DNA of 64,000 bases from Herbaspirillum rhizosphaerae (GTDB lineage Bacteria > Pseudomonadota > Gammaproteobacteria > Burkholderiales > Burkholderiaceae_D). Each line of letters starts with the position of its first letter. Position 1 is the first letter of the stretch. The position numbers and the translations under genes were made by a program. The stretch is taken from positions 1-64,000 of the forward strand of contig NZ_LFLU01000021.1 of NCBI RefSeq assembly GCF_001189965.1, in the 5' to 3' direction. Below, in pieces: positions 1 to 64,000 of the stretch. The notes beneath the pieces are model-generated. The model was not told where the DNA came from, ran no database searches, and was given only the letters and a program-made list of their open reading frames with translations.

Positions 1-55
1 TCAAAAACCGCCTGTAGAAAGGCCTCACACCCCTGTTTCCGGCATCGCGCATTTG

Positions 56-817
56 CTACGGCGCGGGCCGGCGCACCAGTTCCGTCAACTTGAAGGGGAT
101 TTTGGACAGCACCAGGCACAGGTTGGTGTACAGACCGTTGGCGCGGCAAGCCCGCACGATTTCCTGATTGAGCAGAATGCTGCTTTTAATTCCTGCCGTA
201 CTTACTCCGCCCAGCCGCATGCGTACGATGACCCGGTTGATCCACTGGTATCGGCACTTGTTCACATGCAGCAGCCGCACGAACATCTCGTAGTCGGCCG
301 CAATTTTGTATTGCAGACTGTAGCCGCCGACCCGCGCATACGCAGCGCGTTTGATGAAAGTCCCCGGATGCGGCGGCATCCAGCCGAAACGCAGTTTCCA
401 GGCTTGGAAATGTCCTGCGCGGTAGTGCCGGCGAATCTGGTCCAACTGCTCAGGCTGCACGAACACCACGTCGCCAAACACCACATCCAGCTGCGGATCG
501 CGCTTGAAAGCCGCCACCATATCCGAGATGACATGGTTTCCTTCGTAGAAATCGTCGGAGTTGAGAATTCCCACGATCTCGCCTGATGCAGCAGCGATCC
601 CCTTGTTCATCGCATCGTAAATGCCTTGGTCGCGTTCGCTGATGACCACCGCCAGACGATCCTTGTATTCGTTGACGATGGACATGGTGCCATCCCTGGA
701 TGCGCCGTCGACGATGACATATTCGATGTCGCCGTGGTCTTGCGACAGCACCGAGCGAATGGTGTCGCGGATCGTCTTCTCGCTGTTGTAGCAAACGGTG
801 ATGATGGATACTTTCAC
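56..817 (-). CDS. Family 2 glycosyltransferase
   Basis: Predicted inverting GT-A glycosyltransferase of 253 residues that would add a sugar from a nucleotide donor to a lipid-linked glycan at the cytoplasmic face of the membrane. The N-terminus has the GT2 nucleotide-binding strand (VSIITVCYNS, residues 3-12), VDGAS near 36-40 and the metal-binding SDD at 87-89. The ERDQGIYDAMNKGI stretch (61-74) resembles the WcaE-like subgroup of colanic-acid-type transferases. The start is GTG with AAGG about 8 bases upstream. It is the last gene of the 45-kb glycan locus; only 55 bases remain in the window beyond its stop. Donor and acceptor cannot be read from sequence. Confidence 0.88.
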   Translation of the reverse strand: MKVSIITVCYNSEKTIRDTIRSVLSQDHGDIEYVIVDGASRDGTMSIVNEYKDRLAVVISERDQGIYDAMNKGIAAASGEIVGILNSDDFYEGNHVISDMVAAFKRDPQLDVVFGDVVFVQPEQLDQIRRHYRAGHFQAWKLRFGWMPPHPGTFIKRAAYARVGGYSLQYKIAADYEMFVRLLHVNKCRYQWINRVIVRMRLGGVSTAGIKSSILLNQEIVRACRANGLYTNLCLVLSKIPFKLTELVRRPAP

Positions 818-868
818 TGGGCAATGCCTTTAAAAAACGCAGTCAATCAATGATACGGACGATCTCTG

Positions 869-1987
869 TCATGCTTCGCCGGCGGCGAGTTGCAGCAGCT
901 GATGTGCGACTTCATCCCAATTGGAGGGGATGGCGGCAAGCCGGCTTTCCCAGTTCGGCCACCAGCCATCTTGCAGGCGGCGGTGAAGATCGCCGATAGC
1001 GGCGCGCAATGACTCTGCATCGGCAGGATCGAAATAGATCGCCTGATCGCCGCACAAGACGCGTGCATACGGCAAATCCGGACACACAATCGGCAAACCG
1101 ATCCACATGGCTTCGATCAGCGGGAAGCCCAGACTCTCCGATTGCGAAAGAAAAAGCAAGGCATCCGCTTCCCTGTAGGCGTCCAGCACCTGCTGCGCAG
1201 ACAGGCGACCGACGCATTGTATCCACGGCTGCGCCGGATTCGGATGTGCATCCGGCGCGATCGTCAGCGTCAGCCGGCGGACCGTCCAGTCCGGGTCAGG
1301 CGAAGAGCCGAACCGGCCGAGCAAACTGTGATTCTTGTGCGGGTAATGGGCTGCCGGATAAAACAGGCGCATCCCGTCCTGCACGTCGGCCACGGGCCGG
1401 TCGCGTTTGAGGTTCGCCGCCAACAACCATTCCGGAGGCGGCTGCCCGACGATATGAACACGCCCCGCTATCTCAGGATAAGTCTGCTCAAGGCTGATCT
1501 TCATCGCCTCCGTCTGCACCACGAAGCGCGAGACGTAGCGAATATTGCTTTTGAATAGTTTTCTTGCTATCCAATACTTGATTGCGCCGGCGCGCTGCCC
1601 TGTGCCGGCACTCCCCGTGAGCAACGGGGTCTGCACAAATACGGTCTGACGCGTCTTGCAGCGAATCGGTATATCGCCCATCACCAGCAATGGCGCCTGA
1701 CCGCTATATCGAAACCCGAACGAAGTACATTCCAGCACGCGCGATATGGCGTTCGGCAGAAAGCGCCTTGTCCGATGCGAGACGGTCAGCGGATTGACCG
1801 CGACATGAGTAGCCAGATCGCCCTTGGCCGGCAGATACACGTCGGTGACGTTGAAATCCGCTTGCGCTTCGAGATGCGGCAGCAATGATTTCAGCAACTG
1901 CACGGCGCCCAGACCGACCACGTTGGTCAAGTGGATCCTTGCCGGTTGCGGCGACGCGGGCGAATGAGGAACAGGATCAGATGTCAT
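869..1987 (-). CDS. Family 4-like glycosyltransferase
   Basis: Predicted retaining GT-B glycosyltransferase of about 372 residues. The C-terminal half carries the donor-binding signature of GT4 enzymes, SQSESLGFPLIEAM, with the expected glutamates followed by GLPIVCPD. The ATG at 1987 is chosen because the protein from there begins close to a typical N-terminal Rossmann strand (ARIHLTNVVG) and it overlaps the upstream glycosyltransferase by only 11 bases. A longer reading to 2080 would run deep into that gene. No clear Shine-Dalgarno is visible, so translational coupling is likely. Specificity is unknown. Confidence 0.85.
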   Translation of the reverse strand: MTSDPVPHSPASPQPARIHLTNVVGLGAVQLLKSLLPHLEAQADFNVTDVYLPAKGDLATHVAVNPLTVSHRTRRFLPNAISRVLECTSFGFRYSGQAPLLVMGDIPIRCKTRQTVFVQTPLLTGSAGTGQRAGAIKYWIARKLFKSNIRYVSRFVVQTEAMKISLEQTYPEIAGRVHIVGQPPPEWLLAANLKRDRPVADVQDGMRLFYPAAHYPHKNHSLLGRFGSSPDPDWTVRRLTLTIAPDAHPNPAQPWIQCVGRLSAQQVLDAYREADALLFLSQSESLGFPLIEAMWIGLPIVCPDLPYARVLCGDQAIYFDPADAESLRAAIGDLHRRLQDGWWPNWESRLAAIPSNWDEVAHQLLQLAAGEA

Positions 1988-3125
1988 ACCAAGGGCATTC
2001 AGATTGTGGTGCAGAGCCTTTGCCGTCGCCGGCAAGAATTGCGAACAGATAACGGCCGGCGACATGCGGATCAAGCGCATCTCCCGCGCAGCGCGCGGCC
2101 TCTTTCAGCACGGTGCGATCGGTTCCATCCGCAGACAGATCGCGCAGTATGCCGGCCAAGGCGCCGGCGTCGCCATTGGCAAACACACGCCCGCAGCGCC
2201 ATTTGCGCACGACAGCCGAGGCGCCTGCCGCGTCGCTGCCAATGACCGGGACGCCTGCCAGCAGCGCCTCATTGACGACGACACCCCAGCCGTCGTAGCG
2301 ACTCGGCAGTACGAGAAAGTCGTATCCCGCGATCACGCGCTGCGCCTCGCCAAACGGAATCGTTCCACGATAGCGCACGCACGCGTCTTGCTCATCGAAG
2401 CGCCCGCCGTCGCCCGGTCCGTAAATGTCCAGATGGACGGTCACGCCGGCCTGCCGCAGTGCAGCGATTGCATCCAGCAATACGTCAATCCCTTTTCGGG
2501 CGATCAGCGTGCCGATGAAAATCAGGCGCAGCGGCGATGCGTTGAGGTCCGCCGTCGGAGCCGGAACATCTGGCAGGCGCGGAACAAAGTAGGCGAACGG
2601 ATAGATTTTTTCCGGCGCGATGCCGATCCCGGCGTACTGGCTGACTGCGAGCGGCGAAATCGCCAAGATGCCGTTAATGCGGCGCTTTAGAAGCGCCCCG
2701 TAAATCTTGTAGACCAAGGGGCGCAGCGCCGCCTTGATCCTGCCTGCCAAAGGAAGATTATCACTCTGATAGCCGGTGGAAATGGGCGAGTACGGTTCCG
2801 AAATGAGCCATACGCGACGCCTCATGCACAATGCCGCCAGCAACACCAGCATCAACCGCGGGCGTTCGAAAGGACTGCCGAACAGATGCACCGCGTCCCG
2901 GCGTTCCCGCAACTGGCGCAAGGCAAAGCCGAACCATCCTGTCTGCGGTATCAAGGCCGAGGGCATGGCTGCGGCATGACGATTGACCCATCCTTGCGCC
3001 TGCCGCTCGGCATGTTCTTTTTCCAGCGTAAAAATCTGCAAGTCGGATACGCCGGCCTGCTGCAACGCTTCCCAGGTATAGGATTGGTGATCCGTGAGCA
3101 CGGGATGCCAGCAGACGATCTTCAC
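1977..3125 (-). CDS. Family 4 glycosyltransferase
   Basis: Predicted GT-B glycosyltransferase of about 382 residues. It has the linker and second Rossmann domain typical of GT4 (FIGTLIARKGIDVLLDA) and the EX7E-type donor site (SRYDGWGVVVNEALLAGVPVIG). The GTG at 3125 is preferred: its first four bases, GTGA, overlap the stop of the upstream gene, and the protein then starts VKIVCWHPVLTDHQ, a proper Rossmann start. An ATG at 3194 would add 23 residues of arginine-rich, out-of-family sequence. It sits between two other glycosyltransferases, so it probably adds one residue of the same glycan. Confidence 0.87.
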   Translation of the reverse strand: MKIVCWHPVLTDHQSYTWEALQQAGVSDLQIFTLEKEHAERQAQGWVNRHAAAMPSALIPQTGWFGFALRQLRERRDAVHLFGSPFERPRLMLVLLAALCMRRRVWLISEPYSPISTGYQSDNLPLAGRIKAALRPLVYKIYGALLKRRINGILAISPLAVSQYAGIGIAPEKIYPFAYFVPRLPDVPAPTADLNASPLRLIFIGTLIARKGIDVLLDAIAALRQAGVTVHLDIYGPGDGGRFDEQDACVRYRGTIPFGEAQRVIAGYDFLVLPSRYDGWGVVVNEALLAGVPVIGSDAAGASAVVRKWRCGRVFANGDAGALAGILRDLSADGTDRTVLKEAARCAGDALDPHVAGRYLFAILAGDGKGSAPQSECPWYDI

Positions 3126-4318
3126 GCAATGCTCCCGGGCGGCTGCGGGAACAGGAATGCATTGAGCATGCGGCCGACGTTCTCTTCCGAACAAACCGCT
3201 TCCGCCGCTTTCATGCCGACCAGCGATATCGATCGTGCGGCGGGGCCGTTCTCGACAATCCAGCGGAATTTCTCAATCAGCAAATCGGCATCGTCCCTCT
3301 CGAGATATACGGCGCCGTCGCCCAGCACCTTGCGTACGTCGCTGATGTCGGTCGACAACACCAAAATGTCGTTGCTTGCGAATTCGATCACCTTGGACGG
3401 GAAGGTCGTGTTGGCAAGCGCGCCCTCGTTGGGCTTGAGCGCCAGGCCGACACGCGCCCGCTCCAGGATCTGGCGATATTGCATGTCGGTCGTGCGACCA
3501 TGCACCGTCACCGTCGGCGCAGTCTCGTCGTGCGACAGCTCTTTCAGCAATTCCAGGCAATCGCCTTTTCCGGTGACTTCTATGCACATGCGCGATGCCC
3601 AAGGCGGTGCGGTTGCGCGGATTTTTTTGATGGCGCTGATCAGCATCAGCCCCCCGGTATCTGCCGACACCGTCCCCCCGAACAGGAAGGTAGACGATGC
3701 CGTCATCCATTCCTCTTTTGGAAGCGCAATATCCGCGGTTCCATAACATGACTGGACTGGCCTCAAACTGGTGGTATCCGCCAGGGCATCGCAGGCGAGC
3801 AAAGCGCCGCCGGTGCAGCACGCGTCGAACACCCGCTGCAACAGCCGGGCCTTGAGCGCCTGCAGCGACATGCCTTGCACGGTGGTCGCGCCGTCTTCCA
3901 GATCAAGCGCCGTATTGAAGTTCAGCAAGCGGGACAGCCAGAGCGCGGGCAAATAGGCGCTGAGCCGATTATAGAAAAGTGCGGTTTTCTTCCCCGGCTT
4001 GCGGCGCAAACGCCAGATGACCGGCAAGAACGCCAGCAGCGACAGCAACTCCGACAAGACGGGAAAATGAATGAACGGCAGATAGATGACAGGGACGCCG
4101 TCGACGCGCGCAATCTTTCCCGGAAAGTAAGCACGGCTGCCGTTCTGCTTGCCGCGCCCCATGCTGATAACGGTCGCACGCACGCCGGTCTTGCGCAAGG
4201 CGCCCGAAAGTTTGAAGATTTTGCGGGAAGCGGCTGGACTGTCGGTCACGATCCCGCGTTCAGTACGCGTGCGGTCGTCAAACGCATTGCAGACAAAAAA
4301 GAAACGATGCCGGTTCAC
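3122..4318 (-). CDS. Glycosyltransferase (GT-B, group 1-like)
   Basis: About 398 residues, resembling divergent group-1 glycosyltransferases. The C-terminal half contains a donor-site-like region (NEGALANTTFPSKVIEFAS) and TDISDVRKVLGDGAVYL, a common GT4 context. A hydrophobic stretch (LSELLSLLAFLPVIW) in the N-terminal half probably peripherally binds the membrane, as in other lipid-linked-sugar transferases. The start is GTG at 4318, whose GTGA overlaps the stop of the upstream acetyltransferase. Upstream in-frame sequence is arginine-rich and lies inside that gene. Donor and acceptor are unknown. Confidence 0.8.
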   Translation of the reverse strand: MNRHRFFFVCNAFDDRTRTERGIVTDSPAASRKIFKLSGALRKTGVRATVISMGRGKQNGSRAYFPGKIARVDGVPVIYLPFIHFPVLSELLSLLAFLPVIWRLRRKPGKKTALFYNRLSAYLPALWLSRLLNFNTALDLEDGATTVQGMSLQALKARLLQRVFDACCTGGALLACDALADTTSLRPVQSCYGTADIALPKEEWMTASSTFLFGGTVSADTGGLMLISAIKKIRATAPPWASRMCIEVTGKGDCLELLKELSHDETAPTVTVHGRTTDMQYRQILERARVGLALKPNEGALANTTFPSKVIEFASNDILVLSTDISDVRKVLGDGAVYLERDDADLLIEKFRWIVENGPAARSISLVGMKAAEAVCSEENVGRMLNAFLFPQPPGSIA

Positions 4319-4866
4319 GCGAGCTCTTTCTTGACCCGGGCAGGCACGCCGGCCACCAATACATTGGCGGGGACATCGCGCGTGACAACTGCGCCGGCGG
4401 CGACGACGGCGCCATTGCCGATGCTGACCCCTCCCAGTACTCTGGCGCCGGAGCCGATCCAGCAACCATCACCAACCACAATGCCCGCCGCCGTACCTTG
4501 TCCGGCGCGACGATTTGCATCGCCGATTTCATGGCTGCCGGTGACAAACTCTACCGCCGGCCCGATATCGCAGCGGCTCCCGATTGCGATGGCGACATCG
4601 GCATGCGTATAGAAAACGACGCCGGGACTCAGCCATGTTGCATCGCCGATCTCCAGCCGGCCCCGGCCATAAATCCAGCCCCGTCCGCAGACCGATACAT
4701 CCTGCCCCAGTTGCACGTTGCCCAGCCGCAAACAGAAATTTCTGAACGAAAACATCCGTGATGGAGGCAGGCACCATAATAAAAAATTCATGAAATGTCT
4801 TAGCACCTTTGCTCCCGTCCACGTCTGCTCAACCTCACCCGGTCCGGCCGGGCTGCGTTTGAGCAT
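4315..4866 (-). CDS. WcaF-like hexapeptide-repeat acetyltransferase
   Basis: 183-residue putative O-acetyltransferase of the left-handed beta-helix family, probably transferring acetyl from acetyl-CoA to a sugar of the surface glycan. Hexapeptide repeats run from about residue 50 to the end (LEIGDATWLSPGV, IAIGSRCDIGP, IVVGDGCWIGSGARV, VSIGNGAVVAAGAVV). The closing DVPANVLVAGVPARVKK is typical of the family. The N-terminus (LRHFMNFLLWCLPPSRMFSFRNFCLRL) is like WcaF/WbbJ proteins. It is coupled by GTGA overlap to the downstream glycosyltransferase. Confidence 0.88.
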   Translation of the reverse strand: MLKRSPAGPGEVEQTWTGAKVLRHFMNFLLWCLPPSRMFSFRNFCLRLGNVQLGQDVSVCGRGWIYGRGRLEIGDATWLSPGVVFYTHADVAIAIGSRCDIGPAVEFVTGSHEIGDANRRAGQGTAAGIVVGDGCWIGSGARVLGGVSIGNGAVVAAGAVVTRDVPANVLVAGVPARVKKELA

Positions 4867-4902
4867 ATTATTTTACTTTTCTGACGCTTATGCGATCCAA
4901 CG

Positions 4903-5865
4903 TCAGCGATTGTGATCCGCCATATGGTGATAGGTCGATGTCCTCAGCAGCCAGTGCTTGAGATTGCGCAACCACTGGAAGCGCTGAACGACCGGAGCGA
5001 TGAACGGAATGGGCATCCGATGCTGCCGCAGCACGCCGTACACGCCGATCATGGCATCGAGATAGCGATCATAAAGCCATCTTCCCGCGCCGATGCGATA
5101 ACCGCCGTACAGATGAATCCTGCTGGGCGACTGAATCTTCAGGGAATGGAAATGGTAGAGCACCGGCTTCGCTGCGCCATCTTCGGCGAGGAAGCGCCTG
5201 ACGTTCCAAGGCGCCCATGTTTTCTCAACCTGCCTGAGCACATGGACCTGATCGGGAAAGCGCTGCGGCCAGTCGTCCAGATATTTCTGGTCGCCGAATT
5301 TGCCATCCTCGAATCGCGCAAAACACCATTCGACGCAACGCTCCTGCCACCACCGCATCACAGCCAGGCCGCCTTCGGTGCGCCGAAAACTCATGAACTG
5401 CACGCAAAAAATACCGCTGGTTTCCGATTGATCGTATTCGGGGGAGTACGCATGCGGTGTGATCAATACATCCTTGCCGCTGCGCGCAAACTCCTCGAGC
5501 AAGATCGACGGCCTGTCGAAAAAGAAAAGGTCGGCGTCAAGATAGGTCACCCGCTGGGCGGCGGGCTCGCGATCGAAGACGAATTGCGGAGTAAAGGGCG
5601 TCAGCGTCCAGCAGTACTCTCCTCTTGAGCGGCCGGGCTTGACGCCCAGAAGCGCGTCTGTTTCCACCTCCGCCAAAGGGAGCAAAGTGACATGCGGCAA
5701 ATTCAATTGGCGCAATTGCGTCACTGCCAGATCGTCCATGCAAACAATCCACAGATGAAACGGCTGGGCGTGCTCCATCAGCGACTGATGCAAACACATT
5801 CCCATCGGAAGATATTTGCTGTCGAACAGCGTGACGAAGCACTCTTTGTCTTCAGTGAAATGCAT
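4903..5865 (-). CDS. Family 8-like glycosyltransferase
   Basis: 320-residue putative retaining GT-A transferase. The early block (CFVTLFDSKYLPMGMCLHQSL) matches the start of GT8-like proteins, and YLDADLFFF near residue 108-116 supplies a DxD metal/nucleotide site. Further conserved-looking positions are the SPEYDQSETSGIFCVQF block and the histidines of YHFHSLK. The start overlaps the end of the upstream aminotransferase by 14 bases. GT8-like enzymes commonly use UDP-glucose or UDP-galactose, but the donor here is not determinable. Confidence 0.75.
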   Translation of the reverse strand: MHFTEDKECFVTLFDSKYLPMGMCLHQSLMEHAQPFHLWIVCMDDLAVTQLRQLNLPHVTLLPLAEVETDALLGVKPGRSRGEYCWTLTPFTPQFVFDREPAAQRVTYLDADLFFFDRPSILLEEFARSGKDVLITPHAYSPEYDQSETSGIFCVQFMSFRRTEGGLAVMRWWQERCVEWCFARFEDGKFGDQKYLDDWPQRFPDQVHVLRQVEKTWAPWNVRRFLAEDGAAKPVLYHFHSLKIQSPSRIHLYGGYRIGAGRWLYDRYLDAMIGVYGVLRQHRMPIPFIAPVVQRFQWLRNLKHWLLRTSTYHHMADHNR

Positions 5866-6949
5866 TCACCGCCTCAACGACCTTCGCGACGTCCGATTGC
5901 GACATCTGCGGATGACAGGGAATCGACAGGCACGTCGCCGCATGCTGTTCGACCGCGGCCAATCCCGCCGGATCAAGGCGCACATCTGCGCACGGCGGCT
6001 GTTTGTGCACCGGGATCGGATAATGCGAAAGATTGGCAATCCCGGCCTGCGTCAGGTGCGCGCCCAGGCGCTGGCGATCAGCGCATCGCACGACAAACAG
6101 ATGGTGCACATGGCTACGCTCTTGCAACGGCTTGTCGAGCACGGTGATCTGCGGATTGGCAATCTGCTCGTAGTACTGGCGCGCCACGTTGCGCCGCTTC
6201 TCGGTAAAATCATCCAGCCACTTCAAACGCTCGCTCAACATGGCCGCATGTAGCTCATCCAGGCGGCTGTTCAAGCCCACTTCAGGATGATGATAGCGCT
6301 CGCTCTGTCCATAATTGCGAATCACTTTGGCGCGCTCGGCAAGCGCGGCATCGGTGGTGATCAACGCACCGGCATCGCCGACGGCGCCCAGGTTTTTCGT
6401 CGGATAAAAACTGTAAGCGCCGAAGGCGCCATAAGACCCCGCAACACGGCCGTTCCATTCCGCCAGATGCGCTTGCGCGCAATCCTCCAGCAGCAGGATG
6501 TTCCGGCTGCGGCAGAAATCCGTCCAGGCATCCATATCGGGCAATTGGCCATACAGATGCACCAGCAACACAGCTCTGGTCTTGGACGACAGGCATCGCG
6601 CGACGCTGTCGATGCTGAGCAGGCCGGTGCCTGGCTCAATATCGGCCAGGACCGGTGTGGCGCCTACACGCAGGATTGCCAGCACGGTTGCAAACGCCGT
6701 CATCGGCGTGGTGATCACTTCATCGCCGGCGCCGATACCCAGGGCGCGCATGCCGATCTCGATTGCATCCATGCCGTTGGCGACCCCCACAGCGTCGGCT
6801 ACGCCGCAGCGCCTGGCCCAGCTCGCCTCAAAGTCTTTCACTTCCTTGCCCAGGATGTACCACCCGGAACGCAATACGCGCTCCGCCGCAGCCAACTGCT
6901 GGCGAATCAATTCTTCCGGCTCGGCCTTGAAGTCGTTCATCAAGATCAT
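5852..6949 (-). CDS. DegT/DnrJ/EryC1 sugar aminotransferase (FdtB/QdtB-like)
   Basis: About 365 residues, PLP-dependent fold-type I sugar aminotransferase. The Schiff-base lysine is K185 in SFYPTKNLG, with the pyridine-binding aspartate D156 in LLEDCAQAH. The overall pattern (NYGQSERYHHPEVGLNSRLDELHAA, late HYPIPVHKQP) is closest to 3-amino-3,6-dideoxy-hexose transaminases such as FdtB/QdtB, which aminate a dTDP-3-keto-6-deoxyhexose. The start at 6949 gives an ATGA overlap with the upstream epimerase; a downstream ATG at 6940 is also possible. Its partner dTDP pathway would use RfbA (43833-44723), but no 3,4-ketoisomerase was recognised nearby. Confidence 0.85.
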   Translation of the reverse strand: MILMNDFKAEPEELIRQQLAAAERVLRSGWYILGKEVKDFEASWARRCGVADAVGVANGMDAIEIGMRALGIGAGDEVITTPMTAFATVLAILRVGATPVLADIEPGTGLLSIDSVARCLSSKTRAVLLVHLYGQLPDMDAWTDFCRSRNILLLEDCAQAHLAEWNGRVAGSYGAFGAYSFYPTKNLGAVGDAGALITTDAALAERAKVIRNYGQSERYHHPEVGLNSRLDELHAAMLSERLKWLDDFTEKRRNVARQYYEQIANPQITVLDKPLQERSHVHHLFVVRCADRQRLGAHLTQAGIANLSHYPIPVHKQPPCADVRLDPAGLAAVEQHAATCLSIPCHPQMSQSDVAKVVEAVNAFH

Positions 6950-7950
6950 TGCGCTTGCTCCCAATAGTGCTTGTGGTGCTGGAGATAGTAGTCCAGCGAT
7001 AACCGTAGTCCCTGCTTAAGTTCGATCTTCGGCGTCCATCCGAGCGCGTTCCTGATTTTCGCGAAGTCGCTGTAGTAGTCGCCGATATCAATTGCCTTGC
7101 GCTCCGGCGGGAACGGGACGATGTCGTAACGGCCGCCGGGATGCATATTTCCCAGTTGCGCAGCAAGATCCTTCAGGTTGACGACTTCGCTGCTACCCAG
7201 ATTGAATATCTCGCCGTTGGCATTTTCGCTGATCGCAGCGAGCAGCAAGGCATCGACCACGTCGTCGACATAATTGAAATCCCGCAGCTGCAAGCCATCG
7301 CCAAAGACGAGAATCGGCTTGCCTTCCACCAGGTTGCGCATCCAGATTCCCAGGAAGGTCTGCCGCGCATCCTTGACGCGCATACCTGGACCGTAGGTAT
7401 TGGTCAGTCGCAACGCCGTGGCTTTGATGCCGTAGACGTTGTTGTAAAGGATGTGATACCACTCGCCGGCCAGCTTGTTGATGCCGTTGACGTCCACCGG
7501 ACGTATCGGATGCGCCTCGTCGACCGGCAGGTATTCCGGCTTGCCGTACAGCTGGCGCGTACTGGCGAAGACAATCTTGATGGTCGGATTATGTTTCTTG
7601 CACGCCTCCAGAATCGACAACTGCGCTGCCGCATTGATGTCGAGGTCGGTGTGCGGGTTGTGCATGGAATCCATGTGGCTGGTCTGCCCCGCAAGATTGA
7701 ACAGGTATTCCTGGCCTTTGATCAGGTATTCCATCGCGAATGGGTCGCGCACATCGGTGATGTTGATGCGGACCTTGTCCTTGATCGGTTCGATATTGAA
7801 CAGGTTGCCGCCATATTCGGGGATCAGGCTGTCGACCAGCGTGACTTCAGCGCCGGCAGCCACCAGCGTACGCGCCAGGGCGGAGCCGATGAAGCCCAGG
7901 CCGCCGGTGATCAGGACACGTTTCTTTTGAAATTCAGATGAGCTGTTCAT
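6946..7950 (-). CDS. NAD-dependent sugar epimerase/dehydratase, extended SDR, variant active site
   Basis: 334-residue extended short-chain dehydrogenase acting on a nucleotide sugar. The NAD-binding glycine motif GGLGFIG is at 16-22. The S/T site is present (FASTRQLYG, 128-136). The usual YxxxK is N155-G-I-N-K159, so the lysine is kept and the catalytic tyrosine is asparagine. The rest is intact and collinear (RLTNTYGPGMRVKDARQ, FGDGLQLRDFNYVDD), so this does not look like decay. It is coupled by ATGA overlap to the downstream aminotransferase and probably supplies or modifies its substrate. The exact reaction is unclear. Confidence 0.85.
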   Translation of the reverse strand: MNSSSEFQKKRVLITGGLGFIGSALARTLVAAGAEVTLVDSLIPEYGGNLFNIEPIKDKVRINITDVRDPFAMEYLIKGQEYLFNLAGQTSHMDSMHNPHTDLDINAAAQLSILEACKKHNPTIKIVFASTRQLYGKPEYLPVDEAHPIRPVDVNGINKLAGEWYHILYNNVYGIKATALRLTNTYGPGMRVKDARQTFLGIWMRNLVEGKPILVFGDGLQLRDFNYVDDVVDALLLAAISENANGEIFNLGSSEVVNLKDLAAQLGNMHPGGRYDIVPFPPERKAIDIGDYYSDFAKIRNALGWTPKIELKQGLRLSLDYYLQHHKHYWEQAQ

Positions 7951-7991
7951 ATATATACTGCGCTTGTTGAATTGGCATTCAATGCAATCTT

Positions 7992-8945
7992 TCAGCGAGC
8001 AATGCCGGCCAGGCTGCGCTGTAAGGTTTTCTTGATTTTAGCGCCGATACGACGCCACAGAGGGCGCCGATGGCGTCGAAAATAGGCTGCGACGGCATTC
8101 CACGCCATTGTATTCTGTTCTATTGCAATACCGCCTACGCGAAGCATGCGATCTCCCAGCTTGACCTTGAATTGCTCCGTTGCTTCGGAATGCGTTCCGC
8201 TATTGTCATTACCGATGTTCTGCACCAGGCTGACGCCCGGATACAGCGTCAGCCGATCGGCCAGAAACGCACTGGCATACCACCTGATTGCCCAAGAATT
8301 GACTCTTCCGGAAATCTGATCTCTCAGCATCCCCATGTAATCGTTGCTACCGCCGAAATCGAAAGACCTGCCCAATCTCTTTTCCAGCAAAGCACGCAAC
8401 AATTTTTCCGTATCGGGCTCAAATTGATCCCATCCACGCTTCCAGGTCGCCCATCCCCAACAATCGGCCCCGCGCAAGAAAAAAGTCTCCGGCAACTCCC
8501 TGCCCGTAGGGTAGATGTAACCATGAATGCTGATCACGGACTCCTGTGATTGATATTCATCCAGGCCATCGTTCATGTACTTCAGGAAATAAGGAGAAGT
8601 GACCAGATCATCTTCCAGGACGATGACCTTGCCGTATTGGTCGCACAATCTGCTGACGCCGTCGATAATGGATTCGGCAAGTCCGAAATTCCTGTCGCGC
8701 TCAACGATAGTAAGAGATTTGAAACCTTGTATGCCTCTTATATAGTTCCGCACCTCAGCAACAGCGGCTTCATGCCCCGGCCCTTTTGCACAATCCGAGA
8801 AGACAATCAGGTCACTTTCTGCCGCAAGCAGATTCCGCTTGAGTGCATCAACCGTCCTGCGGGTATGATCCGTGCGGCTATAGACAAACAAGGCGATGGG
8901 GGCAAGGGAGGTCACGCGAGGACTCTTGGCGGTCTCAGGACACAC
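7992..8945 (-). CDS. Glycosyltransferase (GT2/GNT-I-like)
   Basis: About 317 residues resembling the sugar-transferase group seen in O-antigen and capsule loci. PIALFVYSRTDHTRRTVDAL is the N-terminal nucleotide-binding strand, VIVLEDDLVTSPYFLKYMN carries an EDD metal site near residue 115, and GWATWKRGW is typical of this group. The start is uncertain: GTG at 8945 overlaps the FkbM gene by 11 bases, and a second GTG at 8915 would give a protein beginning just before the conserved strand. It is followed by the epimerase after 41 bases. Confidence 0.75.
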   Translation of the reverse strand: MCPETAKSPRVTSLAPIALFVYSRTDHTRRTVDALKRNLLAAESDLIVFSDCAKGPGHEAAVAEVRNYIRGIQGFKSLTIVERDRNFGLAESIIDGVSRLCDQYGKVIVLEDDLVTSPYFLKYMNDGLDEYQSQESVISIHGYIYPTGRELPETFFLRGADCWGWATWKRGWDQFEPDTEKLLRALLEKRLGRSFDFGGSNDYMGMLRDQISGRVNSWAIRWYASAFLADRLTLYPGVSLVQNIGNDNSGTHSEATEQFKVKLGDRMLRVGGIAIEQNTMAWNAVAAYFRRHRRPLWRRIGAKIKKTLQRSLAGIAR

Positions 8946-9636
8946 TGTCCGGAGTTCGGAATATCCACGTGTTGTACGTCTTGGCGAACAACAGATATCC
9001 CTGGCTCTTCATGAATTCGTATATTTCACTTCCCGCGACATCTTCCATGCTGGTTCCCAGCGCTTCCACCAGTACGCAAACCGGACGATATCTCGTCCAG
9101 TCGTTAGACTGCAGCACCAGGAAGTCCAGACCTTCGACATCGATAGTCAGGAAATCGATCGCCGTTCCGGCAGGCAAATGCTGGTTCAGTATTGCATCCA
9201 GACGCTGAACAGGGACGTCTGCCGAGCCGATGACTTTATAAGGTGTATTGGCGAGTCGCTGTGCAACCAGTTCCTCATCAAATGAGTTGAGCGCCGGATC
9301 ATTGAAAAAATGATACTTGAGCATCTGCGGCCGATCGGAAACGCCGAGCTGCAGGTTGATGTCTCGTTTTCGGTCGCGACGAAAAATCGCGACGACATCC
9401 GGGTTCGGTTCGATATTGATACCGCGCCATCCGCGTCGGTAGAAGAAATTTGTATTCGAAAAACGAGCGGGATGATGAGCGCCGACGTCCACATAGAATC
9501 CGCTGCTCTTGCCTTCAAATATGCGACGCAACACCATGTCCTCACCTTCCTGCGAATAGGAAGACAACGCGTAGCCGTCGGTAACGCGCATGCGGAATTT
9601 GAACAGCCAGGTTTTGATTTTTTTGAGTGCGGGCAT
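8935..9636 (-). CDS. FkbM-family methyltransferase
   Basis: About 233 residues, S-adenosylmethionine-dependent methyltransferase of the FkbM type, probably O-methylating a sugar of the glycan. The family signatures are YSQEGEDMVL (residues about 28-37), the SAM-binding YVDVGAHHPARFSNT, NIEPNPD, and IDFLTIDVEGLDFLVL. The ATG at 9636 is preferred over a GTG at 9639. Some 167 bases separate it from the ABC exporter upstream; that gap holds only a perfect 14-base palindrome at 9752-9765. Confidence 0.87.
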   Translation of the reverse strand: MPALKKIKTWLFKFRMRVTDGYALSSYSQEGEDMVLRRIFEGKSSGFYVDVGAHHPARFSNTNFFYRRGWRGINIEPNPDVVAIFRRDRKRDINLQLGVSDRPQMLKYHFFNDPALNSFDEELVAQRLANTPYKVIGSADVPVQRLDAILNQHLPAGTAIDFLTIDVEGLDFLVLQSNDWTRYRPVCVLVEALGTSMEDVAGSEIYEFMKSQGYLLFAKTYNTWIFRTPDSVS

Positions 9637-9803
9637 CACTGTACGTTGCTTTTATTGGGAAAACTGTCCGGATCGGGAACCCACTGTAGATACGCCGCAT
9701 GAAATCCGGACTATGGCGTTGGAAAGCCCGGGGCATGCCCGGCATTCAAAGACGACGCGCGTCGTTGCTGTTCCATGGAGTATCGCACCGGGCGGGCGTC
9801 ATC

Positions 9804-11588
9804 TCATTCGGATAACGGCATTGCTTCGTCGACATCGACAGCCTGCCCTGGATGCTGCATGGCACGATACAGAGGCGAATTCCGCATCAACTCATCATGC
9901 GTACCGCTGGCGACGATTTTACCATGCTCCATTACGTAAATAACGTCGCAACCCATGACCGTCGTCAGTCGGTGAGCGACGATAATTAACGTCTTATTGC
10001 CGGCAAGCGCCAGTATTTCATCTGAAAGCTCTTTTTCAGTGATGTTGTCCAAGGCACTGGTAGACTCATCAAAAATGAGGATCTCGGGATCTCTGTACAA
10101 GGCTCGAGCGATTCCCAAACGCTGCCGCTGCCCGCCTGACAATCTCACGCCGGCTTCGCCGACGAAGGTGTCCATACCATCGTCCAGAGAGTTCACGAAT
10201 ACATCGAGATTCGCGACTTTGAGTACCCTCTTGATTTTTTCTGCATCGTACTCATGCGAAAAAGAAATGTTGAAAGCGATCGACTCATCAATCAATGCGA
10301 TTTGTTGCGGGACATAGCCCACGTAACGTCGGATTGCGTTTGTGGAATAAGGATCGATTTCTTCCTTATCCAGCAAAAAGAGCCCGGATGCCTTTTCCTG
10401 CAACCCGGTGATGATGTCCAGCAGCGTACTTTTACCCGACCCGGAAGCGCCCACGATACCGACAGAACTTCCACGTTGAATCGTCATCGAGAGGTTGCGC
10501 AGAATTTGTTTTTCGCCGTAACTGAAATCGAGATCTCGGATCGTCAAGCTATTGTTGAAAGGCAATTCGACCGAGACGACATCTTGGTGCGCCGAACGCA
10601 ATTCTTCATAAAACACCTGCAGCTTGTCCAGATAGGTTTTTGAGTATTTGAACCCGCTGTAGTACGCCGTAAACCGGCCGAATGCCGGCAGGACGCGCAT
10701 GGCGCACAAAGCCATCAGGCCGAATACCGGCAACATGTTCTCGATGCTCATTTTTGATTCGACGAACATCGCAGCTGCAATGACGAATACGACGATGATG
10801 ACGTATTCAATCGTAAAGCGCGGAAGGGATGTCGCAAAACCATTGCGCCATGCGATATTTTTCGTGTCTGACGACAACTCTACGGTGCGAGCGAGGAACA
10901 TGTCGCCGAGCCCCATGATTCTCGCATCCTTGATACTGGAAATAGTCGCGAAAGACCAGCGATAACGGAAACCGTCCACACGCGCCTGCTCCTTGCCGTA
11001 ACGAACGATCCTTTTAATGATCAGGAAATACAGTGCCGCGCCGACCAGCAGGACTGTCAGACAGACGATGCCCGTGGCGAGCGGTTGCAAATAAAACGAG
11101 ACGCAAAAAAACAGGCCGAAAAAAATCGCTTCCGCCACGATTCCCAGCCATGCCTGGAAACACATCGCCACCTGGGATGAATATGTGTAGTTCATGCCCA
11201 CGAGTTCGGAAGGAGCTTGACGCAGGAAAAAATCGTACCTGGCACGCATCAGCTTGCCGAACAGGTCGCTGGTCAGTTCATGAGCAAGCTCAGCAAGTCC
11301 TTTCAACTGCGATCTGTTCAGCCATAAAGACAAACCCGCCTTGACGGTAAAAAACACCAGCATGCCGGCGCTGAGCACGTACAAGAACAGTGTATTACCG
11401 GTAAAGCCAAATTGCTGATAAACCCAACTCAGGACTCGGCTTGATTGTATGGATGACGGCTCCGAAATCACCTTGAGGTAAGGAAAGATTGCGGCGATGC
11501 CGACAAGATCAAACACCGACAACAGCAAGGCCACCGCAATGAATCTCCCGACACGCCTCGGCCCGATATAGGAAAAGAGAAAATTCAT
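9804..11588 (-). CDS. ABC exporter, PglK/MsbA-like glycolipid flippase
   Basis: 594-residue half-transporter with a fused membrane and nucleotide-binding domain. Hydrophobic segments occur near 17-38, 66-84, 148-166, 172-190 and 262-298. The ATPase domain has Walker A GASGSGKST (380-388), the Q-loop VPQQ (426-429), signature LSGGQ (483-487), Walker B ILIFDE (503-508) and the H-loop histidine (VAHRL). The fused organisation matches PglK and MsbA, which flip lipid-linked glycans, rather than the separate Wzm/Wzt pair. It is a good candidate for exporting the glycan made by this locus. Its start overlaps the preceding gene by ATGA. Confidence 0.88.
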   Translation of the reverse strand: MNFLFSYIGPRRVGRFIAVALLLSVFDLVGIAAIFPYLKVISEPSSIQSSRVLSWVYQQFGFTGNTLFLYVLSAGMLVFFTVKAGLSLWLNRSQLKGLAELAHELTSDLFGKLMRARYDFFLRQAPSELVGMNYTYSSQVAMCFQAWLGIVAEAIFFGLFFCVSFYLQPLATGIVCLTVLLVGAALYFLIIKRIVRYGKEQARVDGFRYRWSFATISSIKDARIMGLGDMFLARTVELSSDTKNIAWRNGFATSLPRFTIEYVIIVVFVIAAAMFVESKMSIENMLPVFGLMALCAMRVLPAFGRFTAYYSGFKYSKTYLDKLQVFYEELRSAHQDVVSVELPFNNSLTIRDLDFSYGEKQILRNLSMTIQRGSSVGIVGASGSGKSTLLDIITGLQEKASGLFLLDKEEIDPYSTNAIRRYVGYVPQQIALIDESIAFNISFSHEYDAEKIKRVLKVANLDVFVNSLDDGMDTFVGEAGVRLSGGQRQRLGIARALYRDPEILIFDESTSALDNITEKELSDEILALAGNKTLIIVAHRLTTVMGCDVIYVMEHGKIVASGTHDELMRNSPLYRAMQHPGQAVDVDEAMPLSE

Positions 11589-13336
11589 AGGATACTTCTG
11601 AGCTTTTCACTCAGTCCGCCTTTTGTCATCTCGGCCTTGTCGCCGTACATCGCGCCGACCAGCCGACGGATCTCATTTTTGAGATAAGTTGTTTCTTGCG
11701 CGACTGTGATCTGCTCTTGAGCAGCAACATCGACTTCATCCAATAGCGATCCGCTGCCATTGCTGATGACTTTGTTGATGAGCGCCTGGGCTTTAAGCTC
11801 GCCTGCCCTGTTTCTGATATCTACGTGCTGTTGACGATACGGTGAAACGGCGCGTCCGAGGCGACGCACCACTCGCGCGCCAAAATTGGTCGAGAGCGGA
11901 GAACGCTTCGGAAAACTTTCTGAAATATCGATCAGCGAGCGGCCATATTCAAATGCGCACCAGCGGTAGGCCTTTCGAATATTCTCAAAACTCCAGCCGT
12001 CGGCCAGAGCCCGTTCGATCTGCGAAAAATATTCAGTTCTCGTAGCGCCAACGTAGTTCAGGGTGGAGGGATGAGATGTTACCAAATGAGGGGAATACAA
12101 GACAACAGGAAGCCCCAGCAAACTCATTTCCTTACCAGCATTCGACCAGCCGTTCAGCACAACATCGACAATCTCAGCCAGATCGTAAATCGATATGTGA
12201 TCCGCAGGCCAGTTCACGCGAACGTTGTCAGGCAGATCCTGCAGCACTTTTTCCAGCACTTCCGCTTGCGCAGATTTGACCTTTTCGCGGCGATTCGGGA
12301 AGTTGCGCGGATGCACCCGCAAAATCAGGCACAGATCCGGACGGCCCCGGGCAAAATCAATCAAGGCGCTGACCCATTCAACCTGGGTCGGGAATTGGCA
12401 TTCATTGTCGGGAAACTGTACGCCGATCGCTTCGGCGGCAACGCGTTCATCGCTGCTGCTCATTGTCGCCATCAGCACCTTTTGCCCCGGGCGGACTCCG
12501 AATTTGGACTTCAGATCATGCCCCTTGTTCGCCAGGGGCGCCGAATAGGCAAATACATCCAGGCCGCTGAACAACGCCAGCACATGTTCCGTCACCGTCG
12601 ACAGCAACGCTTGCGAACAAGGTATTTCCCGATAGGTATTCCAATGGGGATTTCTGTTCCAGCTTGCAATGGTATAGCCGCGGGTAACAAACAGAGTTTG
12701 CATGCGGTTGGCCAGATTGTTGCCGGCGTGGATGAAGTAATGCGGAATTCCACGCTGGGCAGCCAGCTCGCAACAAACATGATTGACCGAATAGAACGAG
12801 TTATAGACCATCACTCTGTCGGGCTTTTCGTCATCAAGAAGTCGACGACAGGCGTAAAACGCATACAACGCGTTGGTGAGTTCCGGCTGGAATCTCTGCC
12901 ACTCGGCCTCGGTCAGCACCACGGAATCTTTTTTGTGATTGATCAGGAATTCATATAACGCGTAGCGGCCGACCGGTATCTGATCCAATTCAAGATCGAT
13001 ATAGTTGTGACGGGTCAGTGTGGACAACACTTGCGCCACTGCCACACGATCTTCATCCGTAATCACGTCGATGACATCCGGACCGGAAAAACTAAACCCG
13101 CTACGAATAATATCTCTGTGGGCCGTACATTTTTTACAAACCTGGTCTTTGTCCGCCGATGAAGCATCAATAGCCACGCCTGCAGCACTCATCGGGATGC
13201 AATAGGCATTGAACTGGCCGCCGCATGAAACGTAGACAATCTCATGGCCACTCTTCTTCAATGCTTCCGCCACCAACGCCTCCGGAAAAGCGTGAACCCA
13301 GATTGCGGAATGCGGAGCGAAGGCTAGTATTTTCAT
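11585..13336 (-). CDS. Capsule-type glycosyltransferase / polysaccharide biosynthesis protein
   Basis: 583 residues. The N-terminus (MKILAFAPHSAIWVHAFPEALVA) looks like a GT-B Rossmann start. The second half has LILRVHPRNFPNRREK, DHISIYDLAEIVDVVLNGWSNAGKEMSLLG and LPVVLYSP, the arrangement of CDP-glycerol/KpsC-like capsule transferases, where a histidine/arginine block and an S/T-G-x-E-like loop bind the donor. An unusual CKKCTAH and several cysteines lie near residue 70. The C-terminal 70 residues look helical. It overlaps the ABC exporter by ATGA, suggesting assembly and export are made together. No precise function is assigned. Confidence 0.7.
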   Translation of the reverse strand: MKILAFAPHSAIWVHAFPEALVAEALKKSGHEIVYVSCGGQFNAYCIPMSAAGVAIDASSADKDQVCKKCTAHRDIIRSGFSFSGPDVIDVITDEDRVAVAQVLSTLTRHNYIDLELDQIPVGRYALYEFLINHKKDSVVLTEAEWQRFQPELTNALYAFYACRRLLDDEKPDRVMVYNSFYSVNHVCCELAAQRGIPHYFIHAGNNLANRMQTLFVTRGYTIASWNRNPHWNTYREIPCSQALLSTVTEHVLALFSGLDVFAYSAPLANKGHDLKSKFGVRPGQKVLMATMSSSDERVAAEAIGVQFPDNECQFPTQVEWVSALIDFARGRPDLCLILRVHPRNFPNRREKVKSAQAEVLEKVLQDLPDNVRVNWPADHISIYDLAEIVDVVLNGWSNAGKEMSLLGLPVVLYSPHLVTSHPSTLNYVGATRTEYFSQIERALADGWSFENIRKAYRWCAFEYGRSLIDISESFPKRSPLSTNFGARVVRRLGRAVSPYRQQHVDIRNRAGELKAQALINKVISNGSGSLLDEVDVAAQEQITVAQETTYLKNEIRRLVGAMYGDKAEMTKGGLSEKLRSIL

Positions 13337-13385
13337 ATTGAACGACTTGATGAGTATGTGGTGAATGTCTACAGGATCAAATGTT

Positions 13386-14708
13386 TTATTTTATGGTGTC
13401 AGGCTCTGCATGCTGCTCTGACAGTATCTCATTCTGCCTTGCCGCGTAATGTTTCAGGAAGTCGGCACCCAACACGCCTTGCGCCGTCGATAACCTAGTC
13501 GCCAATCGATAACGGGCATGAACATCGTCAATCTGCCGCTCCGAACCCATGGGCGTTTCCAATTTCTTGACGGCCGCCGCCCAACGCGTTGCATTGAACG
13601 CCAATTGCGCGTCGTTTGGAGTCCAGTCAGCACCCTGGTCAAAAAACTCTATTACGATCTGACGCAATTCCTGCGGAGTGTTTTCATAAAACACATAGTT
13701 ATCCCGAGGGTGGAACGCATGCTGCGCCCATGGAGTTTTCGGCCACTCCATCGGTGCGAGAAAGCGTTTGTCCGACTTCGAATAGACGTGCTTCAGTATT
13801 CCCACATCGCGCTCTTTTTGCGGATATCCCAACAGCCAACTATACATATTGGTCTGGATAATCGGTCGTTGGAACATGATAGCGATGTCGAGAATACCGG
13901 ACTGCATTCCTATATAGGTGCGGCACTCCTTGAGGAGATAGAGATCCATCAACTCGCTTTTTTGCGGCGTAAAGGGATAATCAATAACCTGTGGCATGCT
14001 GGGAAGACGCTTCATGGTGTCATCACCGATACGCACCACCCAGCCACCGCGCCTGGTGATTTCTTCTATCGCAGGAATATAGTTGTCAATGGTCGCGTTA
14101 CGCTCAACGGTCTGGTAGTCATTGTAATAGCCGCCTTCCCTGACATGCAGGCAAACAAACCAGGCGTCAGAAGGCAATCCCATTTGAATTCGCTGACGCT
14201 GTGCAATTGCAAGCCGCTTCTTGGACAATGATATTTCCAAATTTTCTTTGGTCTGCTTATCCCATTCGTAGGCTCTAACAACGTCCCATGAAAAGGATTG
14301 CATAACGAGTTTGGGTTTCCAGAGCAGTTCTTGCCCGAGCATCGGTATGCGCGAATACTCGCTAAGCTGAATGCCCCAGTACTTATTGGTAATGATATGT
14401 ACGCCGCGAAAAAAACCAAAATATAGCGTAATCAACACGCAGCACACGGGATAAAGGGGATTGGAGGGAAGAAATGCCCTGTACTCCGATTGAAGATGAG
14501 CCATTTCCCGGTTTGGAATCCTCAGGCGCAACAAACCGGGCAGTTCGTAAGGAAACAGCACCACCAGTTTCTTTTTTTCGCGCCGCGCCTTCAGCAAACC
14601 GTAGTACAACTCTTCGCCAAAATTACCAATGGCGATAGGGTGAGGCAAGATAATGATCGTACCAGTCAATTTGCCAAGCCAATACAACAAGTGATGCAAA
14701 ATAGGCAT
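13386..14708 (-). CDS. TIGR04372-type putative glycosyltransferase
   Basis: About 440 residues resembling the poorly characterised TIGR04372 glycosyltransferase family found in polysaccharide loci. The family-like features are IIILPHPIAIGNFGEELYYGL near the N-terminus, VCLHVREGGYYNDYQTVERN, NYIPAIEEITRRGGWVVRIGDD, and YIGMQSGILDIAIMFQRP. The ATG at 14708 is preferred because AGGGAA lies about 8 bases upstream; a GTG at 14741 has no Shine-Dalgarno. No enzyme of this family has an activity I can name with confidence. Confidence 0.78.
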   Translation of the reverse strand: MPILHHLLYWLGKLTGTIIILPHPIAIGNFGEELYYGLLKARREKKKLVVLFPYELPGLLRLRIPNREMAHLQSEYRAFLPSNPLYPVCCVLITLYFGFFRGVHIITNKYWGIQLSEYSRIPMLGQELLWKPKLVMQSFSWDVVRAYEWDKQTKENLEISLSKKRLAIAQRQRIQMGLPSDAWFVCLHVREGGYYNDYQTVERNATIDNYIPAIEEITRRGGWVVRIGDDTMKRLPSMPQVIDYPFTPQKSELMDLYLLKECRTYIGMQSGILDIAIMFQRPIIQTNMYSWLLGYPQKERDVGILKHVYSKSDKRFLAPMEWPKTPWAQHAFHPRDNYVFYENTPQELRQIVIEFFDQGADWTPNDAQLAFNATRWAAAVKKLETPMGSERQIDDVHARYRLATRLSTAQGVLGADFLKHYAARQNEILSEQHAEPDTIK

Positions 14709-14820
14709 CAAGTATTCCCTTTTACCAAACAAAAGCGACACATCCGATTACTCGGTTGCAATTCATTTACATTGATCGCGAACAGGTTGAGATCGACAAC
14801 CGGTCAAGAAAAACCTGCTC

Positions 14821-15612
14821 TCAACTTAGAAGATTGTCGACGGCGACGCAAAGAGCACTGCCCTCTGCCTCACATACCTCAGACCAAGCACGCGCATTCT
14901 GCGGACTTGCGGGAAGGACGGGAAAGCTACGATTGGCCTCTCGCCAACTTGTGATGCTCCCGATGTCCCGATGATAGCTGGCATTTTTATAAGTATTGAT
15001 GCGACCAATCAGCCGTGGAATCAGCTCCGTACTCAGATCAATCTCCGGCTTCCCTTGGTCTTCCAATAAGCTCAGCACCGTCGGCTCGAAAATATAAACG
15101 GCGGCGTTGGCCAGATTGCCCGGGGGAGAAGCGACTTTCTCGTGGAACGCGTGTACGAGCCCCTGTTGATCAAGTTCAACAATACCGCACGACTGAGGAT
15201 CATCTGACTCAAACACCATCATCGTCATTTCGCCATTTGCAGGACGCAGGCTGTGTGCTCGGATGAAGTCCTCTGCGTCGAAGATGGTCAGGTTGTCTGC
15301 ATGTGCAACTAAGAAGGCTTCCTCTTCAAAGAAATCCCGATTTTTCAATACCGTACCGCCGGTTCCCAATAATACCGGCTCATGCACAAGGGTAACCCAT
15401 GGCATCCAGCTGCTACTCTCCAAGAAACGTAGTACAGGTTCCGGCATGTAGTGAGTATTGATCAATACTTTATCAATACCATGACCAACCAGGATTTCCA
15501 TCCAATAGTCGAGCAGAGGACGCCCATGAATAGGCACCATGCATTTAGGCAAATAGTTGGTCAAGGGGCGCAAGCGAGTCCCGAGGCCCGCAGCCAGAAG
15601 CAAAGCACGCAT
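14821..15612 (-). CDS. Sugar-1-phosphate nucleotidyltransferase (HddC-like)
   Basis: 263-residue nucleotidyltransferase that would activate a sugar-1-phosphate with an NTP. The pyrophosphorylase signature LAAGLGTRLRPLT is at residues 6-18 with the PKCMVPIHGRPLLDY loop following, LLGTGGTVL near 82-90 and VAHADNLT (D at the metal site). It is shorter than RfbA and RmlA homologues and resembles mannose-1-phosphate or heptose-1-phosphate guanylyltransferases such as HddC. It follows the HldE-like kinase/nucleotidyltransferase fusion after only two bases, which favours a heptose-type substrate. That substrate is inference. Confidence 0.82.
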   Translation of the reverse strand: MRALLLAAGLGTRLRPLTNYLPKCMVPIHGRPLLDYWMEILVGHGIDKVLINTHYMPEPVLRFLESSSWMPWVTLVHEPVLLGTGGTVLKNRDFFEEEAFLVAHADNLTIFDAEDFIRAHSLRPANGEMTMMVFESDDPQSCGIVELDQQGLVHAFHEKVASPPGNLANAAVYIFEPTVLSLLEDQGKPEIDLSTELIPRLIGRINTYKNASYHRDIGSITSWREANRSFPVLPASPQNARAWSEVCEAEGSALCVAVDNLLS

Positions 15613-15614
15613 CT

Positions 15615-17150
15615 CTAATCCGCAAGTTCCTGCGCCATGTCACGCTGCGATAAGGGAATGTTACCGACCCGGCTTACCTGACACGCGGCCGCAATCGACC
15701 CCAGATACATGCTTTGCCATATGTCAGCCCCCACCGCCATCGCCATGGAGCAGCAAGTCAATAAACTGTCGCCTGCGCCAGCCGTATCTTTAGGTGAGGT
15801 ATTGAAGGCAGGCAATCGATCCGTTAGCCATTCGTCGGGATTGACTGAGGAAGCATGGGCGATAATGCCTTCCGCTCCCAAAGTCAGTAAAATGTTTGCT
15901 GCCTGTGATTTCTCTCGCAGTTTTTCCGCAAGCACCACCAGCCCCGCGTTGTAATCGCGCACGGCAAGTCGTGCTTCGCGCTCGGTGGGCGTCAACAGCA
16001 TCATTCCTTTGAACCTGGACACGTCGCCCATCTGCGAAGAGGATTGACTGTCGGCCACCATCGGAATGCGCCGGCGCCGACATTCCTCACTGATCTCGTC
16101 GACGACCGACTGCGGCAGACAACCATAATTGAAGTCTGAAAAAATCAGGAGGTCGGATGACTTCAGAGCTGCTTTCACCGATTCCACAAAGCGCCGCGCC
16201 AACTGTTGCTCGAGTTCATGCTGACGCAAATGACTGACACGCAACAAGGTCTTGCCCGAAGCCCGAAAACGCTGTTTCAACGTAGTGGGACGACTGTCAT
16301 CTTCGAATACCGAGGCCGTTACACCATACTCATGTAATTTGTCCCGCGCGAATATGGCGGACGCGTCGGCACCAGATACTGAAAAATAATTGACTTCGGC
16401 ACCCATCTCTCGTGCATGTGAAGCCACGATCGCGGCCCCGCCGATGAACCGCTGGCTCTGGATTGGCGTCACGACCAAAGTCGGATCCTCCTGCGACATT
16501 CCCAGCGCTTCGCAGTTCACGTATTCGTCAACAATCAGGTCACCCAGCACGGTTACCCGAAAGCCCTTGAACTTCGCCATGATCGCGCGTAAATCAGCCA
16601 TGGAAAAACCGTGACGCTCCAGATAATCAGTGGGGCGAATGATGGAAGACAAATTCGGTTCGAAAATCTCTTGCTTGAGCAAATCCATTGAAGAGAAACG
16701 CATTTCACCTGAGCTGAACAGCAACTTCCCACCATAAGCATCGACAGCGGCCTGCTCCGGATTGAAATGCGATTCATGTTCTCCCCCCTTAACAACCACT
16801 GCCGGCTTCAGATCGCTGATCAATGTTTCAACGGAGGTATGCATGACAAAAGCGAAATCGACAAATCCAATCGCCTTGATGCCATCGAGTCGAAGCTGCT
16901 CCGGAAGCAACACTCCTTCAACATCGTCGTTCGCGACGCCGACCACAAGACAATCACCGCATTCCGCCGCGAATCGCAACAGACGAAGGTGACCAGGATG
17001 GACGGTGTTAAAGTTGCCAGCCACAAAAACAACGCGCCTGCCGCTGGCAGTCACGTTTTTGATGTCACGAATGACGCTATGATTTATCGACGAAATATCG
17101 CTCAAAATGCCCAACCTGTTAGGTAAAAACGCCTGCCAATATGCTGACAT
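15615..17150 (-). CDS. HldE-like fusion with reversed order: nucleotidyltransferase then PfkB kinase
   Basis: 511 residues. The N-terminal domain (about 38-165) is a RfaE/HldE-type nucleotidyltransferase with VAGNFNTVHPGH at 43-54 (the HxGH site is H51-H54) and VVKGGEH. The C-terminal domain (about 195-505) is a ribokinase/PfkB sugar kinase with VLGDLIVDEY, the GGAAIVASHAREMGA block and the catalytic anion-hole motif DTAGAGDS at 455-462. Canonical HldE, which phosphorylates D-glycero-D-manno-heptose-7-phosphate at C1 and adenylylates it, has the kinase first. Here the order is swapped. The same two chemistries on a heptose or related sugar phosphate are likely but unproven. Confidence 0.83.
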   Translation of the reverse strand: MSAYWQAFLPNRLGILSDISSINHSVIRDIKNVTASGRRVVFVAGNFNTVHPGHLRLLRFAAECGDCLVVGVANDDVEGVLLPEQLRLDGIKAIGFVDFAFVMHTSVETLISDLKPAVVVKGGEHESHFNPEQAAVDAYGGKLLFSSGEMRFSSMDLLKQEIFEPNLSSIIRPTDYLERHGFSMADLRAIMAKFKGFRVTVLGDLIVDEYVNCEALGMSQEDPTLVVTPIQSQRFIGGAAIVASHAREMGAEVNYFSVSGADASAIFARDKLHEYGVTASVFEDDSRPTTLKQRFRASGKTLLRVSHLRQHELEQQLARRFVESVKAALKSSDLLIFSDFNYGCLPQSVVDEISEECRRRRIPMVADSQSSSQMGDVSRFKGMMLLTPTEREARLAVRDYNAGLVVLAEKLREKSQAANILLTLGAEGIIAHASSVNPDEWLTDRLPAFNTSPKDTAGAGDSLLTCCSMAMAVGADIWQSMYLGSIAAACQVSRVGNIPLSQRDMAQELAD

Positions 17151-17172
17151 TTACTATATCTGAAACTGCGAA

Positions 17173-17191
17173 CGGAGCGATAAACGCTCCG
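17173..17191 (-). other. GC-rich hairpin between methyltransferase and HldE-like genes
   Basis: Perfect 7-bp inverted repeat CGGAGCG/CGCTCCG with a 5-base loop, in the 64-base gap between two genes. No T-run follows on the minus strand, so it is a weak terminator candidate at best and may be an mRNA-processing or stabilising hairpin. Confidence 0.3.
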
Positions 17192-17214
17192 CTTTACTTT
17201 CATTGCCGCAATAC

Positions 17215-18396
17215 TTAAGACATTTTCTGGAATACACCGTGGTGCGCCGGCATTCCCCACGTTTCGATGAATATCTTGTCTTCGCGGCAGAACTTGATCA
17301 CGCTGTCAACATCTGCACTCTTGATCAAAGTCAATGCCGCCCTGATCATCGTCAAAATATTTTTTGCTTTGGTCGCGTCAGCTTGCGATGTGATGATTTG
17401 ACCTGATGCCAAGCTCGCGAGCAGTTCGTCCAAAATTGCAATCGCACGCTGACAGCCATCTTCGGAAGCCTCGTCAATCAAGCCATCGACGATACCTACG
17501 AGTTCAGTCAATCCACTTGAGATAGTCGGAGATGGTGCAGGCAGCAAGCATTGCGTGCTCAGGAAATGGCTGAGTCTGCTTTGTTCGATATAGGCAATCG
17601 CGGCATCGTTATCCTGCTTTGCGGAATATGCTCCCTTGATCCAGCTCATTGCAAGAACGTTTTTGTAATTCGGCCAAGAAGAATACAAACGGAATTTTCC
17701 ATCATGCATTTCTCGCAGGAGCTGGGCTGAATCGATAAAATATTTTTCCCGCACAAATGGGTTCTGGATCACATCCATGAACCATGATTCGATTTTGCGC
17801 GTGTGCGGAATGCTATCCCACTTAGGAGAAAACAGATGTTTGGCGGTATCCACGCCATGTGCAAAGGCGCCGCCGCGAATCACGGTCTGATACAGCGCTT
17901 TGAGCAGCAACTCTACGAAACCGCCATATGTCTCCATATAGGTAACAATGGCAAAGCCATTGGGTCGGAGACATTCGTGAAATTTGGCAATCCACGAGCT
18001 GGTCGGCTGCACCGTATAGATGAAGCCCTCCGCATCAATAATGTCATATTGCGTTTCCGGCACGAAATCGAGCACTGACTTCGCAACGATTTCCTTCAAA
18101 CTCGACTCAAGTTTGAACTTCGAAAAATAGCGCTGGATATAAGGATGTGCTTCTTTATTCGGCTCCACCAGCGTGACGTTCGCCCCCCATTGTGCAAACA
18201 CCAGTGAATTTTCGCCGGTATCCGGCCCGAATTCGAGCACATCCTTGTCTCGGAACATTGCTGGCGGCAACGACATGCGAAAAAAGACGTCATTACGCAA
18301 TTTTGCATATTTAAACAATTCAGCGTCACCACTGAAATCTGCGTAAGTCGGCTGCACCTTCTGCGCCGCATAGTACTCGTACATTTTTTCCGTCAT
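17215..18396 (-). CDS. SAM-dependent methyltransferase
   Basis: 393 residues. A class I methyltransferase domain occupies roughly 40-180: VLEFGPDTGENSLVFAQWG is the SAM-binding glycine-rich loop, VTLVEPNK the acidic strand end, and YDIIDAEGFIYTV the post-IV region. The C-terminal 200 residues are mostly helical and not recognised. It may methylate a sugar or lipid-linked intermediate. It overlaps the upstream SDR gene by ATGA (18393-18396). Confidence 0.78.
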   Translation of the reverse strand: MTEKMYEYYAAQKVQPTYADFSGDAELFKYAKLRNDVFFRMSLPPAMFRDKDVLEFGPDTGENSLVFAQWGANVTLVEPNKEAHPYIQRYFSKFKLESSLKEIVAKSVLDFVPETQYDIIDAEGFIYTVQPTSSWIAKFHECLRPNGFAIVTYMETYGGFVELLLKALYQTVIRGGAFAHGVDTAKHLFSPKWDSIPHTRKIESWFMDVIQNPFVREKYFIDSAQLLREMHDGKFRLYSSWPNYKNVLAMSWIKGAYSAKQDNDAAIAYIEQSRLSHFLSTQCLLPAPSPTISSGLTELVGIVDGLIDEASEDGCQRAIAILDELLASLASGQIITSQADATKAKNILTMIRAALTLIKSADVDSVIKFCREDKIFIETWGMPAHHGVFQKMS

Positions 18397-19148
18397 TGTC
18401 CTGTCCTGGGAAAATCTCTGATAATCGATTCGTGGCTTCGCAGCGTCAATCCGCCATCGACCACAATATTTTGACCGGTAATATAGGCAGCCTGATCGCC
18501 TGCAAGAAACATGATGGCATTGATGATGTCTTGCGATTTACCGGCGCGGCCAAGCGGTATGAAGCGCTCAAACCGTTCCGTAATCCAACCGTTCTGCTTA
18601 TAGTATTCCTGCGCCGCATCTTTGATGACCACACATGGCGACACAACGTTGACGCGAATGCCTTTGTGACCAAGCTGCAAGGCATAGTAACGCGCCAATT
18701 GCACCAAGCCCGCTTTGCTGACGTGGTAGCCAAGATCCTGTTCCGGCGCGATGTAATGGTCTGCGATGGAGCTGACCATTACGATGCCGTTTCCGGCTTC
18801 GTTTTCGCTGAAGTAGGCACGCTCGAGCAGATGGTCAATCGCCACTCTGGTCGCCGTCAGCGCCACCGACAAATCGGTTTCAAACGCATCCGTCGACGAG
18901 CGATTGCGCTGCATGAAAACGATGCTGCTTACTTTTCCGTGCATATCCACGGCCAGATCCAGCGCAGAACGCAATGCACCAACATCGCTTACATCCACAG
19001 TATGAAGGCCCAGGCGTGACGGCGTTGGCTCTGCTGCGTGGTTGCGCCCGAACACCGATACCCGATAGCCGGCATCGAGCAAATGCTGTACGAGGGCACG
19101 CCCGGTTCCGCGCGTGCCTCCGACAACAATGTAATGCTTGTCAGCCAT
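18393..19148 (-). CDS. Short-chain dehydrogenase/reductase
   Basis: 251-residue classical SDR, likely an NAD(P)-dependent reductase of a keto-sugar or related metabolite. The cofactor motif is GGTRGTG (10-16). The catalytic residues are S126/S127 and Y141-x-x-x-K145 (YHVSK), followed by the IRVNVVSPC strand and GQNIVVDGG at the C-terminus. The gene starts 8 bases inside the end of the upstream C-methyltransferase and overlaps the downstream methyltransferase by ATGA. The substrate is unknown. Confidence 0.87.
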   Translation of the reverse strand: MADKHYIVVGGTRGTGRALVQHLLDAGYRVSVFGRNHAAEPTPSRLGLHTVDVSDVGALRSALDLAVDMHGKVSSIVFMQRNRSSTDAFETDLSVALTATRVAIDHLLERAYFSENEAGNGIVMVSSIADHYIAPEQDLGYHVSKAGLVQLARYYALQLGHKGIRVNVVSPCVVIKDAAQEYYKQNGWITERFERFIPLGRAGKSQDIINAIMFLAGDQAAYITGQNIVVDGGLTLRSHESIIRDFPRTGQ

Positions 19149-20391
19149 TCCGGACTATCCTGAATTCCGGCACCGGCACTGCGAAACAACCACCCTGATC
19201 AAGATAGGCTTGGTGCTTTTGCATGAAGGTCTCGGCGAAACGCCATGCGAGCACGAGTACATAATCCGGCTTGCGCTCGTAAATTGCAGACGACGGCAGA
19301 ACCGGCAGATGCAGGCCGGGGCTGTACCGTCCCTGTTTGGCCAGATTGTCGTCAACCAGATAATCGAGGTACTCACCAATCTCGAAATGATAGATCAGAG
19401 TCGTGCCGGTGATCGATGCACCAAAACCTGCGACTGTCTTTCCATCCTTTTTGGCTTGTTTCAAGAATTCCAAGGTCTGCTGTTTCAGTACATCAATTTT
19501 CGCCGCGAAAACATCATAAGTTTCCTTGCGATAGATCCCCTTGCTTTCTTCTTCAGCCAGCAACTGCGCCACCGAACCGTCCTTTTGCATCGGACCGCCC
19601 GGACGCTGAACAAAATAACGCAGCGAACCGCCCTTGGTAGCAACGCGCTCGATGACCACCAACTCCAGCCCGACGCTGGCAAACAAGGCCTGGATCGGCT
19701 TGACCGAGAATGACGACAAATGTTCGTGGTAAATGAAATCGAACACCATGTTGTCGATCACATCAGCCAGATAATAGCTTTCAAAAATGAATACTCCATC
19801 GTCTGACAGCAGTACGCTGATGCCGTCGACCCAGGAGCGCAGGTCGTCGATGTTGGCAAATACATTGTTTGCCGTGACGACGCGGGAATGACCATGGGAG
19901 GCGACAATCTGTTTGGCAAGATCGTGTTCGAAAAATTTGCCGATGGTTTCGACGCCGCTGGCAGTTGCCTGCTCGGCAATATGTGCGGCGAACTCGACAC
20001 CCAGAACTTTCATCCCCAATCCTTTGAAGGAACGCAGCAACGTGCCGTCATTGGAGCCAAGATCCATCACCAGCGAGCCTGGCGCAACCTGGCAACGCTG
20101 CACGACATGCTCAGCATAGGCTTGAAAATGCGAACTGAGTCCGAATGAACTTTGCGTCACATAAATATAGCTGCCATACAACACATCGGGATCAATCACA
20201 TCAGTGATCTGAGCCAGACCGCACTGTTTGCACATGAACAGGTCGATCGGGTAGCTCGGCTGCACTTCATTCACGCGATCTTGGCTGACATAATCGTCAC
20301 CAATCGGAGTCGGCTTCAGCGCAAAAACCAGCTCAAGATCTTTGCTGGCACATGCACGGCAGTCCGTGCGTCGATGAATTATCTGCTTCAT
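19141..20391 (-). CDS. Zinc-containing sugar C-methyltransferase (TylC3/TcaB9-like)
   Basis: About 416 residues in the three-part layout of NDP-sugar C-methyltransferases: an N-terminal zinc knuckle (C11-x2-C14 and C54-x2-C57), a class I SAM domain (VMDLGSNDGTLL, 108-119), and a C-terminal Rossmann-like domain (VAGFGASITGTTLI). The block Y221-H-E-H224 matches the catalytic Tyr/Glu/His cluster known in TcaB9-type enzymes, which C-methylate a keto-sugar. The start at 20391 overlaps the upstream cupin gene by ATGA. It is homologous to the gene at 20929-22140. Confidence 0.87.
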   Translation of the reverse strand: MKQIIHRRTDCRACASKDLELVFALKPTPIGDDYVSQDRVNEVQPSYPIDLFMCKQCGLAQITDVIDPDVLYGSYIYVTQSSFGLSSHFQAYAEHVVQRCQVAPGSLVMDLGSNDGTLLRSFKGLGMKVLGVEFAAHIAEQATASGVETIGKFFEHDLAKQIVASHGHSRVVTANNVFANIDDLRSWVDGISVLLSDDGVFIFESYYLADVIDNMVFDFIYHEHLSSFSVKPIQALFASVGLELVVIERVATKGGSLRYFVQRPGGPMQKDGSVAQLLAEEESKGIYRKETYDVFAAKIDVLKQQTLEFLKQAKKDGKTVAGFGASITGTTLIYHFEIGEYLDYLVDDNLAKQGRYSPGLHLPVLPSSAIYERKPDYVLVLAWRFAETFMQKHQAYLDQGGCFAVPVPEFRIVRNG

Positions 20392-20936
20392 GACTTTCCT
20401 GATAAAGAATGGATTCGTTGATCGAGATCTCTGATATAGCGTTCTGCGGCAGCGACGTCGCTGCCATCGGGCGCCCAATCGGGAAACACCGTCGTGCCGG
20501 GCTGAAACGGACCGTTCGTCGTTTCATGAAATACCAGCACGTCGGAGCGAATGATCAGCGTGTGAAATATCGGCATTTCGACCCGGTCGTAAAATGCCAG
20601 TCCTGATGCATAGTCGCCCATCTCAATGACTTGCGTCACTTCGCCCGCATCGTCAAATACGACCAGATCGACGCGCCCCGAGATGACATGCATCGACTCG
20701 GATTTACCGGGATGCTTGTGAGGGCGGACATAAGCACTGCGCTCATGAATAATGAGCATTTCGTGCAATGTGTTTTCGGGCGAATTGTGCGCGCACAAAC
20801 GAATCCGGTTGCGCGGATTTCTGGAAGAAAGCTCTTCCAGATGATCGATGTCCGCGCGCGACGCAGTAACTATCTCAAGATCCGAATAAATGACTTCGGC
20901 ATTTTGAAATCGATATTTGCGCTCTTCCTCAAACAT
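20388..20936 (-). CDS. wbuC: WbuC-family cupin metalloprotein
   Basis: 182-residue cupin, common in O-antigen and capsule loci but without a firmly known activity. The family block is visible from RNRIRLCAHNSPENTLHEMLI to SAYVRPHKHPGKSESMHVISGR, whose histidines and glutamate would bind a metal. The C-terminal IFHTLIIRSDVLVFHETTNGPF and FPDWAPDG also fit WbuC. It lies between two related C-methyltransferases and overlaps both (4 bases downstream and 8 bases upstream), suggesting a role in making or editing the same branched or 6-deoxy sugar. The gene symbol reflects the family. Confidence 0.85.
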   Translation of the reverse strand: MFEEERKYRFQNAEVIYSDLEIVTASRADIDHLEELSSRNPRNRIRLCAHNSPENTLHEMLIIHERSAYVRPHKHPGKSESMHVISGRVDLVVFDDAGEVTQVIEMGDYASGLAFYDRVEMPIFHTLIIRSDVLVFHETTNGPFQPGTTVFPDWAPDGSDVAAAERYIRDLDQRIHSLSGKS

Positions 20937-22140
20937 GTTCTTTCCAGACCGGCAACAAACGGTAGCTTGGCGGCAACACAGACCAGAACTGGCCGCCTTC
21001 GCTTATCCATTTTGCATGCCTCTTCAGTACTTTTTCCTCGTTTTCGGTATTAACGGCCAGCAAACAAACATCAATGGAGTCGTCATACAGCGCATCACTC
21101 GGCTTCACCGGCAGTCGACCGCCCGGCATGAACTTGTTCTGTTTCTCAGGTTGATCGTCGACGATGATATCGATATTGCCCGCCATGTCTGCAAAATTGA
21201 GCAAGCAGTAAACACGTGCGCCTGCGCCATAAACGGCAATTTTTTTGCCAGCCTTTTTCAGGTCGCCAAGATAATTGTTCACATCACTCTTGAACGTAGG
21301 CCAGTAGGCAGCGTAATCCATGTTTTGCTGACGCAGCGCGGGCAGGTAATCAAGCGACAACGGTACGCTTTCCACCTTGCGGCCCAGTACAAAAATTCCC
21401 TCACCGCTGAACACGAAGACTTCGTCATGAATCATCTCCACGCCTGCCAGAGTCATGAAATGACGGAGTGTGTCGAGCGTAAAATAATTGACGTGCTCTT
21501 CCCACAGGCTGTAATCCTGGCAGCGCAGGTTGCAGCTGAAATTCGGCACTTCTATCAGTACGTATCCACCCGGCTTTACTAAAGTTTGGATCGATTGGGC
21601 GACACCGCGCAAATCGCTGATATGCTCAAGGTTCTGCCTGGTCAAGAACAGATCGAACTGCCCCCGCGTAGCGGCAATGCTTTTAGCCAGCTCAGGCGTC
21701 AGGAATTCTTGCATCACGTCGATGCCCTTGCCGATTGCCAGATCGAAAGCGTCTTGCGCCGGTTCGACGCCAAAGGTGTTCTTGAATCCCGCAACAGACA
21801 TTTCACGCAAAAACTCACCGTCGTTGCAGCCGATTTCAATAATCTTGGAATCCGATGCAATACCTTTCAGCGCCTTGATCATGTTGATCTGGTGCGATAC
21901 GTGCGGCTGGAACTTCCAAGCGCTGATCGTCACGTAATTGGCATAGAGTATCTCCGGAGGGCAAGAATCGACCAGTTGCGTCAAACCGCAATCGTCACAG
22001 AAAAACAGCCGCACAGGCCAGACCGGAGGCTGCTCCGTCGGACTTTCCAGATAGTGCTTCGAAACCGGGTGGCTACCGAAATCGATCAACTCGGTCAGCG
22101 CATGGCTGCCGCAAAGATTACATTCATGTTCAACAGTCAT
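20929..22140 (-). CDS. Second zinc-containing sugar C-methyltransferase homologue
   Basis: 403 residues with the same layout as the gene at 19141-20391: zinc ligands C7-x2-C10 and C48-x2-C51, SAM loop IIEIGCNDGEFL (100-111), and a C-terminal nucleotide-fold domain (IAVYGAGARVYCLLNFA). The catalytic block is W213-E-E-H216, so the Glu/His pair is kept but the tyrosine of the partner enzyme is tryptophan. It may use a different keto-sugar or a different ring position. The downstream cupin gene starts inside its last 8 bases. Confidence 0.85.
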   Translation of the reverse strand: MTVEHECNLCGSHALTELIDFGSHPVSKHYLESPTEQPPVWPVRLFFCDDCGLTQLVDSCPPEILYANYVTISAWKFQPHVSHQINMIKALKGIASDSKIIEIGCNDGEFLREMSVAGFKNTFGVEPAQDAFDLAIGKGIDVMQEFLTPELAKSIAATRGQFDLFLTRQNLEHISDLRGVAQSIQTLVKPGGYVLIEVPNFSCNLRCQDYSLWEEHVNYFTLDTLRHFMTLAGVEMIHDEVFVFSGEGIFVLGRKVESVPLSLDYLPALRQQNMDYAAYWPTFKSDVNNYLGDLKKAGKKIAVYGAGARVYCLLNFADMAGNIDIIVDDQPEKQNKFMPGGRLPVKPSDALYDDSIDVCLLAVNTENEEKVLKRHAKWISEGGQFWSVLPPSYRLLPVWKEHV

Positions 22141-22180
22141 GATATTTATTGAGTACCCGTAAATGAGAAAGCTATAAGAA

Positions 22181-22957
22181 TTACATTGTCGATTTGTTCG
22201 TGAATACCATGGTTATTTCGACGCTGACACGCGTCTGGTCGCCCATGTTCACAGCGCCGCCGTGCACGATTCCTTCGTTGAAGATCAGCATGTTGCCGGG
22301 TTCGGTCAACATCAGTTCGGCACCTATCGTTGCAACATCCTCGTCAATGATAGGCTTCATCCCGCCGGCACCGGCCGCCGCATGGTAGCGGTACTCTTTT
22401 TTATGAGAATCGGGCACGATCATCAAACCGTTTTTTCCGGGCTGCGAAAAAATCGGAATCCAGATCTTTACAGTCTCGGAACCAGGAGGAAACGCCTGAT
22501 CGTCCATGCCCATGACATCGTGGAACCATTTGTCCGCATGCAGCGTACCGACGTCGGTCGTTGCATTGGGCCTCACCAGACGCCAATAAATCTCTTCCCG
22601 CCCAACCTCATGCGTATTGCCGTAAAACACGTCTGAGATCGTGAAATCTCCGAGCTCATCATGCAAAGTCTGTAAGAAAGGCAAAACCCTGATTTTGCTG
22701 CAGCTTTCCCGGGGCAGACAGCGCGTTTCTTTTGGCCATAATTTTTCGTGCTGAAGCAAATGTGCCAACAAGTGATAATTGTCGATGCCGGCTTCCCTGA
22801 ACTGTGGCACGAGCTCAGGATGCTTGGCGCCGATAACCGATAGCCATTGCTCCGTAATCTCAGCACGGAATACCCCCAGCTCGAACGGCGTAAGCTGCAC
22901 GTCGCGCGAATATCCCGGCGAGTCAAAAATCTTGTTTTTCAGATTCAATAGGCTCAT
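22181..22957 (-). CDS. Phytanoyl-CoA dioxygenase-family (PhyH) protein
   Basis: 258 residues, a predicted non-haem iron and 2-oxoglutarate-dependent oxygenase. The HxD of the iron triad is in TLHADKWFH (near residue 138-140), and the distal histidine and 2-oxoglutarate arginine fit IVHGGAVNMGDQTRVSVE near the C-terminus. In glycan loci such proteins may hydroxylate a sugar or an acyl substituent, but no substrate can be named. It sits 35 bases downstream of a zinc-dependent dehydrogenase, so an oxidation series on one substrate is possible. Confidence 0.8.
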   Translation of the reverse strand: MSLLNLKNKIFDSPGYSRDVQLTPFELGVFRAEITEQWLSVIGAKHPELVPQFREAGIDNYHLLAHLLQHEKLWPKETRCLPRESCSKIRVLPFLQTLHDELGDFTISDVFYGNTHEVGREEIYWRLVRPNATTDVGTLHADKWFHDVMGMDDQAFPPGSETVKIWIPIFSQPGKNGLMIVPDSHKKEYRYHAAAGAGGMKPIIDEDVATIGAELMLTEPGNMLIFNEGIVHGGAVNMGDQTRVSVEITMVFTNKSTM

Positions 22958-22991
22958 TTGCTCATCTCTTCGGCGTCACAGATGGTGAAAA

Positions 22992-24047
22992 TCAAGCATC
23001 CATCTGGATCAAACAGCGGCCAGCCAGCTCGCCGCTGCGCATGCGCTGGATCGCGACATTAATATCGTCCAGTTTAAAATGTTCGGTAATCAATGGTTTG
23101 AGCTGAATCAAGCCGGCATCCAATAGTTTGGTATAACGCGGAATATCGACATGTGGCACCGCTTCGCCGCCATGAGAGCCGCTGATGCGCTTATCGAAGT
23201 GCAAAGGAAGCGAAAAGATATTGATATTGCGCCCCTTTTTCGGCACACCCACCAGAACCACGCGTCCTTGTGCCTTGGTCAGTTCATAACCCATTTCGAT
23301 AATCGATGGTTGTCCGGTGTTGTCGATGAACACATCGATGCCTTGGTTGCCCATCAACTCGACCAGTGCCGCCTTGGCATCGACATTCTTGGCGTTAATT
23401 ACATGCGTGGCGCCCATCTGCTTTGCCAAGTCCAGCCGACCGTCGTACAGATCCACCGCGATAATCGGATATGCCGACCGCAAACTTGCCGCCTGGACAA
23501 TATTTAGTCCGACTCCCCCTGCGCCGAAGACCACAACCGATTCGCCGAATTTGATATCGGCATTATTCTCGGCAACGCCGAAGCCGGTAGTGACCGCGCA
23601 ACCGAATAGCGAGGCGACTTCCATGTCGCTGGAAGGATCGATGCGCGTGACGCGATTTTCGGACACGATCGCATACTCGTTGAACGTCGCGATGAGGCCC
23701 GCATTCAGTTGCTTGCCCCGCCAGGTATATTTAGGCGAGACGGACTCAATACCCTGACTCTTGCGCCAGTGCAGCACGACGTGATCGTCCGGCTTGACGA
23801 AGCGCACGCCGGGACCGACCGCCTGCACAATCCCGGACGCTTCATGTCCAAGCAAATGAGGGAGATATTTGTCCTCTCCCTTGGCGCCGTCAATTTCCCC
23901 GATTTGCGATCCGCAGATGCCGCTGACGCCAATTTTTACCAGTACTTGGCCGACTTCAAGCGTTGCCGGCATCTCGATCTCGTCGACGATCAAGGGCTTA
24001 TTCAATTCGGCCAGGATGGCGGCCCGCATGGTCTTTGGAATAGTCAT
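22992..24047 (-). CDS. Zinc-binding medium-chain dehydrogenase
   Basis: 351-residue MDR-family NAD(P)-dependent dehydrogenase. The catalytic-zinc ligands are visible as C45 in SGICGSQ and the GHEASG histidine-glutamate. The cofactor site is VVVFGAGGVGLNIVQAA followed by the acidic AVDLYD, which suggests NAD. The usual structural-zinc cluster of four closely spaced cysteines is absent from the segment after VVLHWRKS. The likely role is oxidation or reduction of a polyol, sugar or alcohol in the transketolase-containing gene group. It is followed by 34 bases and the PhyH gene. Confidence 0.83.
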   Translation of the reverse strand: MTIPKTMRAAILAELNKPLIVDEIEMPATLEVGQVLVKIGVSGICGSQIGEIDGAKGEDKYLPHLLGHEASGIVQAVGPGVRFVKPDDHVVLHWRKSQGIESVSPKYTWRGKQLNAGLIATFNEYAIVSENRVTRIDPSSDMEVASLFGCAVTTGFGVAENNADIKFGESVVVFGAGGVGLNIVQAASLRSAYPIIAVDLYDGRLDLAKQMGATHVINAKNVDAKAALVELMGNQGIDVFIDNTGQPSIIEMGYELTKAQGRVVLVGVPKKGRNINIFSLPLHFDKRISGSHGGEAVPHVDIPRYTKLLDAGLIQLKPLITEHFKLDDINVAIQRMRSGELAGRCLIQMDA

Positions 24048-24050
24048 TTT

Positions 24051-24719
24051 TTACTCGAAATAGATCAGTGAATGGTCGCCGGTGTAACCGGTCTGCTTGA
24101 ACCACCAATCCCACTCTTCCGGGGTGCAGAAAGCCTCGCACGTTACCTGCCAGTACATGAGGTTGGCCTTCTCTGTTTCGTTGCGATACGACTCGACGCA
24201 CAAATATTTGCGCTTTCCGACACGCTCCATTTCACGCAAGGCCTTGTCTAGGTCGTAGTTGTGAAGGTTGTGCAAGGTCGTAATCGAGAAAACAAAATCG
24301 AAATAGTCGTCAGGGAATGGCAAGCTATTGGCGTTGGCGATCTGCAGGCGGTCCTTGATCTCTTCTTTGGCGTTTTCGAGTGCGTAAGTCGACACATCGA
24401 TTCCGTGGATCTCAAGACCTGGCACCAGCAAGGACATTTCATACAACAAGAAACCTTTTCCACAACCGATGTCGAGGACCTTGTCGCCGGCTTTCAAACC
24501 ATAGTGATCAATCATGGCCTGGGCTACCGGGGCCCAGCGTCCCGGCATGTAACGGTAGCCACCGTAACAGATGCGGCGGTCACCGTCCCAGTAGTCGAAG
24601 CCCCATTGCTTGGCCAGTGCAGCCGCCTTTGGTTTGGGAAATTCGATGTCGTTGACGCGCGCCAGATAATCGCGAGCCGTGCTTTTGTGGACAGAGGTAA
24701 GAAAGTCGATATATGCCAT
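24051..24719 (-). CDS. Class I SAM-dependent methyltransferase
   Basis: 222 residues. VLDIGCGKGFLLYEM (about 80-94) is the SAM-binding motif, HGIDVSTYAL the acidic loop, and FDFVFSITTLHNL the motif after strand 4. The N-terminal HKSTARDYLARV and GYRYMPGRWAPVAQAMI blocks are unusual and may define a subgroup. It lies 3 bases from both the kinase gene upstream and the dehydrogenase gene downstream, forming a tight unit. The acceptor is unknown. Confidence 0.82.
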   Translation of the reverse strand: MAYIDFLTSVHKSTARDYLARVNDIEFPKPKAAALAKQWGFDYWDGDRRICYGGYRYMPGRWAPVAQAMIDHYGLKAGDKVLDIGCGKGFLLYEMSLLVPGLEIHGIDVSTYALENAKEEIKDRLQIANANSLPFPDDYFDFVFSITTLHNLHNYDLDKALREMERVGKRKYLCVESYRNETEKANLMYWQVTCEAFCTPEEWDWWFKQTGYTGDHSLIYFE

Positions 24720-24722
24720 GAT

Positions 24723-25721
24723 TTATGTCAATCTGGATTGAAAAAATTGCCGTGTCTTGTCGAGCTGGATGCGCTTGCGCTGTTCCGGCATAGAGGTTGG
24801 ATTGGCAAATTGCCGACGTCGCGCCGCCTCCGGTAAGAACTCGTTGAGCATGATGCAGCACCATTTGATTTGCGAAGCCGGCAACAGCAAATGCGCCCTA
24901 GCTCGCAATGCTTCCGCACGACTGGAATAGCTGACGGCCTCCGAAATGAAATCATCGAAATAGATTTGCGGGACCGGTACTGCGGGCTGGCAGAAAAAAT
25001 CGCCGGCCATCTTGGCAGGATCGTCCCATCCGGCATATTCAAAATCGATGAAACACAGTTCGCCATCGTCTTTTAACAAGGCATTGTGAAAACCGAAGTC
25101 CGAAGGTGAAATACAGCGATCCGAGCTGTCCAGCGCCGGCACATCAGCAACCGCAATATGCCTGCGCTGCTCCTGCCACGCCGCCGATAGTTCACCGATG
25201 AGCGTTTGCGCTTCCCGATCAATTTCATCCTGGCCCGGCAACGCCTGCAATTTGGCAAGGCGGCGATCCACTGTCGTCAGATGCTGCTCGATATCGAAAC
25301 AGGCCTCAGAAGCCGGCGGCAACTCCTCGCCGCGATCGGCGCCAGCGTTCAGGTTGGCGATAAAGCCGGCCGCTTTCAATACATACTCCCTATTCAGCTG
25401 CGCGACGCCCAGCTTGGCCCCCTGGATGAACTCATAAATGCCTACGTGCTCTTCAACACTGCAGGCAATCGGCTTCGGTACTATCGTCAGGCCCAGCTTG
25501 GCGGCATAAGAAAGAAACGCATATTCGGCGCCCAATCGGTCACGCGTGTCTGCCGCGTCATTGAAATAGGCCTTTGCCACGAATTTTCCAGCATCGCTGT
25601 CGACCGCAAAGACACGGTTGTTACCACCGCCATCAATCGCGGACAAAGAGATCTCGCCGGGGTTCAGGCCTTGGGCGTTCAACAATCCGGTGATCGTCGC
25701 CGTTAGTTCTTTGCTCGCCAT
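24723..25721 (-). CDS. Aminoglycoside/choline-type phosphotransferase
   Basis: About 332 residues with the protein-kinase-like fold of APH/ChoK enzymes. A glycine-rich ATP loop region (DGGGNNRVFAVD) precedes the lysine of KFVAKAYF. The catalytic loop is SPSDFGFHN with the aspartate and asparagine kept, and the metal-binding FIDFEYAGWDDP follows. It probably phosphorylates a sugar or small alcohol rather than an antibiotic. The ATG at 25721 gives a 19-base overlap with the HAD gene; an in-frame start at 25754 would intrude further. Confidence 0.8.
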   Translation of the reverse strand: MASKELTATITGLLNAQGLNPGEISLSAIDGGGNNRVFAVDSDAGKFVAKAYFNDAADTRDRLGAEYAFLSYAAKLGLTIVPKPIACSVEEHVGIYEFIQGAKLGVAQLNREYVLKAAGFIANLNAGADRGEELPPASEACFDIEQHLTTVDRRLAKLQALPGQDEIDREAQTLIGELSAAWQEQRRHIAVADVPALDSSDRCISPSDFGFHNALLKDDGELCFIDFEYAGWDDPAKMAGDFFCQPAVPVPQIYFDDFISEAVSYSSRAEALRARAHLLLPASQIKWCCIMLNEFLPEAARRRQFANPTSMPEQRKRIQLDKTRQFFQSRLT

Positions 25722-26323
25722 TTTTCTTCGAAAAATGCCTGGATCTCCGCCCAACTGATGAAGCGCGCCGTTACACCTTCGGCGTCGTGATTTTGCTCCG
25801 GGTCGAACAGAAGCCGCGATGTTTTTGCGGGATAGCCGGGCATTTTCAGGATTTCAGGCAGGTCGTCGATGAAGTAATCGCAATCACAAGCAGCGATGCG
25901 CGCGATTTTTTCTTCCTTGGTCAATTCGAAAAAGACACAATCTTCGGCCAGCAAGGGCTCTGCCTCGCTACGCAGGGCCACATCGATCCAGCCGGCGGCG
26001 GCGGCGTGCAAATCGTACTTCGGCCCCAAGAACGGATGCTTGGTCTTGTGGCTGACGATTACGACTTCCGCACCGCTAGCACGCGCGCGACGAATGAAAT
26101 CGACTACGCCCGGATAAGCGTCTGCATCTTTCATACGAGCACCGTAAACATAACCCTGCATTTCAGTGAACGCGGGCTCATTGCCAATTTTACGCAGGTA
26201 ATCTCGCACGGCGACCTTGGACACGGGTGTGTCGGCAGGCACCAGCGCTTTTTCAACAGCTACCATGTGAAACAGCGAATCGTAAGTAACGATCGTGTTA
26301 TCGAAGTCCAGACCGATACGCAT
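25703..26323 (-). CDS. HAD-superfamily phosphatase
   Basis: About 206 residues. Motif I is DFDNTI close to the N-terminus (nucleophile D and acid/base D), motif II is the serine of VIVSHKTKH, and motif IV is the acidic pair of YFIDDLPEI. The cap region is small. It likely removes phosphate from a small metabolite. Because it lies between the transketolase and the kinase genes, a sugar-phosphate substrate such as a heptose bisphosphate is possible but not shown. The start at 26323 is one base from the stop of the upstream gene and begins with the conserved MRIGLDFDNT. Confidence 0.8.
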   Translation of the reverse strand: MRIGLDFDNTIVTYDSLFHMVAVEKALVPADTPVSKVAVRDYLRKIGNEPAFTEMQGYVYGARMKDADAYPGVVDFIRRARASGAEVVIVSHKTKHPFLGPKYDLHAAAAGWIDVALRSEAEPLLAEDCVFFELTKEEKIARIAACDCDYFIDDLPEILKMPGYPAKTSRLLFDPEQNHDAEGVTARFISWAEIQAFFEEKWRAKN

Positions 26324-26324
26324 C

Positions 26325-27257
26325 TCAGGCTGTCGCCTTTCCGAATGCAGCCTGCACCTTGGTCGCAATGTTTTCTGCCGTCAAGCCGTACTTGGCGCGA
26401 GCATATTCCTGGGTGCCGATTTCATGCATGAAACTGTCGTCGACGCCAAAGGCAACAAGACGCCCCTTTAGGCGCTCCTGCTGCGCCAGCCACTCGGCGA
26501 TGCTGCCACCGAGACCGCCGAGACGACTGTGCTCTTCCACCACGGCGACAATGCTGTAACCGGAGAAGGCTTGCTGCAAGGTTGCCTCATCCAACGGCTT
26601 GATCGTATGATAACTCTCAACGCGGGCGGTGATCCCTTGGGCCGCAAGCAGATCTGCGGCCTGCAAGACGGTCGGCAACAAGGTTCCTGTGCCGATCAAG
26701 CAGACATCGGCGCCTTCGCGCACAGTGATCGAGCGACCGATCTGGAAACTGTCGTCCTTTTTCGGAACGATGGCTTCGCCACGCTTGCCGATGCGAATAT
26801 ACACCGGGCCATCTTGCTTGAGTGCAGCGCGCAGGCATTGCCTCAATTCAACTTCATCGGCAGGCGCCATCACCGTCATATGCGGCAGCACGCGCATGAT
26901 CGCCAGATCTTCGCAAGAGTGGTGGGTAGGGCCCAGTTCTGCATACGACAAGCCGGAACCGGTACCGACGATGATAACCGGCACATTGTGATAACAGGCG
27001 TCAACGCGAATCTGTTCGAAGCAACGTGTGGTGGTAAACGGTGTGATCGTATAGATGACCGGGCGCAGTCCCGACAACGCCATGCCACCTGCCACTCCCA
27101 TCATGTTGGCTTCTGCGATGCCACAGTTGATGAAGCGGTCTGCACTGGCAGCCTTGAATTTGTCGAACAGCTTGTTGCCAATATCGCCGGACAACAGCAC
27201 AACTCGTGGATCGCTGACGCCGAGTTTGGTGATTTCATCTGCAAATGCGTTTCTCAT
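26325..27257 (-). CDS. Transketolase, C-terminal (PYR plus C) subunit
   Basis: 310 residues corresponding to the pyrimidine-binding and C-terminal domains of transketolase. The catalytic glutamate that activates thiamine diphosphate is E49 in GIAEANMMG. Other family features are LGPTHHSCEDLAIMRVLP and the C-terminal SRLGGLGGSIAEWL. Together with the gene at 27254-28081 it forms a two-gene transketolase, which moves two-carbon ketol units between sugar phosphates. The genes overlap by ATGA, as expected for subunits made together. A split form in a glycan locus suggests a dedicated biosynthetic role. Confidence 0.9.
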   Translation of the reverse strand: MRNAFADEITKLGVSDPRVVLLSGDIGNKLFDKFKAASADRFINCGIAEANMMGVAGGMALSGLRPVIYTITPFTTTRCFEQIRVDACYHNVPVIIVGTGSGLSYAELGPTHHSCEDLAIMRVLPHMTVMAPADEVELRQCLRAALKQDGPVYIRIGKRGEAIVPKKDDSFQIGRSITVREGADVCLIGTGTLLPTVLQAADLLAAQGITARVESYHTIKPLDEATLQQAFSGYSIVAVVEEHSRLGGLGGSIAEWLAQQERLKGRLVAFGVDDSFMHEIGTQEYARAKYGLTAENIATKVQAAFGKATA

Positions 27258-28081
27258 GCTGTTACTCCCAGTTCTTTATAGGCTGCCACCACTTCGTCGG
27301 CAGTCGGAATCCGGTAGTGCCAGTTGTTGTCATCTTCCATGAAAGAAACACCCTTGCCTTTAACCGTGTGTGCCACGACGGCAATTGGTTTGCCGACGTT
27401 ATTACGCTTACGGCCCAATATCTCCGTCAGTAGGGCCATGTCGTGCCCGTCGATTTCAATTGCATCCCAGCCGAATGCAGTCCATTTATCGACAAATGAG
27501 CCGACGGCCAGCCCTTCGCTACGGTCCGTCGCTTGCCATTTGTTGAAATCGACGATCGCCAATAAGTTGCCCGCGCGTTGAGCCGCGGCCATCATGGCAG
27601 CTTCCCAGACAGAGCCCTCGTTGCATTCGCCGTCGCCGAGCAACACCGTGACGTCGTAACTTTGCTTCTGGATACGACCGGCCAACGCCATGCCGAGGCC
27701 GATCGGCAACCCGTGCCCGAGCGAACCGGTGGCTGCCTCAATGCCGGCCAGATGATCTGGCGTGGGTGGATGCTCAGCGAAAATACCGCCATCCTTGCCG
27801 TAATCATTCAAGAGCGACTCTGGATAAAAACCTTTCAACGCCAACACTTGGAACAGCGCGGCCGCGCCATGGCCCTTGCTGAGAATAAAACGGTCACGAG
27901 CCGGATCCTTGGGCTTTGATGGATCAATTTTCATCGCGCTAAAATAGGCTGCGATCAGGATATCGACACAGGAAAGGCAAGAACCCAGATGCGGCGTATG
28001 CGTGTTATGCGAAGTCGAAATAATGCGACCACGAATTTCCGCCGCGATCTTCTTCAACGTAGTTATATCTGGAGTCATCAT
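27254..28081 (-). CDS. Transketolase, N-terminal (thiamine-diphosphate-binding) subunit
   Basis: 275 residues corresponding to the PP domain of transketolase. The thiamine-diphosphate/magnesium motif runs from G149-D-G151 (LGDGECNEGSVWEA) to N180 in IVDFNKWQ. SKGHGAAALF near 68-77 and GSLGHGLPIGLG are typical active-site blocks. With the following gene it completes the enzyme. The start is ATG at 28081 with a second ATG directly after it, and AAGAG lies upstream. It is preceded by a candidate promoter and a structured leader, so it may be expressed separately from the genes before it. Confidence 0.9.
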   Translation of the reverse strand: MMTPDITTLKKIAAEIRGRIISTSHNTHTPHLGSCLSCVDILIAAYFSAMKIDPSKPKDPARDRFILSKGHGAAALFQVLALKGFYPESLLNDYGKDGGIFAEHPPTPDHLAGIEAATGSLGHGLPIGLGMALAGRIQKQSYDVTVLLGDGECNEGSVWEAAMMAAAQRAGNLLAIVDFNKWQATDRSEGLAVGSFVDKWTAFGWDAIEIDGHDMALLTEILGRKRNNVGKPIAVVAHTVKGKGVSFMEDDNNWHYRIPTADEVVAAYKELGVTA

Positions 28082-28093
28082 TGCTTACTCTTA

Positions 28094-28123
28094 AAAAACG
28101 ATGCCTGTCTATCAAAACAGGCA
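28094..28123 (-). terminator. Terminator-like hairpin in the transketolase leader
   Basis: On the minus strand a 7-bp stem TGCCTGT/ACAGGCA with an 8-base loop is followed three bases later by six T residues, 13 bases before the ATG of the transketolase gene. A second smaller stem (GCCGC/GCGGC, 28138-28154) is also followed by a T-run. The structure could end transcription from upstream or act as an attenuator for the transketolase genes. Confidence 0.5.
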
Positions 28124-28193
28124 AAAAATGGCGTCTTGCCGCCTGAAAAGCGGCTCATGACCAGGGAGGTGTCTAGTATTCAGGGTGTTCGAG

Positions 28194-28222
28194 ATTATGA
28201 ACGGTCAGAACAGAAATCACAA
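28194..28222 (-). promoter_or_regulatory. Candidate sigma-70 promoter for the transketolase genes
   Basis: On the minus strand TTGTGA and CATAAT are separated by exactly 17 bases, matching 4 of 6 and 5 of 6 consensus positions. A start about 7 bases downstream would give a leader of roughly 105 bases containing two hairpins with T-runs. It lies in the 199-base gap between the aminotransferase and transketolase genes, the longest gap inside the glycan locus. Confidence 0.45.
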
Positions 28223-28280
28223 CATCGAATCCGCCCCGGATCGCCTATAGAACAGGCCTATTCTTGCACCTGCATCCACT

Positions 28281-29384
28281 TCAGAAAAAAGACTTGACTA
28301 CCTCGATAACATAATTCACCTCGGTGTCGCTTAGCTCCGGATAAATCGGCAAGCTGACCATGGTTTTTGCATACCGTTCTGCGTTCGGGAAATCTCCCAG
28401 CTTGTATCCCAATTGCTTGGCGGCATCCTGCAGGTGAATCGGGATCGGATAATGTACGCGGGTATCAACGCCGTTTTGCAAAAGATGCGCCATCAATGCA
28501 TCGCGACGTTCCGTGCGAATCACGAAGTTGTGATAAACACACTCTTCCCAAGCGCGATCTACCGGCACCTGAACATAATCGGCCAATCCGGCCGCGTAGG
28601 TTTGCGCAATAGAAAGACAGCGAGCATTCCAGTTATCCAGGTAACCGAGTTTGATTTCAGCGAAGGCCGCCTGCATCGTGTCGAGTCGCGAATTGAAACC
28701 CCAGATTTCACACTCGTCGCGATTGCGCAAACCATGATTGCGCAATTTCAGCAGCTTGGCGGCAAGCGCATCGTCGTCGGTGGTAATCAAGCCGCCATCG
28801 CCATAGACACCTAGATTTTTCAGGGGATGCAAACTAAAACCGGCGGCGTGACCCAAAGCGCCCGTGCGCTTGCCGCGATAGCGGGCGCCGATTGCTTGGG
28901 CGGCATCTTCGAGAACGAAGAGGTCGTGTTTCAACGCGATCGCGTTGATCTCGTCCATCGGTGCGGCGCGACCGGTCAGGTGAACGGGGATAATCGCCTT
29001 GGTGCGCGACGTGACGGCTGCTTCGACCAATTGCGGATCAATATTGAAATCATCGGCCACATCGACCAATACCGGCGTGGCGCCGACTGCGGCAATAACC
29101 CATGCCGACGCAATGAAAGAGTTGGTGGCAGTGATGACTTCATCGCCCGGCCCGATGTCGAGTGCCTTAAGCACCAGAAACAGCGCATCCGAGCCATCGG
29201 CGACGCCAAGAGCATGGCGCACGCCGATAAATTCGGCGACTTTGCGCTCAAACGATTCCAATCGGGCACCCATGATATAGCCGCCGCTGCGACCGACATC
29301 AACAAATGCCTTGGTCAGCTCAGGTTCGATGCTGCGGAACTGACGCGCCAGATCCACGAAAGGAATAACCATCTTCTCAACCAT
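28281..29384 (-). CDS. DegT/DnrJ/EryC1 sugar aminotransferase (first of a tandem pair)
   Basis: 367-residue PLP-dependent nucleotide-sugar aminotransferase. The Schiff-base lysine is in FSLHPLKNLGVYGDGG, the PLP-ring aspartate in LEDAAQAIGARYRG, and DGSDALFLVLKAL is the substrate-binding N-terminal block. It is clearly related to the gene just upstream (29377-30531), which shares HPLKN and GDGG, but the two differ through most of their length. The ATG at 29384 has AAGG about 6 bases upstream and overlaps its neighbour by 8 bases; an internal ATG at 29372 is less likely. The keto-sugar substrate is unknown. Confidence 0.87.
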   Translation of the reverse strand: MVEKMVIPFVDLARQFRSIEPELTKAFVDVGRSGGYIMGARLESFERKVAEFIGVRHALGVADGSDALFLVLKALDIGPGDEVITATNSFIASAWVIAAVGATPVLVDVADDFNIDPQLVEAAVTSRTKAIIPVHLTGRAAPMDEINAIALKHDLFVLEDAAQAIGARYRGKRTGALGHAAGFSLHPLKNLGVYGDGGLITTDDDALAAKLLKLRNHGLRNRDECEIWGFNSRLDTMQAAFAEIKLGYLDNWNARCLSIAQTYAAGLADYVQVPVDRAWEECVYHNFVIRTERRDALMAHLLQNGVDTRVHYPIPIHLQDAAKQLGYKLGDFPNAERYAKTMVSLPIYPELSDTEVNYVIEVVKSFF

Positions 29385-30531
29385 AGAATGCCTTGATCAA
29401 TTGAATCACGCGGTCTTGCTGCTCACGTGTGATGAATTCGTGTACTGGCAACGACAGCGCCGAGGCAGCGATCGCTTCCGTCACCGGGAAGTCACCCATC
29501 TTGTGCCCCAGGAAAGCCGCCGCGGGCTGCAGATGCATTGGCACCGGGTAGTGGACTTTCGCGTCGACATTATTCTCGACCAGATATTTCTGCAACATGT
29601 CGCGCTGTTCGCAGCGCACCATGTACAGATGATAAACCTGCTTCACGTCGGCTTCGCGCGCCGGAATAGTGATTTGCGGAATGTCGCGCAAACCATCATC
29701 GAAGTACTGCGAATTGGCGATGCGAGAAGCCGTGATGTGGTCGATCTTGCCCAGCATGTGTCGCGCAACCACGGCTTGAATGGTATCGAGCCGCGAGTTA
29801 TAGGCGAAGATGCGACATTCGTCGCGCCCTGCCAAACCATGATTGCGTAACAGACGCAGCTTGTCGGCCAGTTCGTCGGAATTGGTGGCGATGATGCCGC
29901 CGTCACCCCATACGTTCAGGTTCTTCAGGGGATGGAAACTGAAACAGGCGATAGTGCCCAGTTCGCCCGAATGTCGACCTTTGTAGCTTGCCTTGATTGC
30001 ATGGCAGGCATCGCTGACGATCGCCAGTCCGTGCTTCTTTGCAATCGCTTCGATGGCATCCATGTCGCAAGGCTTGCCGGACCAATGTACCGGCATGATC
30101 GCCTTGGTTTTCGCGGTAATTTTCTTTTCGATTTCGGCGGGATCGATGTTGTAGTCGTCGCGCGCATCGGCAAACACGGGCGTCGCGCCGGCGGTCACGA
30201 TGGCACCGATGGTGGCGTAAAAGGTGTAGGGCGTGGTGATGACCTCATCGCCCTTGTCGATACCCAGCGCCTTCAGGCTCAGGAACAATGCATCGGTGCC
30301 GCTACCGACACCGATGGCATGCTTGACGCCGTTGATGGCCGCAAACTCGGCTTCGACCTGATCGACTTCAGAACCGAGGGTAAAGTCGCCGCGACGCACG
30401 ACTTCCCGAATTTTGGTCCAGATCACCTCATGATCGGCAAACTGATCGTGCAAATAGTTATGATTGATCTCGAGCGCGCCGGTCTGGCGATATTGCTCGG
30501 GCAAGAAATTTTGAATGATAGGTGAAGTCAT
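29377..30531 (-). CDS. DegT/DnrJ/EryC1 sugar aminotransferase (second of a tandem pair)
   Basis: 384 residues, PLP-dependent sugar aminotransferase paralogous to the next gene. The lysine is in FSFHPLKNLNVWGDGG, the PLP aspartate in SDACHAIKASYKG, and GSGTDALFLSLKAL is the N-terminal block. The second half includes NHGLAGRDECRIFAYNSRLDTIQAVVA, which contributes to the active site of the dimer partner. It is about 30 residues longer at the N-terminus than its paralogue. It follows the epimerase gene after about 29 bases. The product is probably an amino- or diamino-deoxy sugar. Confidence 0.87.
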   Translation of the reverse strand: MTSPIIQNFLPEQYRQTGALEINHNYLHDQFADHEVIWTKIREVVRRGDFTLGSEVDQVEAEFAAINGVKHAIGVGSGTDALFLSLKALGIDKGDEVITTPYTFYATIGAIVTAGATPVFADARDDYNIDPAEIEKKITAKTKAIMPVHWSGKPCDMDAIEAIAKKHGLAIVSDACHAIKASYKGRHSGELGTIACFSFHPLKNLNVWGDGGIIATNSDELADKLRLLRNHGLAGRDECRIFAYNSRLDTIQAVVARHMLGKIDHITASRIANSQYFDDGLRDIPQITIPAREADVKQVYHLYMVRCEQRDMLQKYLVENNVDAKVHYPVPMHLQPAAAFLGHKMGDFPVTEAIAASALSLPVHEFITREQQDRVIQLIKAFYG

Positions 30532-30560
30532 GATCGTAAATGTTGTACGGTAATTACCGC

Positions 30561-31556
30561 CTATGCCTTATGAATGTAATTCAGCGGCAACTGATTAATC
30601 TCATCGAGATTGTCTTTTACCCAGCGAATCGTCGCATCTATACCCTGTTCGAAACTGACTGCCTCAACCCAGCCCAATTCGGTCTTGGCCTTGGTCGAAT
30701 CCATCAGGTAGGCCTGGTCTTTTCCGGCCCGGTCCGGCGCGACTTCCGCCAATGCATCAAAGGGTACGCCGATTCGCTCGCAGATGATTTCGACAACCTT
30801 GCGAATGCTCATGAAACGATCCGAAGAGAAGTGATAAATCTCTCCCGGATTGCCGTCGGCGGCGGCGCGCATGATACCGTCGGCCACATCGTCAGCCGCG
30901 ATGAAAGCACGCACCGCAGTACCGCCGCCATGCAATTGCAGCTTGCGGCCGGTCAATGCATAAATGATGGTGCGCGGTACGATGCGGTACAACTGCTGAC
31001 CCGGGCCATAAAAATTGGCATAGCGGGTGAACACCACCGGAAAACCGTAATTCTGATGAAACGCGCGCAGACTCATATCGATGGCCGCATGCGACACCGC
31101 ATACGGCGTGCTCGGCAAATACTGCCAGCTTTCAGGAATCACGCTGTCCTGGCTGCCGTAGACTTCCGGCGTCGAAATGCGGACATAACGCTGCAACCAG
31201 TCATAGCGACGCAAACGATCATGCAAACGCACCTTGGCGATAATGTTCGTGTTGTACCACTGCGCCGGATCCTGCCAGCTTTCCGCAACCATGCCCTGCC
31301 CGGCGAAATCGACGATCACCTCGGGCCGGAACTGCTCCAGCACCCCGAGAATCTTGTCCAGATCGTGATTGATGTCGGCCTGGTAAAACGTATAGCGACT
31401 GCTGTTCGGAGATTGCTTGTAGGGCAGGAAAATATCCGAACCCTCCGGGGAACGGTTGAATCCGACTACTTCCGCACCATCTGCCAGCGCCCGGGCAACG
31501 AACGCTGCTCCCGCAAAAGAATTACTACCTAAGACCGCAAAACGTTCAAACTTCAT
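30561..31556 (-). CDS. NAD-dependent sugar epimerase/dehydratase, variant YxxxH active site
   Basis: About 331-residue extended SDR. The cofactor motif is GSNSFAG (10-16) instead of GGxGFIG. The catalytic motif reads Y152-A-V-S-H156, so the tyrosine is present but the lysine is histidine. ISTPEVYGS, RYANFYGPGQQL, AVRAFIAADDV and LGWVEAVSFEQGI are otherwise typical of dTDP-glucose-4,6-dehydratase-like proteins. The ATG at 31556 with GAGG about 7 bases upstream is preferred; a GTG at 31559 that forms a GTGA overlap with the upstream stop is also possible. The reaction is not known. Confidence 0.83.
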   Translation of the reverse strand: MKFERFAVLGSNSFAGAAFVARALADGAEVVGFNRSPEGSDIFLPYKQSPNSSRYTFYQADINHDLDKILGVLEQFRPEVIVDFAGQGMVAESWQDPAQWYNTNIIAKVRLHDRLRRYDWLQRYVRISTPEVYGSQDSVIPESWQYLPSTPYAVSHAAIDMSLRAFHQNYGFPVVFTRYANFYGPGQQLYRIVPRTIIYALTGRKLQLHGGGTAVRAFIAADDVADGIMRAAADGNPGEIYHFSSDRFMSIRKVVEIICERIGVPFDALAEVAPDRAGKDQAYLMDSTKAKTELGWVEAVSFEQGIDATIRWVKDNLDEINQLPLNYIHKA

Positions 31557-32146
31557 CACTGCGCCTCAGGCTTATTCTCACAAAGCCATTGCATGATCAT
31601 ATGCCCGACAATGACCTGCAAATCCTCTGAAATCTGCATATCGTTCACATCAAAGTGAATCGGAAGGTCAGCCATTGCTTTCGCTTTGCCGCCGCTATAG
31701 CCCAGAATCGCGCAAGAGCGCACGCCCATGGCGCGAGCCTGTTCCAGCGCTTTCAGAATGTTCGGAGAATTTCCGCTGCCCGACAGAACAATCAGCAAAT
31801 CCCCCTTTTGGCCTTGTACGGCCAACTGCTCGGAGTAAATGCTGTCGTAGCCGACGTCATTGGCCAGGCAGGTAATGACCGCAGCGTTAGCCGCCAGCGA
31901 CAACACGCGCATGCCGCCGCCGGTGCGTTTGGCGATGCCGTAGAGGTAGTCGTTGGCCAAATGGATAGCGTTGCCCGCACTGCCGCCGTTCCCGCAAAAA
32001 AACACTTGTCGGCCGTTAGCCCAGCAATCGCGCATGTCTTCCGCCAGTTGCGCCACGCCGGACCAGTCTGCAGATGCGAGTACACCTTGCAGGCGACTCG
32101 CATAATCACTGAAAAAAGCAGTTGGTAACTTGTTGTTTTCACTCAT
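31556..32146 (-). CDS. SIS-domain sugar-phosphate isomerase (GmhA-like)
   Basis: About 196 residues with one SIS phosphosugar-binding domain. VFFCGNGGSAGNAIHLAND and VLSGSGNSPNILKALEQAR are the phosphate-binding loops. The layout and the histidine of AIHLAND resemble GmhA, which converts sedoheptulose-7-phosphate to D-glycero-D-manno-heptose-7-phosphate. The GmhA catalytic glutamate after that histidine appears to be aspartate here, so the activity may differ. The start at 32146 overlaps the upstream epimerase by ATGA. With a transketolase and an HldE-like enzyme in the same locus, a heptose role is reasonable. Confidence 0.82.
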   Translation of the reverse strand: MSENNKLPTAFFSDYASRLQGVLASADWSGVAQLAEDMRDCWANGRQVFFCGNGGSAGNAIHLANDYLYGIAKRTGGGMRVLSLAANAAVITCLANDVGYDSIYSEQLAVQGQKGDLLIVLSGSGNSPNILKALEQARAMGVRSCAILGYSGGKAKAMADLPIHFDVNDMQISEDLQVIVGHMIMQWLCENKPEAQ

Positions 32147-33093
32147 GCTGCTTTGGGAGCCAGTACGGTCTGCTCCATCCATTTCAGATTGTAGTAACGG
32201 TCTTCGTCTTTCAGTACGCCGCTGCGGTATTTCTCGATGATTTCCGTGATTGCCGTTTCAACCGATTTGGACGGCTTGAAACCGGTAGCCAGCAACTTGT
32301 CGGAGTTGACACGGTAAGAGCGCGGGTCATTCGATTCTGTAACAACGATCTCGACAGGAATATGCTTCGCAACCATTTTTGCGATATCAAGAATCGAAAT
32401 ATTTTCGAAGCCGGCATTATAGACACCGGTAACTTCCGGATGGTCGATCAAATGCAGATAGACGTCGGTGATATCGTCGATATGGATGTTCGGGCGCACC
32501 TGCGCGCCGCCGAACACGGTAATCTTGCCCTTGGAGAGCGCCTGCATTGTCAGCAGATTGACGGAAACATCCAGACGCATGCGTGGCGAGTAGCCGCATA
32601 CTGTCGCAGGGCGAACGATCTGCACGACCATGCGATCCTTGTAGCTCATCAGGACCGGCTCGGAAACCATCTTGGTCTTGTTGTATTCGGAGATCGGCTT
32701 GAGTTCCAGATCTTCAGTGACTTGCAACTCTTCCTTGACGCCGTAGACGCTGCCGGAAGATGCATAGATGAATTGCTTGACGCCCTTGCGAGCTGCCTTG
32801 TCAGCCAGTTGCATGGTGGCCAGTGCACTGACTTCCCAGGTCAACTTAGGATCGAGATCGCCGCATGGGTCATTCGCCACTGAAGACAGATGGATGATCG
32901 TATCAATGCCATCGAGGGAGATCTGATCGATGTCGCGCACGTCGCCTTGCGTTACGGTCAGGTTGGCATGCGGCTCCAGATAGTTGCCGAACCACATGGT
33001 ATCCAACACTTGCACTTTGTAGCCGCGTGCAAGCAATTTGGGGACCAACACTGTACCTTTGTAACCGCAACCGCCAGTAACTAAAATATTCAT
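32143..33093 (-). CDS. NAD-dependent sugar epimerase/dehydratase (intact active site)
   Basis: 316-residue extended SDR. The glycine motif is GGCGYKG (7-13), the serine/threonine site is YASSGSVYG, and the catalytic pair is Y137-N-K-T-K141. RPATVCGYSPRMRLD and NIHIDDITDVYLHLID complete the substrate domain. It is shorter than dehydratases such as RmlB. It lies directly upstream of, and overlaps by ATGA, the GmhA-like isomerase, suggesting that it modifies the nucleotide-activated version of the same sugar. Epimerase, dehydratase and reductase functions are all possible. Confidence 0.85.
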   Translation of the reverse strand: MNILVTGGCGYKGTVLVPKLLARGYKVQVLDTMWFGNYLEPHANLTVTQGDVRDIDQISLDGIDTIIHLSSVANDPCGDLDPKLTWEVSALATMQLADKAARKGVKQFIYASSGSVYGVKEELQVTEDLELKPISEYNKTKMVSEPVLMSYKDRMVVQIVRPATVCGYSPRMRLDVSVNLLTMQALSKGKITVFGGAQVRPNIHIDDITDVYLHLIDHPEVTGVYNAGFENISILDIAKMVAKHIPVEIVVTESNDPRSYRVNSDKLLATGFKPSKSVETAITEIIEKYRSGVLKDEDRYYNLKWMEQTVLAPKAA

Positions 33094-33174
33094 ATATGCG
33101 CGTGATTCTCTTAAAAATTAAATGGAACTGATTGATCGTTGCCTTGAAATCGCAAATTGACCAGCATCTTTTAG

Positions 33175-33951
33175 TTATAAAGACCAACCGTCATCGACGA
33201 TGATGTTTTGCCCGTTCACAAACTGCGACATGTTACTCAAGAGAAACAACAGGGCCCCCTGAAGATCCCGGGGTTCGAGCATTCCCTTGGAAAGCGAATA
33301 ACTATTATATCGCACCAAAAAAGCCTCCGGCTGCGCATCCAGAATGCCGCCGGGACTAATGCAGTTGACTCTGATACCGCTACCTTTAAGGTAACTTGCC
33401 AAATATTTTGTCAAATGAATAACGGCCGACTTAATCGCCGCGTATTCCACAGGCATGGTCATGGGCGTATCGCCATAAACGTCAAATCGTGGCGCCACCA
33501 CTCCATAGATGGAAGCCATATTAACGATAGAACCTCGCCCTTGTTTCGTGAAATAGGCGGCAAATTGCTGGGATGCCAGAAAATATCCACCCAGATGCAT
33601 CCCGACATTCTGATTGAAGTCGTCAAATTCGACGTCTTCAAACTTGCGTCCGTAATGTTGATTGCGCGGGTAGGCGTTATTGACCAGAGCATCGATGCGA
33701 CCATATTTTTGATGCACTGTAGCAATAAGATCCTGCAGCGATTGCCGGGACGTAATGTCGGTTTTGACAAAGTCGATCTTGGACAATGGATGACGAGACT
33801 GTTGCGACTTAACAACATCATCGCTACCGCCACTATCCCGATCAGCAATGATCGCCACACCGCCTTGCTCAAGAATGGCATCGACGAACGAGCGCCCGAT
33901 CAAACCCGCGCCTCCCGTTACCACCACCACCTGTTCTGCCAACAGCATCAT
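33175..33951 (-). CDS. PtmA-like short-chain dehydrogenase of the nonulosonate module
   Basis: 258-residue classical SDR. The cofactor motif is TGGAGLIG, and the catalytic tyrosine/lysine are in EYAAIKSAVIHLTKY. VNNAYPRN, GGYFLASQQF, and the C-terminal GQNIIVDDGWSL closely recall PtmA of Campylobacter, which belongs to the legionaminic acid/flagellin-sugar genes. PtmA is implicated in preparing the amino-sugar precursor, but its exact reaction is not settled to my knowledge. A strong GGAG lies 5 bases before the ATG at 33951, and it overlaps the cytidylyltransferase by ATGA. That position supports its pathway assignment. Confidence 0.82.
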   Translation of the reverse strand: MMLLAEQVVVVTGGAGLIGRSFVDAILEQGGVAIIADRDSGGSDDVVKSQQSRHPLSKIDFVKTDITSRQSLQDLIATVHQKYGRIDALVNNAYPRNQHYGRKFEDVEFDDFNQNVGMHLGGYFLASQQFAAYFTKQGRGSIVNMASIYGVVAPRFDVYGDTPMTMPVEYAAIKSAVIHLTKYLASYLKGSGIRVNCISPGGILDAQPEAFLVRYNSYSLSKGMLEPRDLQGALLFLLSNMSQFVNGQNIIVDDGWSL

Positions 33952-34667
33952 GTATCTCCTTCTCCTGCCACCGCAAGACGTTCTCGCATGAGCAGCTCCA
34001 CCAAACGGAAATCGAGTTCTGAATCGATATCGATTGAACGCTCTTCAGGCATTACATGAAGACGCGTATTTCTCCGGAAAACGGAGTCGCCGTCAAACAA
34101 CGCATCGCGCTGCCAGACATAAATCGAAGCGTTCATGTCGTAACACAAAGGAGCATCCTGGCGTCGCACGATACCGGTGTCCAATGGTTTAGATAAGGCA
34201 ACAACCCCACGGGCATCAACTTCGACCATATTGAAATACGGAGAACGACGCGCAGGCATCGCCGTGATGACGTTCTCCACGTTCGTACTCTCCAACAAAG
34301 CCACGGCCTGCCGGATATCCTCTTCAGAACGCAAGGGCGACGTCGCGTCCAGATCGACCAGCGTAGAAAATTGTCTTCCGGACAGACGCTCCACCTCCGA
34401 CACGCAATGCCGGATAACCGGCAACTTGGCTGCCGTATCAGTGGCAAGCTCGGCCGGACGCGAGATCAGGTAGTCGACGCCGGCAACACGCGCAGCATCC
34501 AGGATCAACTCGGAGTCGCTGCTCACGGCAATCACGTCAAACAAGCCGCTGCGCCGCGCCTGCTCGATGCTATAGGCGATCAGGGGCTTCCCGATCAAAG
34601 GACGAATATTCTTGCCTTTGACGCCCTTCGAACCGCCGCGTGCGCAAATAGTGCAAAGACGGCTCAT
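33948..34667 (-). CDS. CMP-nonulosonate cytidylyltransferase (LegF/NeuA/PtmB-like)
   Basis: About 239 residues. The acylneuraminate cytidylyltransferase signature ICARGGSKGVKGKNIRPLIGKPLIAYSI is at the start: the RGGSKG loop binds CTP. LVDLDATSPLRSEEDI carries the metal-binding aspartates and SIDIDSELDF closes the fold. It would couple legionaminic or a similar nonulosonic acid to CMP, the last step before glycosyl transfer. The start at 34667 overlaps the upstream oxidoreductase by ATGA; the track of in-frame sequence to 34679 is less likely. Confidence 0.87.
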   Translation of the reverse strand: MSRLCTICARGGSKGVKGKNIRPLIGKPLIAYSIEQARRSGLFDVIAVSSDSELILDAARVAGVDYLISRPAELATDTAAKLPVIRHCVSEVERLSGRQFSTLVDLDATSPLRSEEDIRQAVALLESTNVENVITAMPARRSPYFNMVEVDARGVVALSKPLDTGIVRRQDAPLCYDMNASIYVWQRDALFDGDSVFRRNTRLHVMPEERSIDIDSELDFRLVELLMRERLAVAGEGDT

Positions 34668-35572
34668 CGGGTCACCCATTGCCGGCTCTCTGCCGCCTGC
34701 TCGATTGCGGCGATCAGATTCACAACCTCAAGACCTTGCTGAAACGTACAAAGCATCTCGTCGCGCCCCTCCAGCAATGCCGAATGCATTTCCCGGTAAC
34801 TGTCGTCGCGTCCGCATACGATAGTTTCGCGTTGATCGTTCATGGCAACCACTCCTTTCACCAGATCTGCCTCTATCGTGCAATGGTCGGTGTTGATGAC
34901 AATCGTGCGTCGCCCGACCCGATCCAGGTAATTCATCTGCAGATTGACAACCGGACATGCAGACGTCTCCAGCAACGCCGAGAACACATCGTCGCTATCG
35001 ATATCCAGCTCACTGAAGTGGCCTCCCAGCGCAGCCACCCGGCGCCAGCCGCCAAATAACCACGTTATGTAATCGAGCTCATGGCTGAGATCGCGCAGCA
35101 CACCGCCGCCTTGAGCGGCACTGGCGGAATAGGAAGCGCGGTAATCGCTTTGCGGGCGCCATTGGGGAAGATATTGACCGACATAAACTTGCGCCGACAA
35201 GATGCGCTGGTCTGCCAGGAGCACTTTCAGCCGTTGCAACACAGCGTGAAACCGCAAGTTATAGGCTACGAACACCCGATGATTTATCAGCTCGGCAGCA
35301 TGCGGCCGGGCGAACAACGGCTTCTCCACCAGGATATCCCCGGCGAAATCCGTCCGGTCCAGCGCCAGTAAAGTCTCGTGATGTTCTGCGGTAGGGTTGG
35401 CGATGACAACGTACTCCGGACCGTATTGAAGAGCCTCTTCAATGCTCGCGCAGCGTGCCGGCATCTCCAGTTCACGCCGGCTCACGATCATCACATCGTG
35501 CCCCAACTCCTGCAAAATACGGGCATGACGCGCACCGATCGAACCATAACCGACAACCGCGACCTTGGTCAT
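34664..35572 (-). CDS. Gfo/Idh/MocA-family oxidoreductase
   Basis: 302-residue NAD(P)-dependent oxidoreductase. The N-terminal Rossmann motif is VAVVGYGSIGARHARIL, and the catalytic EKP motif is in DILVEKPLFARPHA. GGGVLRDLSHELDYITWLFG is the substrate-domain block with the conserved histidine. In glycan loci such enzymes oxidise or reduce keto-sugars. It sits inside the nonulosonate module, coupled on both sides by ATGA overlaps, but it is not one of the standard Leg enzymes, so it may add a redox modification to a precursor or to the final sugar. Confidence 0.85.
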   Translation of the reverse strand: MTKVAVVGYGSIGARHARILQELGHDVMIVSRRELEMPARCASIEEALQYGPEYVVIANPTAEHHETLLALDRTDFAGDILVEKPLFARPHAAELINHRVFVAYNLRFHAVLQRLKVLLADQRILSAQVYVGQYLPQWRPQSDYRASYSASAAQGGGVLRDLSHELDYITWLFGGWRRVAALGGHFSELDIDSDDVFSALLETSACPVVNLQMNYLDRVGRRTIVINTDHCTIEADLVKGVVAMNDQRETIVCGRDDSYREMHSALLEGRDEMLCTFQQGLEVVNLIAAIEQAAESRQWVTR

Positions 35573-36618
35573 GAAAACACCGATTGATACTCGCCGTTGG
35601 CGCGCTCATAGTCAGCGAGATGGCCGACATCGAGCCAATACTCCCGCACCGGGAAAACCACGGTTTCGCGTTTCTCCGCCATGAGATTTTCAAATAGCGT
35701 CGTCATGTCGAAAAAAGTGTCCGGCGCAATCATGTCCAGCACTTCCGGCGCCAGCAAATAAATGCCGGCATTCACGAAAAAGCGCTGCACGGGTTTTTCT
35801 TCGATACCGGTAATCCGATGATTTTCAATCTTGACGACGCCGTATGGAACCTGGTGATCGTATTCCCTTACGCACATCGTCGCCGCCGCATGGTGCGTCG
35901 AATGAAACGCCAGCAACTGGCTGAAATTCACCTTCGTCAGCAAATCCCCGTTCATCACAAAAAATGGCTCGGCCGGACGCTCAGGCAAGAGACTCAGCGC
36001 TCCTGCAGTTCCCAAACGCTTGTTCTCGTGCAGATAGCGAATCTCCACACCAAAACGGGAGCCGTCCCCGAAGTAGGATTTCACAACATCGGCCATGTAG
36101 TTGACCGAAATATAGAAACGTCTGAACCCATATTCGATGAAATTTTCAAGGATGGTTTCCAGCAGAGGTTTGTTGCCTACCTTGAGCATCGGCTTCGGAC
36201 AGTCTTCCGTCAGCGGGCGCAAACGGCTGCCGAGTCCACCTGCCATCAGCACAACCCAGTTATCCTTGCTACGAGAGTGAATCAGATCATCCAGCGTATC
36301 CAGGCCGATGACGGTGCCGTCATCCTCGACCAGCGGCATATGATGCAGCCCCCGGCGTTTCATCGCTGCCAGGACCGTCTCGCGACTCATGTCAGGTCGC
36401 GCCGTATTCGGCTGTGGATTCATGATGCGCGCCACCGGCTCGGCAAAATCAATGCCCTTTAAGATGCCGCGCCGCACATCGCCATCCGTCACCGTACCTT
36501 GTAAACGCCGTTGCTCGTCAACGACCAATACGATTTGTTTTCCGCTGCTGTCGAGCACCTGAATAGCCTCTCGTACAGAGGTATGCGGCAACACCAGCAC
36601 TTCTTTCCATTTGTCCAT
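35569..36618 (-). CDS. CBS-domain sugar-1-phosphate guanylyltransferase (PtmE-like)
   Basis: 349 residues. Two CBS domains fill about 1-115 (LQGTVTDGDVRRGIL, LHHMPLVEDDGTVIGL). The nucleotidyltransferase domain starts near 120 with MAGGLGSRLRPLTEDCPKPML (signature at 127-135) and has VMNGDLLT for metal binding and EEKPVQRFFVNAGIY. This domain order is that of PtmE, which makes GDP-glucosamine for legionaminic acid in Campylobacter. The CBS pair may sense a nucleotide. It shares one base (TAATG) with the acetyltransferase gene upstream. Confidence 0.85.
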   Translation of the reverse strand: MDKWKEVLVLPHTSVREAIQVLDSSGKQIVLVVDEQRRLQGTVTDGDVRRGILKGIDFAEPVARIMNPQPNTARPDMSRETVLAAMKRRGLHHMPLVEDDGTVIGLDTLDDLIHSRSKDNWVVLMAGGLGSRLRPLTEDCPKPMLKVGNKPLLETILENFIEYGFRRFYISVNYMADVVKSYFGDGSRFGVEIRYLHENKRLGTAGALSLLPERPAEPFFVMNGDLLTKVNFSQLLAFHSTHHAAATMCVREYDHQVPYGVVKIENHRITGIEEKPVQRFFVNAGIYLLAPEVLDMIAPDTFFDMTTLFENLMAEKRETVVFPVREYWLDVGHLADYERANGEYQSVFS

Positions 36619-37247
36619 TATCTGATCTCTTTAGCAGGAACGCCCGCAACCCTTACACCAGGCGGTACGTCGCGCACAACCACGGCGCCGGCGCCGACAA
36701 GGCTGTTCGCACCGATACGCACACCCTGAATCACCGTCGCCCCGGCACCGACGTGGGCATTGTCGCCGACCTCGACGCCACCGGAAAGCACGGCCCCCGG
36801 CGCGATATGAACATGCCTGCCGATACCGCAGTCATGGTCCACCACTGCGCCGGTATTAACAATAGAATTCTCACCGACGGAACAACCCGTCTGCAGTATC
36901 GCTCCGGCCATGATTTGCACGCCTTCACCCAATAACACGTCGTCGGCGACGACAGCAGACGGGTGGCACACATTCAGGAAGGCATATCCGATTTGCTTAT
37001 AGCGCGCAAACAAATCCCGGCGACGCTCATTGCTGCCGACCGAACCGATTCCATTGACCAACACGACTTTGTCGACTGCATAAGCCTTCAGCGCATCGTC
37101 CGTACCCAATATGGGAATGCCTGCAATTGCCCCGCCCGCTTTCGCAGGATCGGGATCAGTCAACCCAAGAACGGTTGCGCCCGCCAATGCCTTCAGCAAT
37201 ACCCGCGCGTGCCCGCCCGCTCCCAGGATGATGATGTCCGGAGTCAA
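36618..37247 (-). CDS. NeuD/PglD/LegH-type sugar O- or N-acetyltransferase
   Basis: 209 residues. A short N-terminal Rossmann-like domain (IIILGAGGHARVLLKAL) is followed by left-handed beta-helix hexapeptide repeats from about 95 to 195 (LLGEGVQIMAGAIL, NTGAVVDHDCGIG, HIAPGAVLSGGV). The histidine in VDHDCGIG matches the general base of PglD. LegH acetylates the 4-amino group of UDP- or GDP-linked sugar in legionaminic acid synthesis, while NeuD acetylates sialic acid. The start appears to be TTG at 37247, overlapping the stop of the upstream synthase as TTGA. Confidence 0.86.
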   Translation of the reverse strand: MTPDIIILGAGGHARVLLKALAGATVLGLTDPDPAKAGGAIAGIPILGTDDALKAYAVDKVVLVNGIGSVGSNERRRDLFARYKQIGYAFLNVCHPSAVVADDVLLGEGVQIMAGAILQTGCSVGENSIVNTGAVVDHDCGIGRHVHIAPGAVLSGGVEVGDNAHVGAGATVIQGVRIGANSLVGAGAVVVRDVPPGVRVAGVPAKEIR

Positions 37248-38323
37248 GGCTGCACCTTATCGTCGGCGCTGTAGTCGCGATCGGCGACTTTACCCAACAT
37301 GCTCCAATATTGCAGGGGGCTAATCCCATCTCCCGGACGCTTGACGTCAAGGTTGTCCATCGCAAAAACCTCTCCTTGACGAATCTCGCGCGCAGCGACC
37401 AGACTCTTGCGCGCAATTGCCCGATTCTTCAACTCGGACGGCGCTGCCTGTTTGACCGGAGAACCAAGCGCCATTTCAACCTCACGGATCGAGCGCACCA
37501 TCTGCAGCAGCTCATCCGGCTCCAACGACGCCTTATGGTCCGGACCGGGCAGATTGCGGTCCGTCGTGAAATGCTTCTCGATGACCACCGCCCCCATCGC
37601 GACCGCAGCGATGGGTACCGAGATGCCGACGGTATGGTCCGAATATCCTGCAGGAAGAGAAAAAGCATTTGCCAGCGTATTCATGGCATGCAAGTTCACA
37701 TCGGAAAACGGCGCAGGGTATTCAGTCGTGCAATGCAATAAGGTAACGTTCGCAAGTAAAGCGGAACGCCCGGCATCCGAAACATATGCCTCTTCAAATG
37801 CCGCGATGGAAGGTGCGCTTCCTGTATCGCAATAACCGAATGCCAGCACGCTCAATGCCTGCTCGATTTCTCCCAGGGTGCTCATCCCGGTCGACAGGAT
37901 AACGGGCTTGCCGGTACGTGCCGCCGCAAGCAGCAAAGGCGCATTGGTGATATCGCCGGACGGCATTTTAATGAGCGGCAAATCAAACCGGCCTGCAAGC
38001 AATGCAAGACTGTCCAGATCGAACGGCGTCGACAGAAAATCGATGCCGTTATCCTTGCAATACGCGATCAGCGTTTCATGATCCGTGTCGCTCAATTCCA
38101 GCTTGCGGATCATTTCGTGCTGCGACTCGTCAGCATCCGTTGTCGCCCGCTGATACTGCGCCTTGGGCGCAGCACGGCTGACCAGTTTGTCGGCCTTGAA
38201 TGTCTGGAATTTCACCGCATCTGCGCCAGCCTGTGCAGCCACACGCACCAATTCCCTGGCGAGTTCCAGAGAGCCGTTGTGATTGACCCCGGCTTCTGCG
38301 ATGACATAGACGCGCTTATTCAT
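37244..38323 (-). CDS. neuB: Nonulosonic acid synthase (NeuB/LegI family)
   Basis: About 359 residues. It condenses a 6-carbon N-acyl amino sugar with phosphoenolpyruvate to form a 9-carbon nonulosonic acid. The N-terminal TIM-barrel domain has VIAEAGVNHNGS, AVKFQTFKAD, KMPSGDITN, LLHCTTEYPAP and VGISVPIAAVAMGA with EKHFTTDR, all hallmarks of NeuB. A C-terminal SAF (antifreeze-like) domain (IARKSLVAAREI, VKRPGDGISP) starts near 295. The ATG at 38323 is preferred over a TTG at 38329. With LegC and LegB in the cluster, LegI (legionaminate synthase) is the more likely specificity. Confidence 0.93.
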   Translation of the reverse strand: MNKRVYVIAEAGVNHNGSLELARELVRVAAQAGADAVKFQTFKADKLVSRAAPKAQYQRATTDADESQHEMIRKLELSDTDHETLIAYCKDNGIDFLSTPFDLDSLALLAGRFDLPLIKMPSGDITNAPLLLAAARTGKPVILSTGMSTLGEIEQALSVLAFGYCDTGSAPSIAAFEEAYVSDAGRSALLANVTLLHCTTEYPAPFSDVNLHAMNTLANAFSLPAGYSDHTVGISVPIAAVAMGAVVIEKHFTTDRNLPGPDHKASLEPDELLQMVRSIREVEMALGSPVKQAAPSELKNRAIARKSLVAAREIRQGEVFAMDNLDVKRPGDGISPLQYWSMLGKVADRDYSADDKVQP

Positions 38324-39485
38324 GATCAATATTCAATTCAAAAAAATGCTTCTTCAGGAGGGTCGAAGGCGCCGCGACAGCACAAATCGCTTCGCGTATC
38401 CGCACCGCGCTTTCACCGTCTCCATAAGGATTGACCGTCTGCGAACAATCCGCTGCCAAGGCAACTCTGATTGTGCTTTCAATGTCGGCGGCAATCGGCT
38501 TGCAATTGAATACCGAATCAGCCTGCAGCCGCCCTTTCTGACGATCGCCGATATTGACCGTCGGCTTGCCGAAGGACGGCGCCTCATACAAACCGCTGGA
38601 GGAATTTCCCACCACCGCATCCACCAGCGCCATGGCGCTCAGGTAGCGTAATTGCCCCAGAGAGGCATAGGCCCGGGCAAACGGGCGATCCTTGACGTAG
38701 CGTTCCATCAAATCGATGATGACCTGTCCGTCGGTATCGGCATTCGGTTTGGTCATCAGAATGCCGACATCCGTTCCCAGCGCATCCAATGCCTGCAGGA
38801 GTTCTTCGAACTGCCCTGCGGCAGAGTGCTGCTCCAGCGTCACAGGATGGAAAGTCACCAGCAGATTTTTTTTCTGGAATCGATAGTCCAGCGAGGCTTC
38901 CAGTGCGGCACGATCCAGCAGACTGACTCGCTTGACATAGTCCAACCCCGGGCTGCCGACGTTGTAAATATGCGCAGGATTTTCTCCGAGCTGGCGCACT
39001 CGTCGCGCGGCATCTGCATTGGTCACAAAGTGCAGATGAGCCATCTTTGTAATGCTGTGGCGAATGGCTTCATCAAAAGCGCCCTCGGTGACGTCGCCTC
39101 CGGCAATATGCGCAATCGGGATGCGCGCGATCAACGCCGCCTGAGCGGCGGCCAGAATTTCGTAGCGATCGCCGAGGACCAGCAACATGTCCGGCTGCAA
39201 ACGATCCAGAGCTTCGGCAAACCCGATAACGCCCAGCCCGATCGACTTTCCGACGCCGACAGCCGTATCGCTTGCCAGCAGCATGTCGACTTTGGCGTCA
39301 ATCGCGAATCCGTCGGCTTCGATCGCGCGATACGTCGAGCCGAATTGCGCCGACAGATGCATGCCCGTTGCGACGACCTGCAACTGCAAGTCCTGAGCCC
39401 CGGCGATTTCGCGCATGACCCAATACAACAGGCCGTAGTCGGCACGACTGCCGGTGACCACACAAATTTTCCGCTTCGCCGTCAC
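38316..39485 (-). CDS. neuC: Hydrolysing NDP-sugar 2-epimerase (NeuC/LegG family)
   Basis: About 389 residues of the GT-B-like hydrolysing 2-epimerase fold. ICVVTGSRADYGLLYWVMREI at the N-terminus, LVLGDRYEILAAAQAA, AHIAGGDVTEGAFDEAIRH, and GNSSSGLYEAPSFGKPTVNIGDRQKGR are typical. The enzyme epimerises C2 and releases the nucleotide, giving ManNAc or 2,4-diacetamido-2,4,6-trideoxymannose. The start is GTG at 39485, giving a GTGA overlap with the upstream aminotransferase; a longer ATG reading lies inside that gene and is not homologous in character. Confidence 0.92.
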   Translation of the reverse strand: MTAKRKICVVTGSRADYGLLYWVMREIAGAQDLQLQVVATGMHLSAQFGSTYRAIEADGFAIDAKVDMLLASDTAVGVGKSIGLGVIGFAEALDRLQPDMLLVLGDRYEILAAAQAALIARIPIAHIAGGDVTEGAFDEAIRHSITKMAHLHFVTNADAARRVRQLGENPAHIYNVGSPGLDYVKRVSLLDRAALEASLDYRFQKKNLLVTFHPVTLEQHSAAGQFEELLQALDALGTDVGILMTKPNADTDGQVIIDLMERYVKDRPFARAYASLGQLRYLSAMALVDAVVGNSSSGLYEAPSFGKPTVNIGDRQKGRLQADSVFNCKPIAADIESTIRVALAADCSQTVNPYGDGESAVRIREAICAVAAPSTLLKKHFFELNIDHE

Positions 39486-40660
39486 CGGCCGGCTCCTAAC
39501 GATGCACTGCTGGGAATGTTGATGAGTCGGCGCTCGATATCCTCGGCGATTTCCAGCGACGGCATCCGTGGGCACTCTTTGAACATCGGCAGCCGGTGCA
39601 TCAAGGTCCAGGTCGGACGCGTCATGATGCCGAGCCCGTTGCTAAGATCGAGCAAGGTATCCCGCTCCATTGCGTTTTCCGGATCCAGCAATAACACGTT
39701 GAGCCAGTAATTGCTGCGCGCAAAGGACGGCTCGCTGAAAAAGCGCACACCGGCAATGTTCTCGAATACCGCAGCATAGGCTTTCGCCAGCGCTCGCTTC
39801 GATTCCACGAATCCTGGCAACTGCTCCAGCTGAGCGCATCCCAAAGCGGAATTGATATTGGGCAGACGATAATTGAAACCGACCCGGTCATGCGCGAACG
39901 ACCATTTGTGCGGCACTTTGGCAGTCGTAGTCAAATGCTTGGCCAGTTTTGCCAGCTCGGAATCATTGGTCAAGATGGCGCCGCCGCCGCCCGTCGTCAC
40001 AACCTTGTTGCCATTAAAACTCAATGCCGAGACGCGTCCCCAATTGCCGGTGTGGCGGCCTTTATAAGAAGAGCCCAGCGACTCGGCAGCATCTTCAATC
40101 AACTCAATCCGATAACGTCGGCATATTTCGACCAGGGCGTCGAGATCGACAGGATGTCCGAAAGTGTGCATGGGCACGGCCGCTTTGATGCGACGGCCAG
40201 TCTGTTTGTTGTAGCAGGCGTCGCCGCGCATCTCTGCGATGCTTTCCAGATGGCGCTCCAGCTTGTGCGGATCCAGACCCAATGTCGCCATATCGCTGTC
40301 GACAAAATGCGGAACCGCGTCACAATAGCTGATGGCGTTGGCGGTAGCGATGAATGTCAGGGCCGGCATCAATACTTCGTCGCCAGCCTCCACGCCCACC
40401 AGCAACAGGCAGACATGCAGGGCAGCCGTGCCGTTGACGACCGCAATAGCATGGCGAGTCCCCGTGTAGGCTGCCAGATCCTGTTCGAAACGATCAACGA
40501 ATTTGCCTACGGATGAAACCCAGCCGGTATCGATGCAATCTTTGACATAAGCCCATTCGTTGCCGCTGAACTGCGGCTCATGCAACGCCGCCCGCGCGTC
40601 CGGCGACGGCAGGACGGATTTGAGCGCATCAATGACCGCAGACTGATCTAGCTTAGACAT
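39482..40660 (-). CDS. legC: LegC-type aminotransferase
   Basis: 392-residue DegT/DnrJ-family PLP aminotransferase. The Schiff-base lysine is K219 in SFNGNKVVTTGGGG, a motif characteristic of the LegC group (FNGNK rather than HPxKN). The PLP aspartate is D190 in LIEDAAES. It would aminate C4 of the 4-keto-6-deoxy-GlcNAc nucleotide made by LegB. Further family features are WVSSVGKFVDRFE and NYRLPNINSALGCAQLE. It overlaps LegB by 8 bases and NeuC by GTGA. Confidence 0.92.
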   Translation of the reverse strand: MSKLDQSAVIDALKSVLPSPDARAALHEPQFSGNEWAYVKDCIDTGWVSSVGKFVDRFEQDLAAYTGTRHAIAVVNGTAALHVCLLLVGVEAGDEVLMPALTFIATANAISYCDAVPHFVDSDMATLGLDPHKLERHLESIAEMRGDACYNKQTGRRIKAAVPMHTFGHPVDLDALVEICRRYRIELIEDAAESLGSSYKGRHTGNWGRVSALSFNGNKVVTTGGGGAILTNDSELAKLAKHLTTTAKVPHKWSFAHDRVGFNYRLPNINSALGCAQLEQLPGFVESKRALAKAYAAVFENIAGVRFFSEPSFARSNYWLNVLLLDPENAMERDTLLDLSNGLGIMTRPTWTLMHRLPMFKECPRMPSLEIAEDIERRLINIPSSASLGAGR

Positions 40661-41648
40661 TGTAAATACCAGCCTTGTAATTCTTCAGATTGTCCAGATT
40701 GGTGAACCACGTGATCGTTTCCTGCAGTCCGCGGCGAAATCCATCCTTTCCTGCGTATGCCGGCGACCAGCCGGCCAGTTCCCGCGCTTTGTCATTTGCA
40801 GCCCAAAGGCGGTCGACTTCGCTCTTCTCCGGTCGCAAACGGATTTCATCCGTTTCAATTTCAATCTCCACGCCCATGATGTCCGCAATCATGGATACCG
40901 TATCGCCGATGGAGATCTCGAAATTGCTTCCTACATTAATCACTTCGCCAACCGATTTTTGCGATTCTGCGACGGCGATGAAACCTTGCACGGTGTCCGC
41001 CACAAAATTGAAATCGCGTGTCGGATGCAAAGCGCCGAGTTTGATACGACGCTGCCCGCTGGCGATCTGTGTAATCACGGTTGGAATGATGGCGCGCGCC
41101 GATTGGCGTGGTCCGTAGGTATTGAAAGGACGAATCACCGAAACCGGCGTGTCGAACGCATTGTAGAACGACATCGCAATCTGATCGGCGCCAATCTTGC
41201 TGGCGGAATAAGGCGACTGCCCCTGAAGCGGATGCTCTTCGGTAATCGGCACAAAGCGGGCCGTTCCGTACACTTCGCTGGTGGAGGTATGCACTACCTT
41301 CGACACGCCGAGTTCGCGCGCAGCCTGAACGATGTTGAGCGTCCCCTTGACGTTGGTGTCGATATACGTGTCCGGCGAATGATAGGAGTATGGAATGGCG
41401 ATCAGCGCCGCCAGATGCAGCACCAGATCGCATCCCTGCATGGCCTTCTTGACGCCATACGGATCGCGAATGTCGCCGGCAAATACATCGAACTTGCCTT
41501 TGACGTCATCGGAGCAGCTGTCCAGCCAGCCCCACGAATTAAAGGAGTTGTAAAGCACGAACGCCCTGACGTCATGCCCCTGACGCACCAGGGCCTCAGT
41601 CAAATGCGACCCAATGAAGCCATCCGCTCCGGTTACCAGTACTTTCAT
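40653..41648 (-). CDS. legB: LegB-type NDP-GlcNAc 4,6-dehydratase
   Basis: About 331-residue extended SDR. TGADGFIGSHLTEALVRQGH is the cofactor site, HTSTSEVYG the catalytic Ser/Thr site and YSASKIGADQIA the YxxxK. It removes water from a UDP- or GDP-GlcNAc to give the 4-keto-6-deoxy sugar, the first committed step of legionaminic acid formation. The ATG at 41648 gives the standard MKVLVTG start; sequence to 41705 is basic and precedes the fold. It follows the fcl gene by 102 bases, the first notable gap after the nucleotide-sugar genes. Confidence 0.92.
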   Translation of the reverse strand: MKVLVTGADGFIGSHLTEALVRQGHDVRAFVLYNSFNSWGWLDSCSDDVKGKFDVFAGDIRDPYGVKKAMQGCDLVLHLAALIAIPYSYHSPDTYIDTNVKGTLNIVQAARELGVSKVVHTSTSEVYGTARFVPITEEHPLQGQSPYSASKIGADQIAMSFYNAFDTPVSVIRPFNTYGPRQSARAIIPTVITQIASGQRRIKLGALHPTRDFNFVADTVQGFIAVAESQKSVGEVINVGSNFEISIGDTVSMIADIMGVEIEIETDEIRLRPEKSEVDRLWAANDKARELAGWSPAYAGKDGFRRGLQETITWFTNLDNLKNYKAGIYNV

Positions 41649-41750
41649 CTTTTTTCGTTTCCGCTCTGACAAAAAATACTTGCCTACGCAATCGAGAATC
41701 CGCACGCCGGCGGAGAAACAGGAACGAGAGCGTAAAACAAGTTGGACAAC

Positions 41751-42695
41751 TTACCCGTTGGCAATGGAAGCCAGATAACTCGCGTAAGTCTTTTTGATAC
41801 CTTCTTCCAAATGAACCTTCGCCCGCCAGCCCCGGCCTGCCAGCAAGGAGACATCCAGCAACTTGCGCGGCGTACCGTCCGGCTTGCTGCTATCGAATTC
41901 AATTTCGCCATCGAAACCAACCACTTTCAAAATGGTTTCGGCAAGTTCGCGGATCGTCACATCCGTTCCTGTTCCGACATTGTAGGCGCCGCTACCCGCG
42001 CCCTGTTCCATCAGGAACACGCAGGCATCGGCCATGTCGTCGACATAGAGGAATTCGCGCATCGGTTTGCCTGAGCCCCATACGACCAGCTTCTTGTCGC
42101 CGCGCAATTTCGCTTCATGCGCTTTGCGTAACAGCGCCGGCAATACGTGGCTGTTGGAGAGGTCGTAGTTGTCGTTCGGACCGTACAAATTGGTCGGCAT
42201 GACTGTGACGTACTCGGTCTCGTATTGACGATTGAAGGACTCGCACATTTTCAAGCCCGCAATCTTGGCGATCGCGTAGGGCTCGTTCGTACTTTCCAGC
42301 GGCCCGGTCAGCAAATACTCTTCCTTGATCGGCTGAGGACAATCGCGCGGATAAATGCACGACGAACCGAGGAACATGAGCTTGCGGATGCCGGCCTGGT
42401 GCGCGCCGCCGATGACGTTGGCTTGCATCTGCAGGTTTTGATAAATGAAATCCGCGCGATAAATGTTATTGGCCTGAATGCCGCCCACCTTGGCTGCGGC
42501 CAGGAAGATGTAATCCGGACGCTCCTGCTCCAGAAACGCATGTACGCGCGCCTGGTCCAGCAAATCGAGTTCGCCGTGCGTGCGCGTCAGGATATTGGCG
42601 TATCCGCCGGCCTGCAGCCTCCGCACGATGGCGGAACCGACCATGCCGCGGTGGCCAGCCACATAAATCTTCGCATCTTTGTTCATCGTCGCCAT
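41751..42695 (-). CDS. fcl: GDP-L-fucose synthase
   Basis: About 314 residues, bifunctional 3,5-epimerase/4-reductase turning GDP-4-keto-6-deoxymannose into GDP-L-fucose with NADPH. The cofactor motif is GHRGMVGSA near residue 14, SSCIYPRDCPQPIKEE is the substrate block, and YAIAKIAGLKMC supplies the Tyr/Lys pair. MPTNLYGPNDNYDLSNSHVLPALLRK is highly characteristic of Fcl/WcaG. The starts at 42695 and 42686 are both possible; I chose the first, which is 7 bases from the gmd stop. Together with gmd it makes the fucose or 6-deoxy-mannose donor. Confidence 0.94.
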   Translation of the reverse strand: MATMNKDAKIYVAGHRGMVGSAIVRRLQAGGYANILTRTHGELDLLDQARVHAFLEQERPDYIFLAAAKVGGIQANNIYRADFIYQNLQMQANVIGGAHQAGIRKLMFLGSSCIYPRDCPQPIKEEYLLTGPLESTNEPYAIAKIAGLKMCESFNRQYETEYVTVMPTNLYGPNDNYDLSNSHVLPALLRKAHEAKLRGDKKLVVWGSGKPMREFLYVDDMADACVFLMEQGAGSGAYNVGTGTDVTIRELAETILKVVGFDGEIEFDSSKPDGTPRKLLDVSLLAGRGWRAKVHLEEGIKKTYASYLASIANG

Positions 42696-42702
42696 ATCCA
42701 GT

Positions 42703-43788
42703 TTACTCACGGTTGTCGATGACGTTGTAGCCGTGCCGTTTGACCAGTTCGTCACGTTCGGCGGATTTCAGATCTTCACGCGCCATTTCTGCGACCAGAT
42801 CGGCAAACGACGTCTTGGGCGTCCAACCCAGTTTTTCCTTTGCCTTCGTCGCGTCTCCCAGCAAGGTCTCGACTTCCGCAGGGCGGAAGTAACGCGGGTC
42901 AACTGCGACGATGCATTTGCCGTTGGCGTCGTAGCCTTTTTCTTCCAGGCCCTCGCCTTCCCATCGCACCTGCATACCAATTTCCCTGGCTGCGGCGTCG
43001 ACGAAATCGCGCACGCTGTATTGCACGCCGGTGGCGATGACGAAATCCTCAGGCTGCTCTTGTTGCAGCATCAACCATTGCATTTCCACGTAGTCGCGCG
43101 CATGCCCCCAGTCGCGCAGCGCATTCAGATTGCCCAGATACAGGCATTCCTGCAGGCCCAGTTTGATGCGGGCCAGTGCACGCGTAATCTTGCGGGTAAC
43201 GAAGGTTTCGCCGCGAATCGGGCTTTCGTGATTGAACAAGATGCCGTTGCAGGCGTAGATGCCATAGGCTTCGCGATAGTTGACCGTGATCCAGTACGCA
43301 TAGAGTTTGGCGACGGCATAGGGGCTGCGCGGATAAAACGGCGTGGTTTCCTTCTGCGGCGTTTCCTGCACCAGGCCGTACAGCTCCGAAGTCGAGGCCT
43401 GATAGAAACGGGTCTTCTTTTCCAGCTTCAGGATGCGGATGGCTTCCAGGATTCGCAATGCACCCAGTGCGTCCGAGTTGGCCGTATATTCCGGTTCTTC
43501 GAATGACACCGCGACGTGGCTCTGCGCCGCCAGGTTGTAGATTTCGTCTGGCTGCACTTGTTGAATGATGCGGATCAGACTGGTCGAGTCGGTCAGGTCG
43601 CCGTGGTGCAGTTTAAAGCGCACATTTTTTTCGTGCGGATCCTGGTACAGATGATCGATACGATCGGTATTGAGTAGCGATGTGCGGCGTTTGATGCCGT
43701 GGACCTCGTAGCCCTTGTCCAACAGCAGCTCCGCCAGGTAGGCTCCGTCTTGCCCGGTGACGCCGGTAATCAATGCAACTTTACTCAT
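42703..43788 (-). CDS. gmd: GDP-mannose 4,6-dehydratase
   Basis: 361 residues. [31 protein letters not shown] is the classic Gmd N-terminus with the GxxGxxG site. The catalytic residues are in STSELYG and [10 protein letters not shown] (YxxxK), and [21 protein letters not shown] is the tetramer/substrate segment. The enzyme converts GDP-D-mannose to GDP-4-keto-6-deoxymannose. It is followed after 7 bases by fcl, giving a complete two-step pathway to GDP-L-fucose. The 44-base gap upstream separates it from rfbA. Confidence 0.95.
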
Positions 43789-43832
43789 TTACTTTTCTCT
43801 ATTTTCGTAAGAATGAATCACGCAGATTCTGA

Positions 43833-44723
43833 TTAAAACATTTTGGCATTCAACAGGCGCAGAAGATACTTGCCGTAACTGTTCTTGATATAGGGTTGCG
43901 CCAACTCTTCAAGTTGCTGCGCGGAAATGTATTTTTTCCGATAAGCGATTTCTTCGGGACAGGCGATCTTGAGGCCCTGCCGGCTTTCTATCGTGGCGAT
44001 GAATTGCCCGGCGTCCAGCAAAGATTCGTGCGTGCCGGTATCGAGCCAGGCCATACCTCGTCCCATGACCTCGACGCTCAACTGTTTTTGTTCCAGGTAG
44101 ACGCGATTGATGTCCGTGATCTCCAGCTCGCCTCGCGCGGAAGGTTTGACATCTGCGGCGATGTCGCAGACCTGTTGATCGTAGAAATACAAACCCGTGA
44201 CGGCGTAGTTGGAGCTTGGCGCGGCCGGCTTTTCTTCGATGCTGATGGCGCGGCGCTGCTCGTCGAAATCGACGACGCCATAGCGTTCCGGATCGGTCAC
44301 GTAGTACGCGAATACGTAAGCGCCTTCCTGCTGCTTGTCCGCGGTTTTCAGTTGGGATTCGAACTCATTGCCGTAAAAGATATTGTCGCCGAGAATCAGC
44401 GCCGACGGCTGGCCGCCGATGAAACTGCGACCGATGGTGAAAGCCTGCGCAAGACCGTCGGGAGACGGTTGCTCCGCATAGGACAGGGATATCCCCCACG
44501 CACTGCCGTCACCGAGCAGGCGCTGAAACATCGGCAAATCGTAGGGGGTCGAGATAATCAAGATGTCCCGGATACCGGCCAGCATCAGCGTTGACAGCGG
44601 ATAGTAGATCATCGGCTTGTCATGCACCGGCAGCAGCTGCTTGGAAACAGCCTGGGTGACAGGGTACAGTCTGGTGCCGGAACCACCGGCCAGAATGATG
44701 CCCTTACGCTGGGTATGCGTCAT
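43833..44723 (-). CDS. rfbA: Glucose-1-phosphate thymidylyltransferase
   Basis: About 296 residues. [17 protein letters not shown] is the nucleotidyltransferase signature, with [31 protein letters not shown] (metal aspartate) and [15 protein letters not shown] all diagnostic of RmlA/RfbA. The enzyme makes dTDP-glucose, the start of dTDP-rhamnose and dTDP-amino-sugar routes. The ATG at 44723 gives the normal short N-terminus. It is the first gene of the glycan locus and lies head to head with apaH. No rfbB, rfbC or rfbD gene is present in the window. Confidence 0.94.
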
Positions 44724-45033
44724 CGACGTGCCGACTCCGCTGGCAATGCGGGCTGGCGGCGGCACCCTGTCCATGAATCAGACGCGAACATCATCTTTAC
44801 CTCGTTACACTCAATATTCAGTTTAGCTCGCAATTTTACTGGCAAAACGCGCGAATGAGCCCGATAACGCACCCAGATAGGCATTCAAGACACAAAATCA
44901 GCATCTTTAACGGCGAACTCGCCGCCCAACAAACCCCTGTTCGGGAAAAACGGCTTCAGTCATACTCTCTAGTATGAAAAAAGTCCGATAACATCATTGC
45001 ATCTTCGACATTAGACCCTTGCCTACCTCCCTC
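44724..45033. promoter_or_regulatory. Divergent intergenic region between rfbA and apaH
   Basis: 310 bases without a supported gene. It must contain the promoter of the glycan locus on the minus strand and probably that of apaH on the plus strand. The part at about 44800-44850 is AT-rich. The clearest element is an inverted repeat at 44962-44977 (CATACT, 4-base loop, AGTATG) followed by six A residues, about 57 bases before the apaH start. I could not assign a convincing -35/-10 pair on either strand, and no RfaH ops-type element was seen. Confidence 0.4.
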
Positions 45034-45852
45034 ATGCCCACCTACGCCATTGGCGACCTCCAAGGCTGCGGCCAGCAGCTGCAAAACCTGCTTACCCTGA
45101 TCGACAACTCATCCTCGGACGCCGACTTCCTGTTCGTCGGCGACCTGGTCAACCGCGGCCCGCAATCGCTGGGAACATTACGCCAGTTGCGGGCGCTGGG
45201 CGCGCGCGCCAAGGCCGTGCTGGGCAATCACGATCTGCACCTGCTGGCGGTGTCGCAAGGCATCCGCCAGCAACATGCCACAGATACCCTGGACGACATT
45301 CTCAACGCCCCCGATCGCGACGAACTGATCGACTGGGTGCGCCATCGTCCGTTGGCCCTGTTTGAACAAGGCCATTTGCTGTTTCACGCGGGGATATTCC
45401 CGGACTGGGATGCGGCAAAGACCATGGCGTTGGCGCATGAAGTGGAGACCATGCTGCGCGGTCCCGACTGGGTCGACTTCCTGCGCCACATGTACGGCAA
45501 CGAGCCCTCCGTATGGAGCGACGATTTACAAGGCTACGACCGCTTGCGCTGCATCATCAATACCCTCACGCGCATGCGCTTCTGCCGGCCCGACGGCGGC
45601 ATCGATTTTTCGATAAAGGAAGGCCTGGATGCGGCACCTCCAGGCTATATACCGTGGTTTGACATGCCCGACCGCCGGACCGAGGACGTCACCTGCGTCT
45701 TCGGCCACTGGGCATCGCTGGGATTGACGCTGCGCCCCAACCTGATCGGACTCGACACAGGCTGCGTCTGGGGCGGCAAGCTTACTGCGATACGACTTGA
45801 GGATCGGGCTTTATTTCAGGTGCAGTGCTCGCGGGCGGAGCAGTTCGCATGA
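45034..45852 (+). CDS. apaH: Symmetrical bis(5'-nucleosyl)-tetraphosphatase
   Basis: 272 residues. It hydrolyses Ap4A to ADP, limiting alarmone-like dinucleotides and RNA capping. The metallophosphatase motifs are clear: [12 protein letters not shown] (GD-x-xG), [12 protein letters not shown] (GDxxxRG), [10 protein letters not shown] (GNHD), and GHWASLG. The ATG at 45034 is chosen; TTG 15 bases upstream would add five residues. It is the only plus-strand gene found. Its last 71 bases overlap the 3' end of the acyltransferase gene on the other strand. Confidence 0.95.
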
Positions 45853-46591
45853 GATCCTCGGGCACATAGCCCAGCCCGTCCGCCACCGCCTTGCGCGCAA
45901 TGACTGCCAGCTCCCGGCGATGAGCGCCGTCGGTCGGAATCAAGGGCAGCTGCGTCAGTTCCGCCGTCATCGAGCGCGCATGCAAGATCGCCAGGATGCT
46001 TTCCACGATCGTGGTGTCGCCGATGAAGTCGGCCGCCGAGTGGTAATTCCCCTGCGCGTCCAGATAACGCAAAGCATAAGGCTGCACAGGTACCCTGGCG
46101 TCGAGCGCGGCCTCAAACAGGTTGGCGTGGAAAGGCAATAGTTTGCCCTGCGCCGCCGTGGTGCCTTCCGGGAAGAAGGCCACGCGGTCGCCGGCATCGA
46201 TGCTTTCCACGATTCCCTTGAAAATCCGCCGCACGTCGCTGGCCTTGCCGCGCGAGATGAAGATCGTGCCGGTCTTGGCGCACAGCCAGCCAATGAAAGG
46301 CCAGCTGCGGATGTCGGATTTGGCCACGAAGCGGCACGGCTGCATCGAGTTGACCACGAAAATATCCAGCCACGAGATGTGATTGGCGACGATCAGCGAA
46401 CGCGGCGGCGCCGTCACGCCGTCCAGCCGGCGTATCACCACCTGGATGCCGCAGATGCCCAGCAGCTTGCGCGACCAGCGGCGGATATGGCCTTCGCGCC
46501 GCGCCGGGCCGATCCAGGGAAAGATGAAGGCGCAGATCGCCATGCCGAGAAACAAATGCGCAACCATGCGCAGTATGCGAAAAGGAAGCAT
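45782..46591 (-). CDS. 1-acyl-sn-glycerol-3-phosphate acyltransferase family protein (PlsC-like)
   Basis: 269-residue membrane-associated acyltransferase. A hydrophobic segment lies at about 8-28. NHISWLD (motif I, HX4D) near residue 70-76 holds the catalytic histidine and aspartate, [14 protein letters not shown] is motif III, and [10 protein letters not shown] is motif IV. It would transfer an acyl chain to lysophosphatidic acid or a related acceptor. The C-terminal 30 residues ([16 protein letters not shown]) are low-complexity, and their coding sequence is antisense to the end of apaH. It follows pyrC' after 15 bases. Confidence 0.88.
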
Positions 46592-46606
46592 CGCTTTTTT
46601 CTGAGG

Positions 46607-47887
46607 TTAGCGTTCGAAAGCGATATGGCCGGCGACGATGGTCGTTTTGACCTGGCCGCTCAGTTCGTAACCGAGGAAAGGCGTGTGCTTGCCCTGGCTG
46701 GCCAGCACTTTGGATTCCACCGTCCAGCGTGTCGCCGGATCGAAAATGCAGACATCGGCAACGTCGCCGACCTTCAGGCCGCCCGCCGCCAGACCGGCTA
46801 CGCGCGCAGCATCCGTGGTCACTTTGGCGACCGCCCTGCTGACGGCGTCGGTCGCACCGGCTTCTTGCGCCCACTTGAGCGATAGCGACAACAGCAGTTC
46901 CAGGCCGGTGGCGCCCGGCGAAGCTTCGCCGAACGGCAGCAGCTTCTCGTCGTCGTCGACCGGAGTGTGATCGGAGCAGATCGCATCGACGGTGCCGTCC
47001 AGCAGCGCTGCACGGATCGCGTCGCGGTCGCGTTGCGAGCGGAACGGCGGATTGACGCGCGCGTTGGAATCGAAGAAGCCGATGTCCATGTCCGACAAAT
47101 GAATGTGATGGGCGCCGACGTCGCAGGTCACCGGCAAGCCTTCGCGCTTGGCGGCGCGCACCAGTTCCAGGCCGGCAGCCGAGGACATGCGGCACAGATG
47201 GACGCGGGCGCGCGTAGCGCGCACCAGTTCGAAGATGGTGTAGAGCGCAATCGTTTCCGACATCACCGGCACGCCGGACAACCCCAGGCGCGAGGCGGCG
47301 GGACCGCTGTGCGCGATGCCGTGACGGCCGAGATGCGGATCCTGCGGGCGCAGCCAGACGGTGTAGTCGAAAGTTTTGGCGTACTGCAGCGCGGAGAGCA
47401 GCACGGTGGTGTCGAGGATGGGTTCATCGGCTTGCGAGAAGCCGACGCAACCGGCTTCGGTCAGCTCGGCCATTTCGGTCAGCGCCTTGCCCTTCAGGCC
47501 GACGGTCAGCGCGCCCAGCGGATACACGTGCGCCTGATTGAGCGACTTGGCGCGATGCTTGAGCATTTCAACCAAGCCCGGCTCGTCCAGCACCGGATCG
47601 GTATCCGGCGGGCACAGGAGACTGGTGACGCCGCCTTGCATGGCGGCCTGCATTTCGGATTCCAGCGTGGCTTTGTATTCATAGCCCGGCTCGCGCAGGC
47701 GCGCGCTCAGGTCGACCAGGCCGGGAGCGACCACCAGGCCGGCGGCGTCGATGGTCTTGTCGGCCGCGAAGCCGGCCGGTGCCTGGCCGATGCCGGCCAC
47801 TTTGCCGTCGGCGATGAACACGTCTTGTTGCGCGTCGATATTGTTGGCAGGGTCGATCAGTCTGCCGTTCTTGATGTGCAGTTTCAT
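46607..47887 (-). CDS. pyrC: Dihydroorotase homologue lacking zinc-binding HxH (PyrC'-like)
   Basis: 426 residues with the full fold of type-I dihydroorotase, but the metal site is lost. VVAPGLVDLSARLREPG has S61-A-R63 where active enzymes have HxH, and the histidine of the following H-x-E/D strand (VWLRPQDPH) is arginine. The ATP-independent hydrolase motif aspartate is retained (ICSDHTPV) while its following histidine is valine. Such inactive homologues in pseudomonads and relatives are structural partners of the aspartate carbamoyltransferase PyrB, encoded directly upstream. A catalytic PyrC should therefore be elsewhere in the genome. Confidence 0.88.
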   Translation of the reverse strand: MKLHIKNGRLIDPANNIDAQQDVFIADGKVAGIGQAPAGFAADKTIDAAGLVVAPGLVDLSARLREPGYEYKATLESEMQAAMQGGVTSLLCPPDTDPVLDEPGLVEMLKHRAKSLNQAHVYPLGALTVGLKGKALTEMAELTEAGCVGFSQADEPILDTTVLLSALQYAKTFDYTVWLRPQDPHLGRHGIAHSGPAASRLGLSGVPVMSETIALYTIFELVRATRARVHLCRMSSAAGLELVRAAKREGLPVTCDVGAHHIHLSDMDIGFFDSNARVNPPFRSQRDRDAIRAALLDGTVDAICSDHTPVDDDEKLLPFGEASPGATGLELLLSLSLKWAQEAGATDAVSRAVAKVTTDAARVAGLAAGGLKVGDVADVCIFDPATRWTVESKVLASQGKHTPFLGYELSGQVKTTIVAGHIAFER

Positions 47888-47915
47888 GCGCTCTATTCCA
47901 CTCTTGTCCGCGTTG

Positions 47916-47947
47916 GGACTGACGCAAAATTGCCCCAGCGTCAGTCC
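47916..47947 (-). other. 10-bp inverted repeat between pyrB and the PyrC' gene
   Basis: Perfect stem GGACTGACGC/GCGTCAGTCC with a 12-base loop, in the 81-base gap. On the minus strand no T-run follows, so it is not a standard terminator. It could be a processing, stability or attenuation hairpin tuning the ratio of the PyrB and PyrC' subunits. Confidence 0.45.
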
Positions 47948-47968
47948 TGTCCTGTATGTACCAATAAA

Positions 47969-48928
47969 TTAATTACCCGCCACGATGCTCATCACCGCCA
48001 TGCGCACCGCAATGCCGAAGGTCACCTGCGGCAGGATCACCGCTTGCGGGCCGTCGGCCACCGCCGAGTCGATCTCGACGCCGCGGTTCATCGGGCCCGG
48101 GTGCATCACGATGGCGTCCGGCTTGGCCAGCGCGAGGCGCTCGGGCGTCAGGCCGTAGCTCTTGAAAAATTCCTGCGCCGACGGCAGCAAGGCGCCGCTC
48201 ATGCGCTCGTTCTGCAGGCGCAGCATGATGATGACGTCGACGTCCTTCAAGCCTTCTTCCATGTTGTGGAAGACGCGCACGCCCATTTGTTCCAGCCCGC
48301 TCGGCAGCAGCGTGCTGGGGCCGATGGCGCGCACTTCCGGCACGCCCAGCGTCGTCAGGCCGTGGATATCCGAACGCGCCACGCGGCTGTGCAGGATGTC
48401 GCCGACAATGGCCACGCGCAGGTTGGTGAAATCCTTCTTGTAGTGACGGATCGTGTACATGTCCAGCAGACCCTGGGTCGGGTGGGCATGGCGGCCGTCG
48501 CCGGCGTTGACCACGTGCACGTGCGATTGTTTGGTGTCGATCAGATGCTTGGCGATCAGGTAAGGCGCGCCCGATTGCGAATGGCGCACCACGAACATGT
48601 CGGCGTGCATCGCCGCCAGGTTGTCGATGGTGTCGAGCAGCGACTCGCCCTTGCTGGCGCTGGAGGCGGAAATGTTCAGGTTGATCACGTCGGCCGACAG
48701 GCGCTTGGAGGCGATCTCGAAGGTGGTGCGGGTGCGCGTGGAGTTCTCGAAGAACAGGTTGAACACGCTCTTGCCGCGCATCAGCGGCACCTTCTTCACT
48801 TCGCGGTCACCGATGCTGACGAAGGACGATGCGGTGTCGAGGATATTGGTGATGATTGCCTTGGGCAGACCTTCGATGGTCAGCAGATGTTGCAGTTCGC
48901 CGTTCTTGTTCAGTTGTGGATTAAGCAT
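47969..48928 (-). CDS. pyrB: Aspartate carbamoyltransferase catalytic subunit
   Basis: 319 residues. It condenses carbamoyl phosphate and aspartate in pyrimidine biosynthesis. The carbamoyl-phosphate loop [12 protein letters not shown] and the mobile [14 protein letters not shown] loop are intact, with [11 protein letters not shown] and [20 protein letters not shown] in the active site. The C-terminal aspartate domain has [14 protein letters not shown]. No regulatory pyrI is present; the inactive PyrC' downstream is the expected partner. The gene starts 8 bases inside the end of pyrR. Confidence 0.95.
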
Positions 48929-49439
48929 GGACCACCGTCAGGGAAAATCGGCCGTCGTCGGCGCGTTGCAGTTGCAGGGATTGGTTGTCGGGGAGTGCGA
49001 TCGTCTCGGCCAGGAAGTCGGCGGCGATCGGCAGCTCGCGGCCGCCGCGGTCGACCAGCGACGCCAGCAGAATACGCGCCGGACGGCCGTAGTCGAACAG
49101 TTCATTGATCGCGGCGCGCGTGGTACGGCCGGTGTAGAGCACATCGTCGACCAGCACGATGGTCGCGCCTTCGACGTCGAAACCGATCTGGCTCGGCTTG
49201 ACGTCCGAACGCAGGCCCTTCTCGGCGAAGTCGTCGCGATAAAAGGACACGTCGATGAAGCCGAGGCGCTCGTTCAGCTGCAGCTCGGCGGCCAGACGTT
49301 CAGCCAGCCAGGCGCCGCCCGAGTGGATGCCGACGATGGCGGCGTGCCCGACGCCTTGCAAACCTGCTTTGACCTGCTGCGCCAGCTTGGCATACAGCGC
49401 TTCGGCATCAAGCGCCAGGGAAGTGTTAGTTGTGCTCAT
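48921..49439 (-). CDS. pyrR: PyrR bifunctional pyrimidine regulator / uracil phosphoribosyltransferase
   Basis: 172 residues with a type-I phosphoribosyltransferase fold. The PRPP-binding motif is [19 protein letters not shown], and [15 protein letters not shown] is a characteristic N-terminal block. PyrR proteins bind uridine nucleotides and in many bacteria regulate pyr transcription, often also making UMP from uracil and PRPP. The ATG at 49439 is chosen; the longer in-frame reading starts with TTG at 49451. It overlaps ruvX by 14 bases and pyrB by 8 bases. Confidence 0.92.
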
Positions 49440-49818
49440 GGGTGTCGTCAAAATATTGCTGCAAAATAATGGCGGCGGCCTCGGCGTCGATATGCTCGCC
49501 GCGGCGTTGTTCGATCACTGCCGAGGAATAGCGCTCGTCCACCAGCACCGTCTCGACGCCGAAGCGGCCGTGCAACTGGTTGGCGAAACGGCGGCAGCGC
49601 ACGGTCATCTCGTGTTCGGCGCCGTCGGGATGGCTGGGCAGACCGACGATGCAGCGCGTCGGCGTCCACTCGTCGATCAGCTTGCCGAGTTCGGCGAACT
49701 TGGCGTCGTTGGTGGCGGCGCTGATGATGGTCAGAGGCTGGGCTTGCTTGATCAGGGTATTGCCGATTGCCACGCCGATGCGCTTTAAGCCGAAGTCGAA
49801 GGCCAGGAGCGTTTCCAC
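49426..49818 (-). CDS. ruvX: Putative pre-16S rRNA nuclease YqgF/RuvX
   Basis: 130 residues, RNase H-like fold. LAFDFGLKRIGVAIGN at the N-terminus holds the first catalytic aspartate, IVGLPSHPDGAEHEMTVRCRRF is the central strand-helix, and VLVDERYSSAVIEQRR is the conserved acidic DER[Y/L] motif. The family processes the 5' end of 16S rRNA. The start is GTG at 49818 with AGGA about 6 bases upstream. It lies 10 bases after the yqgE stop, part of the common yqgE-ruvX-pyrR order. Confidence 0.93.
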   Translation of the reverse strand: METLLAFDFGLKRIGVAIGNTLIKQAQPLTIISAATNDAKFAELGKLIDEWTPTRCIVGLPSHPDGAEHEMTVRCRRFANQLHGRFGVETVLVDERYSSAVIEQRRGEHIDAEAAAIILQQYFDDTHEHN

Positions 49819-49828
49819 GGAGTCCTGC

Positions 49829-50518
49829 TCAGGCCCGGCCGAAATCGCCGCTGAGCATGACCGGGTCGATGCCCAGCAAGGCCAGCGCCGCCGTGAAGCG
49901 TTGCTCCACCGGCAAGTCGAAAATGATGGCCGGATCGGCCTTGACGGTCAGCCAGCCGTTGCGGCCGAGTTCGTCTTCCAGCTGGCCGGCGCTCCAGCCC
50001 GAACAACCGAGGCTGACCAGCACCTGCTGCGGGCCGTCGCCGTGGGCGACCGCTTCCAGCACGTCCTTGGAGGTGGTCAGGGAAATCCCGTCGGTCACCT
50101 GCAAGGTCGAAGAAAACTGGCTCATCGCCGTATGCAGCACGAAACCGCGCTCGACCTGCACCGGACCGCCGAACATCACCGGGCTGCGATACAGCTCGGG
50201 CACGGCGTCAGGCGAATCGTGGATGATTTCCAGCTTGAGATTGATGCGATCGAACAGGACATCCATGGTCATGTCGGTCGGCTTGTTGATGACGACGCCG
50301 AGCGCGCCGTTCTGGTTGTGCTCGCACAGATACACGACGGTGCCGCCGAAAATCGGGTCCAGCATCGACGGCATTGCTATCAGGAAATGATTGGTCAGGT
50401 CGAACTCGGGGGCGAGTTTGGCGGCCTTGTCGGTGCCGGCCGCAAAATCGGAGGTTTCCGTCGCGTCGAAGGCTGCGTCGGAGGTGTCGGCGGAGAAGGC
50501 TTTGCGTCGCTTGATCAT
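49829..50518 (-). CDS. YqgE/AlgH family protein
   Basis: About 229 residues. The family core starts near residue 38 (EFDLTNHFLIAMPSMLDPIFGGTVVYLCEH) and has GALGVVINKPTDMTM, VMFGGPVQVERGFVLH, LGCSGWSAGQLEDELGRNGWL and the C-terminal RF-A-LGIDP block. An N-terminal extension of roughly 38 residues (AFSADTSDAAFDATETSD region) is acidic and unlike the usual start. The ATG at 50518 is chosen; further upstream Mets lie in low-probability sequence. The biochemical function of the family is poorly defined. Confidence 0.9.
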   Translation of the reverse strand: MIKRRKAFSADTSDAAFDATETSDFAAGTDKAAKLAPEFDLTNHFLIAMPSMLDPIFGGTVVYLCEHNQNGALGVVINKPTDMTMDVLFDRINLKLEIIHDSPDAVPELYRSPVMFGGPVQVERGFVLHTAMSQFSSTLQVTDGISLTTSKDVLEAVAHGDGPQQVLVSLGCSGWSAGQLEDELGRNGWLTVKADPAIIFDLPVEQRFTAALALLGIDPVMLSGDFGRA

Positions 50519-50551
50519 GCCCGCCATTTTAGCAGTTTTACGACAAATCCC

Positions 50552-50589
50552 CCAGCCCGGCGGCGAGCGCGCGCTCACTGCCGGGCTGG
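50552..50589 (-). terminator. Nested hairpin downstream of the amidohydrolase gene
   Basis: A perfect 10-bp stem CCAGCCCGGC/GCCGGGCTGG encloses a second 12-base perfect palindrome GAGCGCGCGCTC. It lies 9 bases past the amidohydrolase stop. After the stem the minus strand reads GGGGATTTGTCG, a weak T-rich tail, so it may terminate the catabolic operon; its position between that operon and yqgE fits this role. Confidence 0.5.
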
Positions 50590-50597
50590 CTATGCGT

Positions 50598-52022
50598 TCA
50601 GGTCGCCAGCAAACGCCGCGTCGCCTCCCGTGCTTCCCGTCCCAACGCCGTCAGGTCAACGCCGGGAATGTTGTCATCTTCGACCACCGCCTTGCCGGCC
50701 ACATACAAGGCCTTCAGGTAGGGCCGGCCGCCGCCGACCACCGGCCCCAGCGCCGGGTCGTGCAGTCCGAAGTAGCGCGGATCGTCCAGGCGATACAGCG
50801 CGATGTCGGCCTGTTGTCCGACTTGCAAGCCATCAAGGCTGCCCAGTCCCAGCACCCTGGCGCCGCCGGTGGTGCCCCAGCGCACCACGTCTTCCACCGT
50901 CGCCGCATCGGCGCCGCCCTCGAAGCTGCCGCCGGCATAGGACGGCGTCGCCTCCTGGCCGCGCCGCGCACGCTGCATCAGCCAGGCAGCGTGGGTTTCC
51001 GACAACATGTCGGCCGCTTCGTTGGACGCCGCACCGTCGACGCCGATGGAAACCGGCACGCCGGCCTCTTCCAGCTGCCGGATCGGCGCGATGCCGCTGC
51101 CGAGCCGGCCGTTGCTCTGCGGACAATGCGCGATGCCGGTGCCGGTCTTGCCGAGCAAGGCGATTTCGGAGGGATCGAGTTTGACCAAGTGGGCGAACCA
51201 GACGTCGTTGCCGAGCCAGTCGCAGCGTTCGGCGAACTCCACCGGCGTGCAATGGTGCTTGCCCTGCGCGGTGTCCTGATAGCCGACGGTTTCCGACAGA
51301 TGGCTATGCAGTCGCACGCCGGCGCGCCGTGCAAAACCGGCCATGCTGCGCAACTCTTCCGGCGTAGCCGAATACAGCGGCGTGGTCGGCGCCATCACGA
51401 CGCGGCGCATCGCCGCCGGCGAGGGGTCGTGGTAACGCTTGATCAGGCGCTCCATGTCGGTCAGGTAGCCGTCCAGCGTTTCCGGCCGCAGCGCGGTCGG
51501 CAATTCAGCCTCCAATTGGCGCGTCTGCGTCGCCCCGCCGCGGCACAGCACGAAACGCAAGCCGAGCGCTTCGGCTTCCTCGAACAGAATCGCCGAGGTG
51601 TCGTAAGGCATGCCGGGGTAATAGAGGTAATTGTGATCGGCCACCGTGCCGCAGCCGGAGCGCATCAGCTCCACCAGCCCGATGCGCGCCGCCAGCCGAA
51701 ACAGCTTCTCGTCGAATTTGGCGCGATAACGGTAAGGCGTGGCCGCCAGCCACGGCGTCAGCGAGGCGTCGATGCCGGCCGGGTCGCCCTTGAGCATGGA
51801 CTGGAACAGATGGTGATGCGTGTTCACCCATGACGGATACGCGATGCAATCGGTGGCATCGACAATCGCCTCGCCCGGCAAGGGTGGCAGCTTGCCGATG
51901 GCGCCGATAACGCCGTCGACGACGCGGATGTCCGGCCCGGCATGACGGGCCGCCGCGCCGGGCAAACCGGTCATGATGGCGTCGATGTTGCGGATCAAAA
52001 AAGAAGTCGTCATTGCCTGCAT
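50598..52022 (-). CDS. Amidohydrolase, 8-oxoguanine-deaminase-like
   Basis: 474 residues of the metal-dependent amidohydrolase superfamily, close in character to 8-oxoguanine deaminase and the AtzB/TrzN/guanine-deaminase group. The metal HxH is in WVNTHHHLFQSM, further ligands are in HSHLSETVGY (histidine-glutamate) and SIGVDGAASNEA (aspartate). The fit with deamination of a purine- or pyrimidine-like ring is good but the substrate is not proved. It is the last gene of an operon with an ABC importer and oxygenases. The ATG at 52022 or a second at 52013 may be the start. Confidence 0.83.
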   Translation of the reverse strand: MQAMTTSFLIRNIDAIMTGLPGAAARHAGPDIRVVDGVIGAIGKLPPLPGEAIVDATDCIAYPSWVNTHHHLFQSMLKGDPAGIDASLTPWLAATPYRYRAKFDEKLFRLAARIGLVELMRSGCGTVADHNYLYYPGMPYDTSAILFEEAEALGLRFVLCRGGATQTRQLEAELPTALRPETLDGYLTDMERLIKRYHDPSPAAMRRVVMAPTTPLYSATPEELRSMAGFARRAGVRLHSHLSETVGYQDTAQGKHHCTPVEFAERCDWLGNDVWFAHLVKLDPSEIALLGKTGTGIAHCPQSNGRLGSGIAPIRQLEEAGVPVSIGVDGAASNEAADMLSETHAAWLMQRARRGQEATPSYAGGSFEGGADAATVEDVVRWGTTGGARVLGLGSLDGLQVGQQADIALYRLDDPRYFGLHDPALGPVVGGGRPYLKALYVAGKAVVEDDNIPGVDLTALGREAREATRRLLAT

Positions 52023-52028
52023 ATTCGT

Positions 52029-52820
52029 TCAGCCCATTTCACTTTCATGCCATCCGGCCAGCGCCACGCGCGACAAAGCCATCATGGCGAGGAACAATAC
52101 GATCCCGGTCACGGTAATCAAAAACAGCGCCGCAAACAAGCGCGGAATATTCAGCTGGAAACCCGCCTGCAGGATCTGATACGCCAGCCCCGATCCGGTG
52201 CCGCCGGTGCCGGCGACAAACTCCGCCACCACCGCCCCGATCAGCGCCAGCCCGCTGGAAATCCGCAAGCCGCCGAAGAAGTAAGGCAAGGCGCTCGGGA
52301 TGCGCAAGCGGCGCAAGGTCTGCCAGCGCGACGCCTTGTTCAGCCTGAACAGATTCAACAAACCCGGATTGACGCTGCGCAGTCCCAGCGTAGTATTCGA
52401 GATGATGGGAAACAGCGCCATGATGGTCGCGCAAATCACCAGCGCAAACGTCGGCTCCTTGACCCAGATGATGATCAGCGGTGCGATGGCGACAATCGGC
52501 GTCACCTGCAGGATGATCGCATACGGAAACAGGCTGACTTCGATGAATCGGCTCTGCACGAACACAAAGGCAATCGCCACGCCGAGGATCACCGACAGCA
52601 CGAAGGCCATGAAGGTGATCTTCAGCGTCACCAGCAGCGAATCGGACAGCAAGCCCCAGTCCGCCACCAGCGTCTTGCCGATAACGGACGGCGTCGGCAC
52701 CAGATAGACCGGCACTTCCAACGCCGTGCAGATCAGTTGCCACGCCAGCAGCAGCACCACGCCGATAGCGAACGGGGCGGCGACGCGCAGAAATTTCGGA
52801 TTAGTGATGAGCGGAGTCAT
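52029..52820 (-). CDS. ABC transporter permease (SsuC/TauC type)
   Basis: 263-residue inner-membrane permease with about six hydrophobic segments (for example APFAIGVVLLLAWQLIC, ITFMAFVLSVILGVAIAFVF, TFALVICATIMALF, and LFAALFLITVTGIVLFLAMM). The EAA loop that contacts the ATPase is LRRLRIPSALPYFFGGLRIS. The family imports sulfonates, taurine, nitrate or thiamine/pyrimidine precursors. A very strong AAGGAGGGG lies before the ATG. It overlaps the ATPase gene by 20 bases. Confidence 0.92.
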   Translation of the reverse strand: MTPLITNPKFLRVAAPFAIGVVLLLAWQLICTALEVPVYLVPTPSVIGKTLVADWGLLSDSLLVTLKITFMAFVLSVILGVAIAFVFVQSRFIEVSLFPYAIILQVTPIVAIAPLIIIWVKEPTFALVICATIMALFPIISNTTLGLRSVNPGLLNLFRLNKASRWQTLRRLRIPSALPYFFGGLRISSGLALIGAVVAEFVAGTGGTGSGLAYQILQAGFQLNIPRLFAALFLITVTGIVLFLAMMALSRVALAGWHESEMG

Positions 52821-53688
52821 GTGCCCCTCCTTCCTGGTTTTCTTGATTGGCCAGCGTCAGATAATCGGACAGAATCTTGCAATACCCCATGAACTCCGGC
52901 GAGATGCGGAAAGCATCGTCGCGCATACCGCCGGCGCCCGGCGCTTCGATGGGAACGTCGGCGATCACCCGCCCCGGCCGCGCCGCCATCACCACCACGC
53001 GGCTCGACAGATACACCGCCTCGTAAATGCTGTGCGTGACGAACACCACCGTCAGGTCCTGCTGGCTCCAGATCCTGCGCAGGTCGGCGTCGAGCTTGTT
53101 GCGCGTGAACTCGTCGAGCGCGCCGAAGGGCTCGTCCATCAGCAGCAGATTGGGCCGCGTCGCCAGCGCGCGCGCAATCGAGGCGCGCATCTGCATGCCG
53201 CCCGACAGCTCGCGCGGGTAGGCATCGTGAAAGCGATCCAGCCCGACCAGCTTGAGCGCATCGCGTACGCGCACGTCGCTCTCGGTGCGCGGCATGTGTT
53301 TGAGCTCCAGCGGCAGGCGCACGTTCTGCTCCACCGAGGCCCATGGCATCAGCGTCGCTTCCTGGAACACCATCGCCAGCGTGCGGTCCGGCGTGCCCAC
53401 CGTCGCCAGGTTCTTGCCCCACCAGCGGATGTGGCCGTGCGACGGCTCTTCCAGCCCGGCGAACATTTTCAGCAAGGTGCTCTTGCCGCAGCCGGACGGG
53501 CCGAGCAGCGAGACGAACTCGCCGCGCCGGATGTCCAGTTTCACTTCATCCAATGCGCGCGTGCCGTTGCGATAGGTTTTTTCCACCCGCTGCGCGCTCA
53601 GCACCGCATCGGCCGCGGATGCAGACTCCGCAGCGCCCTGCTCCCATGCCGCCAGTTGCGGCATGGCGTGATCGTCTCGTTTCATCAT
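52801..53688 (-). CDS. ABC transporter ATP-binding protein (SsuB/TauB type)
   Basis: 295 residues. Walker A is LLGPSGCGKST near residue 62-72, signature LSGGM near 162-166, Walker B LLLMDEPFGALDEFTR, and the H-loop histidine in FVTHSIYEAVYLS. The PFGALD form is typical of SsuB/TauB/ThiZ-like importers. A polar N-terminal stretch of about 30 residues precedes the domain and the protein continues past it, ending in a histidine pair. It sits with the permease, binding protein and catabolic enzymes in one operon. Confidence 0.92.
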   Translation of the reverse strand: MMKRDDHAMPQLAAWEQGAAESASAADAVLSAQRVEKTYRNGTRALDEVKLDIRRGEFVSLLGPSGCGKSTLLKMFAGLEEPSHGHIRWWGKNLATVGTPDRTLAMVFQEATLMPWASVEQNVRLPLELKHMPRTESDVRVRDALKLVGLDRFHDAYPRELSGGMQMRASIARALATRPNLLLMDEPFGALDEFTRNKLDADLRRIWSQQDLTVVFVTHSIYEAVYLSSRVVVMAARPGRVIADVPIEAPGAGGMRDDAFRISPEFMGYCKILSDYLTLANQENQEGGAHDSAHH

Positions 53689-53700
53689 TGCTCCCGGCCT

Positions 53701-54726
53701 CTAGTCTTTGCTGCGGAAAACTTCGGATTCGCCATGCTCTTCCAGCAACTGCAGCAGCATGCGACGCATGATCAGGCCCGGTCGATCGGACGCCATATGG
53801 AACTCCTGCTTGCGGCGCACGTCGATGCAGGCGTCGGGATCGGTGGCTTCCAGGATCTCGCGGTCTTCCACCAGGATAGGCGCGTCCCAGGCGATCAGCT
53901 CGGCTTCGGAGCAATCTTCTTCGGTGTCGTTGCGATACAGCCATTGCGCCAGCATGATGGAGCCATCGTCGATCGGCGTGGCGCAGTTGTAGATGATGTG
54001 ATGCCGGCCGGAGTCCGGATACTGGCAACCGAAGCGGCGCGAAAACGGCAGGTACCAGCGATTGAACATGTGGCGCATGGTGGTGTCGTCGGTGGTGCCG
54101 GTGACGCGATAGCTGGCCGGCACGTTCTTGATCGGCACCAGCGTTTCCGCTTCAAAGCCGTAATCGGTTTCGTTGATCTCGTACTTCTCCGGCTTGGGCT
54201 GATCGTACAGGCCGAAGGTGCCGCGATGGACGTAACTGAAGTGCGAATTGTCGAAGGAGTTTTCCATCATGCGCAGCGCGCTGGTCTCCCATCGTTCGTA
54301 GAACTGGAAGATGCGGCGATAGCCCGGCGTGGTTTCTTCCGGGAAGAACGGAATATCGCGCAGCGGCTTTTCCAGCGCCACCCACACATAGCCGTAGCGC
54401 TCTTCGCAGTAGTACGACTGCACCATGGCGCCGGCCGGCACCGAACCGTCGGCGTTCTGCGGCACGCGCACGCAGGCGCCGGCGCAATCGAAGGTCCAGC
54501 CGTGATAGCCGCAGACGATGTTGCCGTTCTCGACGAATCCCTTGGACAGTTTCGCCGTGCGATGGCAACAGCGATCCTGCAGCGCTGCCGGCTTGCCCGG
54601 CGACTTGAGCCAGACGACGATGTTTTCGCCCAGCAGCGTGAAGGGTTTCGGACCGTCTTCCAGCATCGCGATCGGCATGACCGCGTACCAGAATTTGCGC
54701 AAGACTTTCTGTTTCGTAACCAGCAT
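53701..54726 (-). CDS. Rieske non-haem iron oxygenase
   Basis: 341-residue oxygenase of the PaO/VanA/CarAa-like type. The Rieske [2Fe-2S] ligands are C53-x-H55 and C72-x2-H75 (CCHRTAKL, CGYHGW). The mononuclear iron site matches N-x2-D159-x2-H162-x4-H167 in MMENSFDNSHFSYVH. The single-component size suggests an O- or N-demethylase or ring hydroxylase which takes electrons from the ferredoxin reductase at 56938-57951. A strong AAAGGAG lies before the ATG. The substrate is not known. Confidence 0.9.
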   Translation of the reverse strand: MLVTKQKVLRKFWYAVMPIAMLEDGPKPFTLLGENIVVWLKSPGKPAALQDRCCHRTAKLSKGFVENGNIVCGYHGWTFDCAGACVRVPQNADGSVPAGAMVQSYYCEERYGYVWVALEKPLRDIPFFPEETTPGYRRIFQFYERWETSALRMMENSFDNSHFSYVHRGTFGLYDQPKPEKYEINETDYGFEAETLVPIKNVPASYRVTGTTDDTTMRHMFNRWYLPFSRRFGCQYPDSGRHHIIYNCATPIDDGSIMLAQWLYRNDTEEDCSEAELIAWDAPILVEDREILEATDPDACIDVRRKQEFHMASDRPGLIMRRMLLQLLEEHGESEVFRSKD

Positions 54727-54821
54727 GGTGCAACTCCTTTAAAACCAGCCGCGTCCTGCTCTTGCAAGGACATGGCCAAGCGGCCGGCGCGCCATCATGG
54801 TCGCCTTCGCCGCACAATCAT

Positions 54822-55817
54822 TTATGACGCCGCAGCCAGTACGCTGGCGGCGCCGAAGGTTTCCTGTACTTTCTGCGCAAGGTAGTCGCCGATGGTGCAC
54901 GGCGCATAGCGCGCCGGATGCTCGTCGGAACAGCAGGACGGCAGGCACGACACCGTCACCGCGTGATCGCCATCCATGAAGAACGGCAGCGAATAGCGCG
55001 GCACCGGATTGTCGTTGCGCACGCGGTGCGCATTGCTGTGATAGATGTCGTTGCTCCAGCGCTGCAGCAGGTCGCCGATGTTGACCACGAAGCTGCCGTG
55101 GATCGGCGTCGCGCGCACCCAGTCGCCGTCGGCGTTGCGCACTTCCAGGCCGCCGATGTCGTCCTGCGCCAGGATAGTGACCAGGCCCCAGTCGGTATGT
55201 GCGCCGGCGCCGATCTGGTTGTGCTGGGCATCAGCCGGTTGCGGCGGATAGTGCAGCATGCGCTGCGTGGCAATCGGCGTGCCGAGCGCGAAGTAGAAAA
55301 AGTCCTCCGGCAGTTGCAGCGACAGCGCGATGATCGCCAGCAGCCGCTGTGACAGGACGCTCATGGCGGCGTGATATTGCTGCGCGTGGGCGCGCATGCC
55401 AGGCAATTCCTGCGGCCAAAGGTTGTGACCGTAACGCAGCACGCCTTGCTGCACATAGGGATGATCGAGCGGCAGATCGGTGCCGAACTGAAAGCCTTCC
55501 TTGAGATCGGTCGGACCGTCGTCCAACGCCTGCGTGCCGATCCGTTCATAGCCGAAGCCGGCCGGCGACAGCGACATGTCGACTGCGCGCTTGACCGCAT
55601 CCGGCGCGGCAAAGAAGCGGCGCGCCCAATCGAACTGGCCGTCGACCAGGCTTTGCGGCACGCCATGATTGACCAGGTAGAAGAAACCGACGTCGCGGGC
55701 GATCTTGTGGATCTCCCAGGCGACGGCTTCGCGCTTGCCGAGATCGCCGGAAAACGCATCGGCAAAATCGATGACCGGCAAACGCTGCGCGGTCTTGGGT
55801 GGTGTGTAGAGAATCAT
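54822..55817 (-). CDS. Isopenicillin-N-synthase-like 2OG/Fe(II) oxygenase
   Basis: About 331 residues. The N-terminal DIOX_N-like domain (LPVIDFADAF, DVGFFYLVNHGV) precedes the double-stranded beta-helix. Iron ligands are H207-x-D209 (GAGAHTDWG) and H264 (SNAHRV); R274-x-S276 in RYSLPFF binds the 2-oxoglutarate carboxylate. The ATG at 55817 is chosen because GAGGAC lies 6 bases upstream; earlier in-frame starts lack a Shine-Dalgarno. It would hydroxylate or oxidatively cleave an operon substrate. An ethylene-forming or IPNS-like reaction cannot be excluded. Confidence 0.9.
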   Translation of the reverse strand: MILYTPPKTAQRLPVIDFADAFSGDLGKREAVAWEIHKIARDVGFFYLVNHGVPQSLVDGQFDWARRFFAAPDAVKRAVDMSLSPAGFGYERIGTQALDDGPTDLKEGFQFGTDLPLDHPYVQQGVLRYGHNLWPQELPGMRAHAQQYHAAMSVLSQRLLAIIALSLQLPEDFFYFALGTPIATQRMLHYPPQPADAQHNQIGAGAHTDWGLVTILAQDDIGGLEVRNADGDWVRATPIHGSFVVNIGDLLQRWSNDIYHSNAHRVRNDNPVPRYSLPFFMDGDHAVTVSCLPSCCSDEHPARYAPCTIGDYLAQKVQETFGAASVLAAAS

Positions 55818-55899
55818 GGCGTCCTCACGCAAATGAACTTCAGACATCCGGTCTGCGCCAGCGAACGGAGCAGACCGGCAGGCGACGGTCAAGCGCCCA

Positions 55900-56889
55900 T
55901 CAAGGCATCACGTGCATGTCCTTGACGAACTGCGTGGTGTACGCCTTGTGCCAGTCGACATCGGCCTTCAGCAAGCCGGTCGACACCATGGTGTCGTAGG
56001 TCTTCTTCCAGCGCTCGTCGGTCATGATGCCGATGCCTTGTTTCGCCGCATCGCCGCCGGTGACGACCTTCAGCTCCTTGAGTTTCTTGACCGCGTAAGC
56101 CAGTTGCTCGTCGCCCATTTCCTTGTTGTCTTTCTTGATCAGTGCGTTACCTGCAGACGGATCTTCCAGGTAGCTCTTCCAGCCCTCGGCGGTGGCTTTG
56201 ACGAAGCGTTTCACCAGATCAGGCTTTGTTGCCACCATCTTCTGCAAGGTGATGATGGTGGTGCCATAAGGCGGATAGCCTTCTTGCGCGAACAGGAAGA
56301 AGTTAGCCTTGGCGCCGGTCTTTTCCGCCTGGAACAATTCCGACGACGGATAGGCTTGCTGCACGATATTCGGATCGGCAAAGAACGGTTGCAGGTTGAA
56401 GGTGTAAGCCTTCGATTGCGCGTCGGTGTAACCGTACTTTGCTTTCAACCATGGCCACCAGCTCGACTGTCCGGAGCCGGCCACCAGAATCGTCTTGTCC
56501 TTCAACGCACCGAGGTTGGGCACGTCGGCATGGGTCATCATGCCTTGCAGGTCGGATTGGAAAGACGTGCCGACGGTCACCAGCGGCAAGCCCTGCTCAA
56601 TGCCCTTCAACACGGTGAAGTCGTAACCCATGCTGAAGTCGGCCTGGCCGGCCACCAGGATCTGCATGTTGTTGACCTGAGGGCCGCCCATCTTGATGGT
56701 GACGTCCATGCCGTACTTCTTGTAGATGCCTTTGGCGACGGCCTGGTAGAAACCACCGTGCTCGGCCTGGGCGTACCAGTTGCTCAGCACGGTGACTTTT
56801 TCCTGCGCCTGCGCGCTCGCGGCAACTTGCAACGCCAATGCGCCGACGATTGCTGCGGCGATGCGGATAAGGGATGTTCGCTTGCTCAT
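55900..56889 (-). CDS. ABC transporter substrate-binding protein (NMT1/THI5-like)
   Basis: About 329 residues. The first 28 residues are a signal peptide (IRIAAAIVGALALQVAASAQA, cleaved near AQA-QE). The mature protein begins KVTVLSNWYAQAEHGG and has the two-lobe fold of THI5/NMT1-type proteins, with YKKYGMDVTIKMGG and VAGQADFSMGYDFTVLKGI lining the ligand cleft. Related proteins bind pyrimidine precursors, sulfonates or aromatic heterocycles. The start has AAGGAAGG just upstream. It is the likely recognition part for the importer at 52029-53688. Confidence 0.9.
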   Translation of the reverse strand: MSKRTSLIRIAAAIVGALALQVAASAQAQEKVTVLSNWYAQAEHGGFYQAVAKGIYKKYGMDVTIKMGGPQVNNMQILVAGQADFSMGYDFTVLKGIEQGLPLVTVGTSFQSDLQGMMTHADVPNLGALKDKTILVAGSGQSSWWPWLKAKYGYTDAQSKAYTFNLQPFFADPNIVQQAYPSSELFQAEKTGAKANFFLFAQEGYPPYGTTIITLQKMVATKPDLVKRFVKATAEGWKSYLEDPSAGNALIKKDNKEMGDEQLAYAVKKLKELKVVTGGDAAKQGIGIMTDERWKKTYDTMVSTGLLKADVDWHKAYTTQFVKDMHVMP

Positions 56890-56937
56890 GGCCTTCCTTT
56901 CAGGTGGGTTGTTGTTGTACGTCATTGGAATATCGAA

Positions 56938-57951
56938 TCAGATATCGAGCACCAGGCGCTCGCCGCGACAGCGCGATACGCAAGGCATCAGGTAGTGGCC
57001 GGCCGCGCGCTCGCGTTCCGTCAGCACGCTGTCGAGATGATCGGGCGCGCCTTCCAGCACGCCGGTCTGGCAACTGCCGCAAAATCCCTCGCCGCACGAG
57101 GTGCCGATCTGCACGCCGGCCTCTGCTGCCGCAGCGACGATGCTTTGCCCCGGCTGCACCATGCACTGCACGCCGGAGCGTTGCAGCACCAGTTCGAATG
57201 CGCGGTCTTGCGTTGCGCTGGTATCGGCCGCAGACGTCGCGGCGGCGAACAGTTCGAAGTGCACGTCGGCGTCGCGCCAGCCGAGCTGCGCTGCCTGCTC
57301 GCGCACCTGCGCAATGAAGGGCGCCGGTCCGCAAACGTACAGCGGCGTTGTCCGCGGCAACAACGTCAGTTTCGCCGCGACGGCGGCAGCGACGTCGTCC
57401 GCATGCAGGCCGAAGCGGAAGTGGCAATGTCCGGCCATAACCGGTTGCGAGAGCTGGGAGAGAAAGGCGACGTGCTCCACGCTGCGCGCGAAGTAGTGTA
57501 ATTGCGCGGCGCGTCCGCGATGCAGCAGGTCGGCCGCCATGGCGTAGATCGGCGTGATGCCGATGCCGGCGGCAAACAATGCCGCAGGATGTTCGCTGTC
57601 GTACAGGGGAAAGGCGTTGACGGGCGCGCCGGCGCTCAGTTGCGTGCCGACGCCGGCTTGCGCGTGCAGCCAGGCCGATCCGCCGCGCGATGCCGTTTCG
57701 CGTTTGACGGCGATACGATAAAAGCCATCGTCGCCGGGCGTGTTGCACAGTGAATAGCAACGTTCCAGCCCGCCAGGCAAGGACAGCTTGATATGCGCGC
57801 CGGGCGTCCACGCCGGCAAGCTGCGCGCATCGTCGGCATACAGGTCGAAGACGCGGATATCGCAACCGTCTGCACGCACCGCCGCCACGCGCAGGCGCAG
57901 CGGTGCAGCGGTTTGCGCCGCGGTCATGAAGGCGTCGTGCACGGCCGTCAT
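56938..57951 (-). CDS. Oxygenase reductase: FAD/NAD ferredoxin reductase with [2Fe-2S] domain
   Basis: About 337 residues in the order of VanB/phthalate-dioxygenase-reductase: flavin domain (RCYSLCNTPGDDGFYRIAVKRE), NAD domain (FAAGIGITPIYAMAADLL, CGPAPFI), and a C-terminal plant-type ferredoxin with C286, C291, C294 and C324. It would pass electrons from NAD(P)H to the Rieske oxygenase. The ATG at 57951 is chosen because GGAGG lies 6 bases before it. It is the first gene of the catabolic operon. Confidence 0.92.
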   Translation of the reverse strand: MTAVHDAFMTAAQTAAPLRLRVAAVRADGCDIRVFDLYADDARSLPAWTPGAHIKLSLPGGLERCYSLCNTPGDDGFYRIAVKRETASRGGSAWLHAQAGVGTQLSAGAPVNAFPLYDSEHPAALFAAGIGITPIYAMAADLLHRGRAAQLHYFARSVEHVAFLSQLSQPVMAGHCHFRFGLHADDVAAAVAAKLTLLPRTTPLYVCGPAPFIAQVREQAAQLGWRDADVHFELFAAATSAADTSATQDRAFELVLQRSGVQCMVQPGQSIVAAAAEAGVQIGTSCGEGFCGSCQTGVLEGAPDHLDSVLTERERAAGHYLMPCVSRCRGERLVLDI

Positions 57952-58263
57952 CGCTGGCCTCCGTGAGGCGGCAACAACGTCGCATAGCACGCAGCGCGTG
58001 CAGGATGTTCAGAAAAAAAGGAGTTGCCGCAGAGACCGGCGAAGGAAGCAAGGCTTGAGCAGCATGAGTGCGGAGATCGTCGCAGCATTTCTCGTGTCCT
58101 ATAAATTCACAGGTGCCACCGGGCTATTCCGATGGCGTCACGAGCAATGCCCCACAGTCGATGGTATTTGGATCGACGGCTAGCCGCTTCTACTCAGTCT
58201 TCAAACTAGCAATCTGCGTGCCATGCCCTATCTGCGCGGGATACACGGTTTTTATTGCCGGAG
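57952..58263. other. Non-coding gap upstream of the catabolic operon
   Basis: 312 bases with no supported gene. It should hold the operon promoter on the minus strand. A perfect -24-like TGGCAC at 58113-58118 is not followed by a -12 GC element at the right spacing, and TATAGG near 58099-58104 has no good -35 partner. No clear operator was identified. Confidence 0.4.
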
Positions 58264-58294
58264 AAATAAAAAGAGGACGGAAAATTCCGTCCTC
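58264..58294 (-). terminator. Intrinsic terminator of the dienelactone-hydrolase-family gene
   Basis: A perfect 10-bp stem GAGGACGGAA/TTCCGTCCTC (58273-58294) with a two-base loop is followed on the minus strand by CTTTTTATTTC. It lies about 72 bases past the stop of the gene at 58367-59251. Both stem and T-tract fit rho-independent termination. Confidence 0.85.
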
Positions 58295-58366
58295 AGTGCA
58301 AACCATTGATCCAAATCAGTGCGGGCATCACCAAAAACTGGCGCAGCCCGTACTGATTGATAGAGA

Positions 58367-59251
58367 TCAGCTCACGCCATGCGATTTAAACCATTCCGTC
58401 GCGCGCTTCCAGCCTTCCTTGGCGTCCGCTTCCACATAGCTGGGACGATAGTCGGCGTTGAAGGCGTGGCCGGAATTCGGGAACACGATGAACTCCGACT
58501 TGTTGCCGGTCTTGGCCAGCGCTTCCTTCATCTGTTCCACCGTGGCAACCGGAATGCCCCCGTCCTTGCCGCCGTACAGGCCAAGCACCGGCACCTTCAG
58601 CGTCGGCGCGATGTCGATCGGGTGTTGCGGCTGCAGTGCCGTCTTTTCGCCGACGATGCGGCCGTACCAGGCGGCGCCCGCCTTGATCTTCGGATTGCGC
58701 GCGCAGTACAGCCACACCACGCGGCCGCCCCAGCAAAAACCGTTGATGCCCATCTTGTCGGGATTTCCGCCATTGTCCTTGGCCCAGGCGACATAAGCAT
58801 CGAGGTCGCCGAAGATTTGCTCGTCCGGCACCTTGGAGATGATTTCCTTGTTCAGTTCGGCAATGGTCGGATAGACCGCCGGATTACCCTGGCGCACGAA
58901 GAAATCCGGCGCGATCGCCAGATAGCCGAGCTTGGCGAAACGGCGCGCGATATCGGCGATATGTTCGTGCACGCCGAAGATTTCGGAGACGACAAAAATC
59001 ACCGGCAAGTTGGTCTTGCCTTCCGGCTGGGCACGATAAGCCGGGACCTTGGTGCCGTTGACCATCACGCTGACTTCGCCGGCGGTCAGGCCCACGGTGT
59101 CGGTCTTGATCATGGTTTGCGCGCAGACCGGCAGCACCGCGGCGGCAAAGCCGGTGCCCAGCGCAGTCTTGATGAAAGTGCGGCGATTGCCGGCATCCAG
59201 CAGGCCGGTAGTGCCGACCAGGCTGTCGACATCGTTTTTCAGATCGTTCAT
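58367..59251 (-). CDS. Dienelactone hydrolase-family protein with Tat-like signal
   Basis: About 294 residues, alpha/beta hydrolase of the dienelactone hydrolase family. The Cys-Asp-His triad is C173 (GFCWGG), D230 (GGKD) and H262 (NSGHAF), with the family glutamate E90 in VSEIFG. The N-terminus has a twin-arginine-like motif NRRTFIK (22-28) followed by a hydrophobic run and PVCAQT, suggesting folded export. The ATG at 59251 has GGAG 6 bases upstream. The natural substrate may be a lactone or ester. It is not in one operon with the neighbouring genes. Confidence 0.88.
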   Translation of the reverse strand: MNDLKNDVDSLVGTTGLLDAGNRRTFIKTALGTGFAAAVLPVCAQTMIKTDTVGLTAGEVSVMVNGTKVPAYRAQPEGKTNLPVIFVVSEIFGVHEHIADIARRFAKLGYLAIAPDFFVRQGNPAVYPTIAELNKEIISKVPDEQIFGDLDAYVAWAKDNGGNPDKMGINGFCWGGRVVWLYCARNPKIKAGAAWYGRIVGEKTALQPQHPIDIAPTLKVPVLGLYGGKDGGIPVATVEQMKEALAKTGNKSEFIVFPNSGHAFNADYRPSYVEADAKEGWKRATEWFKSHGVS

Positions 59252-59387
59252 GAAAATCTCCAGTTCAGAATGCAAAGCAGAATGAGGTGAGGGAATAGCT
59301 GGCGCCGGACAACATCCCGACGGCCGTGCTGCATCGGACGCCAAGGCACAAAGGACGAACAGAAACCGGTAGCACGGTTGATGCAAA

Positions 59388-59422
59388 CACGGCCCGCCTG
59401 ATCTTGTTTCAGGCAGGCCGTG
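59388..59422 (-). terminator. Probable terminator after the chemotaxis receptor gene
   Basis: Inverted repeat of 14 bases (CACGGCCCGCCTGA against TCAGGCAGGCCGTG, one mismatch) with a 7-base loop, 70 bases past the receptor stop. On the minus strand only a short TTT follows, so termination is likely but not strong. The 136 bases between it and the next gene's start hold nothing else I can support. Confidence 0.5.
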
Positions 59423-59491
59423 CTACGGATACTGCTGCAGGGCATTCTACAAGAGTTGCGGAATGATTTGCACTACCTGCCCGGCTTTCCG

Positions 59492-61153
59492 TTATGCCGC
59501 GACTGCGTCCGGCAATTCCGGATGCATCGGCGTGATATCGATGGTGCGCGTCGCCTGGTGCTCCGGCTGCGTCATGCCGATCTGGCGGCCGTCCAGCTTG
59601 AACACGCTGACCAGTTGCGTCAGGTTGCCGGCCTGGTCCTGCAGCGATTGCGCAGCGGCGGCGGCCTGCTCCACCAGCGCGGCATTTTGCTGCGTCATGT
59701 CGTCGATCTGGATGATGGCTTCGTTGATCTGCTCGATGCCGCTGCTTTGCTCGGTATTGGCGCTGGTGATTTCGGACATTACGTCGGTGACGCGGCGGAT
59801 GCTGGTGACGATGTTGGTCATCGTCACGCCGGCCTGCTCCACCAGCTTGCTGCCGGTCTCGACCCGCTCGACCGAATCGCCGATCAGGACCTTGATTTCC
59901 TTGGCGGCGCTGGCCGAACGCTGCGCCAGGCTGCGCACTTCCGACGCCACCACCGCGAAGCCACGCCCCTGCTCGCCGGCGCGCGCCGCTTCCACCGCGG
60001 CGTTCAGGGCCAGGATATTGGTCTGGAAGGCGATGCCGTCGATCACGCTGATAATGTCGACCACCTTTTGCGAGGAAGCGTTGATCGACTCCATCGTCGC
60101 CACCACCTGCGAGACGATGCTGCCGCCCTGCACGGCGACATCCGATGCCGCCACCGCCAGCTGATTGGCCTGCAAGGCGTTCTCGGCATTCTGCTTGACG
60201 GTGGAATTGAGCTGCTCCATCGACGATGCGGTTTCTTCCAGCGAACCCGCTTGCTGTTCAGTACGCGCCGACAGGTCGAGATTGCCGCGGGCGATTTCGG
60301 TCGAGGCTGTGCTGATGGTTTCGGAGCCGGTGCGCACTTGCGCGACGATCGCGGCGAGCTTGTCGCGCATGACGCTCATGGCGGCGAGCAAGCTTTCCTG
60401 GTCGCCCTTTTTGGTATCGATGTGCACGGCGAGGTCGCCGTCAGCGATCTGGCCGGCGATGCTGACCGCATAGTCCGGCTCGCCGCCCAGCTTCCTCAGC
60501 AGATTGCGCGTGATCCATACCGCTGCCAGCAGCGCCGTGATGATGCCGACTGCGCTAGTGATCAGCATCAGCCAGCGTGCCGCGTCATAGGCGATGGTGC
60601 TGTCGCGTGCGGCGTCCACGTTTTGCCGTTCTTCGATTGTGCTCAGCGCCGTCAATTCGGCCTGCCATTTCTTTTGCACCGGCAAATAGTCTTCTTTGAG
60701 AAATTGCGCCAGTTCATAGGCTTCGCGCTTGAGGCCGAGATCCACGGCCTGATCGATCAGCTTGTGCGCGGCATCGGCCTGCGCCTTGATTTTGGGCAGT
60801 GCGGCTTTTTCCTCCGGCTGGGTGCCGGTTTCGCTATCGAACATCTTGCGCAGTTTTTGCTCGGCCGCCAGGTATTTCTGCGTCTGCGCCTTGATATACG
60901 CCGCTTCCTTCTCGATGTCGTCGGCGCCGCCCTGCAGCATCAGATTGCGCAGCGAGATCGAGCGCTCCTGCACCGTCTCGGCCATCTCGCTGACCAGCTT
61001 GGACTCCGGATTATTGACGGTGACCACTTCCAGAAACCGTCGCTGCATCTGGTCCATGTTGTACAGACCGAACACCGTTACCAGAATCAGCAACAGCACC
61101 ACCCACGCAAACCCCAACCCCAGTCGCGTTCCCACCTTCATCCCTGCAACCAT
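59492..61153 (-). CDS. Methyl-accepting chemotaxis protein
   Basis: About 553 residues. A transmembrane segment near residues 12-32 precedes a periplasmic four-helix-like sensor ([20 protein letters not shown]). A second segment near 190-213 ([20 protein letters not shown]) leads to a HAMP domain and a long coiled-coil signalling domain with the conserved hairpin [24 protein letters not shown]. No C-terminal CheR-tethering pentapeptide is seen (it ends PDAVAA). The ATG at 61153 has GAGGAGG 5 bases before it. The ligand is unknown. Confidence 0.93.
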
Positions 61154-61545
61154 GACGCCTCCTCGTTCTTCTGCCTGATCCGATGATCCCGAGAAGCCCC
61201 TGCGCCCTGAAACCGGCAATACGAATACGTCGACCTGCTTTGCTTTGTTTTCCGTCGACGTACCGCCAACTTCACTGCGCAACAGCTTCGTGTCTCTTGT
61301 GTGCTTATTTAATTTGTTTCCGGTCCCCCACCGTCATCGGGCGATGACGATGATGCAACTTTGATCGTTACTTCTTTTTTATTATGTTTACGTCAAGTAC
61401 GGCGAATTTACTGCCACAGCATATTCTGCACCAAGCAGAACATGCGCGCAGGAATGTTAACGCAGGGCAAGCGATGAGGGAAGCGTAGCGCTACATCCGA
61501 AAAACCCGTGGCGAAGCGCAGCGAGCAGAGAAAAGTACAGAACGC
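61154..61545. other. Non-coding gap between receptor gene and palindromic repeat
   Basis: 392 bases with no supported gene. It should contain the receptor promoter on the minus strand. A 7-bp inverted repeat GTCATCG/CGATGAC lies at 61333-61348 and an AT-rich stretch at about 61370-61392. Two short GAAGCGxAGCGAGC-like copies (61513-61526 and again in the repeat next door) suggest a degenerate repeat margin. A sigma-28-like promoter was looked for and not accepted. Confidence 0.4.
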
Positions 61546-61668
61546 TTAACAGGGCGGTGAAGCGTAGCGAGCGAGCCGCGATTTGGCCGAGGAGCGCAGA
61601 CGTACTGGAGTACGTCGAGCACCGCAGGCCAAAGCCCGGCTCGCGCAGTAGCTTCACAGCCCTGTTAA
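61546..61668. repeat. 123-bp palindromic repeat element at the polA 3' end
   Basis: Two arms of about 42 bases (from TTAACAGGGC at 61546 and ending GCCCTGTTAA at 61668) are inverted copies with few mismatches. The centre contains a perfect nested palindrome GACGTACT-GG-AGTACGTC (61599-61616). The right arm includes the TAA stop of polA. It has the build of a dispersed, structured intergenic repeat; short ORFs predicted inside it are artefacts of the palindrome. Confidence 0.75.
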
Positions 61669-64000
61669 TGGGCTTCGTCCCAGTTTTTGCCGGCCCCCAG
61701 TTCGGCCAGCAAAGGCACCTTCAGGTCTGCAACATTTTTCATCAGTTCAGGTAATTTTTCACGCACGATTGCCAACTCGTCATCCGGCACTTCCATCACC
61801 AGTTCATCGTGCACCTGCATGATCAGTTTCGACTTCATGCCGTCGCGCTCCAGCCAGCCCTGCACGGCGATCATTGCCAGTTTGATCAGATCGGCGGCGG
61901 TGCCCTGCATGGGCGCATTGATCGCCGCGCGCTCGGCGCCCTGGCGGCGCGGGCCGTTGGGCGAATTGATTTCCGGCAGCCACAGGCGGCGACCGAAGAC
62001 GGTTTCCACATAGCCTTGCGACTTGGCTTCGAGGCGCGTGTTGTCCATGTACTGCTTGACGCCGGAGAAGCGCTGGAAATACTTCTCGATATACATCTGC
62101 GCGGCGGCGCGTTCGATGCCCAGGTTGCCGGCCAGGCCGAAGGCGCTCATGCCGTAGATCAGGCCGAAGTTGATGACCTTGGCATAGCGGCGCTGCTCGC
62201 TGGTGACGTCGCCCAGGCCGACGCCGAAAATTTCCGCGGCGGTGGCGCGGTGAATGTCTTCGCCGTCGGCGAAGGCATTGAGCATGTTCGCGTCTTCGGA
62301 GATGTGCGCCATGATGCGCAACTCGATCTGCGAATAGTCGGCGGAGACGATGGTGCTGCCCGGCGGCGCGATGAAGGCTTCGCGGATGCGGCGGCCTTCC
62401 GCGGTGCGGATCGGAATGTTTTGCAGGTTGGGATCGTTGGACGCCAGACGGCCGGTGACCGCCACCGCCTGCGCGTAATTGGTGTGCACGCGGCCGGTGG
62501 TCGGATCGACCATCTTGGGCAGCTTGTCGGTGTAGGTCGACTTCAGCTTGGACAGGCCGCGATAGTCGAGCAGGATCTTCGGCAGCGGATAATCTTCCGC
62601 CAGCTTTTGCAGGACTTCTTCGTCGGTTGAGGGCGTGCCGGACGGCGTCTTCTTCACCACCGGAAGCTGCAATTTCTCGAACAGGATTTCGCCGAGCTGT
62701 TTAGGTGAATTCAGGTTGAACGGCTGGCCCGCCAGTTCGTAGGCTTGCTGTTCGATTTCCAGCATGCGCTTGCCGAGCTCGTTCGATTGCGTCGCCAGGA
62801 TGGCGGCATCGATCAGCACACCGTTGCGTTCGATCTTTTGCAGCACGACCGAAGTCGGCACTTCGATCTTTTCGTAGATGGTGCGCAGCTTGGCGTCGTT
62901 TTCAATCTGCGGCCACATGGCCTGATGCAGGGCCAGCGTGACGTCGGCGTCTTCTGCCGCGTATTCGGTGGCGCGGCCGATCTCGACCTGATCGAAGGTG
63001 ATTTGCGACGCGCCCTTGCCGCATACGTCGGTATAACTGATCGTGGTGCGGTTGAGATGGCGCAGCGCGAGGCTGTCCATGTCGTGCGTGCGGTGCGACT
63101 CGAAGACGTAGGATTCCAGCAGCGTGTCGTGCACGATGCCGCGCAATTGCACACCCTGGTTGGCGAAGATGTGGCTGTCGTATTTCAGGTTCTGTCCGAG
63201 CTTGGGCTTGCTCTCGTCTTCCAGCCATGGCTTGAGCTTGTTCAGCACCAGCTCGCGCGGCAGTTGCGCCGGCATGTCCTGGTAGTTGTGCGCGACCGGA
63301 ATGTAGGCGGCGCGCCCCGCTTCGCAGCACAGCGAGATGCCGACCAGTTGCGCCTGCATGGGAACCAGCGAAGTGGTTTCGGTGTCCACCGCCGTGAGCG
63401 CGGCGGCGTTGATTTTTTCCAGCCACGCGTCGAGTTGCGCTTCGGTCAGCACGGTTTCGTATTCTTTGACAATGGCGGCGCTGGCGTCGAACAAGCCGCC
63501 TTGCGCGGTCGCCGATGCTGACGATGCCGAAGCTGCCGGCGCATCGCTGTCGGTGTTCGTGGCGGCGGCCGTCTTTGCATTGCCGGTATCTGCTGCGCTG
63601 TCGAGTTCGCGCAGCCAGGTGCGGAAGTTGTAGCGCGTGTAGATCTCACGCAGGGCGGCGTTGTCGTTGGCTTGCACGGTGAGCGAATCGAGGATGGTGC
63701 CCATGTGCGCCGACAGATCGCAGTCGGTTTTGATGGTCACCAGCACGCGCGCCTGCGGCAGCCACGGCAAGGCCTTGCGCAGGTTCTCGCCGACCACGCC
63801 GGTGATCTTTTCCGCATTGGCGATGACGCCGTCGAGCGAGTCGTATTGGGTGAGCCATTTGACGGCGGTCTTGGGACCGCATTTTTCAACGCCGGGGACG
63901 TTGTCGACGGTATCGCCGATCAGGCTGAGGTAATCGACGATGCGTTCCGGCGGCACGCCGAATTTGCCGATGACGCCGGCGCGGTCCATGGTTTCGTTGC
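61665..64000 (-). CDS. polA: DNA polymerase I (5' end outside the window)
   Basis: About 778 codons are visible and the reading frame is open to the right edge, so some 130-170 N-terminal residues are missing. The visible part starts in the H3TH region of the 5' nuclease (GVPPERIVDYLSLIGDTVDNVPGV). A linker, rich in alanine and serine, precedes the 3'-5' exonuclease domain whose DTETTSL motif is intact. Polymerase motif A is SADYSQIELRIMAH, motif B RRYAKVINFGLIYGMSAFG, and motif C QVHDELVMEVP. It repairs DNA and removes Okazaki primers. Confidence 0.97.
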   Translation of the reverse strand, partial: NETMDRAGVIGKFGVPPERIVDYLSLIGDTVDNVPGVEKCGPKTAVKWLTQYDSLDGVIANAEKITGVVGENLRKALPWLPQARVLVTIKTDCDLSAHMGTILDSLTVQANDNAALREIYTRYNFRTWLRELDSAADTGNAKTAAATNTDSDAPAASASSASATAQGGLFDASAAIVKEYETVLTEAQLDAWLEKINAAALTAVDTETTSLVPMQAQLVGISLCCEAGRAAYIPVAHNYQDMPAQLPRELVLNKLKPWLEDESKPKLGQNLKYDSHIFANQGVQLRGIVHDTLLESYVFESHRTHDMDSLALRHLNRTTISYTDVCGKGASQITFDQVEIGRATEYAAEDADVTLALHQAMWPQIENDAKLRTIYEKIEVPTSVVLQKIERNGVLIDAAILATQSNELGKRMLEIEQQAYELAGQPFNLNSPKQLGEILFEKLQLPVVKKTPSGTPSTDEEVLQKLAEDYPLPKILLDYRGLSKLKSTYTDKLPKMVDPTTGRVHTNYAQAVAVTGRLASNDPNLQNIPIRTAEGRRIREAFIAPPGSTIVSADYSQIELRIMAHISEDANMLNAFADGEDIHRATAAEIFGVGLGDVTSEQRRYAKVINFGLIYGMSAFGLAGNLGIERAAAQMYIEKYFQRFSGVKQYMDNTRLEAKSQGYVETVFGRRLWLPEINSPNGPRRQGAERAAINAPMQGTAADLIKLAMIAVQGWLERDGMKSKLIMQVHDELVMEVPDDELAIVREKLPELMKNVADLKVPLLAELGAGKNWDEAH

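Follow-up and report, generated by a model that had tools for sequence, protein, structure and literature searches.

A swapped-order nucleotidyltransferase–PfkB kinase fusion and its recurrent gene neighborhood in Herbaspirillum rhizosphaerae and other Pseudomonadota

Results

The window analyzed here, a 64,000-nucleotide stretch of Herbaspirillum rhizosphaerae DNA, carries on its minus strand an open frame (15615–17150) for a 511-residue protein in which a nucleotidyltransferase domain precedes a PfkB kinase domain. Profile searches placed an N-terminal CTP_transf_like/HldC-type nucleotidyltransferase domain at residues 31–159 (16674–17060, minus strand; TIGR02199, E = 3.5e-17 for the whole protein) and a C-terminal PfkB/HldA-type kinase domain at residues 191–508 (15627–16580, minus strand; TIGR02198, E = 2.3e-55). 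Both superfamily profiles scored above their gathering cut-offs (CTP_transf_like PF01467, 38.4 versus 21 bits; PfkB PF00294, 71.5 versus 25.8 bits). The HxGH motif of the first domain is HPGH at residues 51–54 (16989–17000, minus strand), and the GAGD motif of the second lies within the PfkB catalytic motif DTAGAGDS at residues 455–462 (15765–15788, minus strand), exactly where a sequence-only reading had reported them. With the same profile library, the kinase of E. coli K-12 HldE (b3052) fell at residues 5–312 and its nucleotidyltransferase at 332–473, which bears out the claim that the fusion has the opposite order; it likewise departs from the HldE model NF008454, in which the kinase is N-terminal and the nucleotidyltransferase C-terminal.

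All curated heptose models scored the protein below their cut-offs: 187.9 versus 345 bits for the kinase part (TIGR02198, HldE/HldA kinase), 62.6 versus 181.5 bits for the nucleotidyltransferase part (TIGR02199, HldE/HldC nucleotidyltransferase) and 156.7 versus 521 bits for the whole protein (NF008454). The N-terminal domain is, by TIGR02199, an HldE-type nucleotidyltransferase as had been proposed, though below that curated cut-off. Among PDB sequences, the kinase part was best matched by the heptose 7-phosphate kinase 4e84 (residues 196–499, E = 1e-17) and the nucleotidyltransferase part by 5x9q, a “putative cytidylyltransferase” (residues 39–159, E = 9e-9) that we take to be B. pseudomallei HldC. 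A fold model from a four-row alignment had a mean pLDDT of 37.9, too low for use. Conservation is lacking over the first ~15 residues of the frame (17106–17150), where the nearest relative (L004) has a stop, so translation may begin after the first ATG, possibly at a TTG downstream of it.

Two bases after the stop codon of the fusion starts a gene for an RmlA/HddC/MurU-like NTP_transferase (14821–15612, minus strand; PF00483, E = 1.5e-34), the neighbor already recognized in the sequence-only reading; it scores 71.4 bits against the curated HddC cut-off of 300. The remaining genes of the cluster lie at higher coordinates, all on the minus strand. A sugar C-methyltransferase-like protein of the Methyltransf_13/14 type (CMT1, by Pfam; 19141–20478), a WbuC-family cupin (20388–20936; TIGR04366, over cut-off) and a second C-methyltransferase-like protein (CMT2, by Pfam; 20929–22140) are followed by MT222 (24051–24719), which recurs beside the fusion and was read as methyltransferase-like from its sequence, by an APH-family phosphotransferase (24723–25754; PF01636) and by a HAD-like protein, a possible sugar-phosphate phosphatase (25703–26368; PF12710 at 24.7 bits, under the cut-off of 27), which also recurs. 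The two chains of a split transketolase are encoded by two adjacent genes, the C-terminal chain (TKC) at 26325–27257 (PF02779, PF02780) and the N-terminal chain (TKN) at 27254–28081 (PF00456); the best PDB match of the latter is 6yak, a split-transketolase N-terminal chain (E = 1e-58). Profiles further identified two DegT/DnrJ/EryC1 aminotransferases (DegT1, 28281–29384; DegT2, 29377–30531), a dTDP-glucose 4,6-dehydratase-like NAD enzyme (Epi1, 30561–31559), a GmhA-like SIS sugar-phosphate isomerase (31556–32182) and an NAD-dependent epimerase/dehydratase (Epi2, 32143–33093). A TIGR04372 glycosyltransferase, over cut-off, is encoded at 13386–14741, and a PhyH-type dioxygenase with a weak likeness, under cut-off, to TIGR04324 (“sporadic carbohydrate cluster”) at 22181–22957.

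The sequence-only reading had suggested a database search for this domain order. We sampled Pseudomonadota systematically, counting a fusion wherever a colinear match of both domains reached E = 1e-30 or better, and found the swapped order in 50 of 398 genomes and 22 of 213 genera, at 56 places. The fusion occurs in 10 of the 34 genomes of the Herbaspirillum genus, in 0/26 other genomes of the family and in 4/40 other genomes of the order (G065, G075, G087 and G094). Seven hits were opened among 35 plasmid records; two of them (L008 and L009) are swapped, one from Azospirillum and one from Solidesulfovibrio, both annotated “PfkB family carbohydrate kinase”. The other five (H1, H4–H7) were nearly full-length by match, and reading their frames gave the canonical order in each. 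Within the search terms used, whose results were partly off-topic, we recognized no description of the swapped order in the open-access literature. Swapped-order enzymes are thus widespread but apparently unstudied.

We then cut the proteins into domains for phylogenetic analysis, giving 50 distinct swapped fusions and 36 distinct canonical fusions besides stand-alone rows. With a distant outgroup, the swapped rows remained one clade (support 97) in the kinase tree; in the nucleotidyltransferase tree, the canonical clade (96) was flanked by two distinct branches, one formed by the window lineage (12 rows, 90) and one by the remaining 38 swapped rows (92), a split that is unsafe given very long branches. 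Because the outgroups rbsK and coaD gave end branches of 9–10 changes per column, the trees were rebuilt unrooted without outgroups and long rows (nucleotidyltransferase tree: coaD, SAN_L007 and SW_L019 removed; kinase tree: rbsK, CAN_L132 and SW_L019 removed). In these trees, made by a quick method, one branch with an SH-aLRT of 100 separated 49 swapped from 38 other nucleotidyltransferase rows, and one branch, again with an SH-aLRT of 100, separated 49 swapped from 42 other kinase rows. Both domains are therefore split from canonical HldE, HldA and HldC in the unrooted trees. A stand-alone nucleotidyltransferase of the swapped kind was found nowhere among the matches listed for 200 genomes, where every match of at least 82 bits lay in a frame of at least 440 residues (that of G290, with 973 residues, being counted by frame size alone).

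The split in both trees, together with this lack of stand-alone genes among the matches listed, makes the order look old and stable. A recent rearrangement of HldE is disfavored by the trees, which would fit either an ancient change of order or a second fusion; the window's fusion is not unique, and it is no recent reshuffle of HldE. The sequence-only reading had pointed to an independent fusion. We put such an origin, a second joining of separate HldA-like and HldC-like genes rather than an old order change within HldE, just short of an even chance. It gains from the separation of swapped and canonical rows in both domain trees and loses from the absence of an unfused gene among the matches listed, while the very long rbsK and coaD branches keep the rooted trees from being decisive. 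Being a statement about history, it can be combined with any of the readings of function considered below.

Conserved positions were compared, in E. coli HldE numbering, among the window lineage (A-core, 12 rows), two further swapped groups (A2, 6 rows; B, 32 rows) and the 36 canonical enzymes. In the kinase domain, G17, D22, K106 and the last Asp of the GAGD motif (D264) are present in all 50 swapped rows. R31, found in 36/36 canonical enzymes, is G in 50/50 swapped rows; N55 (32/36 canonical) is A, S, V or I and N59 (35/36 canonical) is H or Q in every swapped row; and D120 (36/36 canonical) is retained among swapped rows only in A2. The A-core rows are partly nearer to HldA, since they keep E35 and R118 as canonical enzymes do, unlike B and A2. 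In the nucleotidyltransferase domain, the H, G and H of the HxGH motif (H353, G355 and H356), R396, K431 and G432 are present in all 86 rows, 50 swapped and 36 canonical. Outside A-core, the canonical rows and the swapped B and A2 rows all have the KG lysine K384 and, save for one B row with H for R, the RP pair R388–P389; in A-core, K384 is replaced in 12/12 rows and R388 is gapped in 12/12, in a KG/RP loop that is itself gapped and less certainly aligned than the rest of the domain. D350 is N (FD to FN) in 12/12 A-core rows. By docking prediction, HldC contacts heptose 1-phosphate through the motifs TNG, NSD, KG, EXTP and KGG, as given in PMC7993394; the window's fusion retains KGG alone. 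As both domains carry replacements at positions that are invariant or almost so in the 36 canonical enzymes, the fusion is likely to differ from the heptose enzymes in sugar specificity, a possibility raised in the sequence-only reading, and the losses in the nucleotidyltransferase domain would point to altered or reduced activity in A-core.

The substitution rates temper any view of the fused nucleotidyltransferase as a decaying domain. Its dN/dS was 0.08–0.10 (3 of 8 pairs computable; dS > 1, saturated), a range that weakens the idea of decay, and that of the kinase part was 0.02–0.06 (5 of 8 pairs computable; dS > 1). Constrained in this way, and with HxGH, R396 and K431–G432 retained, the domain is not plainly dead. 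In the window lineage, it might have become a non-enzymatic part that senses sugar phosphate or nucleotide, or that docks the kinase or the neighboring nucleotidyltransferase. FN in place of FD and the loss of the KG lysine and RP pair in 12/12 rows would suit such a role, as would a dN that is higher in the nucleotidyltransferase than in the kinase part in 7/8 pairs; we nevertheless regard it as improbable, with HxGH and K431–G432 kept in 12/12 rows and dN lower than in the kinase part in 1/8 pairs.

The interest of the fusion lies more in its recurrent gene company than in its domain order. From 71 fusions seen (the 56 places in the 398 genomes, 13 further ones and the 2 on plasmids), we examined the neighborhoods of 46, mostly better-scoring ones, comprising 12 A-core (window included), 6 A2 and 28 B loci; as controls we used the surroundings of canonical HldE at 20 places, 15 of which lie in genomes that also bear the fusion. 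The stretches covered 30 kb for the window, 25 kb for the two plasmid loci and at most 20 kb for the others, and the neighbor profiles were built from window proteins and their hits in the same loci, so that they are partly self-trained. In counts that are not independent, given short contigs in many cases and kinship among the loci (with five near-copies), a strong TKN match (over 300 bits) occurred at 20/46 fusion loci (7/12 A-core, 0/6 A2, 13/28 B) versus 1/20 controls; with weaker matches, some of them probably of the E1 type, the numbers were 9 A-core, 1 A2, 16 B and 1 control. HAD was found at 15/46 fusion loci (5 A-core, 0 A2, 10 B) versus 1/20 controls, APH at 14/46 (5 A-core, 0 A2, 9 B) versus 1/20, the GmhA-like isomerase at 24/46 (7 A-core, 4 A2, 13 B) versus 6/20, and DegT at 4 A-core, 0 A2 and 8 B loci versus none of the controls. 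Six of the 46 fusion loci had none of the 13 neighbor families sought.

At five B loci of a single genus almost the complete window set recurs, namely the isomerase, two dehydratase-type genes, HAD, APH, TKN and TKC, two DegT, MT222, a C-methyltransferase and WbuC, although their fusions are only 29 percent identical to that of the window. One control (L146) has HAD, APH and both split-transketolase chains adjoining a canonical HldE, the swapped fusion of that genome lying on another contig. At L008, L088, L091 and other loci, the two-chain thiamine enzyme resembles E1 (pyruvate dehydrogenase); it is annotated so in L008 and is judged so elsewhere from weak scores. Among the 34 genus genomes, 24 had some TKN match, which was strong (over 500 bits) in G017 and in 6 of the 10 fusion bearers; the isomerase (E = 1e-60 or better) was present in all 10 fusion bearers and in G017, with a weak match (1.9e-28) in G020. 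G017 thus has isomerase and transketolase with no fusion match, an absence that is uninformative because, of 20,000 flanking bases retrieved on one side, 19,000 are N.

We next compared the metal ligands of the isomerase. Zinc in Neisseria GmhA is bound by H61, E65 and H183 together with Q175 from the neighboring chain (PMC5387315), which we took as E. coli H61, E65, H180 and Q172. In the isomerases linked to the fusion, E65 is D, Q172 is E and H61 is retained in 24/24, and H180 is retained in 19/24; in those beside canonical HldE, the ligands are unchanged (H, E, Q, H) in 6/6. The isomerase of the window, with ligands H, D, E, H (E65D and Q172E in E. coli numbering), scores 115 bits against the GmhA cut-off of 209. 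With these ligands altered, the presumed first enzyme of the pathway has changed along with the kinase. The five near-copy B loci (L106, L108 and L110–L112) are the ones that carry Met for the zinc-ligand His180.

Sixteen of 60 genomes checked hold the fusion, and 15 of the 16 also have a full-length HldE match (485–532 bits, 7 of them over the cut-off of 521). The sixteenth is the window's own genome, where HldA and HldC are matched by separate genes (395 and 168 bits) and a second GmhA-like gene, located elsewhere, scores 202 bits, just below the cut-off of 209. These data support the fusion as an extra paralogue beside a canonical heptose gene set, and since genomes that bear it already have HldE or HldA plus HldC, it would serve something else. 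An ordinary ADP-heptose synthase, a plain duplicate of HldE with a neutral domain order, would account for heptose enzymes being the best profile matches of both domains, for the intact catalytic motifs and for the GmhA-like isomerase close by. We hold it to be very improbable, against the HldA, HldC and GmhA-like genes already in the genome, the replacement of R31 and N59 in every swapped row, the absence of four of the five HldC motifs predicted by docking (PMC7993394) and the altered metal ligands of all linked isomerases.

Finally, we assessed the coupling between the fusion and the RmlA-like gene. This gene is present at 12/12 A-core, 1/6 A2 and 2/28 B loci and at 0/20 canonical HldE controls; beyond A-core, one match is strong (L103, 290 bits) and two are weak (63 bits). 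Within the genus, it is present (E = 1e-25 or better) in exactly 10 of 34 genomes, all with the fusion, a co-occurrence among related genomes that is no test of independent events. The coupling is that of one clade and so perhaps arose in a single event. The sequence-only reading had credited the locus with two nucleotide-transfer activities. Two such genes do adjoin, whereas activity of both is made doubtful by the missing KG lysine and RP pair of the fused domain in the Herbaspirillum lineage; given that loss, one nucleotidyltransferase may have replaced the other, and the RmlA-like neighbor is the first candidate for the nucleotidyl step in this lineage.

RmlA-like enzymes usually take alpha-phosphates. 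HldE nucleotidyltransferases accept beta- but not alpha-mannose 1-phosphate (PMC10948575), and this difference in preference is a difficulty for a hand-over and lends two parallel routes their strongest support. In these, the fusion would phosphorylate and nucleotidylate one sugar, and the RmlA-like enzyme would activate a second that another kinase, such as APH, supplies. Retention of HxGH, R396, K431 and G432 in 12/12 rows of the window lineage and purifying selection on the domain also agree with parallel routes. We consider them unlikely, if less so than a sensing or docking part: the KG lysine and RP pair are missing in 12/12, the RmlA-like gene occurs within the genus solely alongside the fusion, and APH is present at 5/12 loci of the lineage compared with 12/12 for the RmlA-like gene.

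Discussion

The domain order, the catalytic motifs, the replaced residues, the recurrent neighbors and the coupling to the RmlA-like gene are direct observations. We read them, with a probability of roughly 0.6, as a distinct and old HldE-like family of nucleotidyltransferase–PfkB enzymes that would work in a pathway of its own leading to a nucleotide-activated surface sugar, the RmlA-like gene of the window lineage probably carrying out all or part of the nucleotidyl transfer. The individual reactions, their order and this hand-over are what we infer, and the sequence isomerase, C1 kinase, phosphatase, nucleotidyltransferase, tailoring is proposed by analogy with the HldE pathway (PMC10948575). 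The altered GmhA-like isomerase would convert a ketose phosphate into an aldose phosphate, the PfkB domain of the fusion would phosphorylate carbon 1 and the HAD protein would remove the distal phosphate. A nucleotide would then be added, in the Herbaspirillum lineage wholly or partly by the RmlA-like neighbor, and the dehydratase/epimerase, DegT, C-methyltransferase and split-transketolase genes would oxidize, aminate, methylate and branch the sugar. The split transketolase may transfer a hydroxyacetyl group to a keto sugar or else supply the starting ketose phosphate. The recurring gene set probably makes an unusual surface sugar, and the product of a dedicated pathway may be a nucleotide-activated sugar, probably a branched or amino one, whose nucleotidyl transfer would have moved at least partly to the neighbor.

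Among known systems, HldE (RfaE; heptose 7-phosphate kinase/heptose 1-phosphate adenylyltransferase) has both domain families and the GAGD and HxGH motifs in common with the fusion, which differs from it in its opposite order, its scores below all curated cut-offs, its replaced residues, its other neighbors and the canonical genes alongside. The same domain families make up HldA and HldC, which are separate proteins in Burkholderia pseudomallei and Neisseria (PMC7993394); in the fusion they are joined, and the genome that carries it also contains matches to HldA and HldC. The split-gene transketolase of Carboxydothermus (PMC7661550; compare 6yak) and those of the miharamycin and amipurimycin pathways, for which hydroxyacetyl transfer to a keto sugar was proposed without an in-vitro test (PMC12247030), consist of two chains as in the window, whose pair differs in being encoded alongside a swapped HldE-like enzyme in a surface-sugar cluster. 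The wps-2 exopolysaccharide cluster of Actinoplanes missouriensis likewise has separate genes for both transketolase parts, two DegT and a methyltransferase (PMC13390465). It is likened to the window by description only, and the main text of that source contains “PfkB”, “heptose” and “SIS domain” 0 times.

In some respects the cluster also follows the logic of the GDP-heptose route. That route runs through GmhA, HddA, GmhB, HddC and DmhA/B, with a GHMP-type kinase in HddA, and shares isomerase, kinase, phosphatase, RmlA-like nucleotidyltransferase and dehydratase steps with the cluster; the latter differs in its PfkB-type rather than GHMP-type kinase and in an RmlA-like gene that scores 71 bits against the HddC cut-off of 300. 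PMC9834719 mentions the hdd, gmh and dmh gene classes. A more specific proposal is that fusion, altered isomerase and split transketolase form an undescribed pathway, found across many Pseudomonadota, to a nucleotide-activated higher-carbon or C2-branched amino sugar, in which the fused nucleotidyltransferase of Herbaspirillum has given up catalysis to the RmlA-like neighbor and may have another role. We offer this tentatively, as an idea rather more apt to fail than to hold.

If our main reading is true, a second, reversed-order family with changed residues and neighbors of its own provides a handle on a surface-sugar pathway and a natural test of how one nucleotidyltransferase fold replaces another within a pathway. 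For annotators, the label “PfkB family carbohydrate kinase” calls for caution, as it can conceal a two-domain enzyme. HldE itself has been studied in depth, and relatives of it are being pursued as antibiotic targets (PMC7993394).

Two further features of the window concern its surroundings. GC content is 50–53 percent between 8000 and 24000, whereas the opening 8 kb and the closing 20 kb of the window have 58–66 percent, a contrast of the kind seen with surface-sugar islands gained by horizontal transfer. The swapped-fusion cluster is directly adjoined, at 33175–41705, by a legionaminic-acid-type set in which LegB, LegC, NeuC, NeuB and NeuD score over their curated cut-offs, accompanied by a PtmA-like SDR, a CBS–NTP_transferase fusion and a PseF-like cytidylyltransferase under cut-off.
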